From: Dongia sedimenti
Lineage (GTDB): Bacteria > Pseudomonadota > Alphaproteobacteria > Dongiales > Dongiaceae
Assembly (NCBI GenBank): GCA_030715195.1
Contig: JAUYVI010000006.1
Location: 496,001 to 560,000 of the forward strand
Direction of reading: 5' to 3'
Length of the DNA: 64,000 bases
Shown here piece after piece: positions 1 through 64,000 of this stretch (position 1 is the first letter of the stretch; each line of letters begins with the position of its first letter). Under the pieces are notes generated by a model that was not told where the DNA came from, did no database searches, and saw nothing but the letters and a program-made list of their open reading frames with translations. A program made the translations under genes and the position numbers.

Positions 1-950
1 CCTATCCGATGCGCCGCACGCCCGGCCAGGCCATCGTGCGCCTCCTGGCCGACGGTGCCGTGGAGGTCTTGAGCGCCGCGATCGACATGGGGCAGGGCAC
101 TTACACGATTCTCGCCCAGACCGCCGCTGAAGCGCTTGCCGTGCCGGTGGAGCGCGTTGCGGTTCGGCTCGGCGATTCCAGCATGCCCTGGGCCCCCGTC
201 GGCGGCGGCTCGCAACTCGCGAACCTCATGGTCGGCGCCGTGCACAAAGCAGCGCTCGCCGCCCGCGACGAACTGATCGGCCTTGCCCTCAACGACCCCA
301 AATCGCCGCTCCGTCACCTGCAGGCGAATACGCTGCCGGTCGGCGACGGCCGGATCGGCGATTTGGAGATCGGCGCGTTCCTCGCGGCGATCGGCCGCGA
401 CCATATCGAGGTGCTGCGCGATACGTTCGCCGAGAACGGCAAAAGCGCCGACGATCCGTTCAAGACCTACACGACGATCACCGGCGGACGTACAACGACC
501 GACAACGGCTATTCCGCGCACAGCTGGTGCGCCCATTTCATCGAAGTGCGCGTCGACGAGGATTTCGGCACGGTGCGCGTCTCGCGCGTGGTTTCGGCAT
601 TCGATTGCGGCCGGATCTTCAATCCGAAGCTCGCGGAGAGCCAGTGGAAGGGCGGCATCATCCAGGGCATCGGCCAGGCGCTGCTGGAAGAGGGTGTCGT
701 CGATCGCCGGCATGGCCGGGTCATCAACAACAATCTGGGCGATTACCTGATCCCGACCAATGCCGACGTGCCCGATATCGAGGTGATCTCGGTCGGCGTT
801 CCGGATTTCCATGCCACGATGCTGGGCGGCAAGGGTGTCGGCGAGGTCCCGATCGTCGGCGTGGCGCCGGCCATCGCCAATGCCGTCTTCCACGCCACGG
901 GCAAGCGGATTCGCGACCTGCCGATCACGCTCGACAAGCTGATCGGTTGA
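1..950 (+). CDS. Xanthine dehydrogenase family molybdopterin-binding subunit, C-terminal part (5' truncated by window)
   Basis: The frame is already open at the left edge (codons in phase with base 3), so this is the C-terminal ~316 residues of a larger protein. It matches the molybdopterin-binding large subunit of xanthine dehydrogenase/aldehyde oxidase enzymes, closest in feel to periplasmic aldehyde oxidase PaoC (YagR). Supporting motifs are MGQGTYT near the start and GGKGVGEVP near the C-terminus, whose Glu is the family's catalytic base. These enzymes hydroxylate aldehydes or purines with FeS and FAD partner subunits, which would lie upstream of the window. The ATG at base 9 is internal. 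The substrate cannot be told from this fragment; an aldehyde would fit the sugar-degradation genes that follow. Confidence 0.9.
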   Translation, partial: YPMRRTPGQAIVRLLADGAVEVLSAAIDMGQGTYTILAQTAAEALAVPVERVAVRLGDSSMPWAPVGGGSQLANLMVGAVHKAALAARDELIGLALNDPKSPLRHLQANTLPVGDGRIGDLEIGAFLAAIGRDHIEVLRDTFAENGKSADDPFKTYTTITGGRTTTDNGYSAHSWCAHFIEVRVDEDFGTVRVSRVVSAFDCGRIFNPKLAESQWKGGIIQGIGQALLEEGVVDRRHGRVINNNLGDYLIPTNADVPDIEVISVGVPDFHATMLGGKGVGEVPIVGVAPAIANAVFHATGKRIRDLPITLDKLIG

Positions 951-1352
951 CTGTGGGTGCTTCGGGTATCCGATCACTGGGCACGCAGACGACAGCCTTT
1001 CGACGCAGACGGTCCCGACTGTTCTGAAGGAGAAAAAGCGCGCTAAGTCCTGGAGATGAAAGCGTGATTCTCATTCGTCCGTGTGAAACAGGTTTTTGAT
1101 TCTGTCTGCGTCCTGTCTGCGTGAACTGCGCGTTACGCAGAACTCAGCATCGCGTCCCCCAGAATTTGCATGCAGATTTTTTTGCGGTCTGGGTCGTGTC
1201 TGGGTTTGCCGGGGCCGGCGTTCGCCGCGCATCTTGCGCAGCGAAGATGCAGCCTCGGAATTCACGATTTCAAAAAGCGCGGGATCATTCTACACGATCG
1301 CGCCGCGGGCGTCTGCCGGGTCGGAAAAAGATTCTTGAATTCAGCGCGCAAC
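951..1352. other. Intergenic region between convergent genes (402 bp)
   Basis: No convincing gene. Short frames exist on both strands but lack family signatures and plausible start contexts. Visible structure: a close direct repeat of CTGTCTGCGT around 1107-1122, and a perfect 7-bp hairpin stem GCATCTT/AAGATGC at 1229-1250 with an 8-base loop and no T-run. Neither convergent neighbour has an obvious intrinsic terminator here. Confidence 0.6.
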
Positions 1353-2654
1353 CTAAGCCCGCCAGACCGAGCCTTTTGAAAACTCATGCGCATCCAAGCT
1401 CTTCGGCTTCATCTCGATGCTGTAGCCCGGAAGCTTCGGCGGCATGTACCGACCGTTCTTGATCACCACCGGATCGACGAAGTGCTCGTGCAGGTGATCG
1501 ACATATTCCAGCACCGGGTCCTCGAACGTCGCTGAGACGCTGATGTAATCGATCATCGCGAGGTGCTGCACGTATTCGCAGAGGCCCACGCCGCCGGCAT
1601 GCGGGCAGACGGGGATGCCGAACTTCTTTGCCATCAGGATCACCGAGAGGATCTCGTTGACCCCGCCCATCCGGCAGGAATCGATCTGGCAGAAGTCGAT
1701 CGCCTCGGCCTGCATCAGCTGCTTGAACACCACGCGGTTCTGGCAGGCCTCGCCGGTCGCGACGCCGATGCCGAGCGGCTTCACCGCCTTGCGCACCGCG
1801 GCATGGCCCAGCACGTCATCGGGGCTGGTCGGCTCCTCGATCCAGAGCGGCTTCCACGGCGCCAATTCCTTCACCCATGCGATCGCCTGGCCGACATCCC
1901 AGATCTGGTTGGCGTCGATCATCAGGAACCGGTCCGGCCCGATCTCCTCGCGCACGATGGCGCAGCGCTTCTTGTCGTCGGCCAGATCGCGCCCGACCTT
2001 GATCTTGATATAGCTGAGCCCCTGCGCCACCGCCTCGCGCGTGAGGCGCCGCACCTTGTCTTCCGGATAGCCGAGCCATCCCGCCGAGGTGGTGTAGGCG
2101 GGGAAGCCGACCCGCTCCAGCGCGGCGATGCGCTCGGCTTTGGTCGGCGCATTGGCCTTCAGGATCGCCAGCGCCTCGTCCCGGGTCAGGGCATCGGTGA
2201 TGTAGCGGAAGTCGATCAGATCGACGAACTGCTCGGGCGTGAGATCGGCCACCAGCCGCCAGACCGGCTTCCGCTCGGCCTTGCCCCAGAGATCCCAGAC
2301 CGCATTCACCAGCGCCGCGACGGCGAGATGCAGCACGCCTTTCTCCGGTCCGACCCAGCGCAGCTGGTCCGGATTGGCGAAGCGCTGCCACCACGCACCC
2401 ATATGCCGGGTGATGTCCTCGAGGTTCTTGCCGACCAGGCTCGGCGCCAGCGCATTCACCGCCGCGACGCAGAGCTCCGTCCCCTTGCCGAGGGTGAAGG
2501 TGAGGCCATGCCCTTGGAGACCCGCCCGGTCCGTCTCCAGCACCACATAGGCGGCGGAGTAATCCGTGTCCGGGTTCATTGCATCGGAGCCGTCCGCATG
2601 CTTGGAGGTCGGGAAGCGGATGTCGCGGCAGGTCCAGCCGGTGATCGTGGTCAT
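1353..2654 (-). CDS. L-fuconate dehydratase (enolase superfamily)
   Basis: 433 aa. Dehydrates L-fuconate to 2-keto-3-deoxy-L-fuconate in non-phosphorylative L-fucose degradation. It has the mandelate-racemase/enolase fold: N-terminal capping domain (about 1-150) and a barrel with the KxK pair (K217, K219), metal ligands in LMIDANQ (D247), WIEEP (E273) and TGEACQNR (E302), and the catalytic His in CPHAGG (H352). These positions agree within one residue with the characterised Xanthomonas fuconate dehydratase, as remembered. The ATG is preceded by GAGG seven bases upstream. It is last in a minus-strand operon with three other steps of the same pathway. A paralogous sugar-acid dehydratase is possible, but context strongly favours fuconate. 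Confidence 0.93.
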   Translation of the reverse strand: MTTITGWTCRDIRFPTSKHADGSDAMNPDTDYSAAYVVLETDRAGLQGHGLTFTLGKGTELCVAAVNALAPSLVGKNLEDITRHMGAWWQRFANPDQLRWVGPEKGVLHLAVAALVNAVWDLWGKAERKPVWRLVADLTPEQFVDLIDFRYITDALTRDEALAILKANAPTKAERIAALERVGFPAYTTSAGWLGYPEDKVRRLTREAVAQGLSYIKIKVGRDLADDKKRCAIVREEIGPDRFLMIDANQIWDVGQAIAWVKELAPWKPLWIEEPTSPDDVLGHAAVRKAVKPLGIGVATGEACQNRVVFKQLMQAEAIDFCQIDSCRMGGVNEILSVILMAKKFGIPVCPHAGGVGLCEYVQHLAMIDYISVSATFEDPVLEYVDHLHEHFVDPVVIKNGRYMPPKLPGYSIEMKPKSLDAHEFSKGSVWRA

Positions 2655-2690
2655 GTCAGTGCCTCGTTGTTGGTCGGATAGACCCGTCGA

Positions 2691-2814
2691 CCCCTCACCC
2701 TGTCCCTCTCCCGCAAGGGGAGAGGGGACGCTGTTGCATGAGCCTTAGAACTCTCAATCGCCGCAGCGAAGAGAACCACCCTCTTCCCTTGCGGGAGAGG
2801 GACAGGGTGAGGGG
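2691..2814. repeat. Inverted repeat with 29-bp perfect arms, REP/MITE-like
   Basis: Arms 2691-2719 and 2786-2814 are exact reverse complements (29 of 29). The arm has the form CCCCTCACCCTGTCCCTCTC followed by CCGCAAGGG. The 66-base spacer holds no gene. C/T-rich elements of this kind are dispersed in intergenic regions of many alphaproteobacteria (general knowledge). It lies between the fuconate dehydratase and FAH-hydrolase genes inside one operon, so it would be transcribed and could fold into a long mRNA hairpin affecting stability or downstream expression. Confidence 0.8.
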
Positions 2815-2847
2815 GCGCGGTCTGTCCCGCGCGATCCCCTCTCCGCC

Positions 2848-3696
2848 TTACTTCGCCGCGACCGTCTTCTGCTGCTGCTCGCCGAGGCCGGCGATGCCAA
2901 GGCGCATGGTCTGGCCGGCCTTGAGATAGATCGGGTTCGGCTTCTGGCCCATGCCGACGCCCGGCGGGGTGCCGGTCGAGATCACGTCGCCCGGCTGCAG
3001 GCTCATGAACTGCGAGAGATAGGAGACCAGGAACGGCACCTTGTAGACCATGGTCTTGGTGCTGCCGTTCTGGTAGCGCTTGCCGTTGACCTCGAGCCAC
3101 ATGTTGAGATTGTTGAAGTCCTTCACCTCGTCCTTGGTGACCAGCCAGGGGCCGATCGGGCCGAAGGTGTCGCAGCCCTTGCCCTTGTCCCACTGGCCGG
3201 CGCGCTCGATCTGAAACTCGCGCTCGGAGACGTCGTTGATCACGCAGAAGCCGGCGACGTAGTTCATCGCCTCCTTCTCGGAGACGTACTTCGCCTCGGT
3301 GCCGATCACGACGCCGAGCTCGACTTCCCAGTCGGTCTTCTTCGACTTGCGCGGGATCTCCACATTGTCGTTCGGGCCGCAGACCGCGCTGATCGCCTTC
3401 ATGAACAGCACCGGCTCCGGCGGCACGGCGAGGCCGGATTCAGCCGCATGGTCGGCGTAGTTGAGGCCGATGCAGAGAAACTTGCCGATCGAGCCGACGC
3501 AGGGCCCGATGCGGGGATTGCCGCGCACCGCCGGCAGCTTCGCCGGGTCGAGCTTGGCCAGCTTCTTCAGCGAGGCGGGGCTCAGCACCTTGCCGGCGAC
3601 GTCATCCACATGCTTGGAAAGATCGCGGATCTTGCCATTGGCATCGAGCAGGCCGGGCTTCTCTTTGCCCTTCGGGCCGTAGCGGAGCAGTTTCAT
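2848..3696 (-). CDS. FAH-family hydrolase, likely 2,4-diketo-3-deoxy-L-fuconate hydrolase
   Basis: 282 aa. Fumarylacetoacetate-hydrolase fold; the usual annotation of close relatives is ureidoglycolate lyase or 2-hydroxyhepta-2,4-diene-1,7-dioate isomerase. The C-terminal FAH domain (about 70-280) shows CIGLNYADHA, the metal-binding DWEVELGVV segment, and STGTPPGVGMG. In the non-phosphorylative fucose pathway a FAH enzyme cleaves 2,4-diketo-3-deoxy-L-fuconate to pyruvate and L-lactate, and linkage to fuconate dehydratase and a matching SDR supports that role. The start has GGAG seven bases upstream. The assignment of the exact substrate rests on gene context. Confidence 0.88.
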   Translation of the reverse strand: MKLLRYGPKGKEKPGLLDANGKIRDLSKHVDDVAGKVLSPASLKKLAKLDPAKLPAVRGNPRIGPCVGSIGKFLCIGLNYADHAAESGLAVPPEPVLFMKAISAVCGPNDNVEIPRKSKKTDWEVELGVVIGTEAKYVSEKEAMNYVAGFCVINDVSEREFQIERAGQWDKGKGCDTFGPIGPWLVTKDEVKDFNNLNMWLEVNGKRYQNGSTKTMVYKVPFLVSYLSQFMSLQPGDVISTGTPPGVGMGQKPNPIYLKAGQTMRLGIAGLGEQQQKTVAAK

Positions 3697-3744
3697 GGTT
3701 GGTCTCCTTCAGCGTATTGTTGCCTGAGCGTTTCCGCCCACTGG

Positions 3745-3837
3745 GTCGTCATCCCAAGGCTTGGCCTTGGGATCTACGAGTTTCTTTTTGGCCGTCCCAA
3801 ACTCGTGGATGCCAAGGCCAAGCCTTGGCATGACGAC
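3745..3837. repeat. REP-like palindromic pair with compensatory base changes
   Basis: Two 36-base arms, 3745-3780 and 3802-3837, are inverted copies matching at 33 of 36 positions. Each arm is itself a small hairpin with a CCAAGG/CCTTGG stem. Two of the three differences form a compensatory pair: the left arm has C and G flanking the stem where the right arm, read in the same sense, has G and C, so pairing inside each arm is kept. It sits in the 175-bp gap between the SDR and FAH genes of the fucose operon. Confidence 0.8.
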
Positions 3838-3871
3838 CGAGAGTGGGAATGCTGCCGGGTAACCTTCACTC

Positions 3872-4627
3872 CTAATTCACCCAGCCGCCGTCGATGATGT
3901 GGATCTGGCCGGTGGTGTAGCTGGATTCGTCGGAAGCGAGATAGAGCGCCAAGGCCGCGATCTCCTCGGGGGAGCCCACGCGGCCGATCGGCTGGCGCGC
4001 GGTGAAGGCCTTGCGCACCTCTTCGGTGTCGAGGCCCTGGGCCTTGCCCTGCGCCGCCAGGCGCTCGTCCAGCGAGGGCGATTGCACGGTACCGGGGCAG
4101 ATCGCGTTGCAGCGGATGCCCTTGGCGACATAGTCGGCCGCGACCGCCTTGGTCAGGCCGATCATCGCCGCCTTGCTGGCGCCGTAGACGAAGCGGTTCG
4201 GCACGCCCTTTACGCTGGACGCCACCGAGGCCATGTTGACGATCGAGCCCTTGCCGGCGGCGAGCATGCCCGGCAGGAAGGCGCGGATCATGTGGAAGGC
4301 GGCCTTGGCGTTGAGGTTGAAGGCGAAGTCCCAATCCTTCTCGGTCGCTTCCAGGATGGAGCCCGCGTGGACGACGCCGGCGCAGTTGAACAGGACGTCG
4401 ACATTGCCGGTCGCCTTGCCGAAGGCCTCGATCGCGCCGGCATCCAGCACGTCGAGCTTGGCGATGGCGATGCCTTCGGCCTCGCTCTTCAGGCTTTCGA
4501 GCGCCGCCATGTTGATGTCGGTCGCGATCACCCGCGCGCCTTCGCGTGCAAAGGCGATCGCGCTCGCCCGTCCGATGCCCTGGGCCGCGGCGGTGATCAC
4601 CGCGCGTTTGCCCGCCAGTCTTGCCAT
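3872..4627 (-). CDS. SDR oxidoreductase, likely 2-keto-3-deoxy-L-fuconate dehydrogenase
   Basis: 251 aa, classical short-chain dehydrogenase. Seen: cofactor-binding AAAQGIGRA near residue 13, an acidic residue after the second strand (ATDIN, favouring NAD), NCAG at about 87, catalytic Ser in MASVASS, and YGASK. In the L-fucose pathway this enzyme oxidises C4 of 2-keto-3-deoxy-L-fuconate to the 2,4-diketo compound, which the FAH hydrolase next door then cleaves. GGAG lies five bases before the ATG. The sequence also resembles the DHRS6 type of SDR, so the function rests on both similarity and operon context. Confidence 0.88.
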
Positions 4628-4659
4628 GATGTCTCCAGTTCGTATTAAGGCCCCAGGTG

Positions 4660-5673
4660 CTAAGGGGTCGGTGCGTCTTGCCGCATCAGTCCGGCGCTCT
4701 TGAGATCGCTCCAGAGCGCCTTCGGGATCGGCGTGCGAAAGAGGTCGAGATTGCGCTTCAGCTCATCCGTGCTGCGCGAGCCCGGGATGACCGAGCAGAC
4801 GCTGGGATGAGTCAGCGGGAATTGCAGCGCGGCGGCGGGCAGGGCGACCTTGTGGTCGGCGCAGACCTTCTCGATCTTCGCCACCTTGTCCAGGATCTCC
4901 TGCGGCGCCGGCTCGTAATTGTAGGTGGTGCCGGGCTTGGCGCCGACCGCGAGGATGCCGGAATTGAACGGGCCGCCGATGATGATCGTGGTGCCGCGCT
5001 TCTGGCATTCGGGCAGGAACTTGGTGAGCGCCTCTTGTTCCAGGAGGGTGTAGCGGCCGGCCAGCAGGAACACGTCGAAATCGCCGTAATCCATCGCCTC
5101 CATGCAGACTTCCCACTCGTTCACGCCCATGCCGAGCGCGCCGATCTTGCCGGCCTTGCGCAGCTCCTGCAGCGCCTTGTAGCCGCCTTCCATGGCGGCC
5201 TTCATCATCTTCGCGTGGTTCTCGAAATGCGTGGTCGCGCCGATGTCGTGGATCAGCAGGATGTCGATCTTGTTGAGGCCGAGGCGCTGCAGGCTGTCCT
5301 CGAACGAGCGCATCACCGCGTCATAGCCGTAGTCGAACACCGGCTCGAAGGGCAGCGGATCCTTCCAGGGATCGTTCGGCGCCTGGGGCTGGGTCCGCGG
5401 CTTCAGCAGGCGGCCGACCTTGGTGGAGAGGACATAGTCGTCGCGCCTATGCTCGCGGAGCGCATTGCCGAAATAGTGTTCGGACAGGCCGTACCCGTAG
5501 AACGGTGCCGTATCGAAGAATCGGATGCCATTGTCCCAGGCGAAGTCCATGGTCGCCTTGGCCTGAGACCATGGCGTGGGGGCGAGGTTGCCCCCCAACG
5601 GCGCGCCGCCTTGACCAAAGACGGTGACCTTGAGCTGGGTGCGGCCGATCGGCCGGCTCTCGAACTGGCTCAT
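4660..5673 (-). CDS. Aldo/keto reductase, likely L-fucose dehydrogenase
   Basis: About 337 aa from the ATG at 5673 (first residues [10 protein letters not shown]). An in-frame TTG at 5712 would add 13 residues that look non-homologous, so the ATG is preferred although no strong ribosome site precedes it. AKR features: [12 protein letters not shown] containing the catalytic Asp and Tyr, STKVGR with the Lys, and LLIHD with the His, plus VIPGSRS near the C-terminus for NAD(P) binding. L-fucose dehydrogenase / D-threo-aldose 1-dehydrogenase and pyridoxal 4-dehydrogenase belong to this group. As the first gene of the operon it would make L-fuconolactone. No lactonase gene is seen nearby. Confidence 0.87.
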
Positions 5674-5769
5674 TTGTTTTACCGGAAAACTGCCCTGACA
5701 ATTGCCGTACAATATGAAAAGGTCTGCATCAAATAAAGCCCGGTTTTCGGGGTCGAAGAAGGGAATGGT

Positions 5770-6969
5770 ATGTCGAATCCTGGTTCAGCATTGGGCGGCC
5801 TCTCCGCCGCGGACATCCTGCCGGTCGATGCCGACCGCGCGACCCTGGTCGGCCGCATCTGGGACCCCGCGGTCGGCGGTCCTACGCCGATCCTGATCCG
5901 CCGCGGCCAGGCGATCGACATCAGCCGCGTGGCACCGACCTTGAGCGCGCTGTTCGAGATCGAGCATGTCACCGTGACCTTGGAAGGCGCCGCCGGATTG
6001 CCGGAAATCGCCTCGGTCGAAGCGCTGATCGGCAACAGCGACGAACGCAGCCGCGACCCGATGCGGCCCTGGCTGATCGCGCCCTGCGACCTGCAGGCGG
6101 TGAAGGCCGCCGGGGTCACGTTTGTCGCGAGCATGCTGGAGCGGGTGATCGAGGAACAGGCGCGCGGCGACTGGACCAAGGCGGAGGAGATCCGCAAGCG
6201 CATCACCGGGATCATCGGCGACAACCTCGCGACCGTGAAGCCGGGCTCGGCCGAGGCGCAGAAGGTGAAGGACGTGCTGCTCGCGGCCGGCGCCTGGTCG
6301 CAGTATCTTGAGGTCGGCATCGGGCCCGATGCGGAGATCTTCACCAAATGCCCGCCGATGGCCTCGGTGGGGCTCGGCGCCGATATCGGCCTGCATCCGA
6401 AGTCGCAGTGGAGCAACCCCGAGCCGGAAGTCGTGCTGGCTTCCAACAGCCGCGGCGAGGTGGTCGGCGTCACTCTGGGCAACGACGTCAATCTGCGCGA
6501 CTTCGAAGGCCGCAGTGCTTTGCTCCTCGGCAAGGCCAAGGACAACAATGCTTCTTCCGCGATCGGCCCGTTCGTGCGGCTGTTCGACGGCGGCTTCACC
6601 ATCGATGACGCGCGGGCTGCCGTGATTACCGTGAAGGTGATCGGCACCGACGGTTTCGTGATGGAAGGCTCCAGCAGCATGGCGAAGATCAGCCGCGATC
6701 CCTTGGACCTCGCCGGCCAGGCGCTGAACGCCACGCATCAATATCCCGACGGCTTCATGCTGTTCTGCGGCACCATGTTCGCGCCGGTGCAGGATCGCGA
6801 GAAACCTGGCATGGGGTTCACCCATCATGTCGGTGACGCGGTCAGCATCTTCTCGCCGAAGCTCGGCACCTTGTGGAACCGGGTCGATCATTCCGACAAG
6901 ATCGCGCCCTGGAGCTTCGGCACCGGCGCCCTGATGCGCAACCTGGTGCATCGGCAGCTGCTCGGATGA
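5770..6969 (+). CDS. FAH-family protein, possible 2-keto-3-deoxy sugar-acid dehydratase
   Basis: 399 aa, longer than the usual ~280-aa FAH proteins because of an N-terminal domain (about 1-180). The FAH-type catalytic region includes [11 protein letters not shown] (paired metal-binding Glu residues), [13 protein letters not shown], and the following Lys/Asp-rich segment GKAKDNN. Proteins of this length in sugar-acid operons are related to 2-keto-3-deoxy-arabinonate dehydratase, which also uses the FAH fold. It is divergent from the fucose operon and overlaps the next gene by ATGA. GAAGGGA precedes the ATG. The substrate is not determined; a second aldonic acid pathway or a side branch of fucose use are both possible. 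Confidence 0.85.
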
Positions 6970-8096
6970 GCGAGAGCGTCGACGCAGTCGTCGTCGGCGC
7001 CGGGGTGATCGGCCTCGCGGTCGCGCGGCGTCTGGCTTTGGATGGACGCGAGGTGCTGGTGCTCGAGCGCAACGATGCGATCGGCAGCGAGACCAGCGCC
7101 CGCAATTCCGAGGTCATCCATGCCGGCATCTACAATCTGCCGCGGCGACTGAAATCGAGCCTCTGCGTCGCCGGCCGGTCGATGCTCTACCGCTATTGTG
7201 CGCAACATGGCGTGCCCCATGCCCGCACCGGCAAGCTGATCGTGGCCGTCGAGCCGTCTGAGATCGCGGCACTCGCCAGGCTGAAGGAGCAGGGCGAGTT
7301 GAACGGCGTCGATGACCTGGTCTGGCTGACCGGTGATGCCGCCATGGCGCTGGAGCCGCAGCTGGTCTGCGTGGCCGCGGTGCTCTCGCCCTCGACCGGC
7401 ATTATCGACGGGCACCAGCTGATGCTGGCCCTCCAGGGCGATCTCGAAGCTGCCGGCGGCGCCGTGGCGCTGAGTGCACCGGTGGAAGCCGGCGAGGTTC
7501 GCAATGACGGCATCCTGCTCTCGGTCGGCGGTGAAGAACCGACGCGGCTGCATGCGCGGACCGTGATCAACGCCGCCGGTCTCGGTGCCATGGATCTCGC
7601 GCGCGCCTTGAAGGGCCTGCCGCCGCAGCACGCGGCGCCGGTCTGGTGGGCGAAGGGCAACTACTTCCGTCTGACCGGCAAGGCGCCGTTCAGCCGCCTG
7701 GTCTATCCGATGCCGGTGCCCGGCGGCACGGGCACCCATATGACCCTCGACCTCGCCGGGCACGCGCGCTTCGGACCCGATGTCGAATGGATCGACCGTC
7801 TGGACTATGCCGTGGACCCGCGACGCGGCGATTCCTTCTACGAGGATATCCGCCGCTATTGGCCGGATCTGCCGGACGGCGCGCTGGCGCCGGACTATGC
7901 CGGGGTTCGGCCGAAACTCGGGCCGGCCGGTTCACCCAATCTAGATTTCCGCATCGAGGGTCCGGCACAGCACGGCGTGCGCGGCCTGGTCAATCTGTTC
8001 GGCATCGAATCGCCCGGACTGACGTCATGTCTCGCGATCGCCGACCATGTCGCCGGGCTGCTCGGCGAAAGCGACATCATCGAAAGACGCGCATAG
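6966..8096 (+). CDS. FAD-dependent oxidoreductase, L-2-hydroxyglutarate oxidase-like
   Basis: 376 aa from the ATG at 6966, which overlaps the preceding stop as ATGA; upstream in-frame sequence is out-of-frame shadow of the FAH gene. DAO-type flavoprotein: dinucleotide motif [13 protein letters not shown] at about 6-18, [21 protein letters not shown] (residues after the second strand, typical of the LhgO/YgaF type), and [12 protein letters not shown] near the C-terminus. Such enzymes oxidise 2-hydroxy acids to 2-oxo acids and pass electrons to quinone. Within a sugar-acid module it could oxidise a 2-hydroxy acid end product, for example L-lactate from fucose, but that is inference. Confidence 0.88.
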
Positions 8097-8107
8097 GGAA
8101 GGGCTCC

Positions 8108-8872
8108 ATGAAAATTTTCGATCTCAAAGGCAAGGTCGCGATCGTGACCGGCGGCAATGGCGGCATCGGCCTCGGCATGGCGAAGGGCCTGGCCGAAGCC
8201 GGGGCCAAGATCGCGATCGCGGCGCAGAACGAGGTGAAGGCCAGGAAAGCGATCGCCGAGATCGAGAAGCTCGGTTCCGAGGCGGCGTTCTTTCCGGTCG
8301 ATATCGGCAAGGAGGATGACTGCCGCAAGATGATCGCCGCGGTCGCCGCCAAGTTCGGCCGGATCGATATCCTGGTGAACTGCTCCGGCATCGCGATCCG
8401 CAAGCGGCCCGAGACCTATACCGATGCCGAGTGGCACCAGGTCATGAACATCAACCTGACCGGCACCTTCGCCTGCTGCCAGGCGGTCTATCCGGAGATG
8501 AAGAAGGTGGGCGGCGGCAAGATCATCAACATCGGCTCGCTGATGTCGGTGTTCGGCGGTCCGATGAGTCTGCCCTATGCCGCCAGCAAGGGGGCGGTGG
8601 TCCAGATCACCAAGTCGCTGGCGGTCGCCTGGGCCAAGGACAACATTCAGGTCAACGTGATCCTGCCCGGCTGGTTCGACACCGAGCTGACCGTGGCGGC
8701 GCGGCAGCAGATGGAGGGTCTGGATGAAAAGGTCCACACGCGCACCCCGGCAGGGCGCTGGGGCCGGCCCGACGAGTTCGCTGGACTGGCGGTCTTCCTG
8801 GCCAGCGAAGCCTCCAGCTACGTGACCGGCTCGGCCGTCACCATCGACGGCGGTTACTCGGTGGCGGGATAA
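8108..8872 (+). CDS. SDR family oxidoreductase (KduD/gluconate 5-dehydrogenase-like)
   Basis: 254 aa. Classical SDR: TGGNGGIGLGMA at about 14-25, NCSGI, catalytic Ser in INIGSLMS, YAASK, and a GGY-type C-terminus (TIDGGYSVAG). Its closest familiar relatives are 2-deoxy-D-gluconate 3-dehydrogenase and gluconate 5-dehydrogenase. It is third in a plus-strand operon, 11 bases after the flavoprotein gene, with GGAAGGG as ribosome site. It probably interconverts keto and hydroxy groups of a sugar acid handled by this operon. Distinct in sequence from the SDR of the fucose operon. Confidence 0.9.
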   Translation: MKIFDLKGKVAIVTGGNGGIGLGMAKGLAEAGAKIAIAAQNEVKARKAIAEIEKLGSEAAFFPVDIGKEDDCRKMIAAVAAKFGRIDILVNCSGIAIRKRPETYTDAEWHQVMNINLTGTFACCQAVYPEMKKVGGGKIINIGSLMSVFGGPMSLPYAASKGAVVQITKSLAVAWAKDNIQVNVILPGWFDTELTVAARQQMEGLDEKVHTRTPAGRWGRPDEFAGLAVFLASEASSYVTGSAVTIDGGYSVAG

Positions 8873-9056
8873 GGTTCATTGGTTCGGGGTGAAGATTAAC
8901 TTATGATCCCAAGTCATCTTGATATGTCATTTTGCTATCGCATTTTCGGCGCTTGTGACCGGGGCGGCGGGGTTTAAGCTGACTGTCCCGGCATACGCGG
9001 GGCATCGATCTCGCGAGACCGGCATTCATGTAGCTGCGTGAACAGGGAGATCAAAA

Positions 9057-10754
9057 ATGGCTTATCGGAACGATCCGGATCGCCACCATCCAGCGATTCC
9101 GGGAATGGTCGAGGCGCTGGAACAGCGCCGCATCGACCGTCGCGAATTTCTCCGCACCGTGACCCTGCTTGGCATGTCGGCGCCGCTCGCCTATTCGATC
9201 GCGGGCAAGGTGCTGGGCGAGCCGCTGGTCGGCTCGGCCAAGGCCGCGACCCCGAAGAAGGGCGGCACCCTGAAGATCGGCGCCCGGGTCCCGGCGGTGG
9301 ACAATCCGGCGACCTTCTCCTGGGTCTATGACTCGAACATCGTGCGTCAGGCCAACGACTACCTGACCCGCACCGGCGGCGACAACATCACCCGGCCTTG
9401 CCTCTGCGAGAAGTGGGAAGCCTCCGAGGACCTGAAAACCTGGACGCTGAGCCTGCGCAAGGACGTGAAGTGGTCGAACGGCGATCCGCTGGTCGCCGAC
9501 CACGTGATCTGGAACATTCAGCGCTGGCTGGATCCCGCCGTCGGCTCCTCGGTGCTCGGCCTGTTCAAGGGCTTCATGCTCAAGGACAAGGACACCGGCG
9601 AGAAGGACGACAAGGGCAATCCCAAGATGACCACCGAGCTCTGGGATGCCAACGCGATCGAGAAGAAGGACGATCACACGATCATCCTGCACGGCACGGC
9701 CGGCATGCTGGCGATGCCGGAGAACCTGTTCCACTACCCCGCCCTGATCCTGCACCCGAAGGACGAGGGCAAGTGGGGTGTCGGTGCGATCGGCACCGGC
9801 GCGTTCGAGCCGGTCGAGATCGAGGTCGGCAAGAAGGCCGTGCTGAAGGCGCGCTCGTCCTATTGGGGAGAGGGGCCCTGGCTGGAGCAGGTCGAGTTCC
9901 ACGATCTCGGCGACGATCCGGCGACCAAGTTCGCCGCCCTCGCTTCGAAGCAAGTCGACGGCCTCTACGATCCCGACATCAAGATCTTCGAGCAGTGCAA
10001 GAAGCTGCCGCATATCGATGTGCACGAGGTGACCACGGCCCAGACCGCGGTCGCCCGCATGCATGTGGACAAGGCGCCGTTCGACAACCCGAAGGTCCGC
10101 AAGGCGGTCCGCATGGCGATCAACCCGGAAGCGCTGCTGAAGATCGCGCATCGCGGTCTCGGCGCGCCGGGCGAGAGCCACCATGTGTCGGTGGTCCATC
10201 CGGAATACGTGAAGACCGCCTTCAAGTACAACGATCCGGAAGGCGCCAAGAAGCTGCTCGCCGAAGCCGGTCATCCGGACGGCATCGAAGTGACGCTGCA
10301 GTGCAAGAAGGATCCCGATTGGGAGCCGACTGCCTGCCAGGCGATGGTCCAGCAATGGGCCAAGGCCGGCATCAAGGTGAAGCTGGAAGTGCTGCCCTCA
10401 GCCAACTACTGGGACGTCTGGACCACGGTGCCGTTCGGCTTCACCACCTGGACGCACCGTCCGCTGGGCATCATGGTGCTGGGCCTTGCGTACCGGACCG
10501 GTGTCGCCTGGAACGAGAGCGCCTATTCTAATCCGAAGTTCGACGAGCTCATCACCAAGGCCGAGGGCATTCTCGACGTGGAGAAGCGCAAGGTCGTGAT
10601 GAAGGAGATCGAGGAGCTGATGGACGAGGACGGCCCGATCGCGCTGCCGCTCTGGCGCGCGATCTTCCAGCCCTTCGACAAGCGGCTGAAGGGCTTCGTG
10701 CCGCATCCGACCGAGTACTACTTTGCCGAAGAGTGGTATTTCGAGAACGCGTGA
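9057..10754 (+). CDS. ABC transporter solute-binding protein, family 5, Tat-exported
   Basis: 565 aa. Periplasmic extracellular solute-binding protein of the peptide/oligosaccharide/nickel class (SBP_bac_5). The N-terminus carries a twin-arginine signal, DRREFLRTVTLLG at about 24-36, followed by a hydrophobic stretch and cleavage near SAKAA. The body shows family features such as WTLSLRKDVKWSNGDP and RKAVRMAINPEALL. AGGGAG sits seven bases before the ATG. Its likely partners, two permeases and a double ATPase, lie about 1.1 kb downstream on the other strand, separated by a dioxygenase gene. The ligand is unknown; the neighbourhood (fucose and xylanase genes) suggests a sugar or oligosaccharide as much as a peptide. 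Confidence 0.93.
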   Translation: MAYRNDPDRHHPAIPGMVEALEQRRIDRREFLRTVTLLGMSAPLAYSIAGKVLGEPLVGSAKAATPKKGGTLKIGARVPAVDNPATFSWVYDSNIVRQANDYLTRTGGDNITRPCLCEKWEASEDLKTWTLSLRKDVKWSNGDPLVADHVIWNIQRWLDPAVGSSVLGLFKGFMLKDKDTGEKDDKGNPKMTTELWDANAIEKKDDHTIILHGTAGMLAMPENLFHYPALILHPKDEGKWGVGAIGTGAFEPVEIEVGKKAVLKARSSYWGEGPWLEQVEFHDLGDDPATKFAALASKQVDGLYDPDIKIFEQCKKLPHIDVHEVTTAQTAVARMHVDKAPFDNPKVRKAVRMAINPEALLKIAHRGLGAPGESHHVSVVHPEYVKTAFKYNDPEGAKKLLAEAGHPDGIEVTLQCKKDPDWEPTACQAMVQQWAKAGIKVKLEVLPSANYWDVWTTVPFGFTTWTHRPLGIMVLGLAYRTGVAWNESAYSNPKFDELITKAEGILDVEKRKVVMKEIEELMDEDGPIALPLWRAIFQPFDKRLKGFVPHPTEYYFAEEWYFENA

Positions 10755-10777
10755 TCCGGATCGGATCGACTGAGACG

Positions 10778-10812
10778 CGGCGGCCCGGGAAACCGGGCCG
10801 CCGTTTTCTTTT
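10778..10812 (+). terminator. Rho-independent terminator after the solute-binding protein gene
   Basis: An 11-bp all-GC stem CGGCGGCCCGG / CCGGGCCGCCG with a GAAA tetraloop, followed by TTTTCTTTT. It begins 24 bases after the stop codon and ends at the 3' end of the convergent oxygenase gene. Confidence 0.9.
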
Positions 10813-11843
10813 CAGTATGCGCTGCCCGGACCCGTCGCGCGCAGCTCTTCGGGCGTCAGCAGATCCGCGTAATGGGCCTTCGCCACATCGGGGTGCGAAC
10901 GGATGCGGCTCTTCAGATAGTTCCGCCCCACTTCCATGAACAGCGGGTTCAGCGGATCCTGGGTCACGCCGCGCGCCTCGGCGGCGAGATGCGGCGGCAG
11001 CTCCAGCACCGGGACCGTGGCGTCGAGCTTGGCGCCGAGGAAGAAGGCGACGGAGAGCCGCTCGCTGCCGGCGGGCGGGCTGACGACGCGGTGCATCGTG
11101 GCTTTGAGATAGCCGCTCGACGCCATCTCCAGCAGCTCGCCGATGTTGATGACGAAGGTGCCGGGCCTGGGCGGCGCTTCGATCCAGCCGTCGGGCGTCT
11201 CGACCTCAAGGCCGCGCTCCCGGTCCTGCAGCAGGACGGTGACGAAGCCGCTGTCCTTGTGCGCGCCGACGCCTTGGGTCTCTTCGCTTCGATCGCGGCC
11301 GGGATAGCGGATGATCTTGATCCGCTGGTTGGGGAGGTCGTCGTAGATCGGGGCGAAGACGTCTTCCGGCTGCTCCAAGGCCGCGGCGAAGGCCTGGACC
11401 AGGCGGATCGAAAGCGCGGTCGCCTCGTCCTGCCAGCGCAACATGACGTTCTGGAAATCGGGCAGGGAAACCGGCCATTGGTTCGGGCCCTGCAGCCGCG
11501 CCCAGGCCGGCAGCCCGCCGTTGCGCGGCAGGGCGGGACGCTCGGCGGCGAGGTCGAACTGCTCGCGCCAGTCGGGCTTGCCGCGGGTGAGCTCCCAACC
11601 GGGCCGATTGTAGCCGCGGAAATGCGGCGAATGCACCATCTCGACCGTGAGCTTCTCGGCTTCGGGCAGGGCGAAGAAACGGCGCGATGCGTCGAGCACC
11701 GCGCCGGGCAGGTCATCCGGAACGCCATGGCCGGTCACGTAGAAGAAGCCGATCTCACGCGCCGTCCGGCGCAGCGCGGCGAGGAAGGCGGCGCGGTCCG
11801 GCCCTGCGAAACGGCTGAGATCGAGGGTGGGCAGCTCGTTCAT
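10812..11843 (-). CDS. 2-oxoglutarate/Fe(II)-dependent oxygenase, isopenicillin N synthase family
   Basis: 343 aa. Two-domain layout: N-terminal DIOX_N region (about 5-110, FFYVTGHGVP) and C-terminal 2OG-Fe(II) domain. Iron ligands are visible in GAHKDSG (His and Asp) and KATMHRVVSP (distal His), and the 2OG-binding Arg and Ser in ERLSVAFF. Members include gibberellin, ethylene and antibiotic enzymes and many uncharacterised bacterial proteins, so only the reaction class can be given. It lies between the solute-binding protein gene and the permease/ATPase operon, is monocistronic on the minus strand, and could act on a compound imported by that transporter. Confidence 0.9.
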   Translation of the reverse strand: MNELPTLDLSRFAGPDRAAFLAALRRTAREIGFFYVTGHGVPDDLPGAVLDASRRFFALPEAEKLTVEMVHSPHFRGYNRPGWELTRGKPDWREQFDLAAERPALPRNGGLPAWARLQGPNQWPVSLPDFQNVMLRWQDEATALSIRLVQAFAAALEQPEDVFAPIYDDLPNQRIKIIRYPGRDRSEETQGVGAHKDSGFVTVLLQDRERGLEVETPDGWIEAPPRPGTFVINIGELLEMASSGYLKATMHRVVSPPAGSERLSVAFFLGAKLDATVPVLELPPHLAAEARGVTQDPLNPLFMEVGRNYLKSRIRSHPDVAKAHYADLLTPEELRATGPGSAY

Positions 11844-11896
11844 AGGGCGAGCTTAACCAGCAAGCATCACCAGCCAAGCGAAAAATACTGTCGGCG

Positions 11897-14002
11897 TCAA
11901 AAAGCGAAGCGTTCGACGGCTTTCAGTTCTTCCAGCGGGATGTGGCAGGCGATGCGGTGACCGCCTTCGGTGCGCTGCTCCGGCGGGACCTGCTCGTCGC
12001 AGATCGGGCCGATCTTGCGGTGGCAGCGAGTGGCGAACGGGCAGCCCTTCGGCCGCTCGGTCGGGCTCGGGATGGCCCCTTCGAGGATGATGCGCTCGCG
12101 CTTTACGTCCGGGTCGGCGATCGGCACCGCCGACATCAGCGCCTCGGTATAGGGATGATAGGGCGGCGCGAAGACGTCGCGGACCTTGCCGAACTCCATC
12201 ACCTTGCCGAGATACATGACCGCGACGTGGTCGGCGAGATAGCGCACCACCGAGAGGTCGTGCGAGATGAACAGCATGGTCGAGCCGCGTTTCTGCTGGA
12301 TATCGACCAGGAGGTTGATGATCGCGGCCTGGACCGAAACGTCGAGCGCCGAGACCGGTTCGTCGGCCAGGATCAGCTCGGGCTCGCCGGCGAGGGCACG
12401 GGCAATCGCGACGCGCTGCTTCTGGCCGCCGGACAGCTGGCGCGGCTTGCGGTTGGCGAACTCGGTCGGCAGGTTGACGGTCTTCAGCAGGGCCTCGGTC
12501 TCGTCGCGCGCCGCGCGGGCGCTGATGCCGCGCAGCTTGCGGATCGCGCGGGAGAGCACATAGCCGATGCTGTGGCTCGGGTTGAGCGTGCTGTCCGGGT
12601 TCTGGAACACCATCTGGATCGCGCGCTTGGTCCCGGCGTCGCGTGCCTCGACCGGGGTTTTGCCGATCTCGGTGCCGCCGAGCTGGACGGTGCCGCCGGT
12701 CGACTGCTCGATGCCGGTCAGCACCTTGGCGAAGGTGGACTTGCCGCAGCCAGATTCGCCGACGATCGCCAGTGTCGTGCCGCGCCCGGCCTCGAGGTCG
12801 ATGCCGTCCACCGCGTGGACTTCGTATCCGCCGCCGCCGAACATGCCGGCCGACTGGTGGTAGGCTTTCTCCAGCCCGCCGATCTGCAGCATCGGCCGGC
12901 CGGTTTCCTCGGCTTGCGGCGCCTGGTTGGCGTTGGCGGCGGTGGGACGGGCGTGCCGGGGCAGTTCGCGGGTGCGCACGCATTTCACGCGGTGCAGCCC
13001 GGTCTCGCCGTAGAACTGGGTCTCGATCGGCCTCGCGGTGCAGCGGCCGGGCTCGACATAGATGCAGCGCGGCGCGAAGACGCAGCCCTTGGGGCGCGCC
13101 AGGATCGGCGGCACCTGGCCGGGGATCGCGGTGAGCGGGCTGTTGCGCTTGTCGGCGTTGAGGCTCGGGATCGCGTTCAGCAGGCCGCGGGTATAGGGAT
13201 GGCTGGGGTCGCGGAACACCTCGGTGATCGGGCCCTCCTCGACCAGCTCGCCGGCATACATGACGCCGATCCGGTCGCAGATCCGCACCACGGTGCCGAG
13301 ATTGTGGCTGATGAAGACGATCGCGGTGTTGTGCTTGCGCCGGAGCGTGGCGACCAGATCGAGCACGGCCGCCTCGACGGTGACGTCGAGGCCGGTGGTC
13401 GGCTCGTCCATCACCAGCAGCGACGGTTCCGCCATCAGCGCCATGGCGATGACGACGCGCTGCTGCTGGCCGCCGGAGAGCTGGTGCGGATAGCGGTCGA
13501 ACAGCGTCTCCGGATCGGGCAGCTTCACCTCGGCCAGCATGGTGAGGGCGCGGGCGCGCGCTTCGGCCTCGGTCGCGCCGGAATGGACGATCGGCACCTC
13601 CATGAGCTGCCGGCCGATCGAGATGGTCGGGTTCAGGCTGCTCATCGGGTCCTGGTAGACCATGGCCATGCGGCTGCCGCGGATCGAGCGCAGCTCGGCA
13701 TCGGACATCTTACCCATGTCGCGACCCTCGAACAGGATCTGGCCGCCGGAGAGGCGTCCGGAGCCACCGAGATAGCGCATGATGGCGTAAGCGAGGGTCG
13801 ACTTGCCGCAACCGGATTCGCCGACCAGGCCGAGCGCTTCGCCCTCGTGCAGGGTCAGGCTGACATTGGGCACGACCTTGAGCTCGCCGGCGCGCACCAT
13901 GTAGGAGATGCCAACATTCCGCAGCTCGAGGATCGGCTTCGGCTTCACCAGCTTCAGGCCGGGTGGCGTGCCGGGAACAGTGCGTGCGGCGGAACCTGTC
14001 AT
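11897..14002 (-). CDS. Double ABC ATPase of a family-5 (Dpp/Opp/GsiA-type) importer
   Basis: 701 aa from the ATG at 14002, which shares one base with the upstream permease stop (TGATG). Two complete nucleotide-binding domains are fused: domain 1 with GESGCGKST at 61-69 and LSGGQQQRV, domain 2 with GESGCGKST near 420 and LSGGQKQRV. Each domain ends in an oligopeptide-transporter C-terminal segment with a cysteine cluster (CVFAPRC.., CPFATRC..), as in DppD and DppF, which bind FeS in some homologues. Fusion corresponds to GsiA/YejF-like proteins. It powers the importer formed with the next two genes. The open frame continues beyond the start into the permease gene, but that part is out-of-frame shadow. 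Confidence 0.95.
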
Positions 14003-14874
14003 CAGTCCCTCAGGCTGATTTCTCGAATGCCGTCGGCCAGCAGGCTGAACCCGACGACCAGCGAGGAGATGGCGATCGCGGGGAACAACGACATGTGCGG
14101 ATAGATGGTCATCATCGCATAGGTGTCTTTCACCATGCCACCCCAATCGGGATCGGGCGGCGGCAGGCCGAGGCCGAGGAAGCCCAGTACGCCGATGGTG
14201 ATCGTGGTGTAGCCCATGCGCAGGCAGGCATCGACGATCAGCGGCCCGCGCGCATTCGGCAGAATCTCCGTCAGCATGATGTAGAACGCGGTTTCGCCCC
14301 GCATCTTGGCGGCGGAGACGTAATCCTGCTCGCGCAGCTCCAGCGTCATGCCGCGGACGATGCGGACGATCTGCGGCGTCGCGATGAACACCACCGCCAT
14401 GATCACGTTCATGGCCGAGGGGCCGAGCCGCATGATGACGATGATGTAAAGGATGATCGCCGGGAAGGAGAGGATGATGTCGGAGATCCGGTTGATCACC
14501 TGGTCGATCCAGCCGCGATAATAGCCGGCGATCAGACCGAGGAGGCAGCCAAGCGTATAGGCGATGAGCACCGCGAGCGGCGCCACGGCGAGCACGGTGC
14601 GCGATCCCCACACGATGCGGGAGAGGATGTCGCGGCCCTGGTTGTCGGTGCCGAGCCAGTTGACCGCCGTCGGCGTCGGATCGATCAGCGCGTCCATGTT
14701 GCTTTCATTGGGATCGTGCGGTGCGATCCAGGGCGCGAAGACCGCGACCAGGACCCAGAACGCGACCAGGAAGGCGCCGACCATGCCGATCGGCGATTCC
14801 TTCAACAGCCGGACCCGCATCCAGGTCCGCCGCGCGAAGTTCGGTCTCGCGGGCCGTGCGATGGTCGCGGTCAT
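14002..14874 (-). CDS. ABC transporter permease, DppC/OppC type
   Basis: 290 aa from the ATG at 14874 (MTATIARP). Contains the N-terminal OppC_N segment with one membrane helix (about 30-50), HDPNESNMDAL, the HWLGTDN-like motif NWLGTDNQGRDILSR, and a BPD_transp_1 domain with the EAA loop (VSAAKMRGETAFYI..LPN). It overlaps both neighbours: ATGA with the upstream permease (14871-14874) and TGATG with the downstream ATPase, so the three genes are translationally coupled. Confidence 0.94.
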   Translation of the reverse strand: MTATIARPARPNFARRTWMRVRLLKESPIGMVGAFLVAFWVLVAVFAPWIAPHDPNESNMDALIDPTPTAVNWLGTDNQGRDILSRIVWGSRTVLAVAPLAVLIAYTLGCLLGLIAGYYRGWIDQVINRISDIILSFPAIILYIIVIMRLGPSAMNVIMAVVFIATPQIVRIVRGMTLELREQDYVSAAKMRGETAFYIMLTEILPNARGPLIVDACLRMGYTTITIGVLGFLGLGLPPPDPDWGGMVKDTYAMMTIYPHMSLFPAIAISSLVVGFSLLADGIREISLRD

Positions 14875-15812
14875 GCGAAGCGGATCCGCGGATTGAGATA
14901 CATATAGCCGAGATCGCCGACGATCTGGGTCGTCACCGTGACGAAGACGGCGAACAGCGAGGCGGCCTCGACGGTGGCGATGTCCTGCGCCAGCGCCGCT
15001 TCCAGCAGCATGCGGCCGAAGCCCGGATAGGCGAACACCGCCTCGACCACCACCACGCCGGTGATGAGATAGTTGATTTGCAGCAGGATCACCGTGAACG
15101 GCGCGATCATCGCATTGCGGAGCGCATGTTTCAGGATCACCTGCCGGAACGACAGTCCTTTGAGGATCGCGGTGCGGATATAGGGCTTGGTCATCACCTC
15201 GACCATGGAGGCCCGCACCATGCGCACGACATAGCCGAGGTCGTAGAGGACCATGACGGAGACCGGCAGCACGAGCTGGGCCGCGATCGACCATTGGCCG
15301 CTGGATTCCAGAGGCGAGGTGCCGGGCAGCACGCCCAGCCAGATCACGAAGATGCTGGCCAGGAAGACGCCGGAGGCGAACTCAGGCACCGAGGTGGTGA
15401 CGATGCTGGCGACCGATATGGCGCGGTCGAGTTTGGAGCCCTCGCGCATGCCGGCGGCGATGCCGAAGAAGATCGAGGCCACGACGATGATCGCGAAGGC
15501 GACGGCGGCGAGGATCAGCGTGTTTCCCAGCCGATCCCAGATGATGTTGTTGACCTCGGTCTTGTAGAGCGTCGAAGTGCCGAGATTGCCGGAGGCGGTG
15601 TTGGTGAGCCACTCCCAATAGCGCTCGTACACCGGGCGGTTGAGGCCCATCCGCTCGGTCAATTGATCGACCTGATCCTGGGTGGCGAAGGGGCCGAGCA
15701 CCTTGCGCGCAACCTGGCCCGGCGTGAACTCAAACGCTGCGAACACCAGGGCGGACACCGCCAGCATGGTGAAGATCAGCGATAGGAAGCGCTTGCCGAG
15801 AAACGCCAGCAT
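14871..15812 (-). CDS. ABC transporter permease, DppB/OppB type
   Basis: 313 aa, first gene of the importer operon. Six predicted membrane segments; the N-terminus MLAFLGKRFLSLIFTMLAVS is the usual first helix of DppB proteins, followed by a periplasmic loop and the BPD_transp_1 domain with the EAA motif around RTAILKGLSFRQVILKHALRNA. AGGGAG lies upstream of the ATG. The cognate binding protein is presumably the family-5 protein at 9057-10754, although the two operons are convergent and independently transcribed. Confidence 0.94.
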   Translation of the reverse strand: MLAFLGKRFLSLIFTMLAVSALVFAAFEFTPGQVARKVLGPFATQDQVDQLTERMGLNRPVYERYWEWLTNTASGNLGTSTLYKTEVNNIIWDRLGNTLILAAVAFAIIVVASIFFGIAAGMREGSKLDRAISVASIVTTSVPEFASGVFLASIFVIWLGVLPGTSPLESSGQWSIAAQLVLPVSVMVLYDLGYVVRMVRASMVEVMTKPYIRTAILKGLSFRQVILKHALRNAMIAPFTVILLQINYLITGVVVVEAVFAYPGFGRMLLEAALAQDIATVEAASLFAVFVTVTTQIVGDLGYMYLNPRIRFA

Positions 15813-15950
15813 TCCGGTCGGTGTGCTCCCTGTTCGGTGTTTTTCGCCGGTTGTCCGGCTGATTTTATGATTTCACTAGAACAGGAAATTCGCCGGATTT
15901 CCAGGGGATTGCACGGAACCCGGATGAGAAATCAAGCGGATGGCATTCCC

Positions 15951-17126
15951 TCACGGCAGCAGCGCGAGGGGACTGCCGCGCGCCGGAGCGGCGTTCAAGC
16001 CGTCCAGCAGAACCTGGTGGACCGGCTTCGGCGCGAGGTCGTCGTCGAACAGCTGGGCGCGGGAGCGCCTTCCGTCCTTGCGGCGCATACCCGAATCCTC
16101 AATCCAGTTGTAGCGGTCCGAGAGGCCCCAGGTGTTGACCATGGCGACGGCGGGATGCGGCAGCACCACGGCGAGGTATTCGCGCATCGCCTCGGCGGCG
16201 GCCTGGTCGCGGGCGGGGATATCGGCCGGCAGCCGGCGATCGACCACGTCGAGCTCGGTGATGAAGATCTTGAGGCCGAGCGCGGCGACGTCATCGAGGA
16301 ATTGGTTCAGGACCTCCGGCGTAAACTTCAGCCAGCCTGGCTCCAGATGCGACTGGATGCCGAGCGCGTGGATCGGCACCTTGGCGTCCAGCAGGCGGCG
16401 CAACTGGCCCAAGGTCTTCTCGCGGCGATAATCCTGGGAATCGACATCGTACTCGACCGCGTCCTGGTTGAGGCAGAGCAGCGCCTTGGGATCGGCCTCA
16501 TGCGTGGCCTTGAAGGCGATGTCGAGATAGCGCGGACCCATGAGGCTCAGGAGCGGGCCCTTGCGCAACCCGTCGTCCGCGGCTTCGTCGCCGTCGGTGA
16601 TCGCCTCGTTGGCCACGTCCCAGGAGATCACCCGGCCGGCATACCGGCCGGCGACCTTGTGGATATGGTCGATAATGAAGCTCTCGGCGTTGCTCGCATC
16701 GACCTCCGAAGCGAACCACTTGGGCAGAACGCTGGACCAGAGCAGGCAATGGCCGCGGAACGCCATGTTGTTGGCGGTGGCGTAATCCATCAGCAGGTCC
16801 GCCGGCTTGAAATTCCACGTGTCGGGCCGCGGCCGAATATTCGGCATCTTGACCTCGAAGTCGGTCGTCAGCATGCGGCACTCATGCTTGAAGAGCGCGG
16901 AGAAGGAAGCATCGTGCTCGATCCGCGGCGGCCCATCCTCGGGCAGCAGGCCGCGCGAGCAGGCGCCGAACAGGATGTTCTTCGACGCGGCGACCGTGCC
17001 GAGACCCGGACGCGTCGTCATGCCCGGCGGCGGATCGGCGCGGGCACAGCCTGGGCCGATCGCCGCGGCCGCGGCGGCAACGGCGAGAAAGCTGCGGCGG
17101 CCGATCCCGTTTGGAACCTGGTTCAT
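15951..17126 (-). CDS. Endo-1,4-beta-xylanase, glycoside hydrolase family 10, exported
   Basis: 391 aa from the ATG at 17126. The N-terminus has a Tat-like signal, GRRSFLAVAAAAAAIGPGCA (residues 8-27), which also contains a possible lipobox-like Cys. GH10 catalytic residues are visible: acid/base Glu in WDVANEAI and nucleophile Glu in FITELDVVDRR; also RGHCLLW and HALGIQSHL. GH10 enzymes cleave beta-1,4-xylan backbones. The start codon overlaps the stop of the upstream polysaccharide polymerase-like gene (ATGA), implying co-translation. That linkage suggests it may trim a cell's own polysaccharide rather than, or as well as, plant xylan. Confidence 0.93.
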   Translation of the reverse strand: MNQVPNGIGRRSFLAVAAAAAAIGPGCARADPPPGMTTRPGLGTVAASKNILFGACSRGLLPEDGPPRIEHDASFSALFKHECRMLTTDFEVKMPNIRPRPDTWNFKPADLLMDYATANNMAFRGHCLLWSSVLPKWFASEVDASNAESFIIDHIHKVAGRYAGRVISWDVANEAITDGDEAADDGLRKGPLLSLMGPRYLDIAFKATHEADPKALLCLNQDAVEYDVDSQDYRREKTLGQLRRLLDAKVPIHALGIQSHLEPGWLKFTPEVLNQFLDDVAALGLKIFITELDVVDRRLPADIPARDQAAAEAMREYLAVVLPHPAVAMVNTWGLSDRYNWIEDSGMRRKDGRRSRAQLFDDDLAPKPVHQVLLDGLNAAPARGSPLALLP

Positions 17127-18556
17127 TTCAACTCCGTTTGTTTCCCCGCCGTGCCCTCGCCCCAGCGCCGGGCGGCCGGCTGGACTTTCGGTCGGGTTTC
17201 GGCCTGATACTTCCAGAGCGCGAAGCAGCAGAAGGTGAGGGCGAAGGCCCAGTTGTCGCTGATGCGCAGCAGGCTGGATTCGACGATATTGAGGACCGCG
17301 AAGGTGACGCCGAACACCAGCACATGCAGCACCCATGGCGCGCCCGCGTCATTCACCCGCTGCAACGAGCCGGCAATCAGGCGCAGCAGAATCAAGGTTC
17401 CGAGCACCGCGCCCGGAATGCCGAGCTCGACCGCGAGATTGAGGTAGCCGTTATGGGCATGGGGCGCCGGCCAGCCGACGATATCGACCAGCCGCAGATA
17501 ATCCGGATTGTTGACGATGAAATAGGTGTTGAAGCCATAGCCGAAGATCGGGCTGCTCGGGATCGAATGGTTCAGCAGCACGATCCAGATGGGAACACGG
17601 CCGGTCAGGGTCGCATCCTTGCCGACCAAGGCGGTGAACTGCTCGGGCAGCGAGACGGCGGCAGCGGTCACCACCGCCCCGACGACGATCACCGAGAAGA
17701 AGATCAGGGCGCGGAGACGAGCCGCCCGGCGGGTCACGTGAATGATGAGATAGGTGGCGAGCGTCAGGCAGACCAACAGCGCCGAGGTCGCCGAGTGGGT
17801 CTTGTAGGTGATGAAGATTCCGAACAGGATGATCGCGCCGTGGAGCCAGCGTTTGTCCTTCTCGACATACCAGCGCCAGGCGAAGATCTGCGCATTGGCG
17901 ATGGTGGCGAAGCCAAGCACGTTCTTGTGCCCCAGGATCCCCGACCAGTCGCCCTCGAGCCGTGCGCCCTCGGCTAGGTCGGCCCATTTGAGGGCGGCGG
18001 CGCTGTCATGCATGACGCCGACCCGCGGCAGCACGACGGCGACGATCGCGGAGACGACAATGGTCCAGAAATAGGCCCAGCCGGCGAGCTTGATGGTGGT
18101 CGCCGGATCGAAACGCGATGCCGCATAGAGGGCCAGCAGGAGCGGCGCGAAGAATTGGACCAGGCGCCGCACCGCCAGATCGGGATCGACCGACCAAAGG
18201 ACCGAGGCGACCGCCCAGATCATGAAGATCCAAAGCAGCTTGCTGCAGGCGAGGACCGGGATCACCTCGCGCCGATGAAACAGCAGAAGCGCGCCGCTGA
18301 TCCCCAGCACGGCGAGATAGAGAACCGTGTTCAGCGGATTGTGCTCGCTCGCACCCACGGTTTCGGCGGCGGCAGTTCTCCCAAGAGTCGAAATTCCTAG
18401 GAAAACCGCGACCGAAAAGATTATAAAGACGTATTCCAGCAGGACCATGCGGTCGGGCATCCGGAATGACGTGCCCCGGACCGGACGGCGCTTCCGGAAG
18501 GACAGACCATCGCGCGTGGCGGGTTGCTCAGCCGGGACTCCGGTTTCGTCCGTCAT
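17123..18556 (-). CDS. O-antigen ligase / EPS polymerase-like membrane protein (Wzy/ExoQ type)
   Basis: 477 aa from the ATG at 18556 (MTDETGVP). Around ten to twelve hydrophobic segments and a large periplasmic loop; the Wzy_C/O-antigen ligase signature region includes GILGHKNVLG and FGYGFNTYF..PAPHAHNGYLNL, with the H-x-x-H-N arrangement seen in ExoQ and WaaL relatives. It would polymerise repeat units or ligate glycan at the outer face of the inner membrane. It is translationally coupled to the GH10 xylanase gene and divergent from cysD. An additional 49 in-frame upstream codons are judged untranslated. Confidence 0.9.
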   Translation of the reverse strand: MTDETGVPAEQPATRDGLSFRKRRPVRGTSFRMPDRMVLLEYVFIIFSVAVFLGISTLGRTAAAETVGASEHNPLNTVLYLAVLGISGALLLFHRREVIPVLACSKLLWIFMIWAVASVLWSVDPDLAVRRLVQFFAPLLLALYAASRFDPATTIKLAGWAYFWTIVVSAIVAVVLPRVGVMHDSAAALKWADLAEGARLEGDWSGILGHKNVLGFATIANAQIFAWRWYVEKDKRWLHGAIILFGIFITYKTHSATSALLVCLTLATYLIIHVTRRAARLRALIFFSVIVVGAVVTAAAVSLPEQFTALVGKDATLTGRVPIWIVLLNHSIPSSPIFGYGFNTYFIVNNPDYLRLVDIVGWPAPHAHNGYLNLAVELGIPGAVLGTLILLRLIAGSLQRVNDAGAPWVLHVLVFGVTFAVLNIVESSLLRISDNWAFALTFCCFALWKYQAETRPKVQPAARRWGEGTAGKQTELK

Positions 18557-18765
18557 CCCGCCCGCTCCGAGCCCCGCTGCGAAGAAGCACGTAGATTCAA
18601 CATGATCCGGACTATAGCCGGTTCGAAGGACGGTGTCGAAACCTGAGCCCGCACGGAGCCCCGGGCGCGGGGGGCACTCATACCCATTCTGCAGGGCAGG
18701 CAAGTTGATTTGCCCCTATCTGGAGAATATACGTCACCCCGCCGGGTTCACCGGGCCTGATTGCC

Positions 18766-18769
18766 GGAG
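18766..18769 (+). promoter_or_regulatory. Ribosome binding site supporting a TTG start for cysD
   Basis: GGAG followed by a 7-base spacer and TTG at 18777. No ATG in a suitable position precedes the conserved CysD N-terminus, so this site decides the start. Confidence 0.6.
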
Positions 18770-18776
18770 CACGCGA

Positions 18777-19691
18777 TTGTCCAGCCGCCACACTGTGATT
18801 TCCCATCTGCGCCGCCTGGAAGCGGAGAGCATCCACATCATGCGCGAGGTGGTGGCGGAGTTCCGCAACCCGGTGATGCTGTATTCGATCGGCAAGGATT
18901 CGTCGGTCATGCTGCATCTGGCGATGAAGGCCTTCTATCCCTCGAAGCCGCCTTTTCCGCTGCTCCATGTCGATACGACCTGGAAGTTCCGCGAGATGAT
19001 CAGCTTCCGCGACGAGACCGCGAAGCGGCTGGGTCTCGACCTGCTGGTCCATGTGAACGAGGAAGGCGTCAAGCGCGGCATCAACCCGTTCGATTCCGGC
19101 TCGTCGCTGCACACCCAGGTGATGAAGACCGAGGCGCTGAAGCAGGCACTCGACAAATGGGGCTTCGACGCCGCGTTCGGCGGCGCCCGGCGCGACGAGG
19201 AGAAGTCGCGGGCCAAGGAGCGCATCTTCTCCTTTCGCACGGCGGCCCATGCGTGGGACCCGAAGAGCCAGCGGCCGGAACTCTGGCGGGTCTACAACAC
19301 GCGCATCAACAAGGGCGAATCGATCCGGGTCTTCCCGCTCTCCAACTGGACCGAGCTCGACATCTGGCAATACATCCTGATGGAGCAGATTCCGATCGTC
19401 CCGCTCTACTTCGCCAAGCACCGGCCGATCGTCGCGCGCGACGGCATGCTGATGATGCTCGATGACGACCGGATGAAGCTGAAACCCGGCGAGAAAGTGG
19501 AGCACCGGCTGGTGCGGTTCCGCACCCTCGGCTGCTACCCGCTGACCGGCGCCATCGAATCCTCGGCGGCGACCTTGGAGGACATCGTGACCGAGATGTT
19601 CACCGCGACCACGTCGGAGCGCCAGGGCCGGCTGATCGACCACGACGAGAAGTCCTCCATGGAGAAGAAGAAGAAGGAGGGCTATTTCTGA
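18777..19691 (+). CDS. cysD: Sulfate adenylyltransferase subunit 2
   Basis: 304 aa from the TTG at 18777; a GTG at 18795 is an alternative. Small catalytic subunit of ATP sulfurylase, making adenylyl sulfate (APS) from ATP and sulfate with CysN. Very close to E. coli CysD over the whole length: [17 protein letters not shown], the PP-loop-type [27 protein letters not shown], and the C-terminal [20 protein letters not shown]. The stop overlaps the next start (TGATG). It initiates a cysD-cysNC-sugar dehydrogenase operon beside the EPS locus, so the product may serve sulfation of a polysaccharide as well as assimilation. Confidence 0.96.
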
Positions 19692-21577
19692 TGAGCGCGG
19701 TGGAAGCGGACCTCAAGGCCTATCTCGCCGCGCAGGAGAAGAAGTCGTTCCTGCGGTTCCTGACCTGCGGCTCGGTCGATGACGGCAAGTCCACGCTGAT
19801 CGGCCGTCTGCTCTACGACACCAAGTTGCTGTTCGAGGATCAGCTCGCCGCGCTCGAGAAGGATTCGAAGAAGCACGGCACGACCGGCGACGACATCGAC
19901 TTCGCGCTGCTGGTGGACGGGCTGGAAGCCGAGCGCGAGCAGGGCATCACCATCGACGTCGCCTATCGCTTCTTCGCGACCGATAAGCGGAAGTTCATCG
20001 TCGCCGACACGCCGGGCCACGAGCAGTACACCCGCAACATGGCGACCGGCGCCTCCAATTCGGATCTCGCCGTCATCCTGATCGACGCCCGGAAGGGCGT
20101 GCTGACCCAGACGCGGCGCCATGCCTATATCGTCTCGCTGCTCGGCATTCGGCACGTGGTGCTGGCGGTCAACAAGATCGATCTCGTGGACTTCTCGGAG
20201 ACGGTGTTCCGCACCATCGTCGCGGCCTTCGAGAGTTTCGCGAAGCCGCTCGGATTCGCCAGCATCACGCCGATCCCGCTCTCGGCGCGCTTCGGCGACA
20301 ATGTGATCGCCAAGAGCGCACAAATGCCGTGGTTCGAGGGTCCGGCGCTGCTGCCCTATCTGGAAACGATCGACGTCAGCACGGCGCTGGCGGACAAGCC
20401 GTTCCGCATGCCGGTGCAATGGGTCAACCGTCCCAATCTCGACTTCCGCGGCTTCGCCGGCACGATCGTCAGCGGACGCGTGCGGCCTGGCGACGTCGTC
20501 GTGGTCGCGAAGTCCGGCCGCACCAGCTCGGTCACCCGTATCGTGACGATGGATGGCGACGTGACCGAGGCGGTTGCGGGCGAGGCGGTCACCATCACCC
20601 TGGCCGACGAGATCGACATCTCGCGCGGCGACGTGATCGCGGCGGCATCGGCGCGACCCGAGGTCACCGATCAGTTCGCGGCGCACCTGATCTGGATGGC
20701 GGACGAGGAGATGCTGCCCGGCCGACCCTACATGCTGAAGTTGGGGACGGCGACCGTACCGGCGCAGATCACCGACCTCAAGTACAAGACCGACGTCAAC
20801 ACCCTGGCGCACAATGCCGGCAAGACGCTGCACTTGAACGAGGTCGGCTACGCCAATCTCTCGCTCACCCAGCCATTGGCCTTCGACGCCTATCGAGAGA
20901 ACCGCGACATGGGCGGCTTCGTCCTGATCGACCGGTTCAGCAACGCGACGGTCGGCGCCGGGATGATCGATTTCGGTCTGCGGCGCGCCACCAACGTGCA
21001 CTGGCAGGCGCTGGACGTCGCCAAGTCCAGCCGCGCCGGATTGAAGGGCCAGCGGCCGGTCATCCTGTGGTTCACCGGCCTCTCCGGCTCGGGCAAGTCC
21101 ACCGTCGCCAACCTGGTGGAGCGTGCGCTGTTCGCCGAGGGCAAGCACACCTACATGCTGGACGGCGACAACGTGCGGCACGGATTGAACCGCGACCTTG
21201 GCTTCACCGATGCCGACCGGGTCGAGAACATCCGCCGCGTCGCCGAGGCGGCGAAGCTGTTCGTCGATGCGGGGACCATCGTGCTGGTCTCGTTCATCTC
21301 GCCGTTCCGCTCCGAGCGCCGCATGGCGCGCGAACTGGTGGAGCCGGGCGAGTTCATCGAAATCTTCGTCGATACGCCGATCGAGGTCTGCATGCAGCGC
21401 GACCCGAAGGGCCTCTACCAGAAGGCCATGGCGGGCGAGATCAAGAATTTCACCGGTATCGACAGCCCGTATGAAGCGCCGGAGCATCCGGAGCTGACCA
21501 TCAATACCGCGGAGGCGGAGCCGGCTTCCCATGCCGCGGCGATCGTCGCCTATCTGAAAGAGGCCGGATACGTATGA
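19691..21577 (+). CDS. cysNC: Bifunctional sulfate adenylyltransferase subunit 1 / adenylylsulfate kinase
   Basis: 628 aa. CysN half (about 1-440): GTPase with [10 protein letters not shown] at about 28, [12 protein letters not shown], and NKIDLVD. CysC half (about 455-628): APS kinase P-loop [25 protein letters not shown], and [13 protein letters not shown]. Together with CysD it converts sulfate to APS and then PAPS. CysN-CysC fusion is common in alphaproteobacteria (NodQ-like). It overlaps cysD by one base and the next gene by ATGA. PAPS is the donor for sulfotransferases, but no sulfotransferase is visible in this window. Confidence 0.97.
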
Positions 21578-22941
21578 GCCGTCGCGCCGCGAACCCTCAT
21601 CCGTCGCGGCGCGCCGAGGTGCCGGATCTCGCCGGCCGCATCGCGGCCAAGACCGCGAAGATCGGCGTCATCGGCCTGGGCTATGTCGGCCTGCCGCTCG
21701 CCTGTCTCTTTGCCGAGAAGGGCTTCAGTGTCATCGGCTTCGACATCGATCCCAAGAAGATCGCGGTGCTGAACGCCGGCCGCAGCTACATCAAGCACAT
21801 TCCGGCCACGCGCATCCGCCCGCTGGTCAAGGCGGGGAAGCTCACGGCGAGCGACGATTTCGCGGGCTTGAAGCGGATGGATGCGATCATCATCTGCGTG
21901 CCGACGCCGCTCACCAAGTTCCGCGAGCCCGATCTCCGCTTCATCGTCACGACCGGGGAGTCGGTCGCGCGATACTTGCGCAAGGGCCAGATCGTGGTGC
22001 TGGAATCCAGCACCTATCCCGGCACCACGACCGAAGTGCTGAAGCCGATCCTCGAGCGCGGCGGCTTGAAGTCGGGCCGCGACTTCCATCTCGCCTATTC
22101 GCCCGAGCGCGAGGATCCCGGCAACGAGAAGTTCGGCACTGCGGCGATCCCGAAGGTGGTCGGCGGCGACGGCGCCAAGGCGCTGCAGCTGGCGAAGCTG
22201 CTCTATGACGGCGTGGTGGTGAAGACCGTGCCGGTCTCCTCGCCGGAGACGGCGGAGGCGATCAAGCTCACCGAGAACATCTTCCGCGCCGTCAACATCG
22301 CCATGGTGAACGAGCTGAAGGTGATCTTCGACGCCATGGGCATCGATGTCTGGGAGGTGATCGAGGCGGCGAAGACCAAGCCGTTCGGCTTCATGCCGTT
22401 CTATCCCGGCCCGGGCCTCGGCGGCCATTGCATCCCGATCGACCCGTTCTATCTCACCTGGAAGGCGCGGGAGTTCGGCATCAACACCCGCTTCATCGAG
22501 CTGGCGGGCGAGATCAACACGCTGATGCCGCGCTACGTGGTCAGCCGCCTCGCCGCGGCGTTGAGCACGCATGCGGGTCGCGCCTTGCGGAAGGCCCGCA
22601 TTCTGATGATCGGCCTCGCCTACAAGAAGAATGTCGATGACATGCGGGAAAGCCCGTCACTCACCCTGATCGGCATGCTGGAGGAGGCGGGCGCGCTGGT
22701 CGATTACCACGACCCCTTCATCCCGCGGATCAAGCCCTCGCGCGAGCACGGCCATCTGACCGACCGCCGCTCGGTGCCGCTCTCGGCGAAACGCATCGCC
22801 GCGGCGGATGCGGTTCTGATCGTCACCGATCATGACAGCGTCGATTACAAGCTGATCGGCCAGCATGCGCGCCTGGTCGTGGATACCCGGAACGCCATGG
22901 CGAAGGCCGGCGCCCGCGGCCGGCAGGTCGTGAAGGCCTGA
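21574..22941 (+). CDS. Nucleotide-sugar dehydrogenase, probably UDP-N-acetylglucosamine 6-dehydrogenase (WbpA/TviB type)
   Basis: 455 aa. UDP-glucose/GDP-mannose dehydrogenase family: NAD-binding [19 protein letters not shown] near residues 31-49, central domain with EDPGNEKFG and [16 protein letters not shown], catalytic Cys in [14 protein letters not shown], and C-terminal UDP-binding [13 protein letters not shown]. The catalytic-region sequence is that of the WbpA/WbpO/TviB group, which makes UDP-HexNAc uronic acids, rather than Ugd. ATGA overlap with cysNC makes one operon. It supplies an acidic sugar precursor, most likely for the EPS encoded downstream. Confidence 0.93.
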
Positions 22942-22953
22942 CTTTCCTGGTTT

Positions 22954-23265
22954 CTATTCGTCTTGGACGCTTTCGAATCGCGTCTCGCCGTGCTGCCGGA
23001 GATAGACGTTCGTTCCGCCGCCGAGATAGGGATTGAGATCCTTCACGCGCGTCACGCAGTCCAGGGTCGCGCGGCAGGAGATCGTGAGCGTCGCCGTGTG
23101 GCAGCCATAGCCATCTTCGCCGAAATCGCGGAAGCGGGCGCCTTCGCGCGCGCAGAGCTCCCGGACCGTATCGGAAGAGAGCACGCCGGTGGTGAGGGTG
23201 TCGGCCCGAACGACGGCGGTGGCGGCCAGGAGAGCAAAGACGACACCGACGGTAATGCGTTTCAC
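22954..23265 (-). CDS. Small secreted four-cysteine protein, unknown
   Basis: 103 aa. Not recognised. A clear Sec signal peptide (MKRITVGVVFALLAATAVVRA) is followed by about 80 residues with four cysteines (LCAR, YGCHT, ISCRA, LDCVT), suggesting two disulfides in the periplasm or outside. It is encoded tail-to-tail 12 bases from the sugar dehydrogenase gene and upstream of the sugar transferase gene on the same strand (35-base gap), so the two may be co-transcribed. Confidence 0.65.
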   Translation of the reverse strand: MKRITVGVVFALLAATAVVRADTLTTGVLSSDTVRELCAREGARFRDFGEDGYGCHTATLTISCRATLDCVTRVKDLNPYLGGGTNVYLRQHGETRFESVQDE

Positions 23266-23300
23266 GTGGCCCTCATTCTTGCAGCGGGAAAGCGCTCGGC

Positions 23301-24803
23301 TCAGAAGGCGTTGCGCCCGGACAAGCAGACGAAAGCGGTGCGCCAGAGGATCTTGATGTCGAGCCAGAGCGACCAGTGGTCGATGTAGTAGAGATCGAGA
23401 TCCACGCGCGCCTTCAGCTGGTCCGGCGTATCCACGGCGCCGCGACAGCCGTTGACCTGCGCGAGGCCGGTGATCCCCGGCTTCACGCGATGGCGGAAGC
23501 TGTATTCCGAGACGATCTCGTAGTGCTTCTTGTCACCGATCAGCATGTGCGGCGTGTGCGGACGGGGGCCGACCAACGACATTTCTCCGCGCAGCACGTT
23601 GATGAGCTGCGGCAGCTCGTCCAGGCTGGTCTTGCGCAGGAAGGCGCCGATCCGCGTCACCCGGGGATCGCCGCGCTTGGTCTGATTGGCGCCCTTCGGG
23701 TCGCTCAGGGCGACGTGCATCGTCCTGAACTTGTAGACGTCGAACAGCCGATCGCCGAGGCCCTGGCGGCGCTGGCGGAAGAAGATCGGGCCCTCGCTGT
23801 CGAACTTGATGATGCCGGCGATCAGCAGCAGCAACGGCGACAGGAACAGCAAGGCCACCGAGGCGGCGGCAAAGTCGATCGCGCTCTTCAGCAGCCGCTG
23901 CGGCGCGCGGATCGGCCGATGCGCGAGCGAGTGCAGCTTCAGGCCCGCCATCTCGGCGGTTTCCTGGTCGGCCGCGTTGAAGCCCATCAGGTCGGGGGCC
24001 AGCACGATGTCCACCGGCAGCACCCTGAGGCCGCGCAGCAGGTCGAGCAGGCGCGCTTCGGCCGAGTGCGGCAGGGCAATGACGACCTTGTCGAAGGCGG
24101 CCGACTTGTAGAGCTCGATCAGGTCCGCCGTGCTGCCGCGAATCTGATGCGCGATGCTGGAGTTGAGCGTGCGCCCTCTGTCGCGGTCGTCGAACACGCC
24201 GATGATCTCGAACAGGCCCGGCGCGGTCAGCTCCACCCACTTGATCAGCCGCACGGCCGATTCGCCGGAGCCGATGATGGCAACGCGCTGCCGGGCCAGG
24301 ACGAGGTTGCTCAGCATCGGCCGAACGATCTGGAAGAAGCCGTGCGCCACGATCGTCGCCGACATGGCGATCAGCTCGAACCACAGCAGCCATGAGATGA
24401 GGCGATGAACCTCGGTTTCGCCGCTGCGAATGAAGAGCAGGCTCATGACCAGGGGAACGAGCAGCGGGACACCGGTGCACACGATCATCCGGGGCATCCG
24501 CGACAGTGCGGTCGTGTGCAGCAGCAGCAGCGGGTCATGGACCCGCAGTGCGCGGCCGAAGCCGAGGAAGATGATGCAGGCCATTCCGGTGATGCCCAGC
24601 GCCATCAGGCGATAGATGTCGGCCGACGGAACGGCAGCGACGATCCAGGAAACGAATCCCGCGCCGAGGAACAGGCTGAGGTCGATGACCAGGCTGATAT
24701 AGCTGAGCTGCTGCGGCTGCAGGCGGCCGGCGGGGCCGCGCTTGGCAACGGGTGATGCCAGTCCCAGGAGTTCCAACTTGCGGCTCGGACTACGCATATC
24801 CAT
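23301..24803 (-). CDS. Polyprenyl-phosphate hexose-1-phosphate transferase (WcaJ/GumD family), copy 1
   Basis: 500 aa from the ATG at 24803; further upstream codons look untranslated. N-terminal half: four or five membrane helices and a CoA-binding-like domain ([16 protein letters not shown]). C-terminal bacterial sugar-transferase domain with the membrane re-entrant helix, [21 protein letters not shown], and [20 protein letters not shown] followed by PRP. It starts EPS repeat units by moving hexose-1-phosphate to undecaprenyl phosphate. A clear paralogue lies at 31885-33378. Divergent from the export operon. Confidence 0.93.
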
Positions 24804-25387
24804 CAATGTGCCCCGACGACAAAGCCCCCGGCCGGCAGCGAGAGGATCCCTCGCTTCTGCGGCTGGACGATGTATCTTGAAATTTATCCCAAACTTTAGG
24901 TCATTTCTTCGCATCTGCGGCGAAAAACCGCCAAAGCTGCTACCACGATGTTGTGATTAACCATCTAATTCAAACCCGTGTCAGAAACAGATCCCGGGTC
25001 CTTTTGGATGCGCGTTTGACGTGTCTCATTTTGGCTGAGCGCGCCCTCGCCGGGTGCCGTTTCTTACCCCGGAGCCACGGGCAAACCCGTTCGCTGGATA
25101 TCTTGCCCGAATCGGCGTGACTCAAGCGCAACTTCCCGAGGCTCGGCGCATTTATGGGAGCTGCGACGCCGGGGGCGACCCGGGGTCGGCAGACACCTCA
25201 GCAACATTCCGTTGCCGCACCCCCGATTTCGATTGGCCCTCCCCATTAACCAAATCCCAACGTGACATGATTAACGTTTGGTATTTGGCTGTATCATCAA
25301 GCAAATTTAGATTATTTTGCCCTCGGGCTCAGCAGAGGGAAGCGATCTGGTGGTGACTGGCGGCGGGTCGAAAACGGGAAGAAAAAG
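24804..25387. other. Divergent regulatory region between sugar transferase and EPS export genes (584 bp)
   Basis: More AT-rich than the surroundings, particularly 24870-24970 and 25240-25320. No gene is supported; a 100-codon frame at 25054-25356 has no domain, no signal and atypical composition. An ACCAAA...TTTGGT inverted pair brackets 25249-25282 just upstream of the candidate promoter. It presumably holds promoters for both directions. Confidence 0.6.
25285..25313 (+). promoter_or_regulatory. Candidate sigma-70-type promoter for the EPS export operon
   Basis: TTGGCT (25285-25290), a 17-base spacer, and TAGATT (25308-25313), each box matching the consensus at four of six positions, in an AT-rich stretch. 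A transcript would start near 25320, about 70 bases before the export gene. Spacing is ideal but the match is moderate. Confidence 0.35.
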
Positions 25388-26146
25388 ATGAAACGGCTCC
25401 TCAATCATATCGCATCAATCATGGTCGTGGTCGCTCTGACGGCCGGATCGGCCATTGCACAGCAAACCCTCCCCGTGACGACAACGCCCGCCTCGGGTAC
25501 TCCTGCTCCGGCATCTCCCGCGACGGCCACGCCAGTGACGGAAACTCCTGCTGCAGCCGCTGCGGCCGCGCCAGATTCGGAAGCCCCTGCTGTGGCCGTG
25601 CCGGCGACGGCGACGGCCGCTCCACAACCCCTGTATCGCATCAACGGCGGAGATACCCTCCATATTTCGGTTTACGGCGAGCGCGATCTCGACCGCGACG
25701 TCGCCGTCGAACCGGACGGCGGCATCGCCTTCCCCCTGGTCGGGAACATGAACGCGCGTGGTCTCACGCTCAGCGAGCTGCAGAAGAAGATCGCGGACGC
25801 ACTGCGCAACGGCAACATGTTGCCGAATGTGACCGATCCGGAGGTCACCGTGTCCCTGGTCAAGAGCTCGGGCAACTCCTTCTCGGTCATCGGGCAGGTC
25901 AAGCAGCCCGGGACCTACGTGACCGACACGCAGGTCGACGTGATGCAGGCGCTGAGCCTGGCCGGCGGGTTGACGCCTTTCGCCAGCAAGAGCCGGATCA
26001 TCGTGCTGCGGCGCGATAACAGCGGCGTGCAGAACAAGCTTCCATTCGACTATTCGGCGGTTGAGGACGGAGAAAAACTCAACATGAACATCCTGCTGCA
26101 AGGTGGCGACGTGGTGGTCGTGCCGCAGGCGGGCTTGGGTTTCTGA
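25388..26146 (+). CDS. Polysaccharide export protein (Wza/OPX family)
   Basis: 252 aa. Sec signal peptide (to about residue 25, SAIAQ), then a low-complexity Ala/Pro/Thr linker (about 26-80), the Poly_export domain (YRINGGDTLHISVYGERDLD..V..DGGIAFPLVG), and an SLBB-type domain (FSVIGQVKQPGTYV). OPX proteins complete the export channel for capsule or EPS. There is no lipobox Cys, so unlike Wza it is not a lipoprotein, and it lacks a long C-terminal barrel helix; the neighbouring beta-barrel protein may supply the outer-membrane pore. First gene of a three-gene operon. Confidence 0.92.
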   Translation: MKRLLNHIASIMVVVALTAGSAIAQQTLPVTTTPASGTPAPASPATATPVTETPAAAAAAAPDSEAPAVAVPATATAAPQPLYRINGGDTLHISVYGERDLDRDVAVEPDGGIAFPLVGNMNARGLTLSELQKKIADALRNGNMLPNVTDPEVTVSLVKSSGNSFSVIGQVKQPGTYVTDTQVDVMQALSLAGGLTPFASKSRIIVLRRDNSGVQNKLPFDYSAVEDGEKLNMNILLQGGDVVVVPQAGLGF

Positions 26147-26168
26147 AGTCATTTTTCGGGGGATTGGT

Positions 26169-27401
26169 ATGGCCATCGGTCGGCGGGGATTGCGCGGGGT
26201 GAATCGCGCCCTCGCGCTGGCATTTGGACTGTTGGCCTTTGGCGTCTTGGCGTTGTGCTTTGAGGCGAGGACGGCATTGGCGCAGGATTGGAGCTTCGAA
26301 TCCAGCTTGTCGCAGCGGATGGGTTACAACAGCAATGTGCTCTTACAGCCCAGCGACGAGATCAGCGCCTTCAGTTCACAGACCACGCCCGACTTCACGC
26401 TGTCTCGGAGCGGTCCAACGTCCAACGTCTCGCTGAACGGACGCTTCGAGTTCACCGAGTACTTCGCCCATTCGGATCTGAATTCTGCCGACCAGTTTGG
26501 CAAGCTGAACCTGTCAAAGGCTTTCAGCGAGCGCAGCACGCTGCAATTTTCCGGCGCCGTCGACCGCGACACGACCCTGGAATCCGACGAGGATGCCACG
26601 GGCCGGTTTGTGAACGAAGCGATACGGTTCGTTCGATGGGATGCCTCCCCGACCTGGCAATACCTGCTCTCCCCGATCGACAAGGTGAGTGTGTCGGCCA
26701 GGTACCTGCGCGTCAGCTATGACTCGTCGGACAAGACCGACTATCAGGATTACGGCCCGACCGTCACCTATTCCCACGACTTGAGCGAGTTGGCGTCGGT
26801 CTACGCCAGTCTCAACTATTCTCGCTTCGAGCCTGACGAACAGAGGAATGATCTTGACGCGGAAGCAGGGACCCAGGGCAACCAGGACACGTATGGAGGT
26901 TTGCTCGGCTACGACTACCATCCCACCGAGCGCTTCACGATCGGCGGCGCAGCGGGTCTCAACTATAACGTGACCCACCAGGACGGCCAGAAGGATTCGG
27001 GTGAGATCGGCTACCGCTTTCAGTTTACCATGAACTACCAGATCAATGACCAGACCAATGCAGATGTCTCGCTCTCGCGCGACACCGAGCCGACCGGTGA
27101 TGGTGAGGAACGGACGCGCAATCGCGGTTCAGTGCGGCTTGGATACAAAATGACGGAGATGACGTCGTTCGCACTCGATACCTCCTACATCGACGACCAA
27201 GAAACACAGTCGAACGACGGCGTGGCGCGTTATCTCACCGTCACCCCGTCGGTGCAGTGGAGTATTACCGAAGAACTTAGCCTGCAGGCGACCTATCAGT
27301 TCCGCTACAAGAACGTCGAATCTGACGGATCTGCCTACGACAATGCGGCGTTTATAACGCTGCGATACGCGCTTCCCGACTTCAACTGGAGTGGATTCTA
27401 A
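26169..27401 (+). CDS. Outer-membrane beta-barrel protein of the EPS system
   Basis: 410 aa from the ATG at 26169. Signal peptide ending near TALAQDW, then a protein made of alternating amphipathic strands with many aromatic residues (YNSNVLLQ, FEFTEYFAHSD, GSVRLGYKM) and a terminal strand ending in aromatic residues (FNWSGF), as expected for an outer-membrane barrel. The type resembles the PEP-CTERM/exosortase-associated barrel proteins found between export and chain-length genes. It likely forms the secretion pore or a surface accessory. Only two bases separate it from the chain-length gene. Confidence 0.8.
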   Translation: MAIGRRGLRGVNRALALAFGLLAFGVLALCFEARTALAQDWSFESSLSQRMGYNSNVLLQPSDEISAFSSQTTPDFTLSRSGPTSNVSLNGRFEFTEYFAHSDLNSADQFGKLNLSKAFSERSTLQFSGAVDRDTTLESDEDATGRFVNEAIRFVRWDASPTWQYLLSPIDKVSVSARYLRVSYDSSDKTDYQDYGPTVTYSHDLSELASVYASLNYSRFEPDEQRNDLDAEAGTQGNQDTYGGLLGYDYHPTERFTIGGAAGLNYNVTHQDGQKDSGEIGYRFQFTMNYQINDQTNADVSLSRDTEPTGDGEERTRNRGSVRLGYKMTEMTSFALDTSYIDDQETQSNDGVARYLTVTPSVQWSITEELSLQATYQFRYKNVESDGSAYDNAAFITLRYALPDFNWSGF

Positions 27402-27403
27402 GC

Positions 27404-29179
27404 ATGGCGATCGTCCAAACCGGTCAATTGGGTTTCGACGGCGAAGGGCTGTTGGGTAACATCAATATCCTGCACACCGTGCGGCGCAGGAAGTGGATTG
27501 GCCTTGGGGTCGCCATCGCCGCTTTCGGCTGCGCCGTGACGATAGCCTTGATGTGGCCGCCGACATACCAGTCCACTGCGACGATCCTGATCGAAGAGCC
27601 TGACGTCCCCGCCGAACTCGTCAAGTCGACCGTGTCGACCTATGCCGACCAGCGCCTCCAGGTCATTGAGCAGCGGGTCATGACGAACCAGAACTTGAGC
27701 GACATCATCGACCGATTTGGTCTGTTCCAGGAAGCATTGGCCACAACGCCGCGGTCCGAACTCATCAACGTGCTGCGTAACAAGATCAATCTGGCCGTGT
27801 TGAGCGCCGATTTCGTGAGCAACAAAAGTCGCAACGACCAGCCGCTCGCGACGATCGCCTTCACGGTCTCCTTTTCTTCGCAGAACCCTCGCACGGCCCA
27901 GCAGGTCGCGAGCCGTCTCACCGACCTGTATCTTGCCGAGAACGTCCAGACCCGCACCGAGAAGGCTGCCGGCACGACCGAGTTTCTGACCCAGCAATCG
28001 ACCAAGCTGTACCAGGACGTCGATGATGCGGAGAAAAAGCTTACCGAGTTCAAGACCAAGAACTCTGGCACGCTTCCCGAGCAGGTCGACACCAACATGC
28101 GCATCCTCGAGGCACTCCAGAGCCAGTTGATGCAGAACCGCAGCACGTTGGAGCAGCTGAACGAGAAACGCTCCTTCCTTCAGGGACAGCTGGGCTCGAT
28201 CAGTCCTTACATGCCGATGACCGCCGGTGGAATGCCGGCGACCCCGCAAGCTCAACTTATGGCGCTTGAGCTGCAGTACATCGACCTCTCCTCGCGATAC
28301 GGTCCTAAACACCCGCAGGTGATCCATCTGCAGAAGCAGATTGACTCGCTGAAGAACCAGGTGGGCACCACCGACGAGCCGACTTCGACCCAGGCGCGTT
28401 TGTCGCAGCTGCAGGCGCAGCTGTCAGACGCGCTGCAGCGCTACGGCGAGAAGCACCCAACGGTGCAGAAGCTGCGCCAGCAGCTCGACGAGCTCCAAAC
28501 CGAAGTGGCGAAGGCGCCTGGCGCATCGATGCTCACCGCACCCAAGGGTCCGCCCGACAACCCGATGTATATCCAGATGCAAAATCAGCTCGGTGAGGCC
28601 ACCGCGCAGATGCAGGGAATTCAGATGGAGACCGCCGCGCTGCAGGCGAAGGTTGAGGATACGCAGCAGCGGGTGCTGCAGACTCAGGCGCTCTCCGGCC
28701 AGTACAGCTCCTTACAGCAGCAATATGAAGCTGCGGTGAAGCGGTACCAGGACTTCAAGGACAAGGAGGCGGATGCCCAGGTTGCCCAAAGCATGGAGCA
28801 ACAGAGCAAGAGCGAGACCTTCTCGGTGATCGAAGCACCGGATTTCCCGGAACGGCCAATTAAGCCAAATCGAAAGCTCCTGCTGCTGGCCGGCGCCGTG
28901 GTGGCCGCCATGTTCGCCGCTGCCGCCATGTTGATTCTGGAACTGTTGGACTCCAAGGTCTATGAGCCGCGTGGCCTGCAGCTGGTGTTCGGCGAAGTTC
29001 CGCTCGCCACGGTGCCCTACATAACCACACCGCGCGAGCGCACCAACAAGTGGATCAAGGTGGCCGCAGTGTTCCTGGTCGGCATTGCCGCGATCGCCGG
29101 AGGGCTGGTTGCGCTTCATACTCTGGTCACGCCGCTGGATGTGCTTTGGGCGGCGTTCATAAACCGGATTAACCCCTGA
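27404..29179 (+). CDS. Chain-length determinant / polysaccharide co-polymerase (Wzz/GumC type)
   Basis: 591 aa. N-terminal Wzz domain with a first membrane helix (about 35-55), a long periplasmic coiled-coil region rich in Gln, Leu and Lys heptads (about 180-460, with STQARLSQLQAQLSDALQRY), and a second helix around 490-510 (KLLLLAGAVVAAMFAAAAML), followed by a cytoplasmic tail and a third hydrophobic segment (about 545-570). It has no kinase domain; the BY-kinase-like protein encoded at 35166-35960 is the expected partner. It sets EPS chain length with the Wzy polymerase. Last gene of the export operon. Confidence 0.93.
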   Translation: MAIVQTGQLGFDGEGLLGNINILHTVRRRKWIGLGVAIAAFGCAVTIALMWPPTYQSTATILIEEPDVPAELVKSTVSTYADQRLQVIEQRVMTNQNLSDIIDRFGLFQEALATTPRSELINVLRNKINLAVLSADFVSNKSRNDQPLATIAFTVSFSSQNPRTAQQVASRLTDLYLAENVQTRTEKAAGTTEFLTQQSTKLYQDVDDAEKKLTEFKTKNSGTLPEQVDTNMRILEALQSQLMQNRSTLEQLNEKRSFLQGQLGSISPYMPMTAGGMPATPQAQLMALELQYIDLSSRYGPKHPQVIHLQKQIDSLKNQVGTTDEPTSTQARLSQLQAQLSDALQRYGEKHPTVQKLRQQLDELQTEVAKAPGASMLTAPKGPPDNPMYIQMQNQLGEATAQMQGIQMETAALQAKVEDTQQRVLQTQALSGQYSSLQQQYEAAVKRYQDFKDKEADAQVAQSMEQQSKSETFSVIEAPDFPERPIKPNRKLLLLAGAVVAAMFAAAAMLILELLDSKVYEPRGLQLVFGEVPLATVPYITTPRERTNKWIKVAAVFLVGIAAIAGGLVALHTLVTPLDVLWAAFINRINP

Positions 29180-29190
29180 ACCGGACCGGT

Positions 29191-29220
29191 AGCCGGCGAT
29201 CCTGTTATGGATCGGCGGCT
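29191..29220. terminator. Hairpin between convergent genes, possible bidirectional terminator
   Basis: A 12-bp stem with one mismatch (AGCCGGCGATCC against GGATCGGCGGCT) and a TGTTAT loop, located between the stops of the chain-length and TPR-lipoprotein genes. No T-run follows in either direction, so termination is uncertain. Confidence 0.4.
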
Positions 29221-29252
29221 CAGGAATAGGTCGCCGATCAGCGGTTGGCAGC

Positions 29253-31640
29253 TTACTTCAAGGCCGATGAGACCTGGCTGGCTTCGTCCTGGCCGCGATA
29301 GCTGGGCTTGCCGGCCAAAGCCTCGGAGAAAGCCGCCTGCGCTTTGGCGGTCAGCCCCTTGCCCTTGAGGGCCATGCCGTAATGGAACTGCATCTGCTGA
29401 TTGTCGGGCATCAGTGACGTCGCGCGCGCCAGCAGGATGGCGCCGTCATCATAGTTGCCCTGGCGCACCAGCACCCAGCCCAGCGTATCCAGCAGGACCG
29501 CATTGTCCGAGCCTCTGAACCTCTCGGTAAGCTGGCGCGCGCGATCAAGCAGCGGCGCATCGGTCGGCCAAACGTCGGCGATCAGTGCCGCCAGATTGTT
29601 GGCGGCGACCATGTCATCCGGCCATTTCGCCAGGATCTTTTCGTAGCTCGACTTCGCCGCCTGAAAATCGCCCTGCGTGTCGTAGGCAACGGCGGCGACC
29701 AGCGCCATGCCGCGGTCATTGGGGAATTTCTGGGCCGCGAGCTCCGTGACCTTCACCACTTCGTCGTTCTTGCCCTGCCTGGTCAGGAGTTGCACCAGGT
29801 TGACATAGGGTTCGGTCGCGTCCGGCTTCGCTGAGATGGCTTGCCGCAGCAGGCGTTCCGCCTCGTCGGGCTTGCCGGCCTGGGCACGGACCGCGGCCAG
29901 CAGGACCATCGATCTTGCATCGCCGGCATCCGTTGCAATGCGGTCGGTCAGCAGCTTGTCCGCGAGATCGGCCTTGCCGGACCGGACGTACGCCGCGATC
30001 AGCAGCGGCCCGGTCCGCTCGAACGGCTCGCCGCCGTCTTCCGCCAATTTCAACTCAGAGATCGCGGTCGCAAAGTCCCTCCGTGCCAGTGCCGCCTCGG
30101 CGATGATCCGGTGTCCGACGGCAGCGGTGGCTGGAACCTCGATCAGTTTCTGCGCGATCGCTTCCGCCTTGCCCGGCGCGCCGGTTCTAACCAAGAACTC
30201 CGCCTTCTGCACCGTGAGCTCGGTCGCAGTGGGACGCAGCGCAATGGCGATGTCAAGGTTCTGTAGGGCGTCGTCAGGCGCCTTCGCCGCCAGCAGGCTG
30301 GCGAGACGCAGCCGCGTCTCGACGTCGTTCGGCGCGATCCGCGTGATGTTGCGCAAGGCGTCGATGGCGAGGACATTGTCGCCGGTCGCCTCATAGGCCT
30401 TCGACAGCAAGGTCAGGGCGGGGACGGAATTCAAATCCTTGTGCAGGACCGACTTCGCGTCGCCGATCGCCGCATCGTACTTATTTGCGCTGAGCTGCAG
30501 ACCGCCACGGAGCAGCAGCGCCGGCTCATTTTCCGGATCTTGGCCTAAAATCGCATTCACCTGCTCCAGGGCGGCGTCCGCCTTGCCCTGCAACGCCGTA
30601 AGCCGCGCCAGTTCCACCTGGGCCCGCAGCCGATCGTTGGCATGGGCGCCGTTCTTCTCCAGTTCGTGCATCAGCGCGGTCGCTTCGTCCAGCTTCTTGG
30701 CCTGGATATACAGCTGCTCCAGCAGCAACACGTATTTCGGCGCCAGCTTGGTCTGCTCGGCCAGCAGCTTGATCTGCTTGATCGCCTCATCAAGGCTGCG
30801 CTTCTGGATCAGGAAGCCGGCATAGGCGGCAATCAAGGCGTCGTTGTCGTTGTTGGCCTCGAGCGACTGCTTGAAAATCGCTTCCGCCTCCGTCAGCTGA
30901 CCGGTCAGGGAGAGCTGGTTGGCAAGATCGATGACGTAGTTGGGGTTGGCGGGATCGATCTCGTGCATCTGGCGGAGCACGGCCACGACATCCGCCGTCC
31001 TCTTTTGATCGAACAGGATCTTCAGCTTGACCAGCAGCAGATCCTTGTTCTTGGACTGGCTCGCGAGCCCGTGTTCGACCGTCGACAGCGCGGCGTCGAG
31101 ATTCCCGTCGCGCGCCTGTCGGCCGGCCAGCACGACCAGCCCGTCGACGTTGTTGGGCTCTATCGCCAGGGCGGCGCGCGCTTCCTTCTCCGCCTCGGGA
31201 AGCTTTCCCTGCAACAGCAGGGCGGCACCCATCAACGTATGCCCGTCCGGCTTGCCCGGAGCGTTCTCGATGAGCTGCTTCGCGTAGCGCTTCGCACCGT
31301 CGGCGCTGCCGCCCATCAGCGAATACTGGCCGGCCTTGCGGTTGGCCTCGAAATTCTTCGGATCGGCGTCGGCCACTTTTTGGAACGCGGCGGCGGCGGT
31401 ATCGAACTTGTCTTGCTTCTCGGCGATCAGCCCGAGGTAGAACTGCGACTCAAGCGAGGCGGGCTGGATCTGCAGCGCGTTCTTGAACTCGATCGCGGCC
31501 TTGGCGAGATCGCCGCTCTCATAGAGCGCCTTGCCGTTGGCCATATACTTCGCCTCGAGATCTTTCGGCGAATCGCATGCACCCAGCAATAGCAGTGCGG
31601 CGATACCCAACGCGCCGGCACAGCGGAGGAAGACCCGCAT
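29253..31640 (-). CDS. prsT: TPR-repeat lipoprotein, PrsT-like (PEP-CTERM/exosortase-associated)
   Basis: 795 aa. Lipoprotein signal with lipobox LLGAC (Cys22), followed by roughly twenty tetratricopeptide repeats (for example GKALYESGDLAKAAIEFKNA and TLGWVLVRQGNYDDGAILLA) over the whole length. Size, lipobox and repeat layout fit the PEP-CTERM-system TPR lipoprotein PrsT, a hallmark of EPS loci tied to exosortase. It probably scaffolds the export or sorting machinery in the periplasm. It is convergent with the export operon and followed on the same strand by no close gene. Confidence 0.87.
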   Translation of the reverse strand: MRVFLRCAGALGIAALLLLGACDSPKDLEAKYMANGKALYESGDLAKAAIEFKNALQIQPASLESQFYLGLIAEKQDKFDTAAAAFQKVADADPKNFEANRKAGQYSLMGGSADGAKRYAKQLIENAPGKPDGHTLMGAALLLQGKLPEAEKEARAALAIEPNNVDGLVVLAGRQARDGNLDAALSTVEHGLASQSKNKDLLLVKLKILFDQKRTADVVAVLRQMHEIDPANPNYVIDLANQLSLTGQLTEAEAIFKQSLEANNDNDALIAAYAGFLIQKRSLDEAIKQIKLLAEQTKLAPKYVLLLEQLYIQAKKLDEATALMHELEKNGAHANDRLRAQVELARLTALQGKADAALEQVNAILGQDPENEPALLLRGGLQLSANKYDAAIGDAKSVLHKDLNSVPALTLLSKAYEATGDNVLAIDALRNITRIAPNDVETRLRLASLLAAKAPDDALQNLDIAIALRPTATELTVQKAEFLVRTGAPGKAEAIAQKLIEVPATAAVGHRIIAEAALARRDFATAISELKLAEDGGEPFERTGPLLIAAYVRSGKADLADKLLTDRIATDAGDARSMVLLAAVRAQAGKPDEAERLLRQAISAKPDATEPYVNLVQLLTRQGKNDEVVKVTELAAQKFPNDRGMALVAAVAYDTQGDFQAAKSSYEKILAKWPDDMVAANNLAALIADVWPTDAPLLDRARQLTERFRGSDNAVLLDTLGWVLVRQGNYDDGAILLARATSLMPDNQQMQFHYGMALKGKGLTAKAQAAFSEALAGKPSYRGQDEASQVSSALK

Positions 31641-31884
31641 CGTCTCGTGCTCCCGGTAACGGCGCGTTCAGTCCAAAGGCAACGCGCTGACCGCCGCAAC
31701 ATCCCATCGATTCGACTCTAATTCGAGGGTAAAATGCCGGTTAAATCACACGATGGTGAGGAGTTCGGGGGCTCCGGGACTGCACTTTTCGGTAATGCGT
31801 CTCGTGCCAGTTTTGCATCGGAAACAGCAAGGAAGAACGGCTGCGGGTATCGTCCGAGCCGTGAGGTTTCCTAGGGCTTTGCTC

Positions 31885-33378
31885 CTAATACGCGTTGACC
31901 CCGGTGAAGCAAATCGCCGCCGTCCGAAACAGAATCTTGAAGTCCAGCCATAACGACCAATGGTCGATGTAGTAGAGGTCGTAGTCGATACGGGCCCTCA
32001 GGTGCTCGGGGGTGTCGATGGCGCCGCGGTAGCCGTTCACCTGCGCTAGCCCGGTGATGCCGGGTTTCACCCGGTGGCGAAAGCTGTATTCGTCGACCAG
32101 ATCGAAGATCTGCTTATCGCCGATCAGCATGTGCGGCGTGTGCGGACGCGGTCCGACCAGGGACATTTCACCGCGGAGAACGTTCAGCAGCTGCGGTAGC
32201 TCATCGATGCTGGTCCGCCGCAGCCACGCGCCGAGACGCGTCACGCGCGGATCATCGCGCTGCGTCTGCTGGCGGCCGATCGCGTCACCGAGGTCCGCGC
32301 GCATGGTGCGGAACTTGTAGACCTGGAACAGGCTGTCTCCCAGGCCCTGGCGTGGCTGCCGGAACAGAATCGGGCCGCGGCTGTCGAGCCGGATGGCAAG
32401 CACCACCAGCAGGAGCAGGGGTGAAAGGAACAGCAGCGCCGCCGCCGACAGCAGACGGTCGATCGCGCCCTTGAGCAAGCGCTGCGACCCGCGGATCGGC
32501 CGATCGGTGAGCCTGTAGAGCTTCAGCCCCGCAATCTCCGACTGGCCCTGATTGGGCGAGCGGAAGCCGATCAGATCGGGTGCCAGCGCAATATCGACCG
32601 GCAGTTGGCGCAGCCGGCGCAGCAAATGGAGCACGCGGTCTTCCGCCGAATTGGGCAGCGCGATCACGATCTTGTCGAACGGTGCGCTTTTATAGAGCTC
32701 GATCAGGTCGGCGGTGTTACCGCGGATCAACTGCGCAAGTGCATTCTCGGCGAGGCGGTCGCGGCTCCGGTCGTCGAACACCCCGATCACCTCGACCAAG
32801 CCGGGCTCCGTGACTTCGAGCCAGTGGATCAGTCGGCCGGCCGCTTCGCCCGAGCCGACAACGGCTACCCGTTGCGCTGAAACCAGCCGCTTGCTCGCAC
32901 CGGCCAATCCGCCGAACAGCGCGATGCGCGAAACGACCGCGACTCCCGCCGCGGCGATCGCCGCATATCCGAGCCAGGCGGCGAGCCGATCCACGTTGGG
33001 ATCGCCGTTCCCCAGGAAGGGCGCACAAATGAGCAGCGTGAGAAGAGGGGGGGCTCCGAAGCACACCACGGCTTTCAGAAAATGCGCCGCAACCGAGATG
33101 CGGGCGAGGACGCGCGGCTCATGGAGGCGAGTCAGCAGGCATGCGACGGCAAACATCGCCATCAGCAAGGCACCGATGAAAATCTGGGCGAGGCGATAGA
33201 GCTGGGTCGATTCCGGGCCCATCTTGAGCGCCACGGCGACGATCGCAATCACGAACAGCGAGAAATCGACGCCTATGCCGAGGAGACGGACGTTCTGCGG
33301 CGAGAAACCGCGAGCCCGCCCACCTGCCGTCGTTCCACCGAATGGGGCAGCATGAACGGCGGTGTTATTGAGTTCCAT
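31885..33378 (-). CDS. Polyprenyl-phosphate hexose-1-phosphate transferase (WcaJ/GumD family), copy 2
   Basis: 497 aa. Same architecture as the protein at 23301-24803: N-terminal membrane helices, CoA-binding-like [18 protein letters not shown], and sugar-transferase domain with [21 protein letters not shown] and [20 protein letters not shown]. The two are obviously paralogous over their full length, ending in near-identical tails ([19 protein letters not shown]). It would prime repeat-unit synthesis, either for a second polysaccharide or redundantly. It lies 170 bases after the ATPase gene on the same strand. Confidence 0.93.
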
Positions 33379-33548
33379 CGAGACGGCTCCTGGTCAGTGC
33401 TCCACGGAAACTTCTTTTAGACCCCTGACCGTCCGCAGTTTTTTTGAGGAAGCGGAATTTATCATATTCAAGCAATGCGCCCGTCCAGCCAATGCGTCTG
33501 GAATGCTCATCACATTCCTGTCGCAGCGCCGGCTCATTCCACGACGGT

Positions 33549-35081
33549 TTATGAGTTGCGCCCGATACTGCGACGCCACCATGAACGCCGTGGCGGCGTT
33601 CCGGTTCCATGTTCCTTTGCAGGAATCGGAGCGTCCAGTCGCCGATCGTTGATCGACGGCCATGGCGTGGATTCAACGGTGTGCTCCACGCTTTCTTCCG
33701 CAGCGCGCGAACGATTCGGAGCACGTTCGGGACCCGCGTCGGCATTCCATGTCGCGCCAAGGTGTGGCTCGTTGTCTCCGAGCGCCGACACGGCCAATGT
33801 CGCGCGTTGCGCCGCCGGCACCAGCCGGTGTGCGTTCGCCGAAGAATCATTCATCTCCACGGTCAGAAGCAATTCCTCGTCATCCATCTGATCGCGGAAG
33901 AAATAGGGATTGGCGCGCGCTGGCGGCAGCGGCGCTGCCCCTTCACGCGCCGTGATCGGCGCGGGCTCGCGTGTGCCGGCCGGCGCGGCTTCGCGGGCCG
34001 TTACAGGAATCTGCATCGCTTGCGTTCTGATCGGCTCGATCTCGCGCTGGGGAGCATCCGGCGCCGTGATGGCGGCCTCGATGGTCTCGGGCGATGGAAC
34101 GGTCGGTGATGAGACGGCCGGGCTCGGTTCAACCTGGCGTTCGATGGTCGCCATCCGCTCCTTGCTCTCCCCCATCGGAGCGGCGGCCTCTGCCGGAGCC
34201 ACGAGGCTCGCGAGCTTCATGATTTCCGCGCGAACCGAAGGATCATCGACCGGGACCGAATGTGCGAACGGCGCGATCCCGCTCAATTGCCGGTCGGACA
34301 CGACGCGGAACACGAGATCCTCGCCGATGACGTGCTGTTCATCGGCAAAGCCATAGACTAGGGCCATGTCGCAGATCGAATTGACCAGACGCGGGATGCC
34401 GCCCGAAAAATACTGGATGGCCCCCATGGCCATCTCCGTGAACAACGGGCGATCGGAGCCCGCGACTTTCACACGATGCTGGATGTAACGGCGCGTCTCC
34501 GAAAAGGGCAGCGGCGTCAGGTGGTGCGAGATCGCGATCCGCTGGGCGAACTGTGAAAGCTCCGGACGCTTCAGCTTATCGAGCAGTTCCGGCTGTCCGA
34601 CCAGCACGACCTGCAGCAGCAGATCCTTGCCGGAATTGATGTTGGATAGGAGCCGCAGCTCCTCAAGCACTTCGATCGAAAGGTTCTGCGCTTCATCGAC
34701 GATCAGAATGCACTGCCGGCCGGCGCCGTATTCGGCGATCAGGTAGGCCATCAGCTCCTGATAGGTCTCGGCCGGATGCGTGCCGGTCGCCTTCTGGCCG
34801 AAAGCCGCCAGCGCCCAAGCCGCGATATCCCGCAAGGCCTGGTGGGTGTTGGAGATCAGGCCGACAGTGAAGTCGCGGCTGACCCGTTCCAGGAAGGCGC
34901 GGACGAGCGTGGTCTTGCCGGATCCGATCTCGCCGGTGATCACGCAGAACCCGGCCTGGCCGGTCAGACTGTATTCGAGGAGGCTGAGGCCGATGGCATG
35001 CCGGCTGCTGAGAAACAGGAACTCGGGGTCCGGCAGCAGGCTGAACGGTTTGCTCTTCAGATTGAAGAATGCTTCGTACAT
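33549..35081 (-). CDS. AAA ATPase, ExeA/GspA-like, exosortase-system type, with long disordered tail
   Basis: 510 aa. Begins MYEAFFNLKSKPFSLLPDP, typical of ExeA/GspA and of the XrtA/PEP-CTERM-associated ATPase. Walker A GEIGSGKTT at 50-58, Walker B CILIVDEAQNL near 130, and a C-terminal AAA lid to about residue 265. The remaining ~240 residues are low-complexity, rich in Ala, Pro, Glu and Arg, with a repeated TARE pattern (PVTAREAAPAG, PITAREGAAPLP) and a basic Trp-containing end (RRSWWRRS). The family protein normally ends near 270 residues, so the tail is an addition. It may energise assembly of the export or sorting machinery. Confidence 0.87.
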   Translation of the reverse strand: MYEAFFNLKSKPFSLLPDPEFLFLSSRHAIGLSLLEYSLTGQAGFCVITGEIGSGKTTLVRAFLERVSRDFTVGLISNTHQALRDIAAWALAAFGQKATGTHPAETYQELMAYLIAEYGAGRQCILIVDEAQNLSIEVLEELRLLSNINSGKDLLLQVVLVGQPELLDKLKRPELSQFAQRIAISHHLTPLPFSETRRYIQHRVKVAGSDRPLFTEMAMGAIQYFSGGIPRLVNSICDMALVYGFADEQHVIGEDLVFRVVSDRQLSGIAPFAHSVPVDDPSVRAEIMKLASLVAPAEAAAPMGESKERMATIERQVEPSPAVSSPTVPSPETIEAAITAPDAPQREIEPIRTQAMQIPVTAREAAPAGTREPAPITAREGAAPLPPARANPYFFRDQMDDEELLLTVEMNDSSANAHRLVPAAQRATLAVSALGDNEPHLGATWNADAGPERAPNRSRAAEESVEHTVESTPWPSINDRRLDAPIPAKEHGTGTPPRRSWWRRSIGRNS

Positions 35082-35165
35082 CTCTCGTCCATCAACGCTC
35101 GAACTGAATCGATCGGCGGAAATTCCGGCCCGTGGCGCTAGGATGGGCCACTGCGATCCGGTGTA

Positions 35166-35960
35166 TCAACGCGACCCGTTCAGCAATGTCCCGATCACTT
35201 GATAGTTACGGAGCAGGTCGGCGGCGCGATCGAGCTCGGTCTTGGTGGTATGTCCGCTGCGCGCCACGAACAGCACGCCTTCGACATTGGGCAGGAAGCC
35301 CAGTGTCTCGCCGGATTCCAGCAGCGGCGGAACGTCGAAAATGATGATGCGATCGTGGTAGCGGTTGCGCAACTCGCGGACCAGTGCCGCCATCCGCGGC
35401 GAGCTGATCAGTTCCGCGGACTCGCCCTTGGAGGCGAAGGCCGGAAGGACGACGAGCCGACGCATCCCCGGGTTGACCAGGCAGTCCTTGATGTCGCATT
35501 CGCCGTGCAGGTAGTTCTCGATGCCCTTGGTGGGCGTAAGGCCGAACTTGCGGTGGATGCTGGGCTCGCGCAGGTTGAGATCCACCAGCAGAACCGTCTG
35601 GTTGACATCGAGCGCGATGGAGATCGCCAGATTGGCCGCCGTCGTGGTCGCCCCGTCGCCGTGACTGGCGCCAGTGACGGCGATCGTGCTGATGTCGAGC
35701 TTCTTCATGCGCTGCAGCACTTGCGCGCGCAGCACGCGATAGACATCAGCCACCGGATTGCGCAGATCGTCGGCCACCAACCGCTCCTCGGACGCCTTGC
35801 GTGCATTCGCCGGCAGGACCGCCGTCTCGGTGTAATCCGGCATGACGCCGTGCACCGAGGCCTGCGTGTTCGGACGCCGTGCCGAATCGTTTGCAGTGGA
35901 ACCGCGGTGCCCCGACCGCATCTCTCGGGCGCGGGCCAAGGCCTTTTCGATATGTTCCAT
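35166..35960 (-). CDS. BY-kinase-like protein (CpsD/CapB family) with degenerate Walker A
   Basis: 264 aa from the ATG at 35960 (MEHIEKALARAR). It fits the stand-alone tyrosine autokinase found in exosortase EPS loci: N-terminal linker, DVYRVLRAQV, Walker A region TGASHGDGATTTAANLA (96-112), Walker A-prime LLVDLNLREPS (D127), and Walker B IIIFDVPP. The Walker A Lys is replaced by Ala (A104, codon GCG checked on the DNA), and the C-terminus (VIGTLLNGSR) has no tyrosine cluster. Both features argue against normal autophosphorylation. It may be a regulatory pseudo-kinase acting on the chain-length protein. It precedes the ATPase gene on the same strand. Confidence 0.88.
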   Translation of the reverse strand: MEHIEKALARAREMRSGHRGSTANDSARRPNTQASVHGVMPDYTETAVLPANARKASEERLVADDLRNPVADVYRVLRAQVLQRMKKLDISTIAVTGASHGDGATTTAANLAISIALDVNQTVLLVDLNLREPSIHRKFGLTPTKGIENYLHGECDIKDCLVNPGMRRLVVLPAFASKGESAELISSPRMAALVRELRNRYHDRIIIFDVPPLLESGETLGFLPNVEGVLFVARSGHTTKTELDRAADLLRNYQVIGTLLNGSR

Positions 35961-36540
35961 CAGCGTGTCCCCACTATAGCAGCCGTTTCGCCCAGGCCGG
36001 GAAGTTACTCGTCGGCGCCGGGTCGGTCCCATCCGGCCCAGGCAGACCCCCTCGAGGCGGTCTTCGTTACGGGGGTAGCCCATGCATTATGCTGCAACCG
36101 CGAAATCGTTCCCACATTAGCGAAGGTATTTCGCCTTGATAAGCGGTTTCCCTTCCGGAGAGACGACATCGACAAGTGCCAGGAGCGAATACTAGGAGGT
36201 GCTTGGCGTAGGGCCAATCTGGATCCCTCGTTCTGATCACACTATCATGTAGCGCTTTCCAAATTTTATGAGCATTTGCCCCTTCGCAGTTGCAAAATTC
36301 CTGGCGATTTGTTCCACTTCAAGAGAGCAAAGCCGCGCGAATCCAGGGGATCTACCGGGCGCGTGGCAGTGGGGCCGCAGGAATTCCGAATCCCCAGCAG
36401 CAGAAGGTGTTAACTATGTATCGCACTTGCGGAATGCCTAAAATACCCGGAACATTCAGCTGAAATTCGAGAAATACGCGTGTGATCAGCGGACCGCGCT
36501 GGTCCAGCTTGGGCAGCCCGAATAAGGTTCAGAGGAACTG
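35961..36540. other. Divergent intergenic region upstream of the first VPLPA-CTERM gene (580 bp)
   Basis: No gene is supported. The part from 36240 to 36480 is notably AT-rich and probably contains the promoter of the secreted-protein gene at 36541. A GG-N10-GC element (see the separate entry at 36364) is the only recognisable promoter-like pattern. Confidence 0.6.
36364..36379 (+). promoter_or_regulatory. Possible sigma-54 promoter element upstream of VPLPA-CTERM gene
   Basis: TGGCAGTGGGGCCGCA keeps the invariant GG and GC with 10-base spacing and the TGGCA of the -24 box, but the -12 box is CCGCA rather than TTGCA. In related PEP-CTERM systems the sorted proteins are under sigma-54/PrsR control (known for XrtA systems), which makes it worth noting. 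It would leave a leader of about 150 bases. Confidence 0.25.
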
Positions 36541-37179
36541 ATGAATCGTTTGCTGATGTCGATGCTGGCCCTGGTCGCCGTAGCTCTTGCGGCGTTGCCC
36601 GCGAAGGCCGTGACCATCACCTACAGCACCAGCGGCAGCAACGCGCAGGTCTTCCTGACGCCGACCAGCAGCGGCGACATCGGCTATCCACCGAACAGCA
36701 CGTTCAGTCTCACCGAGCAATTAACCTTCGGCAATACCAGCGGCGGCTCCTACGGCCAGGCCTTTACTTACATCCCGTTCACCGTGGCGACTGCGGGCTT
36801 CCTCAGTGCGACCGTGACCGATCTCAGCATGTCGAACCCGAGCGCCAAGCCGCTCGAATGGTTGTCGCTCGCCCTCTATGAGTACACCGGGAGCGGGATG
36901 TCGTATCTGACCTGCGGCAGCGGCGGCGGCCTTTGCACCTTGGAAGCCTATGATGCCGATCCGCCGGTGGCGTCGATCGCTGCCGCCTTAGCGGCGGGCA
37001 CCCAGTACCTGCTGCGCGTCGGCTTCGGACTCTGTGGCTGCTCGGGCGATTTCGGAGGGATCCAGCTGACCGTGGCGACCACCCCGATCCCGCCGGCGAT
37101 GCTGCTGTTCGTCAGCGCTCTCCTCGGCATGGGTGGCGTGGCCTGGCGCCGGCGCCGGACGGTCGAAGCGGCGGCGTAG
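36541..37179 (+). CDS. Secreted protein with VPLPA-CTERM-like sorting tail (1)
   Basis: 212 aa. Sec signal peptide (MNRLLMSMLALVAVALAALP then AKA), a Ser/Thr/Gly-rich beta-type body with four cysteines in the second half, and a C-terminal tripartite sorting signal at 180-212: TTPIPPAMLLF motif, hydrophobic helix (VSALLGMGGVAW) and RRRR cluster. This is the layout of exosortase substrates, and the motif is a variant of VPLPA-CTERM. The exosortase at 50015-51592 is the likely processing enzyme. The body's function is not recognised; such proteins are often surface or matrix components. Confidence 0.87.
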   Translation: MNRLLMSMLALVAVALAALPAKAVTITYSTSGSNAQVFLTPTSSGDIGYPPNSTFSLTEQLTFGNTSGGSYGQAFTYIPFTVATAGFLSATVTDLSMSNPSAKPLEWLSLALYEYTGSGMSYLTCGSGGGLCTLEAYDADPPVASIAAALAAGTQYLLRVGFGLCGCSGDFGGIQLTVATTPIPPAMLLFVSALLGMGGVAWRRRRTVEAAA

Positions 37180-37276
37180 TTCGCGGCGGAACCTCTTGGC
37201 TTACTGTGCGTTCCGCTGCGGGTGTTTGAAGTATACGGCGTGAGAAGAAGGCAGCCGCGGGCTGGCTTGGTCTATT

Positions 37277-37281
37277 GGGGG
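37277..37281 (+). promoter_or_regulatory. Ribosome binding site supporting a GTG start
   Basis: GGGGG five bases before GTG at 37287. An in-frame TTG at 37275 has no site in front of it, and the GTG gives a clean signal peptide (KRFMMALAGAVLAIA), so this decides the start of the second sorted protein. Confidence 0.55.
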
Positions 37282-37286
37282 TCGAT

Positions 37287-37805
37287 GTGAAGCGCTTCAT
37301 GATGGCATTGGCGGGTGCGGTGCTGGCAATTGCCAGCATGCAGGTTTCGGCCAAGGCCGCGACATATGACTTGGGCGACATCACGGATAGCTCGAATGAC
37401 CAGTTCGGCGGCGCCCTGAATTTCCCCTTCCAGCCGGCGACCGTGATCAGCGACGACATAAAGTTCACCCTGTCGGCGCCGTCGTTCGTCAGCGGCGACC
37501 TGGACAATCTCCAACTCTTCTTCTTCATCCCGTTGGTGAATATCACGGGTCTCACGGCGACGTTCCTCGGCAATCCGCTGACCCTGGACAGCAACGGCAA
37601 CTTTTCGATCGCTGGAATGCTTGCGGCGGGCGACTATCTCATTCATATCGCTGGCACCACGTCTGGGTTCTTCGGCGGCCTCTACAACATGACGGTAACG
37701 GCGGCGACCACGCCGATCCCGGGTGCTCTGCTGCTTTTTGTTACGGCAATGGGCGGCATGGCGGGTTTCGTGGGGCTGCGTCGGCGCTGGTCAGCTGCAG
37801 CCTAA
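37287..37805 (+). CDS. Secreted protein with VPLPA-CTERM-like sorting tail (2)
   Basis: 172 aa from GTG at 37287. Signal peptide to about residue 24 (SMQVSAKA), a small beta-rich body without cysteine, and a sorting tail at 141-172: TTPIPGALLLF, hydrophobic stretch (VTAMGGMAGFVGL) and RRR. The tail closely parallels that of the preceding gene while the bodies differ, as expected for substrates sharing one sorting enzyme. It lies 107 bases after the first sorted-protein gene and is followed by a terminator. Function of the body is unknown. Confidence 0.85.
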   Translation: MKRFMMALAGAVLAIASMQVSAKAATYDLGDITDSSNDQFGGALNFPFQPATVISDDIKFTLSAPSFVSGDLDNLQLFFFIPLVNITGLTATFLGNPLTLDSNGNFSIAGMLAAGDYLIHIAGTTSGFFGGLYNMTVTAATTPIPGALLLFVTAMGGMAGFVGLRRRWSAAA

Positions 37806-37838
37806 GCCCCGACTTTCCACAGTTTCGGTGCTTCATCC

Positions 37839-37869
37839 CCCCGGCCGAAAGGCCGGGGATTACTTTTTT
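37839..37869 (+). terminator. Rho-independent terminator after the sorted-protein genes
   Basis: Stem CCCCGGCC / GGCCGGGG with a GAAA loop (37839-37858), then ATTAC and six T residues (37864-37869), 33 bases after the stop. The five-base gap before the T-run is slightly long. Confidence 0.75.
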
Positions 37870-37955
37870 GAGCGTCCGTGCTTGGAAGGTGAGTGCAAAT
37901 CCGGCGCGACGGAACAGCGGGAAGCTCCTCCGTCTTGCCGTCTCCGCAATCCACG

Positions 37956-37963
37956 AAAGGAGA
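37956..37963 (+). promoter_or_regulatory. Ribosome binding site supporting a TTG start for the acyltransferase
   Basis: AAAGGAGA followed by four bases and TTG at 37968. The longer in-frame extension begins inside the terminator region and has no such site. Confidence 0.6.
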
Positions 37964-37967
37964 CGCC

Positions 37968-38492
37968 TTGGCATTCCTTCCCTCGCAGTCGGGCTGGCGA
38001 CGCCAGGTCCGCAAGCTCCTGCTGGCCTTGCAGACCAGTTCTCTGATGCCGTGGCCGGTGCGCCGGACCTTACTGGGATTCTGCGGCTGCAAGCTCGGCG
38101 CGGCCAGCTACATCGAGCCGGGTGCGCATTTCGCGTCCGGCGACGTCTCTATCGGCGACCACGCCTACATCAACCGCGGCTTTCTGATTGACGGCCTTGG
38201 CCCCGTGCGGATCGGCGCCCGCGTGCGCATCGGACCCGGGGTGAAGATCCTCACGGCCACGCACCGGATCACGGAGGATCCGCTGGCCCGAGCGAGTGCA
38301 GAGGTTGTTCATGCGCCAGTCACGATCGAGGACGGCGTCTGGCTCGGCGCCGGCGCCGTGGTCATGCCAGGCCGCACGGTCCGGTCCGGCTGTGTAATTG
38401 GGGCGGGGGCGGTGGTCACCAGGGACACCGACCGAGATGGGCTCTATCTCGGTGTTCCGGCCCGCCACGTCCGCACGCTTCCGACGATCTGA
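37968..38492 (+). CDS. Left-handed beta-helix acyltransferase (WcaF/maltose O-acetyltransferase-like)
   Basis: 174 aa from TTG at 37968. Hexapeptide-repeat protein: repeats such as ASYIEPGAHF, VSIGDHAYI, VRIGARVRIGPGVKI, VTIEDGVWLGAGAVVMPG, catalytic His in TATHRI, and end motif LYLGVPARHVR. These enzymes transfer acetyl from acetyl-CoA to sugar hydroxyls in the cytoplasm. Placed between the sorted-protein genes and the polymerase, it probably acetylates an EPS repeat unit. Confidence 0.88.
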   Translation: MAFLPSQSGWRRQVRKLLLALQTSSLMPWPVRRTLLGFCGCKLGAASYIEPGAHFASGDVSIGDHAYINRGFLIDGLGPVRIGARVRIGPGVKILTATHRITEDPLARASAEVVHAPVTIEDGVWLGAGAVVMPGRTVRSGCVIGAGAVVTRDTDRDGLYLGVPARHVRTLPTI

Positions 38493-38513
38493 GCGGGTGC
38501 CAAGTCTTTGGCC

Positions 38514-38529
38514 GTACACGATCTTGTAC
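38514..38529. promoter_or_regulatory. Near-palindrome, possible operator
   Basis: GTACACGATCTTGTAC: half-sites GTACA and TGTAC around a central GATC with one mismatched pair. It lies in the 255-bp gap in front of the polymerase gene at 38748. No known regulator consensus is recognised, so it could be chance. Confidence 0.25.
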
Positions 38530-38747
38530 GTTCCCGGGGCGAATCTTACTGCAATGCACGCATGGATGGGGCAGCATCACGCCATAGTGTTGTCGGGCGC
38601 CGTCCGGGGGATCGCGCGTCGGGAACCTTGGCCCGGCCGAGCCGTTTCGGCCAGCCGCGAGGTTGATCGCCAACCGATGCCGATCAGACCGCGCGAAGCA
38701 TGATGTAACAATGATGACACGGACCCTTTTTCACACTAGGCGGCGCG

Positions 38748-40079
38748 TTGGCTGAAATCGCACAACAAGCCGGCCGGCAAACCTTTGCAAGCTCTGAGAG
38801 CAGTCCGCCGTTCGTGCCGGCCCGTCCGCGCGTCTGGCGCATCCCGGCCCTGCTGCGCTACACCATCGTCTTCGGACTGGGGAGCACGCTCATGCTCACC
38901 CGCTTTCAGCTGAACTTCGGCGGCGGGCTCTTCCTGAACGTCGGCACGATGGCGCAGTACCTCTTCATCATGGCGCTGCTCGCTTATGGCTTTGCCCGCA
39001 TCGATCCGATCCGCCTGCTGTTGCTGATCGCCTGCGGCTGCGTGTCGATGGTCAGCCTAGTCGCCAATTCCGACGTGGCTTCGAAGAATTCGGTGCTCCT
39101 GTTCGCGGTCGCCTATCTGGCGTGGATCTTCGTGGCCCGCAACTCGGAGCGCACGGAGCATCTTTCGCGCTGGACCCTCGCGGTCTTCGGCAACCTCATG
39201 ATGGTCTGCGCGGTCGCCGGTATCCTGCAATTCTTCCTGCAATTCGTAATCAAGGATTACTGGCTGCTCGACTACACGTCGTATCTGCCAGAGGTGATCC
39301 GGGGCGGCGGCGCCTACAACACCGTGATCCCGGTCAACAATTTCTTCAAATCCAATGGCTTCTTCTTCCGCGAGCCCTCGACCTTCTCGCAGTTCCTCGC
39401 TTTGGCGCTGCTGTGCGAGTTCGCCACGCAGAAGCGGTGGCGGCCGGTTCGACTGGCGACGCTCGGCCTCGCCTTACTGCTCTCCTATTCGGGCACCGGC
39501 CTGCTCACGCTGTTCATCGGCCTGCTGTTCCCGCTCGGCCGGAAGACCGTCTTCCGACTCATCCTCCTGGCGATCGCCGCCGCGGTGATCCTGTCGCCGC
39601 TGGGCGATGCCCTCAACCTGTCGTTCACAGCCGGTCGAATTGGCGAGTTCTCCTATGCCGGGTCGAGCGGCTTCGCGCGCTTCGTCGCGCCGTTCATGAT
39701 CGTGCGCAACTACCTCGACGCGACGCCCTGGTCGTTGTTGATCGGATTCGGTCCCGGGACGATCTTCAGGATTATCGCCTCCGCCGGTGCCGACTTCCAG
39801 ATCGCCGATCCGACCTGGGCGAAGCTGTTCATCGAATACGGCGTCCTCGGCTTCATTGCGATCGCGGGCCTGTTCTTGTATTCCATTCTGAAGTCGCGCG
39901 CGCCGAGCGAGCTGCGCGCCGGAATCGCGTTCGGATGGTTGGTCATCTGGGGCGGTATTCTGCTGGCGCCCGACATTACCAGCATCCTCTTCATGCTGGT
40001 TGCCGTCTGGCCGCGTCCGCCGGCACCGAAAAAGCAGCCGCTCTCACCTCCTGTGGCGACGGCGCAAGCGAGACCATGA
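38748..40079 (+). CDS. Wzy-like polysaccharide polymerase / O-antigen ligase-family membrane protein
   Basis: 443 aa starting at a TTG (38748); no ATG occurs before the first membrane helix. About ten hydrophobic segments (VFGLGSTLMLTRFQLN, YLFIMALLAYGFARI and others), a large loop with FFKSNGFFFREPSTFSQFLA (the FREPS segment is typical of Wzy-like polymerases), and LIGFGPGTIF..ADPTWAKLFIEYG. It would join repeat units in the periplasm. Only distantly similar to the protein at 17123-18556, so the two may serve different glycans. A GT2 gene begins at the next base after its stop. Confidence 0.85.
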   Translation: MAEIAQQAGRQTFASSESSPPFVPARPRVWRIPALLRYTIVFGLGSTLMLTRFQLNFGGGLFLNVGTMAQYLFIMALLAYGFARIDPIRLLLLIACGCVSMVSLVANSDVASKNSVLLFAVAYLAWIFVARNSERTEHLSRWTLAVFGNLMMVCAVAGILQFFLQFVIKDYWLLDYTSYLPEVIRGGGAYNTVIPVNNFFKSNGFFFREPSTFSQFLALALLCEFATQKRWRPVRLATLGLALLLSYSGTGLLTLFIGLLFPLGRKTVFRLILLAIAAAVILSPLGDALNLSFTAGRIGEFSYAGSSGFARFVAPFMIVRNYLDATPWSLLIGFGPGTIFRIIASAGADFQIADPTWAKLFIEYGVLGFIAIAGLFLYSILKSRAPSELRAGIAFGWLVIWGGILLAPDITSILFMLVAVWPRPPAPKKQPLSPPVATAQARP

Positions 40080-41135
40080 ATGACTGAGCCGAGAATTTCG
40101 CTTTCCGTCATCATCGCCAACTACAACTATGCGGAATTCGTCGGGATTGCGATCGAGAGCGCCCTCGCGATCGACTGGCCGGATGTCGAGGTCGTCGTCG
40201 TCGATGACGGCTCGACCGACAATTCGCGTGCGGTAATCGAGAAATTCGGCGACCGCGTCATCGCCATCTTCCAGGAGAATGCCGGGCAGATCGCGGCCCG
40301 CAACCTGGGCTTCGCCCGTTCGCGCGGCGAGGCAATCATCCTCCTCGATTCCGACGACGCGCTGCATCCTTCGATCATGCGCGAGGTTGTTGAGGTCTGG
40401 CATCCGGGCGTCAGCAAGGTGCAGTTTCGGATGCGCGGCATCGACGCCGAGGGCCGGCCGAACGGTTCGGTCTTCCCGCAATACCGGGAGAGCACGACGC
40501 CGGCCGAAGTCCGGCGCTGGGCGACCGCCACCGGCTCCTATCCGGCGCCGCCCTGTTCGGGGAATCTGTTCTCGCGGGCCTGCCTCGAGGCGATCTTTCC
40601 GCTCGACGATTGCTGCGGCAAGGCGCCGGATACCTGTTGCGTCGCCGCCGCGCCGTTCCTCGGCGAGGTCGTGACGATCGCAAAGCCGCTCGCCGATTAT
40701 CGCGTGCACGGGCGCAACGACGGCGCCATGTCCACGCTGGACCGGAGCCGGTTCGGCTGGCAGACGGTCAGCGCCATTCAGCGCTTCGAATACTCGCAGA
40801 GAATCGCCCGCCGCGTGGGCCTCGATGTCTCCGATCGCGGCAAGCATCTGGCTTTCGCCCAGCTCAGGACTCGCATTGCGTCCTTTCGGCTGGCGCGCGA
40901 GGGGCATCCTATCCTGGGCGACAATACGCTGCGCATTCTGCTCGATCTGGTCCGCGCCGGCCTCACACCGCAAGGCGCATCATTGAAAGAAACGGTCACC
41001 ACCGTGGCCTGGGGTGCGCTCGTGCTGCTGATGCCGCGGGGCATTGCCGAGACATTGGTTCATTGGCGTTTCAGCCCCGGTGCCCGTCCGCCGGTGCTGC
41101 GCAGCGCACTTTCTGCAATGGGTATTGTGCGATAG
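40080..41135 (+). CDS. Glycosyltransferase family 2
   Basis: 351 aa, cytoplasmic GT-A fold: LSVIIANYNYAEFVGIAIES, VVVVDDGSTDNSRAVIE at about 37-53, and the DXD-like LLDSDDALHPS near 93. The C-terminal third has a hydrophobic segment (ETVTTVAWGALVLLMPRGIA) that may attach it to the membrane. It adds one sugar during repeat-unit assembly; donor and acceptor are unknown. It directly follows the polymerase gene (no gap) and precedes the MBOAT cassette by 53 bases. Confidence 0.9.
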   Translation: MTEPRISLSVIIANYNYAEFVGIAIESALAIDWPDVEVVVVDDGSTDNSRAVIEKFGDRVIAIFQENAGQIAARNLGFARSRGEAIILLDSDDALHPSIMREVVEVWHPGVSKVQFRMRGIDAEGRPNGSVFPQYRESTTPAEVRRWATATGSYPAPPCSGNLFSRACLEAIFPLDDCCGKAPDTCCVAAAPFLGEVVTIAKPLADYRVHGRNDGAMSTLDRSRFGWQTVSAIQRFEYSQRIARRVGLDVSDRGKHLAFAQLRTRIASFRLAREGHPILGDNTLRILLDLVRAGLTPQGASLKETVTTVAWGALVLLMPRGIAETLVHWRFSPGARPPVLRSALSAMGIVR

Positions 41136-41188
41136 GTTTCCGCCGGCCGATCCGCGCCGGTCTTGGGTGATTGAAGGCTGTTTACTGA

Positions 41189-42628
41189 ATGGATGTCGCT
41201 TCCATAACTTTCGTGCTCTTCGCCTTAGCCGCGGCCCTGATCTTCCATGCGGTGGCCAATCCGCTCTATCGCAAGACCGTCCTCACCCTCGCCAATCTGG
41301 CCTTCATCGCCAGCTACCTCGCCGAGGTCCGCCAGGTCCTGCCGCTGGCCTTCTTCCTGCTGTTCGGCTACGGCATGATCGAGCTGGTGCGGCAGCGCCG
41401 CTCGGGTTGGGCGCTCACCCTCGGCCTCGTTTTCACGCTGGCGCTTTATATATTCCTGAAACGATTCTCGTTTCTCTCCGACCTACCGACGCTGCCTTTC
41501 TCCTATCTCATCATCGGCCTTTCCTACATCCTGTTCCGCATCGTCCATCTGATCGTCGATGCGCGTTCGGAGCCCTGGGACAAGCCGATCGAGCCATGGT
41601 CCTATCTCAACTACACCTGCAACTTCCTGACCATGGTCTCGGGGCCGATCCAGCGCTACGAGGATTTCCGCAAGGGTGAGCAGTCGCTCGGCCAGGCGCT
41701 GAACGCGGACACCGTCTATCGCAGCTTCTCGCGGATCATCGTCGGCTTCGTCAAAGTCTCGGTGATCTCCGCCACCGCAAACTATCTGTTCCAGGATCTC
41801 TCGGCGCATGTCATCGCCGGCAGCGACACGATGCCCCTGGTCAAGTTCACCGTCTATTATGGCGCGGCGGCGGCGGCCTATACCGGATACCTCTACTTCA
41901 ATTTCTCCGGCTACATGGACATCGTCATCGCCTTCGGCGGGCTGTTCAACCAGCAGCTCCCGGAAAACTTCAACAAGCCCTTCGCCGCGCGCAGCTTCCT
42001 GGAATTCTGGAACCGCTGGCACATGACGCTGTCGGACTGGTTCAAGATCTATCTCTTCACGCCGCTGATGCGCTTGCTCGCGACCAACTTCCAGTCGCCC
42101 GCCCTGCTGCCCTATCTCGGCGTCATTGCCTTCTTCATCACCTTCCTGGTGATGGGCGTCTGGCACGGGACGACCTTGGTCTTCGTCATCTACGGCCTGC
42201 TGATGGGCGCCGGCGCCAGCGTCAACAAGATGTGGCAGGTGAAGCTCGGCCAAGTGCTCGGCAAGAAGCGCCATCAGGCGTTCAACAAGCAGTCGGTTTA
42301 CATCTATGTCTGCCGGGGCCTCACCTTCGCCTACTTCACCGTCGCCGTAACCTGCCTCTGGGTCGATATGGTGCAGCTTGAGAACCTCTTCGCGCGTCTC
42401 GGCGCGATCGGCCTCGCGGCAGCGATGCTCGGCCTGACCGTCGTGGCGGCTTTCGGGGCGGTGGCTTGGGACATCGGCGCGGCAATCTGCGCCCGGGTCA
42501 AGGGCGTGGCGATCCGCTTCGAGAACGTCGTGACGCGGAACCTGTGGCTTGCCAGCCTGATCGTGCTGATCGCCGCGGTTTCGTCGTTCTATCACAAGGC
42601 TCCGGATTTCGTGTATCGGGCATTCTGA
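41189..42628 (+). CDS. MBOAT-family O-acyltransferase (AlgI/DltB-like)
   Basis: 479 aa, about eleven membrane segments. MBOAT signature: FWNRWHMTLSDWFKIYLF around 272-290 and the catalytic His in VMGVWHGTTLVFVIYG near 325. These proteins move acyl groups across or to the outer face of the membrane; AlgI acetylates alginate and DltB passes D-alanine from carrier protein DltC. It overlaps the following SGNH gene by TGATG, the usual AlgI-AlgX / DltB-DltD pairing. Because an acyl carrier protein and an FkbH enzyme follow, the donor may be carrier-bound rather than acetyl-CoA. Confidence 0.93.
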   Translation: MDVASITFVLFALAAALIFHAVANPLYRKTVLTLANLAFIASYLAEVRQVLPLAFFLLFGYGMIELVRQRRSGWALTLGLVFTLALYIFLKRFSFLSDLPTLPFSYLIIGLSYILFRIVHLIVDARSEPWDKPIEPWSYLNYTCNFLTMVSGPIQRYEDFRKGEQSLGQALNADTVYRSFSRIIVGFVKVSVISATANYLFQDLSAHVIAGSDTMPLVKFTVYYGAAAAAYTGYLYFNFSGYMDIVIAFGGLFNQQLPENFNKPFAARSFLEFWNRWHMTLSDWFKIYLFTPLMRLLATNFQSPALLPYLGVIAFFITFLVMGVWHGTTLVFVIYGLLMGAGASVNKMWQVKLGQVLGKKRHQAFNKQSVYIYVCRGLTFAYFTVAVTCLWVDMVQLENLFARLGAIGLAAAMLGLTVVAAFGAVAWDIGAAICARVKGVAIRFENVVTRNLWLASLIVLIAAVSSFYHKAPDFVYRAF

Positions 42629-43713
42629 TGAAGTGGATTCTGAAACAGACGGCATGGCTGCTCGCGAGTCTCGCGGTTCTCTATATCGTCATCCTGGGTG
42701 TCAGCCTGTTGCTGGTGCCGATGCATCACCAGGAGGGCGGGCTTGAGACCCGGCAGGCTTCCAAGACGCTCTATATGACGGAACCCAAGTACTTCTTCCT
42801 CAACCGCGCGTCGCTCCGGACCGATGCGGACAGGCTCATCCTGCTCGGCGCTTCCAACACCCTCGGCGGTTTCCGGCTGGACGAGCTGCAGCCTCTGGTA
42901 CCGAACCTCCAGGTCAACAACCTCTCAATCAGCGGCGCCAACATTACGGAGATGCGCCAAGCCTACGACATGATCCGCGCAGTGCAATCGCCGGACGGCA
43001 AGAAGCGCAGCACCTATGTAATCGGCGTCTGGTACGGGTTGTTCGTGCCGGATTCGCTGAAATGGAATACCCCGGATCGCCATGCCGGGGACACCGATCT
43101 CGACATCGAGCGCTTCCGCTACGGTTTCTACCGGCGGGGTGCCGACGGCCCGGTCCAGATTCTGCCGATCGAGGATCTGGAGTTCGGGTTGCTGCTGATC
43201 CATCCTTATCTCACCTTTGACAAGCTGGTGCGCGACGTCACGGTGGGCTTGCGCGCGCGCCTGCTGAAGGGGAAACCGGCCTTGACCGATCACGAGCGTA
43301 ACCAGACCGTAATCCCGCCGGAACAGCAGGCGAAGTACATCGCCTTCTGGGAGGCGCAGTTCGGCGGCGCCACCGCCGTTCCAAAGGAACAGTTCGAGGT
43401 CCTGACTGCTCTGGTCGATGACATTCTGGATGACGGGGGGACCGTTGTGGTGGCGGACCTGCCGCTTCCGACCTGGCTCGCCGGGACCGCGCTCAATCAG
43501 AGTTATAACGCGCTGAAGACGGACTGGCTGAAGGCGATGGCCAGCCGCAAGGGCTTTTCTTTCGTCGAGATGCAGTCCACTTTCGGTGACGATGAGTTTG
43601 TCGACGAGGTGCATCCGAAGCCCCGGATCACCAAGGAATGGTCGCACGTCCTCGCCACGTCGATCAGCAACGAGACCGCGAAGGCCGGGGTCGCTCCCGC
43701 GGTCACCCCGTGA
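42628..43713 (+). CDS. Membrane-anchored SGNH-type protein, DltD/AlgX-like partner of the MBOAT
   Basis: 361 aa from the ATG at 42628. One N-terminal membrane anchor (about 7-31), then a periplasmic SGNH/GDSL-like fold: Ser block LLGASNTLGGF near 73-83, Gly/Asn region (NNLSISGANITEM), and the C-terminal Asp-His block DEVHPKPR near 328. This matches the pattern of proteins that finish acyl transfer to an extracellular glycan. It overlaps the MBOAT gene by one base and the VOC gene by GTGA. The family assignment is by motif and context, not by close similarity. Confidence 0.78.
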   Translation: MKWILKQTAWLLASLAVLYIVILGVSLLLVPMHHQEGGLETRQASKTLYMTEPKYFFLNRASLRTDADRLILLGASNTLGGFRLDELQPLVPNLQVNNLSISGANITEMRQAYDMIRAVQSPDGKKRSTYVIGVWYGLFVPDSLKWNTPDRHAGDTDLDIERFRYGFYRRGADGPVQILPIEDLEFGLLLIHPYLTFDKLVRDVTVGLRARLLKGKPALTDHERNQTVIPPEQQAKYIAFWEAQFGGATAVPKEQFEVLTALVDDILDDGGTVVVADLPLPTWLAGTALNQSYNALKTDWLKAMASRKGFSFVEMQSTFGDDEFVDEVHPKPRITKEWSHVLATSISNETAKAGVAPAVTP

Positions 43714-44162
43714 GCGACGGCGTCAACCATTCCGGTCTGGCCTTTCATCACTTCGGCCTTGCCGTCAAACGGCCTGATCAGGCCTTTCTCTATCTGGTGA
43801 CGCTGGGCTATCGCAAAGGGGCGACTTGCTGGGATCCGCTCCAGGGCGTCAACCTGGCGATGATGCATCACGCCGACATGCCGGATGTGGAAGTCATCTG
43901 GCCAGGTGACCAGCCCTCGCCGATCGACAACCTGATCAAGGGCGGCAAGGCGCTGATCTATCACCAGTGCTACACGTCCGCGGATCCGGCGGCGTCGATC
44001 GCGGTCTTGCGCGAGCTTGGGCTCGACGTGATCGAGATCTCCCCGCCGAAGCCGGCGGTCCTCTTCGACGGGCTAGAAGTCTCGTTCTACAGCGTCGCGC
44101 GGGTCGGGGTGATCGAGATCATCCGCGGCGAGCCGGTCGTGCATCTGGCTGCCGCTAAATAG
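43710..44162 (+). CDS. VOC-superfamily protein (glyoxalase/methylmalonyl-CoA epimerase-like)
   Basis: 150 aa from GTG at 43710, which overlaps the preceding stop as GTGA. Two beta-alpha-beta-beta-beta modules: FHHFGLAVKRPDQAFLYL at the N-terminus and LIYHQCYTSADPAASIAVLR in the middle, with candidate metal ligands His in FHHFG, Glu in VEVIW, His in YHQCY and Glu in VIEII. VOC proteins isomerise or rearrange small acids or thioesters using a divalent metal. Coupling to the MBOAT pair and closeness to ACP and FkbH suggests it handles the acyl group or its thioester; this is inference. Confidence 0.85.
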   Translation: MSDGVNHSGLAFHHFGLAVKRPDQAFLYLVTLGYRKGATCWDPLQGVNLAMMHHADMPDVEVIWPGDQPSPIDNLIKGGKALIYHQCYTSADPAASIAVLRELGLDVIEISPPKPAVLFDGLEVSFYSVARVGVIEIIRGEPVVHLAAAK

Positions 44163-44344
44163 CCCGCAGAGGCTTCCTGCTCGCCTCGCAACCAAGTGTG
44201 CCCTCGCGCGTTTACTCGCGCCGCGGCGATTGACAGCGGAACGCGGATCCCGTCAGATTGTGCTATGCACAAATCAGGTGATGAGCGTATATTAAGCGAT
44301 TGAAATCCTGAGACAAATTTGCAAACTTCGTTAACGAGAGAGTG

Positions 44345-44584
44345 ATGCAAGAGGGTCAGATCTACGAGCGACTGAATGTGATCTTTGGCGATGTCTTCGA
44401 CGACGATAGCCTCGCGTTGAAGGCGGAGACCACCGCAGATGACGTCGATGGCTGGGACAGTCTCAGCCATATCCGGCTGGTGCTCTCAGTCGAAAAGGCC
44501 TTCAGCGTGAAATTCTCCGCCGCCGAAGTCGGGAAGCTGAAGAATGTCGGCGAACTGGTCGGGCTGATCCAATCCAAGATCTGA
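44345..44584 (+). CDS. Acyl carrier protein
   Basis: 79 aa from the ATG at 44345 (a GTG one codon earlier is also possible). Acidic four-helix carrier with the phosphopantetheine site Ser in GWDSLSHIRL at about residue 40. Not the fatty-acid ACP, which has a different surface; resembles dedicated carriers paired with FkbH or DltC-like systems. The gene lies 182 bases after the VOC gene and 43 before the FkbH gene. TTGACA at 44230-44235 may mark a separate promoter, but no good -10 box follows. Confidence 0.92.
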   Translation: MQEGQIYERLNVIFGDVFDDDSLALKAETTADDVDGWDSLSHIRLVLSVEKAFSVKFSAAEVGKLKNVGELVGLIQSKI

Positions 44585-44627
44585 AGCCGATCGACCGCTG
44601 ACCGCCGTTCCTCTCGGGGACCGGCCA

Positions 44628-46604
44628 ATGTTAGGAGATGATAGCCCGCGGATGGCCGACGATCTCTACGCGCGCCTTGCCTGGCTGCCGCCGAAACCAG
44701 ACGATTTCTCAGCAAGCTGTCGGGCCCTGCTCGCCGAAGAGACGGCGTCCGCGGCCGATTTCGGCCGCCGGGTCCAGGCACTGGCGCAATATGCGCTCGA
44801 CGAGAATGCGCTCAACCGCCTGGCCAAGGTGATCGCGCTGGCGCGTGGCGCCGGAAAGTCGCTGGCGCCGCTCACGCCGTTCCGCCTTGGCGTCCTCAGC
44901 AACACGACCTCGCATTTCCTGGTGCCGGCGCTGGTCGCGACCGCGGTGCGGCACGGCATCGACCTAGTCTGCGAAGAGGCCGATTTCGATCAGGTGATCC
45001 AGGAAGCGCTCAATCCGGATTCGATGATCAACCGGGGCAAGTTCGACGCGGTGCTGGTGGCGATCGACCATCACGGCCTGCCGCTGCGCCCTGCTCCCGG
45101 CGACGCGGAGGCGGCGGCCCGTTCGGTTGACGAGGCGATGAAGCAGCTCGCCACGGTCCGCGAGGGAATCCGCGCCAACAGCAACGCGCTCTGCATCGTG
45201 CAGACCCTGGCACGGCCGCCGGAAACCCTCTTCGGCAGCTTCGATCTCGGCCTCGCGGGGACCTTGCGCAATCTGATCGACGGCTTCAATCGGGCTCTGG
45301 CCGAAGACGTCGCGGGCAGCAAGGACATCCTGCTCGACGTCGCGCAAATGGCCGAGACCGTGGGGCTCGCCAATTGGCACGACCCCACGCTCTGGAACAT
45401 CGGCAAGCTACCTTTTGCCAGCCAGTACATCGCGCTCTACGTCGACCACGTCTGCCGGCTGATCGCCAGCTTGCGCGGCAAGAGCCGGCGCTGCCTGGTG
45501 CTCGATCTCGACAACACGCTCTGGGGCGGGGTCATCGGCGATGACGGGCTCGAAGGCATCCTGATCGGGCAGGGCGACGCCACAGGCGAGGCGCATCTCG
45601 AAGTCCAGCGCGTGGCGCTGAGCCTGCGCGATCGCGGCATCGTGCTTGCCGTCTCCTCGAAGAACAACGACGACGTCGCGCGCAAGCCGTTCAAGGAACA
45701 TCCGGAGATGCTGCTGAAGGAGGACCATCTTGCGGTCTTCCAGGCGAACTGGAGCGACAAGGCGAGCAACATCACGGCGATCGCTGAGGAGCTGGCGCTC
45801 GGCCTCGAATCCTTCGTCTTCCTCGACGACAATCCGGCCGAGCGCAACATTGTGCGCCAGACCCTGCCCGCGGTCGCGGTGCCGGAACTCCCCGCCGACC
45901 CCGCCTATTATGCGCGGGTGCTGCTGGCCAGCGGCTATTTCGAGGCGATCACGCTCTCGGACGAGGACCGCAAGCGCGCGGCCATGTATCAGGACAATGC
46001 GCGGCGCGTCGCGTTGCAGAAGAACGTCGCCGACATCGGATCCTATCTGCTGTCGCTCGACATGGTGATGACCGTGCAGCCGTTCGACGAAGTGGGTCGG
46101 GCGCGCATCGCCCAGCTCATCGCCAAGTCGAACCAGTTCAACCTGACGACCCGCCGCTACACCGAGGTCGAAGTGGCCGAAGCCGAGCGCGATCCGGATT
46201 GCATGACTCTGCAGATTCGCCTCGCCGACACGTTCGGCGACAATGGCATGATCTGCGTCATCATCTGCCGCCGCAGCGACCGGGCCTGGCATATCGACAC
46301 CTGGCTGATGAGCTGCCGCGTGCTCGGCCGTCGGGTCGAGGAAGCGACGCTCCAAGAAATCCTGTTCCAGGCGCGCCAGCATGAGATCGATACCCTGATC
46401 GGCACCTACCGCCCGACCGAGCGCAACAATCTCGTGGAGAAACACTACGAGAAGCTGGGCTTTACTCTGCTCGAGCGGAAGGATGATGGGACCACCGTCT
46501 GGCAGCTCAGCGTCGCCGAGACGCCCGAGGTCGAATTGCCGATGCAGGTCCGCCGTCTCGGTTTCGCCGAAAAGGCACCGCTGCCGCTGGCGGCGGAGGC
46601 CTGA
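44628..46604 (+). CDS. FkbH-like protein (HAD-IIIC phosphatase with GNAT-like C-terminus)
   Basis: 658 aa. Three parts: N-terminal SGNH-like region (about 60-280), HAD-IIIC domain with LVLDLDNTLWGGVIGDDG near residue 293 and VFLDDNPAERN, and a C-terminal acetyltransferase-like region (about 440-620, with IGTYRPTERNNLVEKHYEKL). Characterised FkbH enzymes load a glyceryl group from 1,3-bisphosphoglycerate onto an ACP and dephosphorylate it, giving D-glyceryl-ACP. With the ACP just upstream and the MBOAT/SGNH pair in the same run of genes, it could supply a glyceryl- or lactyl-type substituent to the polysaccharide. Confidence 0.93.
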   Translation: MLGDDSPRMADDLYARLAWLPPKPDDFSASCRALLAEETASAADFGRRVQALAQYALDENALNRLAKVIALARGAGKSLAPLTPFRLGVLSNTTSHFLVPALVATAVRHGIDLVCEEADFDQVIQEALNPDSMINRGKFDAVLVAIDHHGLPLRPAPGDAEAAARSVDEAMKQLATVREGIRANSNALCIVQTLARPPETLFGSFDLGLAGTLRNLIDGFNRALAEDVAGSKDILLDVAQMAETVGLANWHDPTLWNIGKLPFASQYIALYVDHVCRLIASLRGKSRRCLVLDLDNTLWGGVIGDDGLEGILIGQGDATGEAHLEVQRVALSLRDRGIVLAVSSKNNDDVARKPFKEHPEMLLKEDHLAVFQANWSDKASNITAIAEELALGLESFVFLDDNPAERNIVRQTLPAVAVPELPADPAYYARVLLASGYFEAITLSDEDRKRAAMYQDNARRVALQKNVADIGSYLLSLDMVMTVQPFDEVGRARIAQLIAKSNQFNLTTRRYTEVEVAEAERDPDCMTLQIRLADTFGDNGMICVIICRRSDRAWHIDTWLMSCRVLGRRVEEATLQEILFQARQHEIDTLIGTYRPTERNNLVEKHYEKLGFTLLERKDDGTTVWQLSVAETPEVELPMQVRRLGFAEKAPLPLAAEA

Positions 46605-46626
46605 GCGACTCCCTCCGCGCCCCGGT

Positions 46627-47553
46627 TCATTTTTTCGGCGCGCTCGGGTTGCAAGCTGCCTGGTTGACCGCGTTCGTCACGCGCTGACATACGCGGACAT
46701 AGTCGATCTGCAAGTAGGCCGGGAATTTGGAGTTATCGATTCCGCCCGCGCCGGCCCATGCGCCGCCCACCGCCAGGTTGATGAGAATATGCGCGGGACC
46801 GGCCCGCCGACCGTCCTTGTAGAGCCAGCGATACGTCTTCTGCCACAGCTTCTTTCCGTCCAGATAGACAGTGACGGTGTCGTCCGTTTCCCAGAGCATT
46901 CCGTAGACATGCCAGTCTCTCGTCAGGTCTGTGGGCGCTCGATAGAAGGTCCATTGGGCATTGAAGTTCGAGTCACGGTAGATCCATCCGCCGCCCTGCG
47001 TGTTGGGAACGCTGAGCGCGAGATTGGAATGAACCATGTTCGGAAACTCGGTGATGCCGTTCGGCGCAAATTCCATGATATCGATTTCCGGCGGCCAGCC
47101 GAGATAGCCGTTCTCGTCAAAGTCCGAATTGAGCCAGAAGGAAGGAAACATGCCGCGGCCGGGTGGCAGTTTGATGCGCGCCTCGAAATAGCCGTATCGG
47201 AAGGTCGGTCGAGAGCGGATCATTCCGGATGGATAAACCCCGTTGGCGTTCCGTGGCTTCGCAACCAGAGTGAGGATCCCGTTCCGCAGGACATGGTTGC
47301 CATCCTCGCGGTACCTCTGCTGCTCATCGTTGAGGTGATCCCGGGTGCCATTGTCGTAGATGAAGCGCGTGAACCAGGTGGAAGTATCCAGACTCGCCTG
47401 GTTGAAATCGTCTTGAAAGACCACGATCCAACCCGCGGCGTCGGCCGATTTCATCGGAAAAAGCATTGCGCAAAGAACGAAAGCCATTGCGGCGCATGCA
47501 GCTGCAACGGATGAGCCGCTCCGTCGCAGCTGGCGTCCCCCGGTGTGACCCAT
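46627..47553 (-). CDS. Glycoside hydrolase family 16, secreted beta-glucanase-like (1)
   Basis: 308 aa from the ATG at 47553, preceded by GAGGGG. Signal peptide or anchor to about residue 37 (FVLCAMLFPMKSADAA). GH16 catalytic motif EIDIME (in WPPEIDIMEF), plus GMIRSRPTFRYGYFEARIKL and WHVYGMLWETDDTVTVYLDG. GH16 enzymes cleave beta-1,3 or beta-1,3/1,4-glucans and galactans; ExoK/ExsH-type members trim the producer's own EPS. It is the downstream member of a tandem pair with the gene at 47603. Convergent with the FkbH gene. Confidence 0.92.
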   Translation of the reverse strand: MGHTGGRQLRRSGSSVAAACAAMAFVLCAMLFPMKSADAAGWIVVFQDDFNQASLDTSTWFTRFIYDNGTRDHLNDEQQRYREDGNHVLRNGILTLVAKPRNANGVYPSGMIRSRPTFRYGYFEARIKLPPGRGMFPSFWLNSDFDENGYLGWPPEIDIMEFAPNGITEFPNMVHSNLALSVPNTQGGGWIYRDSNFNAQWTFYRAPTDLTRDWHVYGMLWETDDTVTVYLDGKKLWQKTYRWLYKDGRRAGPAHILINLAVGGAWAGAGGIDNSKFPAYLQIDYVRVCQRVTNAVNQAACNPSAPKK

Positions 47554-47602
47554 TTTCCCCTCAAATTCGCGGCAGCCGGCTCCCCACTGCGCCGACCAAC
47601 CC

Positions 47603-48520
47603 TTACTTCGGCGCAAACTCGCTGCGGCCGCAGGTCTCTTGCCCTTGGACATTGGTCGCGCGCTTGCAGACGCGGACATAGTCGACCTGCAGCGATGCGG
47701 GGAATTTCGAATTGTCGATTCCGCCGGCGCCGGCCCATTTCCCGCCGACCGCGAGATTGATCAGGATATGCGCGGGGCCGGCCTGGCGGCCGTCCGGGTA
47801 GAGCCAGCGATACGTCCGCTGCCACAGTTTCTTGCCGTCGAGATAGGCCGTGACGGTGTCATCGGTGTCCCACAGCAGACCGTAGACGTGCCAGTCCTTG
47901 GTTAGGTCTTCCCTGGCGTTGTAGAAGGTCCACTTCTGATCGAAGTTCGGGTCGCGATAGAGCCACTCACCACCCTGCACATTCTTGGTCAGCGCAACGT
48001 TGGAGTGGACCATGAACGGATGCTCGGTCACGCCGTTCTGCACGTACTCCATGATGTCGATCTCGGGCGGCCAGCTCAGCTTGCCGTTCTCGTCGTAATC
48101 GGAGTTGAGCCAGAAGGCGGGCCATAATCCCTTGCCGGCCGGCATCTTGATCCGCGCCTCGAAATAACCGTAGCGGAAGGTCTGGCGTGATCGGATCATC
48201 CCGGAAGTGTATACGCCGGACGAGTTCGGTTTCTTTGCGACCAGGTTGAGCACGCCGTCTTCGAAGACGTGATTGCCGCTCTCGCGGTACCGCTGCTTCT
48301 CGTCGTTGAGGTGGTCCTGTTTCCCGTTGTCGTAGATGTAGCGCGTGAACCACTTGGATTTATCCAGGCTCGACCCGTCGAAGTCATCCTCGAAGGTGAT
48401 CACCCACCCTTGTGCGAGGGTCGGCTTCGGCGCACCGGCGAAGGCAACGGCAGCGAGTGCCAGGACGGCGGCCAGCGCGGGCGCTTTCAGGCGGTGCAAG
48501 CGGCTCAAAGCGTCAGGCAT
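47603..48520 (-). CDS. Glycoside hydrolase family 16, secreted beta-glucanase-like (2)
   Basis: 305 aa from the ATG at 48520; AAGGAG with a 5-base spacer selects it over a GTG two codons upstream. Signal peptide ends near PTLAQGW. The catalytic motif EIDIME is in WPPEIDIMEYVQ. It aligns with its neighbour across the whole mature region (for example WFTRYIYDNGKQDHLND against WFTRFIYDNGTRDHLND), so the pair is a tandem duplication with clear divergence. Both end with two cysteines in similar positions (RVCKRATN, ETCG). Likely acts on the EPS made here. Confidence 0.93.
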   Translation of the reverse strand: MPDALSRLHRLKAPALAAVLALAAVAFAGAPKPTLAQGWVITFEDDFDGSSLDKSKWFTRYIYDNGKQDHLNDEKQRYRESGNHVFEDGVLNLVAKKPNSSGVYTSGMIRSRQTFRYGYFEARIKMPAGKGLWPAFWLNSDYDENGKLSWPPEIDIMEYVQNGVTEHPFMVHSNVALTKNVQGGEWLYRDPNFDQKWTFYNAREDLTKDWHVYGLLWDTDDTVTAYLDGKKLWQRTYRWLYPDGRQAGPAHILINLAVGGKWAGAGGIDNSKFPASLQVDYVRVCKRATNVQGQETCGRSEFAPK

Positions 48521-48670
48521 TTCCACTCCTTGAGTTCGGGAAGACGGGCGGCCGGTTCACCATTGCTTCGGCGCGCTACGCTGTCAACGCGGGCCGGGCC
48601 GTATGGTTAAAGGCGCGGTAGACCGTTAGGCTGCGGTGATTGGAAATCCCGCCGGGCGCGGCTTGTTCCA

Positions 48671-49657
48671 TCAATCAAAGTCCGCCGCCGTCGATTTCTC
48701 GCGCCAGTTCTGCAGCGACGACTTGATGTCGAAGCCGTAAGGAAAGCCCGCCTCGACCAGGCGCTTCGGCACGATGTTGGTGGAGTTCAGCAGCTTGGCG
48801 ATGCGCGGCCGGTTGACCGTGTTGCGATAGCCGAATGCGTTCAGGACCTCGAAGCCGAAAGCCCCCAGCATCATGAACCACGATGGTATGAGCAGTTTCG
48901 GCGACTTGTAGCCGGCGATCTGACAGAAGGCAGCGCAGATCTGCTCCGTCGTGTAGCGGTCAGGATAGGCGAAATTGTAAGTAACCACTGCGCTGTTCCG
49001 CTGCCGCATGAACAGCATCGACGAGATCAGGTCCTCAACGTAGCCGCAGGCCTTGATCGTGTCGCGCCGGCCCGGATAGACGAACCGCCCCTTCGCCAGC
49101 AATCTGGCGAGGCGGGTGAAATTGCCGCGCTCATACTGGCCGTAGATTACCGCCGGCCGCACCACGGTGATGCGGCGCCGGTCGGCGTCTTCCTCCTGCC
49201 ACAGGCGGTGGACTTTTTCGGAGAGCAGCTTCGAACGTCCGTAAGCGCTGTTCGGCTCGAGCGCCGAATCCTCGTCCTTCGCCTGCTCGCAGGGGCCATA
49301 GACCGAGATCGAGCTGGTGAAGACGATGTTCTCCGCGCCGGTCGCCGTCGCGAACCGGCACACATGTGTGGCACCGTTGAGGTTGGTCCAGTAGTACTCC
49401 CAATCCTCATGCCCCGGCGTCGTGTGCACGGCGGCGAGGTTGAATATGTCCGCCGGACCCTCGCCGCAGAGATCGGCCGGGATCTGCTCGCGAAGGTCGT
49501 GGGTCAGGTAGTGGACGCCGGGAACCTCGAATCGAGGCTTGGCGATATCAACGCTGTAGAGCCGGCCGTAGCCCGAATCCTTTGCCAACCGCGCCAGCAG
49601 ATGCGAGCCGATGAAGCCCGCGCCGCCGAATACGATCGCCTTCGCTATAGCTGTCAT
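48671..49657 (-). CDS. NAD-dependent epimerase/dehydratase (extended SDR)
   Basis: 328 aa. NAD-binding VFGGAGFIGSHLLARL at 9-24, catalytic Thr/Ser in VFTSSISVYG, and YGRSK for the Tyr-Lys pair (about 139-143). It belongs to the UDP-galactose 4-epimerase-like group acting on nucleotide sugars, with a long C-terminal part (FGFEVLNAFGYRNTVNRPRI) found in EPS-linked members. The substrate cannot be assigned. Divergent from the exosortase gene; probably supplies or modifies a sugar donor for the EPS. Confidence 0.88.
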   Translation of the reverse strand: MTAIAKAIVFGGAGFIGSHLLARLAKDSGYGRLYSVDIAKPRFEVPGVHYLTHDLREQIPADLCGEGPADIFNLAAVHTTPGHEDWEYYWTNLNGATHVCRFATATGAENIVFTSSISVYGPCEQAKDEDSALEPNSAYGRSKLLSEKVHRLWQEEDADRRRITVVRPAVIYGQYERGNFTRLARLLAKGRFVYPGRRDTIKACGYVEDLISSMLFMRQRNSAVVTYNFAYPDRYTTEQICAAFCQIAGYKSPKLLIPSWFMMLGAFGFEVLNAFGYRNTVNRPRIAKLLNSTNIVPKRLVEAGFPYGFDIKSSLQNWREKSTAADFD

Positions 49658-50014
49658 TCCGTACCGTCGACCTTTTGTTGCGCGGGAAATCGTCCCGACT
49701 CTTTCTCACCTGCGCCTCCCGGGAATTTCGGCCGCGATTCCGCGCCGCTTGGCCGGCGATGGTTAACCACACCGGCAAACCCGCCCGAAGGTTTGAGCCC
49801 AACGGACCGGCAGCTTCGACAATAGACGAAAGCCATGACAATTGGAATGAGCCCACCCGGACCTGATCGCAAGACCGCCGCAGCCAACTGGGTGCGCCGA
49901 CAGCGGGAAAACGGCTGAAAATCATGGTTGTTCCCGCCTCGATCCGTTACCATGCGCCGCGGTCCAGGAAGGCGCCGCTTGCCGGGAGAAACGGTCATTT
50001 TCGACACCCAAAGG
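49658..50014. other. Divergent intergenic region upstream of exosortase (357 bp)
   Basis: Nothing gene-like is supported. Short antisense frames occur but have no recognisable domain. No clear promoter boxes, operator or terminator were seen; the exosortase start is uncertain and could move leftward to 49952 (ATG) or 49928 (TTG). Confidence 0.5.
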
Positions 50015-51592
50015 ATGTCCCAGCAGATGCCCAGTATCGGGCCAGGCCTGCAGCTCGCACCGGTGGTCCGTTACGGGATCCTGCCGGCGATCGCACTCCT
50101 GCTCGGCGGCTACATCTTCTGGACCCCGCTTAAGGTCATCGTCGGGATCTGGACCACCTCGGAGGAATACAATTACGGCCCGCTGATCCCGGTGCTGGCC
50201 GCGGCGATGCTGGCCCGCGACCTCCGGCGCTCGACGGCGGGCGAGGGGCCGGGCTGGATCGGCTTCTCATTGCTCCTGATCGGCCTGGTCTTCGGCGTGT
50301 TCGGCAAGGTCGCGGCCTTCGTCTATCTCGCCGAGATCGGCATCTTCTTCTTCCTGGTCGGCCTGTTCGCCTCCGTGGCGGGCGACGCGCGGGCCCGTTC
50401 CGTCTGGCCCGGGCTGCTCTATCTCGGTTTCGGCATTCCGCTCGCGCGCCTGCTCCAGGCCAATCTCTCGGCGCATCTGCAGCTGATCTCCTCGCAGATC
50501 GGTGCCGGTACGATCCGGATCTTCGGCATCCCGGTCTTCCTCGACGGTAACATCATCGATCTCGGCGCGATCCAGCTTGAGGTCGCGGCCGCCTGCAGCG
50601 GCCTGCGTTATCTTTTCCCGCTGGCCAGCTTCGGCTTCCTTTGCGCCTATCTCTATCGGGGACCGGCCTGGCAGCGCGTGCTGATCCTCTTCAGCACGGT
50701 GCCGATCACCATTCTGCTGAATTCGCTTCGCATCGGCGTCACCGGGATTCTGGTCGATCGCTTCGGCATCGAGGCCGCGCAGGGCTTCTTCCACGACTTC
50801 GAAGGCTGGCTGATCTTCTGCGGCTGCGTCGCGATCCTGTTTCTGGAGATCAAGATCCTCTGCCTGTTCGGCGGCGACCGCGCGCTGCTGCGCCGGCTTG
50901 ACTTCTCTTGGCCGCCCTCCGCCCCGAAACAGCCGGGCCGGGGCACTGCGTCGAAATCGGCGATCGCGGCTTTGCTCGTCGTCGTCGCGACGGCCGCGGT
51001 TTTTCCGATGCTGAAGCTTCCCGATGCGACCGCGCCGGCGCGCGCCGAGTTCAGCCACTTCCCGCGCAACATCGATCGCTGGTCGGGCACCGATCTTGCG
51101 GTCGATGCCGTGGCGCTCGATTCCCTGAAGCCCACCGATTATCTCAGCGTCAATTTCGTCGATCTCGCGCAGAAGCAGGCGGTGGCGCTCTGGGTCGCCT
51201 ATTACTCGACCCAGGAAATCGGCGAGGCGATCCACTCTCCGCGCATCTGCATTCCCGCCGGTGGCTGGCGGATCAGCGAGATCCGCCCGGTCACGGTCAC
51301 GCTCGCCGACGAAGCCGGTGCGCTCACGGTCAACCGCGCGATCATCCAGAAGGGCAACGAGAAGGCGCTGGTCTATTATTGGTTCCAGGGTCGTGGCCGG
51401 ATCGAGGCCAATGAGTTCGTCGTCAAGCTGCACCTGATGGGTGACGCGATGTTGCGGCAGCGGACCGATGGCGCTCTGGTGCGGTTGGTGACTCCGATTC
51501 TCGAGACCGAGCAGGTCGCCGCCAGCGAGCAGCGGCTGCAATCGTTCCTGGCCGAACTGCGTCCGCAGCTGACGCCCTATCTCCCAGATTGA
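50015..51592 (+). CDS. xrtD: Exosortase with fused EpsI domain, XrtD type (VPLPA-CTERM specific)
   Basis: 525 aa from the ATG at 50015. N-terminal half: about eight membrane helices with the exosortase catalytic set, Cys194 in AAACSGLRYL, Arg239 in NSLRIGVTG and His260 in GFFHDFEGWL. C-terminal half (about 320-520): EpsI domain (HSPRICIPAGGWRISEI and VVYYWFQGRG-like segment). The fusion and the presence of VPLPA-like substrates at 36541 and 37287 match exosortase D. It would cleave those proteins' tails at the membrane and attach them to an unknown glycan or lipid. Followed by a GT2 gene on the same strand. Confidence 0.92.
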   Translation: MSQQMPSIGPGLQLAPVVRYGILPAIALLLGGYIFWTPLKVIVGIWTTSEEYNYGPLIPVLAAAMLARDLRRSTAGEGPGWIGFSLLLIGLVFGVFGKVAAFVYLAEIGIFFFLVGLFASVAGDARARSVWPGLLYLGFGIPLARLLQANLSAHLQLISSQIGAGTIRIFGIPVFLDGNIIDLGAIQLEVAAACSGLRYLFPLASFGFLCAYLYRGPAWQRVLILFSTVPITILLNSLRIGVTGILVDRFGIEAAQGFFHDFEGWLIFCGCVAILFLEIKILCLFGGDRALLRRLDFSWPPSAPKQPGRGTASKSAIAALLVVVATAAVFPMLKLPDATAPARAEFSHFPRNIDRWSGTDLAVDAVALDSLKPTDYLSVNFVDLAQKQAVALWVAYYSTQEIGEAIHSPRICIPAGGWRISEIRPVTVTLADEAGALTVNRAIIQKGNEKALVYYWFQGRGRIEANEFVVKLHLMGDAMLRQRTDGALVRLVTPILETEQVAASEQRLQSFLAELRPQLTPYLPD

Positions 51593-51682
51593 GGCGGGAC
51601 TTCCGTCTTGAAACTCTGATAAGGAACCGCGCCGCGGCTGAAGCGTATTCAGCAGTGGGCGGTCTTTCTCGATGACGATCCC

Positions 51683-52738
51683 ATGACGGCAGGAAGGGCA
51701 ATGGCAGGGAATCTCTCGAATATGGGCGTTCGACCGGCGGATGCCGCGGGCGTGCATCAGCCCGGAGTTGCCGTGGTGATTCCGACCCTGAACGAAGAGC
51801 GGACCATCCGCGACCTCATCGGCGTCCTGCGTTCGGACCGCCTTGACCCCGCCCGAACCCGTTTCGTGGTCACTGACGGCGGCAGCACCGACCGGACCCG
51901 GTCGATCGTCAGCGAATTGATCGCTGAGAACACCGACGTTGCCCTGATCGACAATCCGAAGAAGATCCAGTCCGCCGGCATCAATCTCGCCGCGCGGGAG
52001 CTGGGCGAGGGCTGGGACGTGCTCATCCGCTGCGACGCCCATGCCGAGTATCCGCCGCACTACATACCGATGCTCTTGGAGAGCCTCGCCCGCAGCGGCG
52101 CCGATTCCGTTGTCGTCCCGATGGATTCGATCGGCGACACCTGTCTGCAACGGGCGGTGGCCTGGGTCTCCAACACGCCGGTCGGGACCGGCGGCTCGCG
52201 CCATCGCGCCGGAACCCGCAGCGGCTTCGTCGATCACGGGCATCACGCCGCGTTCAGGGCGGCGATGTACCGGCGCCTCGGCGGCTACGACGAGACCTTC
52301 AGCCACAACGAGGACGCCGAATACGATTGCCGCCTGCGCAAGGCGGGGGGGCGCATCTATCTCGATGCCGATATCCGCATCGCCTATCACCCGCGCGGCA
52401 GCTTCGGCAGCCTATGGCGGCAGTATTTCAATTACGGCCGCGGGCGGGCCAGAACCGTGCTGCGGCATCCGGATTCGCTCCGACTGCGCCAGGCAGCGGT
52501 ACCCGGCCATGTCGTGTTGTTCGTGGCTAGTCTGCTTGCGACGCCGATGACATGGCTCGGCTGGATCTGGCCCGCAGTCTACCTTGCGATCTTGGCCGCG
52601 ACCTCGCTAGGGCTCGCGGCCAAGCACCGTTCGCCCTGCGGCCTGCTCGGCGGACCCTCGGCGGCGATCATGCACTTCGCCTGGGCTTTGGGCTTCCTCG
52701 GCACGTTCCTGCGTGCGCCAATCCGTGGCCGGAGTTGA
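51683..52738 (+). CDS. Glycosyltransferase family 2, ExoA-like
   Basis: 351 aa. GT-A fold with VAVVIPTLNEERTIRDLIGVL, VTDGGSTDRTRSIV at about 63-76, DVLIRCDAHAEYPP (DXD-like) and HNEDAEYDCRLRKAGG, followed by two or three C-terminal membrane helices. This matches succinoglycan glucosyltransferase ExoA and relatives. The ATG at 51683 is used here; an ATG at 51701 behind AGGAAGGG is a plausible alternative and gives 345 aa. It lies 90 bases after the exosortase gene. Its stop is three bases from that of the convergent GT4 gene. Confidence 0.92.
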   Translation: MTAGRAMAGNLSNMGVRPADAAGVHQPGVAVVIPTLNEERTIRDLIGVLRSDRLDPARTRFVVTDGGSTDRTRSIVSELIAENTDVALIDNPKKIQSAGINLAARELGEGWDVLIRCDAHAEYPPHYIPMLLESLARSGADSVVVPMDSIGDTCLQRAVAWVSNTPVGTGGSRHRAGTRSGFVDHGHHAAFRAAMYRRLGGYDETFSHNEDAEYDCRLRKAGGRIYLDADIRIAYHPRGSFGSLWRQYFNYGRGRARTVLRHPDSLRLRQAAVPGHVVLFVASLLATPMTWLGWIWPAVYLAILAATSLGLAAKHRSPCGLLGGPSAAIMHFAWALGFLGTFLRAPIRGRS

Positions 52739-52741
52739 GGT

Positions 52742-53929
52742 TCAGCGGGCGGCTGGCAGCGCGGCGAGAGCGGCGGCCAGCTGGCAACCGTCCAGGTCCC
52801 ACTCGAACCGGCCATTGACCGCGTCGAAGCAGGCGTTCTGCATGCCGTTCAGCGCATCGAAATCATCGATCAGCCGGATCACCGTCTCGGTCAATGCGGC
52901 GGCGGTGGGTGCGATCGCGATTTGATTCCGCGCGGCTTGTGGAACGCCTTCGAATGAACCCGCGAGCGCTGCCACCGGGACGCGGGCGAACAGATAGTCG
53001 AGGATCTTCAGCTTGAAACCTCCGCCCACGGCCTCGATGACGAGGCCCAGGCGAGAGCGGGCGAGCTCGTCGGCGACGTTGTCCACGAAGCCGAGGAACC
53101 GCGTCGCTTTCAGCCGTGGGGTCCAGCTCGCTCGGAACTCCTCCGCGACATCGCCGATGATGTCGAAGGCAATACCGACGGCATGGAATTTGGCATCGGC
53201 GGCCTCTAGAAATTCGCCTACATTGATCTGCTTGGCGATCCAGCGCACTGAGCCGAGCATCACGACGCGGCGGGGTACTGTCGCATCGATCGCCCGCTGC
53301 GCGGCGCGGGATCCGGTGAAGCCCGGCGGCAGGACCAGCGACTGCTTGTCGGGATTGCGGGCGAGCAATTCGTCGCGGTCGCGCTCCGTCAGGGCCACCA
53401 CCAGATCCGCCCGCTTCACGAGGGCGCGCTCGAGGCGCCGAATCTTCAAGGCATTCAGCAGGAGTGCGATCTTGCGGGCCGACGATCCCGAAAAGCCACG
53501 CGCGATGTCGGCCGCGAGCTTTTCCTCGAAATTGTGGGCGATATAGACCAAGGCTGGCGCGGGTCGACGCGCCGCCAGGAGCGGCATCACCCAGCCTGCG
53601 GCGTAGTTGTCTACCACCACGACCTGCGGCGCGAGCTTGTCCAGCAGGCGTCGGAAGGCGGCGACGATCGGCGCCGGCGAGGCGCGCTCGGTCACCAGCG
53701 GCAGCGGGCGTAGCAAGGCGGGCACCGTTCCGCGCTGCGCGCAGTTGACGCCTTCCCAGCGCAGGTTCCGCACCGCCGTCATCGCCGCGGGCGGCGCTTC
53801 GTCGGCGATGCCGAGCACGGTCACTTCGGCACCGGCTTCCGCCGTGGCGGCGGCGAGGCGCGCAGAATAGACCCGGTCGCCCGCGTTCATCGGAAACGGC
53901 ACGAAGCGCGATACCCAGAGCACTCTCAT
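52742..53929 (-). CDS. Glycosyltransferase family 4
   Basis: 395 aa, GT-B fold. N-terminal domain starts MRVLWVSRFVPFPMNAGDRV (acceptor side), the second domain has VVMLGSVRWIAKQINVGEF, LKATRFLGFVDNVADELARS and the donor-binding GGGFKLKILDYLFARVPV near 305-322. This layout fits retaining transferases that use nucleotide sugars. Specificity unknown. Last gene of the minus-strand EPS operon that starts with gmd. Confidence 0.88.
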   Translation of the reverse strand: MRVLWVSRFVPFPMNAGDRVYSARLAAATAEAGAEVTVLGIADEAPPAAMTAVRNLRWEGVNCAQRGTVPALLRPLPLVTERASPAPIVAAFRRLLDKLAPQVVVVDNYAAGWVMPLLAARRPAPALVYIAHNFEEKLAADIARGFSGSSARKIALLLNALKIRRLERALVKRADLVVALTERDRDELLARNPDKQSLVLPPGFTGSRAAQRAIDATVPRRVVMLGSVRWIAKQINVGEFLEAADAKFHAVGIAFDIIGDVAEEFRASWTPRLKATRFLGFVDNVADELARSRLGLVIEAVGGGFKLKILDYLFARVPVAALAGSFEGVPQAARNQIAIAPTAAALTETVIRLIDDFDALNGMQNACFDAVNGRFEWDLDGCQLAAALAALPAAR

Positions 53930-53983
53930 GGCATTATCGGATCGCGGATGGAGTTGAATGCGCCGCTCCGCTGGAGTGCAACA

Positions 53984-54928
53984 TCATCTCTTCAAGGCCC
54001 GCCTCAATCGACTGGAAACCCGGAACTTGAAATCGGAGGGCCGATTCACGGCCAGCCAGAGCAGGAACAGCACGTTCTGAAACATGTTGTAGTCGCGCGG
54101 GAACGCCCGCAACGGGCGCGGCAGAACTTGGTTGCGCGCGAGGTCGAGCTTCACCCGATGCCAATGGAGCTCGAACGTATCCCGGTTGGAGAGCACGCTG
54201 CCGTCGAAGCCGGAGAATAGAAACGTCTTCATCTCTCGGTCATCCCTAAGATCATCCAGGGTGGGCGATGCGGTACCGAGCACCGCTTCTTTCAGATCAT
54301 CGGCGACCAGGAGCAGGTTGCTGTGGGTCACCGCGGCGAGGCTGTATCCCTTCTGGTTTGCGAGTTGCAGGAGCGATCTCGGGCTGGTGCCTTGCTTCAC
54401 CCCGAACGTCTTGGCTTGCACGAACTCCACTTCATTCGGGATCGACGAATTGTATTCGATGCAGATGACCTTCGGCCGGTACTGCGTGAGGGATTCGAGT
54501 ATGTAGTAATCGCAGCCGTCGATATCGATCGAAAGGAAATCAAAGTTGGCCGGGATCGGCGTCGATCCCAGGATCTTGTCCAGCGTCGACTCGCCTTCGA
54601 AGGTAACGAACCGGCAGATCTTATGGACATCCTCTCGCGGAATGTTCTTGCACAAGACCTGATGTTTGGCGGGGTCTCCTTCGATGAGAACCGCCTTATA
54701 CCCCTTCTCGTTGATCAGGTGATAGGTGTTGGAAAGATAAATTCCGTCCCAGGCTCCGAACTCGACGCACCAGCCGTCCAGCGCGCGGACCGTGCTGATC
54801 CTGGCCAGCATCTCGCCGATGATGCCATCTTCGCCGGTCTGGGAGTTGACGTTCCGCGCATAGTGCGCCAACGGGTCCTTCTGAAGGCTTGCCGGAGCGT
54901 GTGCCAGCGGAGCGTCGGTCGGTGTCAT
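53984..54928 (-). CDS. FkbM-like SAM-dependent methyltransferase homologue
   Basis: 314 aa. The SAM-binding glycine motif CVEFGAWDG (about 53-61) is followed by an acidic residue in AVLIEGDPAK, FDFLSIDIDGCDYYILES and VICIEYNSSIPNEV, the overall order seen in FkbM-type methyltransferases, though the sequence is divergent and the protein has a C-terminal extension of about 70 residues. It may methylate a sugar hydroxyl on the EPS. Located between the flippase and GT4 genes in the same operon. The exact family is uncertain. Confidence 0.7.
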   Translation of the reverse strand: MTPTDAPLAHAPASLQKDPLAHYARNVNSQTGEDGIIGEMLARISTVRALDGWCVEFGAWDGIYLSNTYHLINEKGYKAVLIEGDPAKHQVLCKNIPREDVHKICRFVTFEGESTLDKILGSTPIPANFDFLSIDIDGCDYYILESLTQYRPKVICIEYNSSIPNEVEFVQAKTFGVKQGTSPRSLLQLANQKGYSLAAVTHSNLLLVADDLKEAVLGTASPTLDDLRDDREMKTFLFSGFDGSVLSNRDTFELHWHRVKLDLARNQVLPRPLRAFPRDYNMFQNVLFLLWLAVNRPSDFKFRVSSRLRRALKR

Positions 54929-54988
54929 TGTCTGCCCTCAATTTTGGCTACGGCTGTTTTACGTCGATCTACGGGTGCCGGGAGGCGG

Positions 54989-56479
54989 TCAGGCCGGCGC
55001 CCGGCGGAGAAAGTTGCGGACCTTGTCGATGATCCTTAGGATTTCGGCTTCCGGACCTTCCGGGCGCCGCATCATCATCCAAAGAACCAGCGTGGCCGCG
55101 ATATAGGCGGCTCCGCCGATGAGCACCAAGGCGGCGATCTCCAGAGCATTGTCGAGCGGACGGAACGAGTCCGGCATCGCCATGGTGATCGGAACCACAG
55201 CGGCAGCCATCACGACGGAAGCGGCAAGAGCGCGGAAGTGGGCGCGCGCCTGCTCCATGAAGGTGAGACCGGTGACCTGGGTGACCATGCTGGTCTGCAT
55301 GAAGAACGTGGCGGTCCCGCTGACCGCCCGCGCATAGACGACTCCCGGAAGCCCGCCGAAATATAGGCCGATCACCAGGAGCGGAATTCGCGCCGCGAAC
55401 GCCTGGAGGTCCCGCTTGAACAGCAGCTGGGTCCGGCCTGTCGCCATCACCAGCGGCTGGACCAGGCTGAACATGCTCTGGAAACCGAATACACAGGCGA
55501 GCACCTGGATCATCAGGACTGTCGGCAGCCATTTTTCGCCCATTGTGAGCCGAACCAGGGGATCCGCGATGAGCGCGGTCCCGACGCCGAGCGGAAGCGC
55601 GATCGCCGCGGCCAGGCCGGTGGCGGACTGGTAGGCGGCCGCGAGCCGAGATCGATCGTCCGCGACTCTGGAGAAAGCCGGAAACAGCGACACCGTGAGC
55701 GGCGCGGTGGCTTCCCGCGAGGGAATGATCGCGATCTTGTTGCCGACCGTATAATAGCCGAGCGCGGTCTGGCCGAGGAACTTGCCGACCAGCAGCTGGT
55801 CGAAATTCCAGTTGATCGTGGTGATGATCTGGCAAAACGTCAGCCAGAGTGAGAAGGAGAATAGTTCCTTCGTATGCACGACCTTGAAGCGCGGCCGGAA
55901 CGGCATGATGCCGTATGACAGCATGACACCGGCCACCTGGCCCGCGACGGTGCCGATCACCAGCGCCCAATAGCTCTGGTAGAGGACCGCCAGCACGATG
56001 GAGACCACCAGAGAAACCAGCGTCTGGGAAACCTGCAGCATGAACTGCTGCCAGAACACGAGGTCGCGGGTCAGCATGATGGCCCGCGGATTCTCGAGGC
56101 CGGAGCACAGCATGCTGAGGCTGAGGACCAGGATCACGCTGACCAGGCGCGTATCCTCGAAGAAGACGGAAAGCGGCTGGGCCGAAGCAGCCATCAACGC
56201 GGCGATGATCGCCGCACGCCCGAAATTGAGGGTCCATGCGGTGTGAAAGTGATCGGTCGTCGGCGCTCGATGCTGCACCAGGGCCTGGGACAGCGAGATG
56301 TTCGTCACCGAATTGACGATCGTCAGGATCGTAGTGCCGAGCGCCACCAGGCCGAAATCGGCCGGAACCAGCAGCCGGGCCAGAAAGAAGGTGCTGACCA
56401 GGCTTAGCAGATTGGTCGCCACGCGCGCGCTGGCCAGCCAAAGCGTGCCTTTGAACAGGCGATGCCGGATATTTTGCAT
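54989..56479 (-). CDS. Oligosaccharide flippase (Wzx, MVF/PST family)
   Basis: 496 aa with about 14 hydrophobic segments, no signal peptide. Typical of Wzx/lipopolysaccharide biosynthesis flippases: N-terminal GTLWLASARVATNLLSLVST, LARLLVPADFGLVALGT, and NWNFDQLLVGKFLG. It moves lipid-linked repeat units to the periplasmic face for the Wzy polymerase. The ATG overlaps the upstream GT61 stop by one base (TAATG read on the minus strand). It is the only flippase visible in the window. Confidence 0.93.
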   Translation of the reverse strand: MQNIRHRLFKGTLWLASARVATNLLSLVSTFFLARLLVPADFGLVALGTTILTIVNSVTNISLSQALVQHRAPTTDHFHTAWTLNFGRAAIIAALMAASAQPLSVFFEDTRLVSVILVLSLSMLCSGLENPRAIMLTRDLVFWQQFMLQVSQTLVSLVVSIVLAVLYQSYWALVIGTVAGQVAGVMLSYGIMPFRPRFKVVHTKELFSFSLWLTFCQIITTINWNFDQLLVGKFLGQTALGYYTVGNKIAIIPSREATAPLTVSLFPAFSRVADDRSRLAAAYQSATGLAAAIALPLGVGTALIADPLVRLTMGEKWLPTVLMIQVLACVFGFQSMFSLVQPLVMATGRTQLLFKRDLQAFAARIPLLVIGLYFGGLPGVVYARAVSGTATFFMQTSMVTQVTGLTFMEQARAHFRALAASVVMAAAVVPITMAMPDSFRPLDNALEIAALVLIGGAAYIAATLVLWMMMRRPEGPEAEILRIIDKVRNFLRRAPA

Positions 56480-57621
56480 TATGACTGCTCAAGTCGCATT
56501 GTGGATCGCGCGCCCGGAACGTCCGAGCAGATCGTCTCCAGCGCGCTTTCGAATACGGCGGGATCGACGACGAAATCGAACGGGCTGGGACCGAACGTTC
56601 CCTTCGGGCGCGATCCCAAGCTGTTCCCGACAATGTAGTGGTAGGCGGCGCCGGCGGAATCCGCGATCGTGTAGAAATACGGCCAGACGTGGTCGGAGGG
56701 GAGGAGCTCGAGCACCCAAGTGCCAGGCTGGCAGAAGATCAAGTTCGTCATGCCGGCACCATGGGCGCCGACCACGATTTCGGCCTCGGCGAAATACGCC
56801 GCCTCGTCATCCACCTTCCTGAAGTCATAGGTTTCGAAGCCGAATCGGTCGAGGGCGGCGCGGAGCTCGGCTTCGTTGCGCACTTGGCGCGGTCCCGTGC
56901 GGGGGACGTAGATACGTCGATGCGCCCGCTTCGCGTCTGTGCCTGCAAGGCTACGAAAGAAATCGATCAGCCAACGCGGATAGTTCCGCCTTGTGCCGGG
57001 AAAGGTCGTGCCGATCACCGTATCCGCCGCGATGCAGCTCTCCTCCGCCCAGATGCACTTCTCAAGCGGCACGCCGATCGCCCGCAGGAAGGCCTCGGTC
57101 GTCGGCGAGGGCGGACGGGGAATATAGACGTGATCGATCTCGCCGAAGGAGCGGCCGGCTTTCAGGAACAAAGCCGCGCGGCCCAGACAGTCGAGAATGA
57201 AATGCCCGTAATTGCCGATGGCGAAATCGCTCGCCAGCGAAAGGCACGTGCCCTTGACGGCACGGCGCTTGCCGTAGGCGATCTTCCAGGGCTTGGTGGG
57301 ATACTCCGCTCCATACCAGGAGTTCTCGTGCAGCAATGAACCGTCGGCGCTCACTAGCCAGCCATGCGGTCCGATGATGCGGCCGTGGGCAAGCGTGACG
57401 AGGCCCATCTCCGGGAATGCCGCCGGGAGCATCGATTCGAAATCGGCGTCGATTGTACCGAACTTGACGGCTGGCCGCCGGTTCGGCACTTCGCGATCGA
57501 TGACCTTGGTCCAGGCTTCAGGATGCGTACGCGCCCAAGTCGCGTTGTCGCAGAGCCGCTTCGGTCCGCCATAGGCGATGACCCGCAAGGCGCGATGGAT
57601 GGATTGACGTGTAATGCGCAT
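56479..57621 (-). CDS. Glycosyltransferase family 61 protein
   Basis: 380 aa. GT61 (DUF563) hallmarks: FAIGNYGHFILDCLGRAALF near 138-157, RRIYVPRTGPRQVRNEAEL, and VVGAHGAGMTNLIFCQPGTWVLELLP near 290-315. Plant members are xylosyl- or arabinosyltransferases; bacterial ones occur in capsule and EPS clusters with unknown specificity. It overlaps the flippase start. The presence of a GT61 next to a GH10 xylanase in the same window hints at a pentose in the glycan, but that is speculation. Confidence 0.9.
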   Translation of the reverse strand: MRITRQSIHRALRVIAYGGPKRLCDNATWARTHPEAWTKVIDREVPNRRPAVKFGTIDADFESMLPAAFPEMGLVTLAHGRIIGPHGWLVSADGSLLHENSWYGAEYPTKPWKIAYGKRRAVKGTCLSLASDFAIGNYGHFILDCLGRAALFLKAGRSFGEIDHVYIPRPPSPTTEAFLRAIGVPLEKCIWAEESCIAADTVIGTTFPGTRRNYPRWLIDFFRSLAGTDAKRAHRRIYVPRTGPRQVRNEAELRAALDRFGFETYDFRKVDDEAAYFAEAEIVVGAHGAGMTNLIFCQPGTWVLELLPSDHVWPYFYTIADSAGAAYHYIVGNSLGSRPKGTFGPSPFDFVVDPAVFESALETICSDVPGARSTMRLEQS

Positions 57622-57672
57622 TCAGAAAATCTGCTGCCTGTCGGCGCTCCGTTGTAAAATCTTCATCGTGTC

Positions 57673-58419
57673 TTATGCGAGGGAGAAGCTTCGCTTGAAA
57701 TAGACTCCATCATACTGAAGCAGACGATGAGTGGATCGATCGCGGGTCCCCGGGATCATGTCCCACAGGACGAATCCCAATCCTTCCAGCATTGCGTGGA
57801 TCTCGGCCGCCAGCGGCTGGCCGTCATAGAGCGGTACCAGGCTCATCTCGACCTGAATGCCGTCGACATGTTGTGCGATCGTGCGCGATGCGCCTTTGAG
57901 GACCTGCTTCTCGGAGCCCTGCGTGTCGATCTTGAGGAAAAGGGGCTCATCGGATGAGATATCGATTGCGGGTAGCAGATCGTCCAGCATCCTGGTCGTC
58001 ACCTTGATATCGCGGGCCGGGCCGCTGCCGGGTGACGCCCGAACGTGCTCGTCGCGCATCGGCAGCAGCGAGCTGCTCACGCTGTTTTCGGCCTCATGAA
58101 ACACCGCCTCGCCATTCTCAGCGCTGACTGCAACTTGCGGTCCGGCGAGCCAGCGGCCGCCGTAGGAAGCGGATTTCGCCTTCAACTGCTGCCAGGCCGT
58201 GGGAAGCGGCTCGAACGATATGATCCTTCCGGCATAGCCCTCGTCAAACAACTCCCAGGCATATCCCCCGCTGTTCGCTCCGACGTCCAGGACGCACCGG
58301 ATATTCGAGCGATTGAGGATATCCGCGATGCGAAGGGCCGGCGACGATTTCGGCGTGATGCGAATGATGCGCAAACCCAGCCTCTTGGCACACGCCTGGA
58401 CCTGGCTTGAAACGGACAT
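57673..58419 (-). CDS. FkbM family methyltransferase
   Basis: 248 aa from the ATG at 58419 (MSVSSQVQACAKRL); longer upstream open frame is shadow of the GT4 gene. SAM motif CVLDVGANSGGYAWELFDEGY at about 42-62, IISFEPLPTAWQQL, LFLKIDTQGSEKQVLKGA and VEMSLVPLYDGQPL are diagnostic of the FkbM family. Such enzymes O-methylate sugars or other hydroxyls. Lies in the operon between GT4 and GT61 genes. Confidence 0.92.
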   Translation of the reverse strand: MSVSSQVQACAKRLGLRIIRITPKSSPALRIADILNRSNIRCVLDVGANSGGYAWELFDEGYAGRIISFEPLPTAWQQLKAKSASYGGRWLAGPQVAVSAENGEAVFHEAENSVSSSLLPMRDEHVRASPGSGPARDIKVTTRMLDDLLPAIDISSDEPLFLKIDTQGSEKQVLKGASRTIAQHVDGIQVEMSLVPLYDGQPLAAEIHAMLEGLGFVLWDMIPGTRDRSTHRLLQYDGVYFKRSFSLA

Positions 58420-58613
58420 GGCTATTCCCCCGACGCTCGTTGGACGCAATGGTCGAGAACGGAACTCCCGCCCCTCAAGGCGCTCCGATCGGCGCTCAAA
58501 GAGGACGACAATCAATCCTATCACCAGGTCAATGACGGAACAGGACCGAATTTCCCCCAACCCGCAGCCAGTCGCGCCTGCAACGCAACGGCAACCATGT
58601 CGCCATCGCCCCG

Positions 58614-59864
58614 TCATCGGCAGGCCTCGCGGTAGTATTCGAGGTATTGCGCGGCGACATCGGTATCGGCGAAGCGTCCCTCGGCGCTGCGCCGGCAATC
58701 TGCGCGCGCCTGCTCGCCGGTCCGGGCCAGCACCGTCGCGATAGCCTTGGCCAGCGCCTCGATATCGCCGGCCGGCGCGAGCTGCCCGCATGCCTGGTCG
58801 CATACCAGGTCCGGCATTCCGCCGATATCGAAGGCCACGCAGGGCGTGCCGCAGGACAACGATTCCACCAGCGTGTTCGGCAGGTTGTCTTGGAGTGACG
58901 GTGCGACGAAGACGTCGGCCGCCGAGTACAGCAACACCAGGGAAAGATCGTCGCCGAATTGCCCGAGATAGTGCACCGGTAGGCCGAGATCGGCTGGCTG
59001 CTTGGGTGCCCGCGCGCCGAATACCATGAGCTCGGTCCGCGACCCGGAGGCGGGATCGCGGGAAAGAGCCTGCAGTGCCGGCACGAGCAGGTGGAAGCCC
59101 TTGCGATGGTCGGTGGTGCTCGACATCGCGCCGAACAAGACCAGCAGTTTGTCTTGCGGCAGGTTGAGCGCGCGGCGCGCCTCTCGCCGGTCAAGCGGCT
59201 TATAGAGTCCGAGATCGATGCCGTTCGAAATTGCCCGGCACGGCATGCGCGAGAACAACGTGCTCTGCTTCGCACGATCCGCCAGCCACCGGCTCGGGGT
59301 TATCAGGTGAAAAGTCTTGCCGCGCCAGGCGCGGAGCTTTCGCCCAAAGGTCCAGGCGTCGAGGTCGGGGCCTTTGTCGGTTGCGGCGCGGCTCCCGGGC
59401 GCATAGCCGACATTCGCGCGCCGCGCACCGGCGAGGTTCTCGTAATGCTCGGCGCCGGAGAACGGCCACATGTCGTGCATTGTCCAGACGATCGGCTTTT
59501 TGATCGCCGCGATCTCACCGATGCTGAGCGTCGCGCCGGCGACCCAATGCAGGTTGACGAGATCCGCGCCCGACTTGTTCAGCCAGCCGCCGAGTCCAGA
59601 CGACATCAATCCCAGCGAATGGAAGACCGGGTTCGCCGTGCGCTGCCGCGCGAGTATCGCAGCCTCGACCTTGCCGCCCACCACGGCGCGGACCCGGCCG
59701 GCTAGGCCGAGCGGCGCTACGACCGAATCGTCATCCAGTTTCTTGTGGATGACCGCGAGACGGCTGTCGATGCCGATCTTGCGCTGGCCGAGATGAATCC
59801 GGTAGGCCGCGCGTGCGGCGCCGCCTTCGTGCGCGTGGGAGCAGACGTGGACGACCCTTATCAC
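58614..59864 (-). CDS. Glycosyltransferase family 4 (WcaC-like)
   Basis: 416 aa GT-B enzyme. N-terminal VVHVCSHAHEGGAARAAYRIH, WTMHDMWPFSGAEHYENLAG (conserved in the WcaC/colanic acid group), linker ITPSRWLADRAKQS, and donor domain with LLVLFGAMSSTTDHRKGFHLL, VAPSLQDNLPNTLVESLSCG and PCVAFDIGGMPDLV. The upstream pyruvyl transferase stop overlaps this start (ATGA, 59861-59864). Likely adds a sugar to the EPS unit. Confidence 0.93.
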   Translation of the reverse strand: MIRVVHVCSHAHEGGAARAAYRIHLGQRKIGIDSRLAVIHKKLDDDSVVAPLGLAGRVRAVVGGKVEAAILARQRTANPVFHSLGLMSSGLGGWLNKSGADLVNLHWVAGATLSIGEIAAIKKPIVWTMHDMWPFSGAEHYENLAGARRANVGYAPGSRAATDKGPDLDAWTFGRKLRAWRGKTFHLITPSRWLADRAKQSTLFSRMPCRAISNGIDLGLYKPLDRREARRALNLPQDKLLVLFGAMSSTTDHRKGFHLLVPALQALSRDPASGSRTELMVFGARAPKQPADLGLPVHYLGQFGDDLSLVLLYSAADVFVAPSLQDNLPNTLVESLSCGTPCVAFDIGGMPDLVCDQACGQLAPAGDIEALAKAIATVLARTGEQARADCRRSAEGRFADTDVAAQYLEYYREACR

Positions 59865-60826
59865 TGGGCGGCTGCGCGGGCGGCGGAGAACTGGGTCTTC
59901 CAGGCCGCGATCTCGTTCAAGCGCAGAGCGAGTCTGGTCGACTCTGTGCGCTCGATACGGTCAGAGATCCGCTCGACTGCTTTCCGCTCCTCGGTTGGCA
60001 GGCCGGTGTCCCTCGAGATCTCTAGTGACCGGTTATCCACGGCAACGATCAGCGCTCTCCGGCGCTTCTGCAACGCGCGGATGCCTCCGTGCAGCCGCGT
60101 CCCGACGAAGTCGAGATCGTGGCTGTCGAGCAGCGCGTCATAGGCCGCGAGCGTCGGTGCGACCATCTCAATACCATTCAGCGGCGCGATTGATTGCAGG
60201 TATGCGAGGTCGCCGCTTCCCTGCGGCCAGAAGAACAGCCTCGCATAGCGCTTCCGTAGCAAATCGATCAGCGCAACGTCGGTCTCCCGGTTCGGCTTGT
60301 AGTCGGTCAGCGTGAAGACCACGTCACTCGCCTTGCGCGCCGGAATTGAGGCGCAGAGCTTTTCGTCCAACCGCCACATGGTCGGGCAACCGGTGTTGAG
60401 GACATTCGCCAAGCCGATCTTTTCCAGCTTTTGCTTGGTGTATTCGTCGCGCACCGCGTGGCTGCGCCGCTTCGACAATGTGCTCAGTATGATCTGGCGG
60501 GTGTACCAGTCCGGATCGTCCTGGTACTGCCACCAGCCCACCCCCATCAGCACCACGTCCTTCAGCAGGAAGCGCGCCGCCAGGCCGACCTTCCATTGCC
60601 GGTAGCGCAGCATGTGGGAGGAAAGCAGGTTCGTTCCGCCGACCAGGCGCTCCCGGGCGTTGCGCGCGATCCGAAAGGTGCGGCGGCCCACGACCTCCTG
60701 GGTCGGAAGATGCACCACCTGTTCGGCGGGAAAGAGATCGGATATTTCGCGGACCACCGCATCGATGATGATCTGATCGCCGAGATTCTCGGAGGCGATC
60801 GAGGGATCGAACAAGGCTACGGTCAT
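59861..60826 (-). CDS. Polysaccharide pyruvyl transferase family protein
   Basis: 321 aa from the ATG at 60826 (MTVALFDPSIASENLGDQII). The ASENLGDQ opening, the middle FTLTDYKPNRETDV, and the C-terminal VGTRLHGGIRALQKRRRALIV are characteristic of the PF04230 family (CsaB, WcaK, ExoV). These transfer pyruvate from PEP to sugars to form ketals. The longer open frame upstream is not translated. Coupled to the GT4 gene downstream. Confidence 0.9.
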   Translation of the reverse strand: MTVALFDPSIASENLGDQIIIDAVVREISDLFPAEQVVHLPTQEVVGRRTFRIARNARERLVGGTNLLSSHMLRYRQWKVGLAARFLLKDVVLMGVGWWQYQDDPDWYTRQIILSTLSKRRSHAVRDEYTKQKLEKIGLANVLNTGCPTMWRLDEKLCASIPARKASDVVFTLTDYKPNRETDVALIDLLRKRYARLFFWPQGSGDLAYLQSIAPLNGIEMVAPTLAAYDALLDSHDLDFVGTRLHGGIRALQKRRRALIVAVDNRSLEISRDTGLPTEERKAVERISDRIERTESTRLALRLNEIAAWKTQFSAARAAAQ

Positions 60827-60887
60827 CGCGGAAACACCAGGGTTGGGGATGTCGAGAAGGTATGCATCGACGGATTCGCTATCTTCC

Positions 60888-61955
60888 TCAATGCGAGGTC
60901 GGCGCTGTCGTCCGGCGGCCGAGATGCCGCGCGAGGACATCGAGGCTGCGTTCTCGCATCATCCGGGGGCGAGCCTCGACCGCCGTGCGATCGACCGCGA
61001 CCGGGCACCAGATGAGAAGCGCCTGGGCGGCCTTGGCGGGCTCCCGGAACGGGATCGCGACGGTCGGGTGATCGAGATGTTTTGAGAGCTTATCGAGGTA
61101 GGAGGTCTCGCGCACGATCACCGGTACGCCGAGCTGCACCGCGCGTCCCAGGATGCCGGAAGCCTGATCGTGGTTCGGGTTGTAGCAGGACCAGATCAGC
61201 GCGGCATGCCGATAGAGATGCCGGAGCTCGGCTTCTTCCATCCGCCGGTCGATCAGCAATCCGCCCGCCGCGGCGAACTTCTTCGCGGCGGCCCGGGATT
61301 CTTCGTTCACCTTGCCGGCCGAGACGAACAGGTACTTCGCGCGGATCTCCGGTGAATCGCACCAGATGCGGCAGAAGAAGTCGAAGCCCTTGCGCAGCTC
61401 GACTTGGCCGAGCGAAAGCACGATTTGCCGGCCCGCCGCCGCTTCGAGGATCTCGCGGTCGAGTGCCGGGAAGGCATCCGCCGGCGGCATGCCGAAATAG
61501 TGGAGATCCCAGAGCTGCGGATCGTAGATCCAGTCGGTCGAGACTTGCGCGAAGCGCGGATCGACCGCGTTGGGCAGGATCGACAGCACGGAAGTGCGCG
61601 GCAGCCTGGAGAGTACGCCGAAGACCAGTCGCTTGAAGGGCGCGCGTCGCTTCTCGCCGAAACACTGGCCGGGGCGGAAGAACAGCCCGACCGTGCGGCG
61701 CCCGGTCAGCAGCCCGCGCAAAGCCGCCGACGCAAACACCGTCCAATGGTCGTCGATCGCCGCATAGAAGTCGGTCGCGGGACCGTCGAACGGCTGCGTG
61801 TCCATGGTGATGCCGTGGGCACCGAGCTCCGCCGTCAGCAACCGGCGGTATTCCGAGAAATGCCCGTGGTCGCGGGTTGCGATCCACAGCACATTGGCGC
61901 GCGGCGTGGCGACGGCGCTGCTCTTGCTTTGCACGTCTTGCTGCAACGCCATCAA
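60888..61955 (-). CDS. Glycosyltransferase, GT-B (group 1-like)
   Basis: 355 aa. Second half resembles group 1 transferases: [21 protein letters not shown] near 180-200, [34 protein letters not shown] and [20 protein letters not shown]. The N-terminal half ([20 protein letters not shown]) is less typical, so the GT family number is not assigned. The start overlaps the fcl stop (61952-61955). Likely acts on a GDP- or UDP-sugar made by the operon. Confidence 0.82.
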
Positions 61956-62902
61956 GCCATCTCGAGCTGGAGAAAGGCGCGGTAGGCGCCTTCGATCCCT
62001 TCGCGGAGTCCGATCCGCGGCGCCCAGCCGAGGCCGCGGATCTTGTCGGCGCTCATCAGCTTCCGCGGCGTGCCGTCCGGCTTCGAGAGATCATGGGTGA
62101 TCTCACCCTTGAAGCCGACGATCTCGCAGACCAGCTGCGTCAGCTCGAGGATGGTGATGTCCTCGCCCGATCCGACGTTCACGTGGCTGTCGCCGGAATA
62201 GCTCTTCATCAGATGGACGCAGGCATCGGCGCAGTCATCGACATGCAGGAATTCGCGCCGCGGCGCGCCGGTTCCCCACATCACGATCTGCTTCTCGCCG
62301 CGCTGCTTTGCCTCATGCGCCTTGCGGATCAGCGCCGGCATCACATGGCTGGACTTCAGATCGAAGTTGTCGCCCGGCCCGTAGAGATTGGTGGGCATCG
62401 CGGAGACGAAGTCGGCGCCATGCTGCCGCCGAAAGGCCTGGCACAGCTTGATGCCGGCGATCTTGGCGATCGCATACCATTCGTTGGTCGGCTCCAGCGG
62501 CCCGGTCAGCAACGCATCCTCGGTGATCGGCTGCGGCGCCAGCTTCGGATAGATGCAGCTCGAGCCCAGGAACATCAGCTTCTCGACCTGGGTCTCGAAG
62601 GCGGCGCCGATGATGTTGGTCTCGATCGCCAGGTTGTCGTAGAGGAAGTCGGCGGGATAGGTGTCGTTGGCAAGGATGCCGCCGACCTTGGCCGCCGCCA
62701 GAAACACCGCCTGCGGCCGCGCTTGCGCCATCCAGGCCTCGACCGCGGCCTGGCGCTTCAGATCGACCGTGTCGCGGCCGGCGGTCAGGACTTCGCAATT
62801 CTCGGCCTTGAGGCGCCGCACGATCGCCGATCCGACCATGCCGCGATGGCCGGCGACCCAGACGCGCTTGCCGGCGAGCGAGTAGGGGCTGCCGACCGTC
62901 AT
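61952..62902 (-). CDS. fcl: GDP-L-fucose synthase
   Basis: 316 aa. Bifunctional epimerase-reductase that makes GDP-L-fucose from GDP-4-keto-6-deoxymannose. Extended SDR motifs: [16 protein letters not shown] at 12-27, [31 protein letters not shown] with the Tyr-Lys pair, and [10 protein letters not shown]. The stop overlaps the next gene's start. Directly follows gmd with a one-base gap, which is the standard gmd-fcl order. Confidence 0.97.
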
Positions 62903-62903
62903 C

Positions 62904-63974
62904 TCAGGCGCCCTTCATGATCGGCGCGGAGGCCATCACCTTGAGATCCTCGCGCACCATCTCCGCGACCAGGGCATCGAGGCTGGTCTCGTGCTTCCAG
63001 CCGAGCTTCTCATGCGCCTTCCGGGGATCGCCGATCAGCAGGTCGACCTCGGTCGGCCGGAAATAACGCGGATCAATCTCGACCAGCGTCTTGCCGGTCT
63101 TCGCGCAAAGGCCCTTCTCGGCGACGCCCACGCCGCTCCAGCGCAGCGTGGTTCCGACCTCGGCGAAGGCCTTCTCGACGAAGGAGCGCACCGTATGGGT
63201 CTCGCCGGTTGCGAGCACATAGTCGTCGGGCTGCTCCTGCTGCAGCATCAGCCACATGCCCTTCACGTATTCCTTGGCATGGCCCCAGTCGCGCTTGGAA
63301 TCGAGGTTACCGAGATAGAGCTTATCCTGTCGCTCGAGGTGGATCGCGGCGACCGCGCGGGTGATCTTGCGGGTGACGAAGGTCTCGCCGCGGATCGGGC
63401 TCTCGTGGTTGAACAGGATGCCGTTCGAGGCATGCATCCCATAAGCCTCGCGGTAGTTTACGGTGATCCAGTAGGCGTAAAGTTTCGCGGCGGCATAGGG
63501 TGAGCGAGGATAGAACGGCGTGGTTTCGCTCTGGGGCACTTCCTGGACCTTCCCGTAAAGCTCCGAGGTCGAGGCCTGGTAGAACCGGGTCTTCTTGGTG
63601 AGGCCGAGCAGCCGGATCGCCTCCAACAGGCGCAGGGTGCCGATTCCGTCGGCATTGGCGGTGTATTCCGGCGTCTCGAAGCTGACCTGCACATGGGACT
63701 GTGCAGCGAGATTGTAGATCTCGTCGGGCTGCGTCTCCTGCACCACCCGGATCAGGTTGGTGGAGTCCACCATGTCGCCATAGTGCAGGAAGAACTGCGG
63801 ATTGGTCTCGTGCGGATCCTGGTAGATGTGCTCGATCCGGCCGGTGTTGAAGGAGGACGAGCGCCGCTTGATGCCGTGGACGATGTAGCCCTTGGAGAGC
63901 AGCAGCTCCGCGAGATAGGCGCCGTCCTGGCCGGTGGCGCCGGTGATCAAGGCAACCTTTCGGTTGTCGGTCAT
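62904..63974 (-). CDS. gmd: GDP-mannose 4,6-dehydratase
   Basis: 356 aa, complete. Dehydrates GDP-D-mannose to GDP-4-keto-6-deoxymannose. Motifs: [20 protein letters not shown] near residue 9, [18 protein letters not shown], catalytic Thr/Ser-Glu in [25 protein letters not shown] with Tyr and Lys, and [17 protein letters not shown]. With fcl it supplies GDP-L-fucose. First gene of the visible operon; only 26 bases of upstream sequence are in the window, so its promoter is not seen. Confidence 0.97.
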
Positions 63975-64000
63975 AGGTTTCCTACTCCAATGATGCGACG

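Follow-up and report, generated by a model that had tools for sequence, protein, structure and literature searches.

Known routes of polysaccharide acylation

DltA is the adenylating loader of the Dlt pathway, and the loading of glyceryl from 1,3-bisphosphoglycerate has been proven for relatives of FkbH. In the Discussion of PMC12148441, polysaccharide acylation by MBOAT/SGNH pairs is explained by acyl-CoA donors, and Dlt, with its DltC-carried D-Ala, is the carrier-protein case. The Dlt pathway (teichoic acid D-alanylation; DltC and DltB-DltX-DltD) combines a carrier thioester donor, an MBOAT, the tyrosine of an FxYxxF motif, and an SGNH transferase; according to the same paper, PatA has been shown to use FxYxxF as its acyl-Tyr motif, and this acyl-shuttle motif occurs in both PatA and DltX, the latter being a separate one-helix mini-protein (PMC12148441). 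In the PatA/PatB and AlgI-type O-acetylation systems, FxYxxF is fused to the C-terminus of the MBOAT and the SGNH partner is a separate protein; these systems are described as using an acyl-CoA donor and no carrier protein (PMC12148441). In tetronate and methoxymalonyl-ACP biosynthesis, the glyceryl-ACP step relies on an FkbH-like protein and a standalone ACP, and FkbH-type loading of glyceryl from 1,3-bisphosphoglycerate is proposed for relatives (PMC7489565).

We compared these systems with a cassette in the window, the 64,000-nucleotide stretch of Dongia sedimenti contig JAUYVI010000006.1 that was analysed. An earlier note on this DNA had linked a carrier protein with its loading enzyme to a transfer pair of the Dlt/Alg type, and both the gene content and the conserved neighbourhood bear this out. 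The cassette resembles Dlt in all four elements listed above; however, its loader is FkbH and not the adenylating DltA, its MBOAT falls under the DltB cut-off and has the motif fused, and it sits in a Gram-negative exopolysaccharide locus, where the predicted acyl is a hydroxy acid and not an amino acid. No adenylating loader such as the DltA of a Dlt operon was found among the five cassette proteins, and no match to the curated DltC and DltD models was listed for the ACP and the SGNH protein. It shares the fused motif and the separate SGNH partner with the PatA/PatB and AlgI-type systems and differs from them by having an ACP and a likely loader.

Gene content of the cassette

The MBOAT, SGNH, VOC, ACP, and FkbH ORFs are contiguous on the plus strand from 41189 to 46604 and lie within an exopolysaccharide locus. 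All five ORFs and the four junctions described in the earlier note were found again when the sequence was re-read. The genes for the MBOAT (41189..42628, 479 aa) and the SGNH-type transferase (42628..43713, 361 aa) meet in TGATG, with the stop at 42626-42628 and the SGNH ATG at 42628, and the VOC gene (43710..44162, 150 aa) starts with the GTG at 43710 in the junction GTGA. The gap between the VOC and ACP genes is 182 bp when the ACP (44345..44584, 79 aa) starts at the ATG at 44345 and 179 bp with the alternative GTG at 44342. The ACP-FkbH gap is 43 bp, measured to the start of the FkbH ORF (44628..46604), whose true start codon may differ. Immediately 5' of the MBOAT gene lies a GT2 glycosyltransferase gene (40080..41135, plus strand; PF00535), which has homologues of 44-45% adjoining the cassettes of two Bradyrhizobium loci, L078 and L081. 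The preceding ORF (38748..40079, plus strand) had no Pfam or NCBIfam match and may encode a Wzy-like polymerase, being 31-32% identical to stretches of L081 and L078. One PPTase match was found in the genome.

Loading enzyme and carrier protein

The FkbH protein scored 297 bits against TIGR01686, for which the cut-off is 147, and also matched TIGR01681 and the FkbH_N model PF21211. It comprises FkbH_N, a HAD-IIIC part (DLDNTLWGG), and a C-terminal part with WLMSCRVLGR. DLDNT is invariant in the FkbH alignment A1; DxDxT was present in 114 of 118 FkbH ORFs, and the SCRVLGR stretch was matched in 89 of the 118. The standalone ACP beside it, with a DSL phosphopantetheine serine (GWDSLSH), passed the PF00550 cut-off (1.9e-4) and stayed below the cut-off of every NCBIfam ACP model. 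An ACP was located no more than 300 bp from FkbH in 80 of the 98 higher-scoring loci. By analogy with the FkbH family, the acyl unit would be glyceryl. Compared with tetronate and methoxymalonyl-ACP biosynthesis, the five genes lack the FabH-like, dehydrogenase, and O-methyltransferase partners and have a transfer pair instead.

VOC protein and nature of the acyl group

The VOC protein matched PF13669 (1.8e-11), and its fold model (pLDDT 90) resulted in Foldseek matches to 3hdp, the glyoxalase I of Clostridium acetobutylicum, and 1jc5, a methylmalonyl-CoA epimerase; 3hdp was also its PDB sequence match. Among 20 VOC relatives (alignment A3), H14, E61, and E136 are invariant and H85 is nearly so. 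These H/E/H/E positions, which we take to be the metal-ligand positions of the reference enzymes, align with 3hdp, and fold and residues together place the protein in the methylmalonyl-CoA epimerase/glyoxalase I superfamily. It scored 22 bits against the methylmalonyl-CoA epimerase equivalog, below the cut-off of 115. The VOC protein differs from 3hdp in that the two are 28% identical in the structural match and its substrate would be ACP-bound. The rearrangement to lactyl that the earlier note had suggested for the VOC protein is less likely, since the fold and the metal-site residues point first to epimerisation; judging from the model, the most likely chemistry is epimerisation at the alpha carbon of a thioester, which fits better than lactyl rearrangement.

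Some observations would suit an acyl group other than glyceryl, such as lactyl, pyruvyl, O-methylglyceryl, or similar, processed by the VOC protein or by enzymes encoded elsewhere: glyoxalase I yields 2-hydroxyacyl thioesters, a SAM methyltransferase gene adjoins the VOC gene in L042 and L055, and a MaoC-like dehydratase gene lies between the ACP and FkbH genes in L041. However, no methyltransferase, dehydratase, or oxidoreductase is encoded among the five cassette genes, and the two FkbM-type methyltransferases found in the window lie at distances of about 7 and 11 kb. We regard a processed acyl as unlikely and keep glyceryl as the candidate unit.

Transfer pair and acyl-shuttle motif

The MBOAT passed the PF03062 cut-off (1.1e-13), has the conserved MBOAT histidine (WHG), and ends exactly in FVYRAF, which fits the shuttle motif FxYxxF. 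Against the DltB model TIGR04091, it scored 177 bits, below the 375-bit cut-off. The earlier label of an AlgI/DltB-like acyltransferase holds for the MBOAT family but not for a DltB-like layout, since FxYxxF is fused C-terminally, as in the PatA type. Because of this fused motif, the system appears as a Dlt-like carrier combined with a Pat-like MBOAT.

An exact C-terminal FxYxxF was found in 48 of 62 MBOATs versus 1 of 1559 other ORFs of at least 300 aa, where the control ORFs run from stop to stop and include many frames that are not genes, and the single positive is probably the MBOAT of L121 read in another frame. Seven related MBOATs do not carry the C-terminal motif; each of their loci has a separate one-helix mini-ORF, four of which end in the motif and three in a variant. 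A mini-ORF with the strict motif was present in 4 of 7 loci with a motif-less MBOAT and in 0 of 53 with a motif-bearing one (Fisher 7e-5), counted with the MBOAT's own C-terminus excluded (raw tallies including it are 43/53 strict and 48/53 relaxed) and with L121, which has the motif in another frame, and L132, cut by the contig, left out. The relaxed pattern resulted in 7 of 7 versus 1 of 53 (L053, 1761-1841); the strict figure is the fairer one because the relaxed pattern was widened after the mini-ORF of L087 had been seen.

The SGNH-type transferase matched PF13472 weakly (E 0.0023, under the gathering score). Nevertheless, its GASN and DEVHP motifs are accompanied by invariant G74, S76, D326, and H329 in alignment A4, which provide the Ser and the Asp-His pair. 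The predicted structure, of moderate confidence (pLDDT 70), has an N-terminal helix at residues 2-28, and the best fold match of this model was DltD (E 1.6e-4), with PatB also among the matches.

Co-occurrence across genomes

The five-family co-occurrence search, proposed beforehand in the earlier note as a check, revealed a recurring module. When 146 Bradyrhizobium genomes were sampled, the window-type SGNH turned up in 10, and all 10 loci, including L078 and L081, contain all five genes, abutting on one strand in the order FkbH-MBOAT-SGNH-ACP-VOC. This order differs from that of the window, and the set has therefore been kept under rearrangement. The two Bradyrhizobium genomes that were checked each have one window-type VOC relative, sited in the cassette.

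From 115 FkbH loci, 101 had an ACP, 62 an MBOAT, and 60 both within the fetched flank, with copies left out (L135 of L037, L103 of L042, and L119 of L043) and with a named-genome scan restricted to the best 80 of at least 589 confirmed matches, which favours close relatives. Six further loci (L016 and L173-L177) had an MBOAT in three cases (L016, cut by a contig end, L173, and L177) and an ACP in four; with these included, both were present in 63 of 121. In genome-sampled loci, an MBOAT was found in 19 of 23 with an FkbH score of at least 560 bits versus 0 of 20 below, a line that was drawn after seeing the data and a comparison that left out one contig-edge FkbH fragment adjoining an MBOAT. 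The PF03062 background amounted to 183 matches in 385 genomes, or about 0.2-0.3% per 18 kb for an assumed mean genome of 2.5-4 Mb. Co-occurrence and synteny exceed chance.

The common core is the trio MBOAT-ACP-FkbH, and the window-type VOC and SGNH are rarer. A window-type VOC (at least 44% identity) was restricted to L042 and its copy L103, L055, and the Bradyrhizobium loci, and none was found in the genomes of L080, L107, and L147; the VOC gene is optional to the module. By profile, the window-type SGNH occurred in just 3 of 118 FkbH loci, and a crude motif search gave SGNH-like neighbours in 36 of 65 MBOAT loci, several of them clearly false.

No MBOAT was seen in the fetched flank of 36 of the 98 loci with an FkbH score of at least 560 (36 of 100 with the added loci), some of whose contigs end early, and FkbH-ACP therefore probably serves other acceptors as well. 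A genome-wide search of 25 of these 36 resulted in PF03062 in 18 and AT3 (PF01757) in 24, anywhere in the genome. The many FkbH-ACP loci without a nearby MBOAT would agree with two independent systems, in which the MBOAT/SGNH pair is an acetyl-CoA-dependent exopolysaccharide O-acetyltransferase and FkbH/ACP/VOC feeds something else, either a small-molecule product or the modification of a sugar in the cytoplasm, as would the fused FxYxxF, which is the layout of acetyl-CoA systems (PMC12148441). We consider such an arrangement improbable, even more so than a processed acyl: the MBOAT frequency near higher-scoring FkbH in the sampled genomes is far above background, all five genes stay together despite the changed order, and 61 of the 95 rows on one side of a starred FkbH-tree branch have an MBOAT (the short L072 left out). 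Moreover, some MBOATs are Dlt-type, short and with a separate mini-ORF, and in Dlt such a layout accompanies a carrier protein.

Homologues of the GT2, Wzy, and epimerase genes of the window also lie near the 10 Bradyrhizobium cassettes, and L078 and L081 share GT4 and GH16 homologues with the window in addition. No FkbH relative was found in the six congeneric genomes searched, and the locus was thus probably acquired. Both observations could be explained by hitchhiking, with the five genes being neighbours only through transfer of whole exopolysaccharide loci between genomes and having no functional tie; however, MBOAT-ACP-FkbH recurs in many loci where no other window gene was matched, which makes this explanation highly improbable.

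Proposed mechanism

We consider it probable that the five genes constitute a carrier-protein acylation module for the exopolysaccharide of the locus. FkbH would place a C3 acyl from 1,3-bisphosphoglycerate as a thioester on the adjacent ACP, giving glyceryl-S-ACP, and the VOC protein would act on this ACP-bound acyl, its most likely activity being that of an alpha-carbon epimerase. Next, the MBOAT would accept the acyl from the ACP on the cytoplasmic side, and the WHG histidine would direct it to the Tyr within FVYRAF at the MBOAT's own C-terminus. From this Tyr, the membrane-anchored SGNH protein would receive the acyl on its Ser (GASN) and pass it to the polysaccharide as an ester in the periplasm. 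The gene content, the motifs, the conservation of the module, and the shuttle motif or its stand-in mini-ORF are demonstrated at the sequence level. As for the chemistry, we infer the acyl identity, the direction of flow, the VOC reaction, and the acceptor polymer.

The complete route is more tentative, and we hold it possible rather than probable: FkbH would load a glycolytic acyl phosphate on the ACP without CoA or an adenylating enzyme, a glyoxalase-fold epimerase would convert D-glyceryl to L-glyceryl on the carrier, and the MBOAT Tyr and SGNH Ser would relay it to the polysaccharide.

Meaning of the finding

The earlier note had regarded the combination of FkbH with a Dlt-type pair as undescribed, and our partial literature coverage agrees: a search by title and abstract, with most subscription journals and preprints outside its scope, found no work joining FkbH or an ACP to an MBOAT for polysaccharides. 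Likewise, the gellan literature searched, in the parts available, names no gene for the L-glyceryl ester of gellan. If the module reading is true, it would add a third donor route beside acyl-CoA and DltC-carried D-Ala, and the data suggest that carrier-protein donors have a wide distribution beyond Dlt, fed by a loader known from polyketide work. If the conversion of D- to L-glyceryl is also true, it would provide a genetic route to the L-glyceryl esters on bacterial gums, for instance gellan. The module would also allow one to predict, and to test, which polymers bear glyceryl-type esters, would give genetic access to acyl content, on which the gel behaviour of gums depends, and would direct attention to mini-proteins resembling DltX beyond the Dlt operon.

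Gene content of the cassette and its locus

The window contains an exopolysaccharide (EPS) locus with a TIGR03025 polyprenyl glycosylphosphotransferase, which also encodes a Wzx flippase, an XrtD exosortase, glycosyltransferases, two GH16 enzymes, and a polysaccharide pyruvyl transferase; its export-like and chain-length-like proteins score under the curated cut-offs. The cassette lies inside this locus (41189-46604, plus strand) in the order MBOAT-SGNH-VOC-ACP-FkbH, and the five genes and junctions described in the earlier note were borne out from the sequence. FkbH and PPTase each have a single match in the Dongia sedimenti genome, and the cassette MBOAT is the only MBOAT there to score above the Pfam cut-off.

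The XrtD exosortase is fused to an EpsI domain (TIGR04152, 508 bits) and is accompanied by two small proteins with tails judged by eye to be VPLPA-CTERM-like (exosortase and small proteins, 36541-37805 and 49928-51592); the first small protein had no NCBIfam match. Two adjacent, overlapping GH16 ORFs (46627-48526, minus strand) are likely a tandem duplication; the cassettes of two Bradyrhizobium loci, L078 and L081, likewise have GH16 homologues nearby. At the locus edge, the sulfate activation genes CysD and CysN-CysC (18633-21577, plus strand) hint at a sulfated polymer.

Among the cassette proteins, the SGNH protein has a single N-terminal helix, and its model, of moderate confidence (pLDDT 70), had DltD as the top Foldseek match (6o93, E 1.6e-4), with PatB also listed (8tlb, 1.5e-3). 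The DSL serine is present in the ACP. The FkbH motifs DLDNT and WLMSCRVLGR were both invariant across ten relatives; the only solved relative found by sequence was PDB 3slr (BF1531), listed as an uncharacterised protein. For the VOC model (pLDDT 90), structural matches included the C. acetobutylicum nickel glyoxalase I (2.3e-11) along with methylmalonyl-CoA epimerases; H14, E61, H85, and E136 of the VOC protein align with identical residues in 3hdp.

Co-occurrence of FkbH, ACP, and MBOAT

An FkbH match was found in 36 of 385 sampled genomes of the class and in four of the 17 family genomes, the window's own counted in both, and no FkbH relative was found in six congeneric genomes. This distribution in the genus and family makes acquisition of the cassette by transfer probable.

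Using profiles made from the window proteins, we examined 118 FkbH loci, 115 after removal of three copies. The FkbH ORFs carried DxDxT in 114/118 and the SCRVLGR stretch in 89/118 by pattern. In the 115 loci, drawn in part from the best 80 of at least 589 confirmed named-genome matches, an ACP was found in 101, an MBOAT in 62, both in 60, and some VOC protein in 24; with six further FkbH loci added, both were found in 63/121. The MBOAT background is about 0.2-0.3% per 18 kb, from 183 Pfam matches in the same 385 genomes and an assumed mean genome size of 2.5-4 Mb. The MBOAT-ACP-FkbH trio was found in Pseudomonadota and in eight loci from metagenome bins of Acidobacteriota, Eremiobacterota (Vulcanimicrobiota), Nitrospinota, Verrucomicrobiota, Myxococcota, and Omnitrophota, single bins being possibly misassigned.

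Among the genome-sampling loci, an MBOAT was present in 19/23 at an FkbH score of at least 560, a line drawn after seeing the data, versus 0/20 below it; this sets aside L177, whose FkbH is a contig-edge fragment adjoining an MBOAT. In a FastTree phylogeny of 115 rows, one side of a starred branch held 95 rows, among them the window's own and 61 of the 63 MBOAT rows, and MBOAT presence required 16 changes versus 38 with shuffled labels. The MBOAT was absent from the fetched flank in 36 of the 98 loci scoring at least 560.

Acyl-shuttle motif and mini-ORFs

FxYxxF is an acyl-shuttle motif, and acyl-Tyr formation is demonstrated in PatA according to PMC12148441; the cassette MBOAT ends in FVYRAF. 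If the ACP-loaded group passes over Tyr, every MBOAT in these loci is expected to have the motif or a stand-in. The exact C-terminal motif was found in 48/62 MBOATs versus 1/1559 other ORFs of at least 300 aa, and the motif or a close variant in 53/62. From the remaining nine, one MBOAT was truncated by the contig end and one had the motif in another frame, leaving seven. Each of the seven loci contains a short ORF (33-65 aa) with a single hydrophobic stretch; four of these mini-ORFs end in FxYxxF and three in a variant (IAYQQF twice, LVYERF once): L041 11860-11973 (-), L050 5422-5571 (+), L055 5479-5586 (-), L087 9843-9956 (+), L118 9611-9805 (+), L123 11251-11349 (+), and L150 12369-12485 (+). 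The majority adjoin an MBOAT, SGNH, or FkbH gene, and that of L050 lies about 4.4 kb from the MBOAT. The 53 loci with a motif-bearing MBOAT had no independent mini-ORF by the strict pattern and one by the relaxed pattern (Fisher, 7e-5 and 2e-8, respectively), the relaxed pattern being partly selected after seeing the data.

The mini-ORFs look like DltX. PMC12148441 describes non-Dlt MBOAT/SGNH systems as having neither a carrier protein nor a DltX-like mini-protein, with the motif fused to the MBOAT.

The complete five-gene set

The window-type SGNH is rare by profile (3/118 loci, drawn in part from the best 80 of at least 589 named-genome matches), and it was found in 10/146 sampled genomes of the genus of L078. 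All ten loci (eight newly fetched, L078, and L081) have FkbH-MBOAT-SGNH-ACP-VOC abutting on the same strand, whereas the window has MBOAT-SGNH-VOC-ACP-FkbH, and homologues of the window GT2, Wzy, and epimerase are present in the stretch at all ten. The L171 MBOAT is divided over two frames, the second part terminating in FVYKAF. On the neighbourhood search proposed in the earlier note, the five genes occur together at these ten loci, besides the 60/115 loci with MBOAT and ACP near FkbH.

The window-type VOC is confined to few loci. In five named-locus genomes searched, two Bradyrhizobium genomes had one relative each, located in the cassette, and the other three had no match. Elsewhere, candidate SGNH partners came only from a crude motif search (36/65 MBOAT loci), false matches among them.

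Proposed mechanism and acyl unit

The simplest reading is that the glyceryl group would pass from the ACP to the MBOAT tyrosine, the SGNH serine, and then the polymer, since the five cassette genes include the transfer pair and none of the partners by which glyceryl-ACP enters polyketides. No description of an FkbH/ACP plus MBOAT/SGNH system was found in the literature searched, with partial coverage.

Glyoxalase I and methylmalonyl-CoA epimerase both act at the carbon adjoining a thioester or hemithioacetal; by this analogy, the VOC protein would most simply be an epimerase of the carrier-bound acid. The D form of glyceryl would be yielded by 1,3-bisphosphoglycerate. Gellan bears L-glycerate on C-2 of a glucose (PMC9104527), and L-glyceryl is also given in PMC4392319. 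We suggest that an epimerase would bridge the D-form precursor and the L-glycerate of gellan.

A MaoC-like dehydratase gene lies between the ACP and FkbH genes of L041 (9953-10384, minus strand), which suggests a dehydrated acyl unit at this locus. Three loci with FkbH and ACP have a gene of 306-315 aa adjoining the VOC gene (L042 6395-7728, plus; L055 4112-5457, minus; L114 9887-11274, plus), a Pfam methyltransferase in L042 and L055 and judged by look alone in L114. The methyltransferases by the VOC gene in L042 and L055, and the dehydratase by the ACP in L041, suggest that the acyl unit differs among loci.
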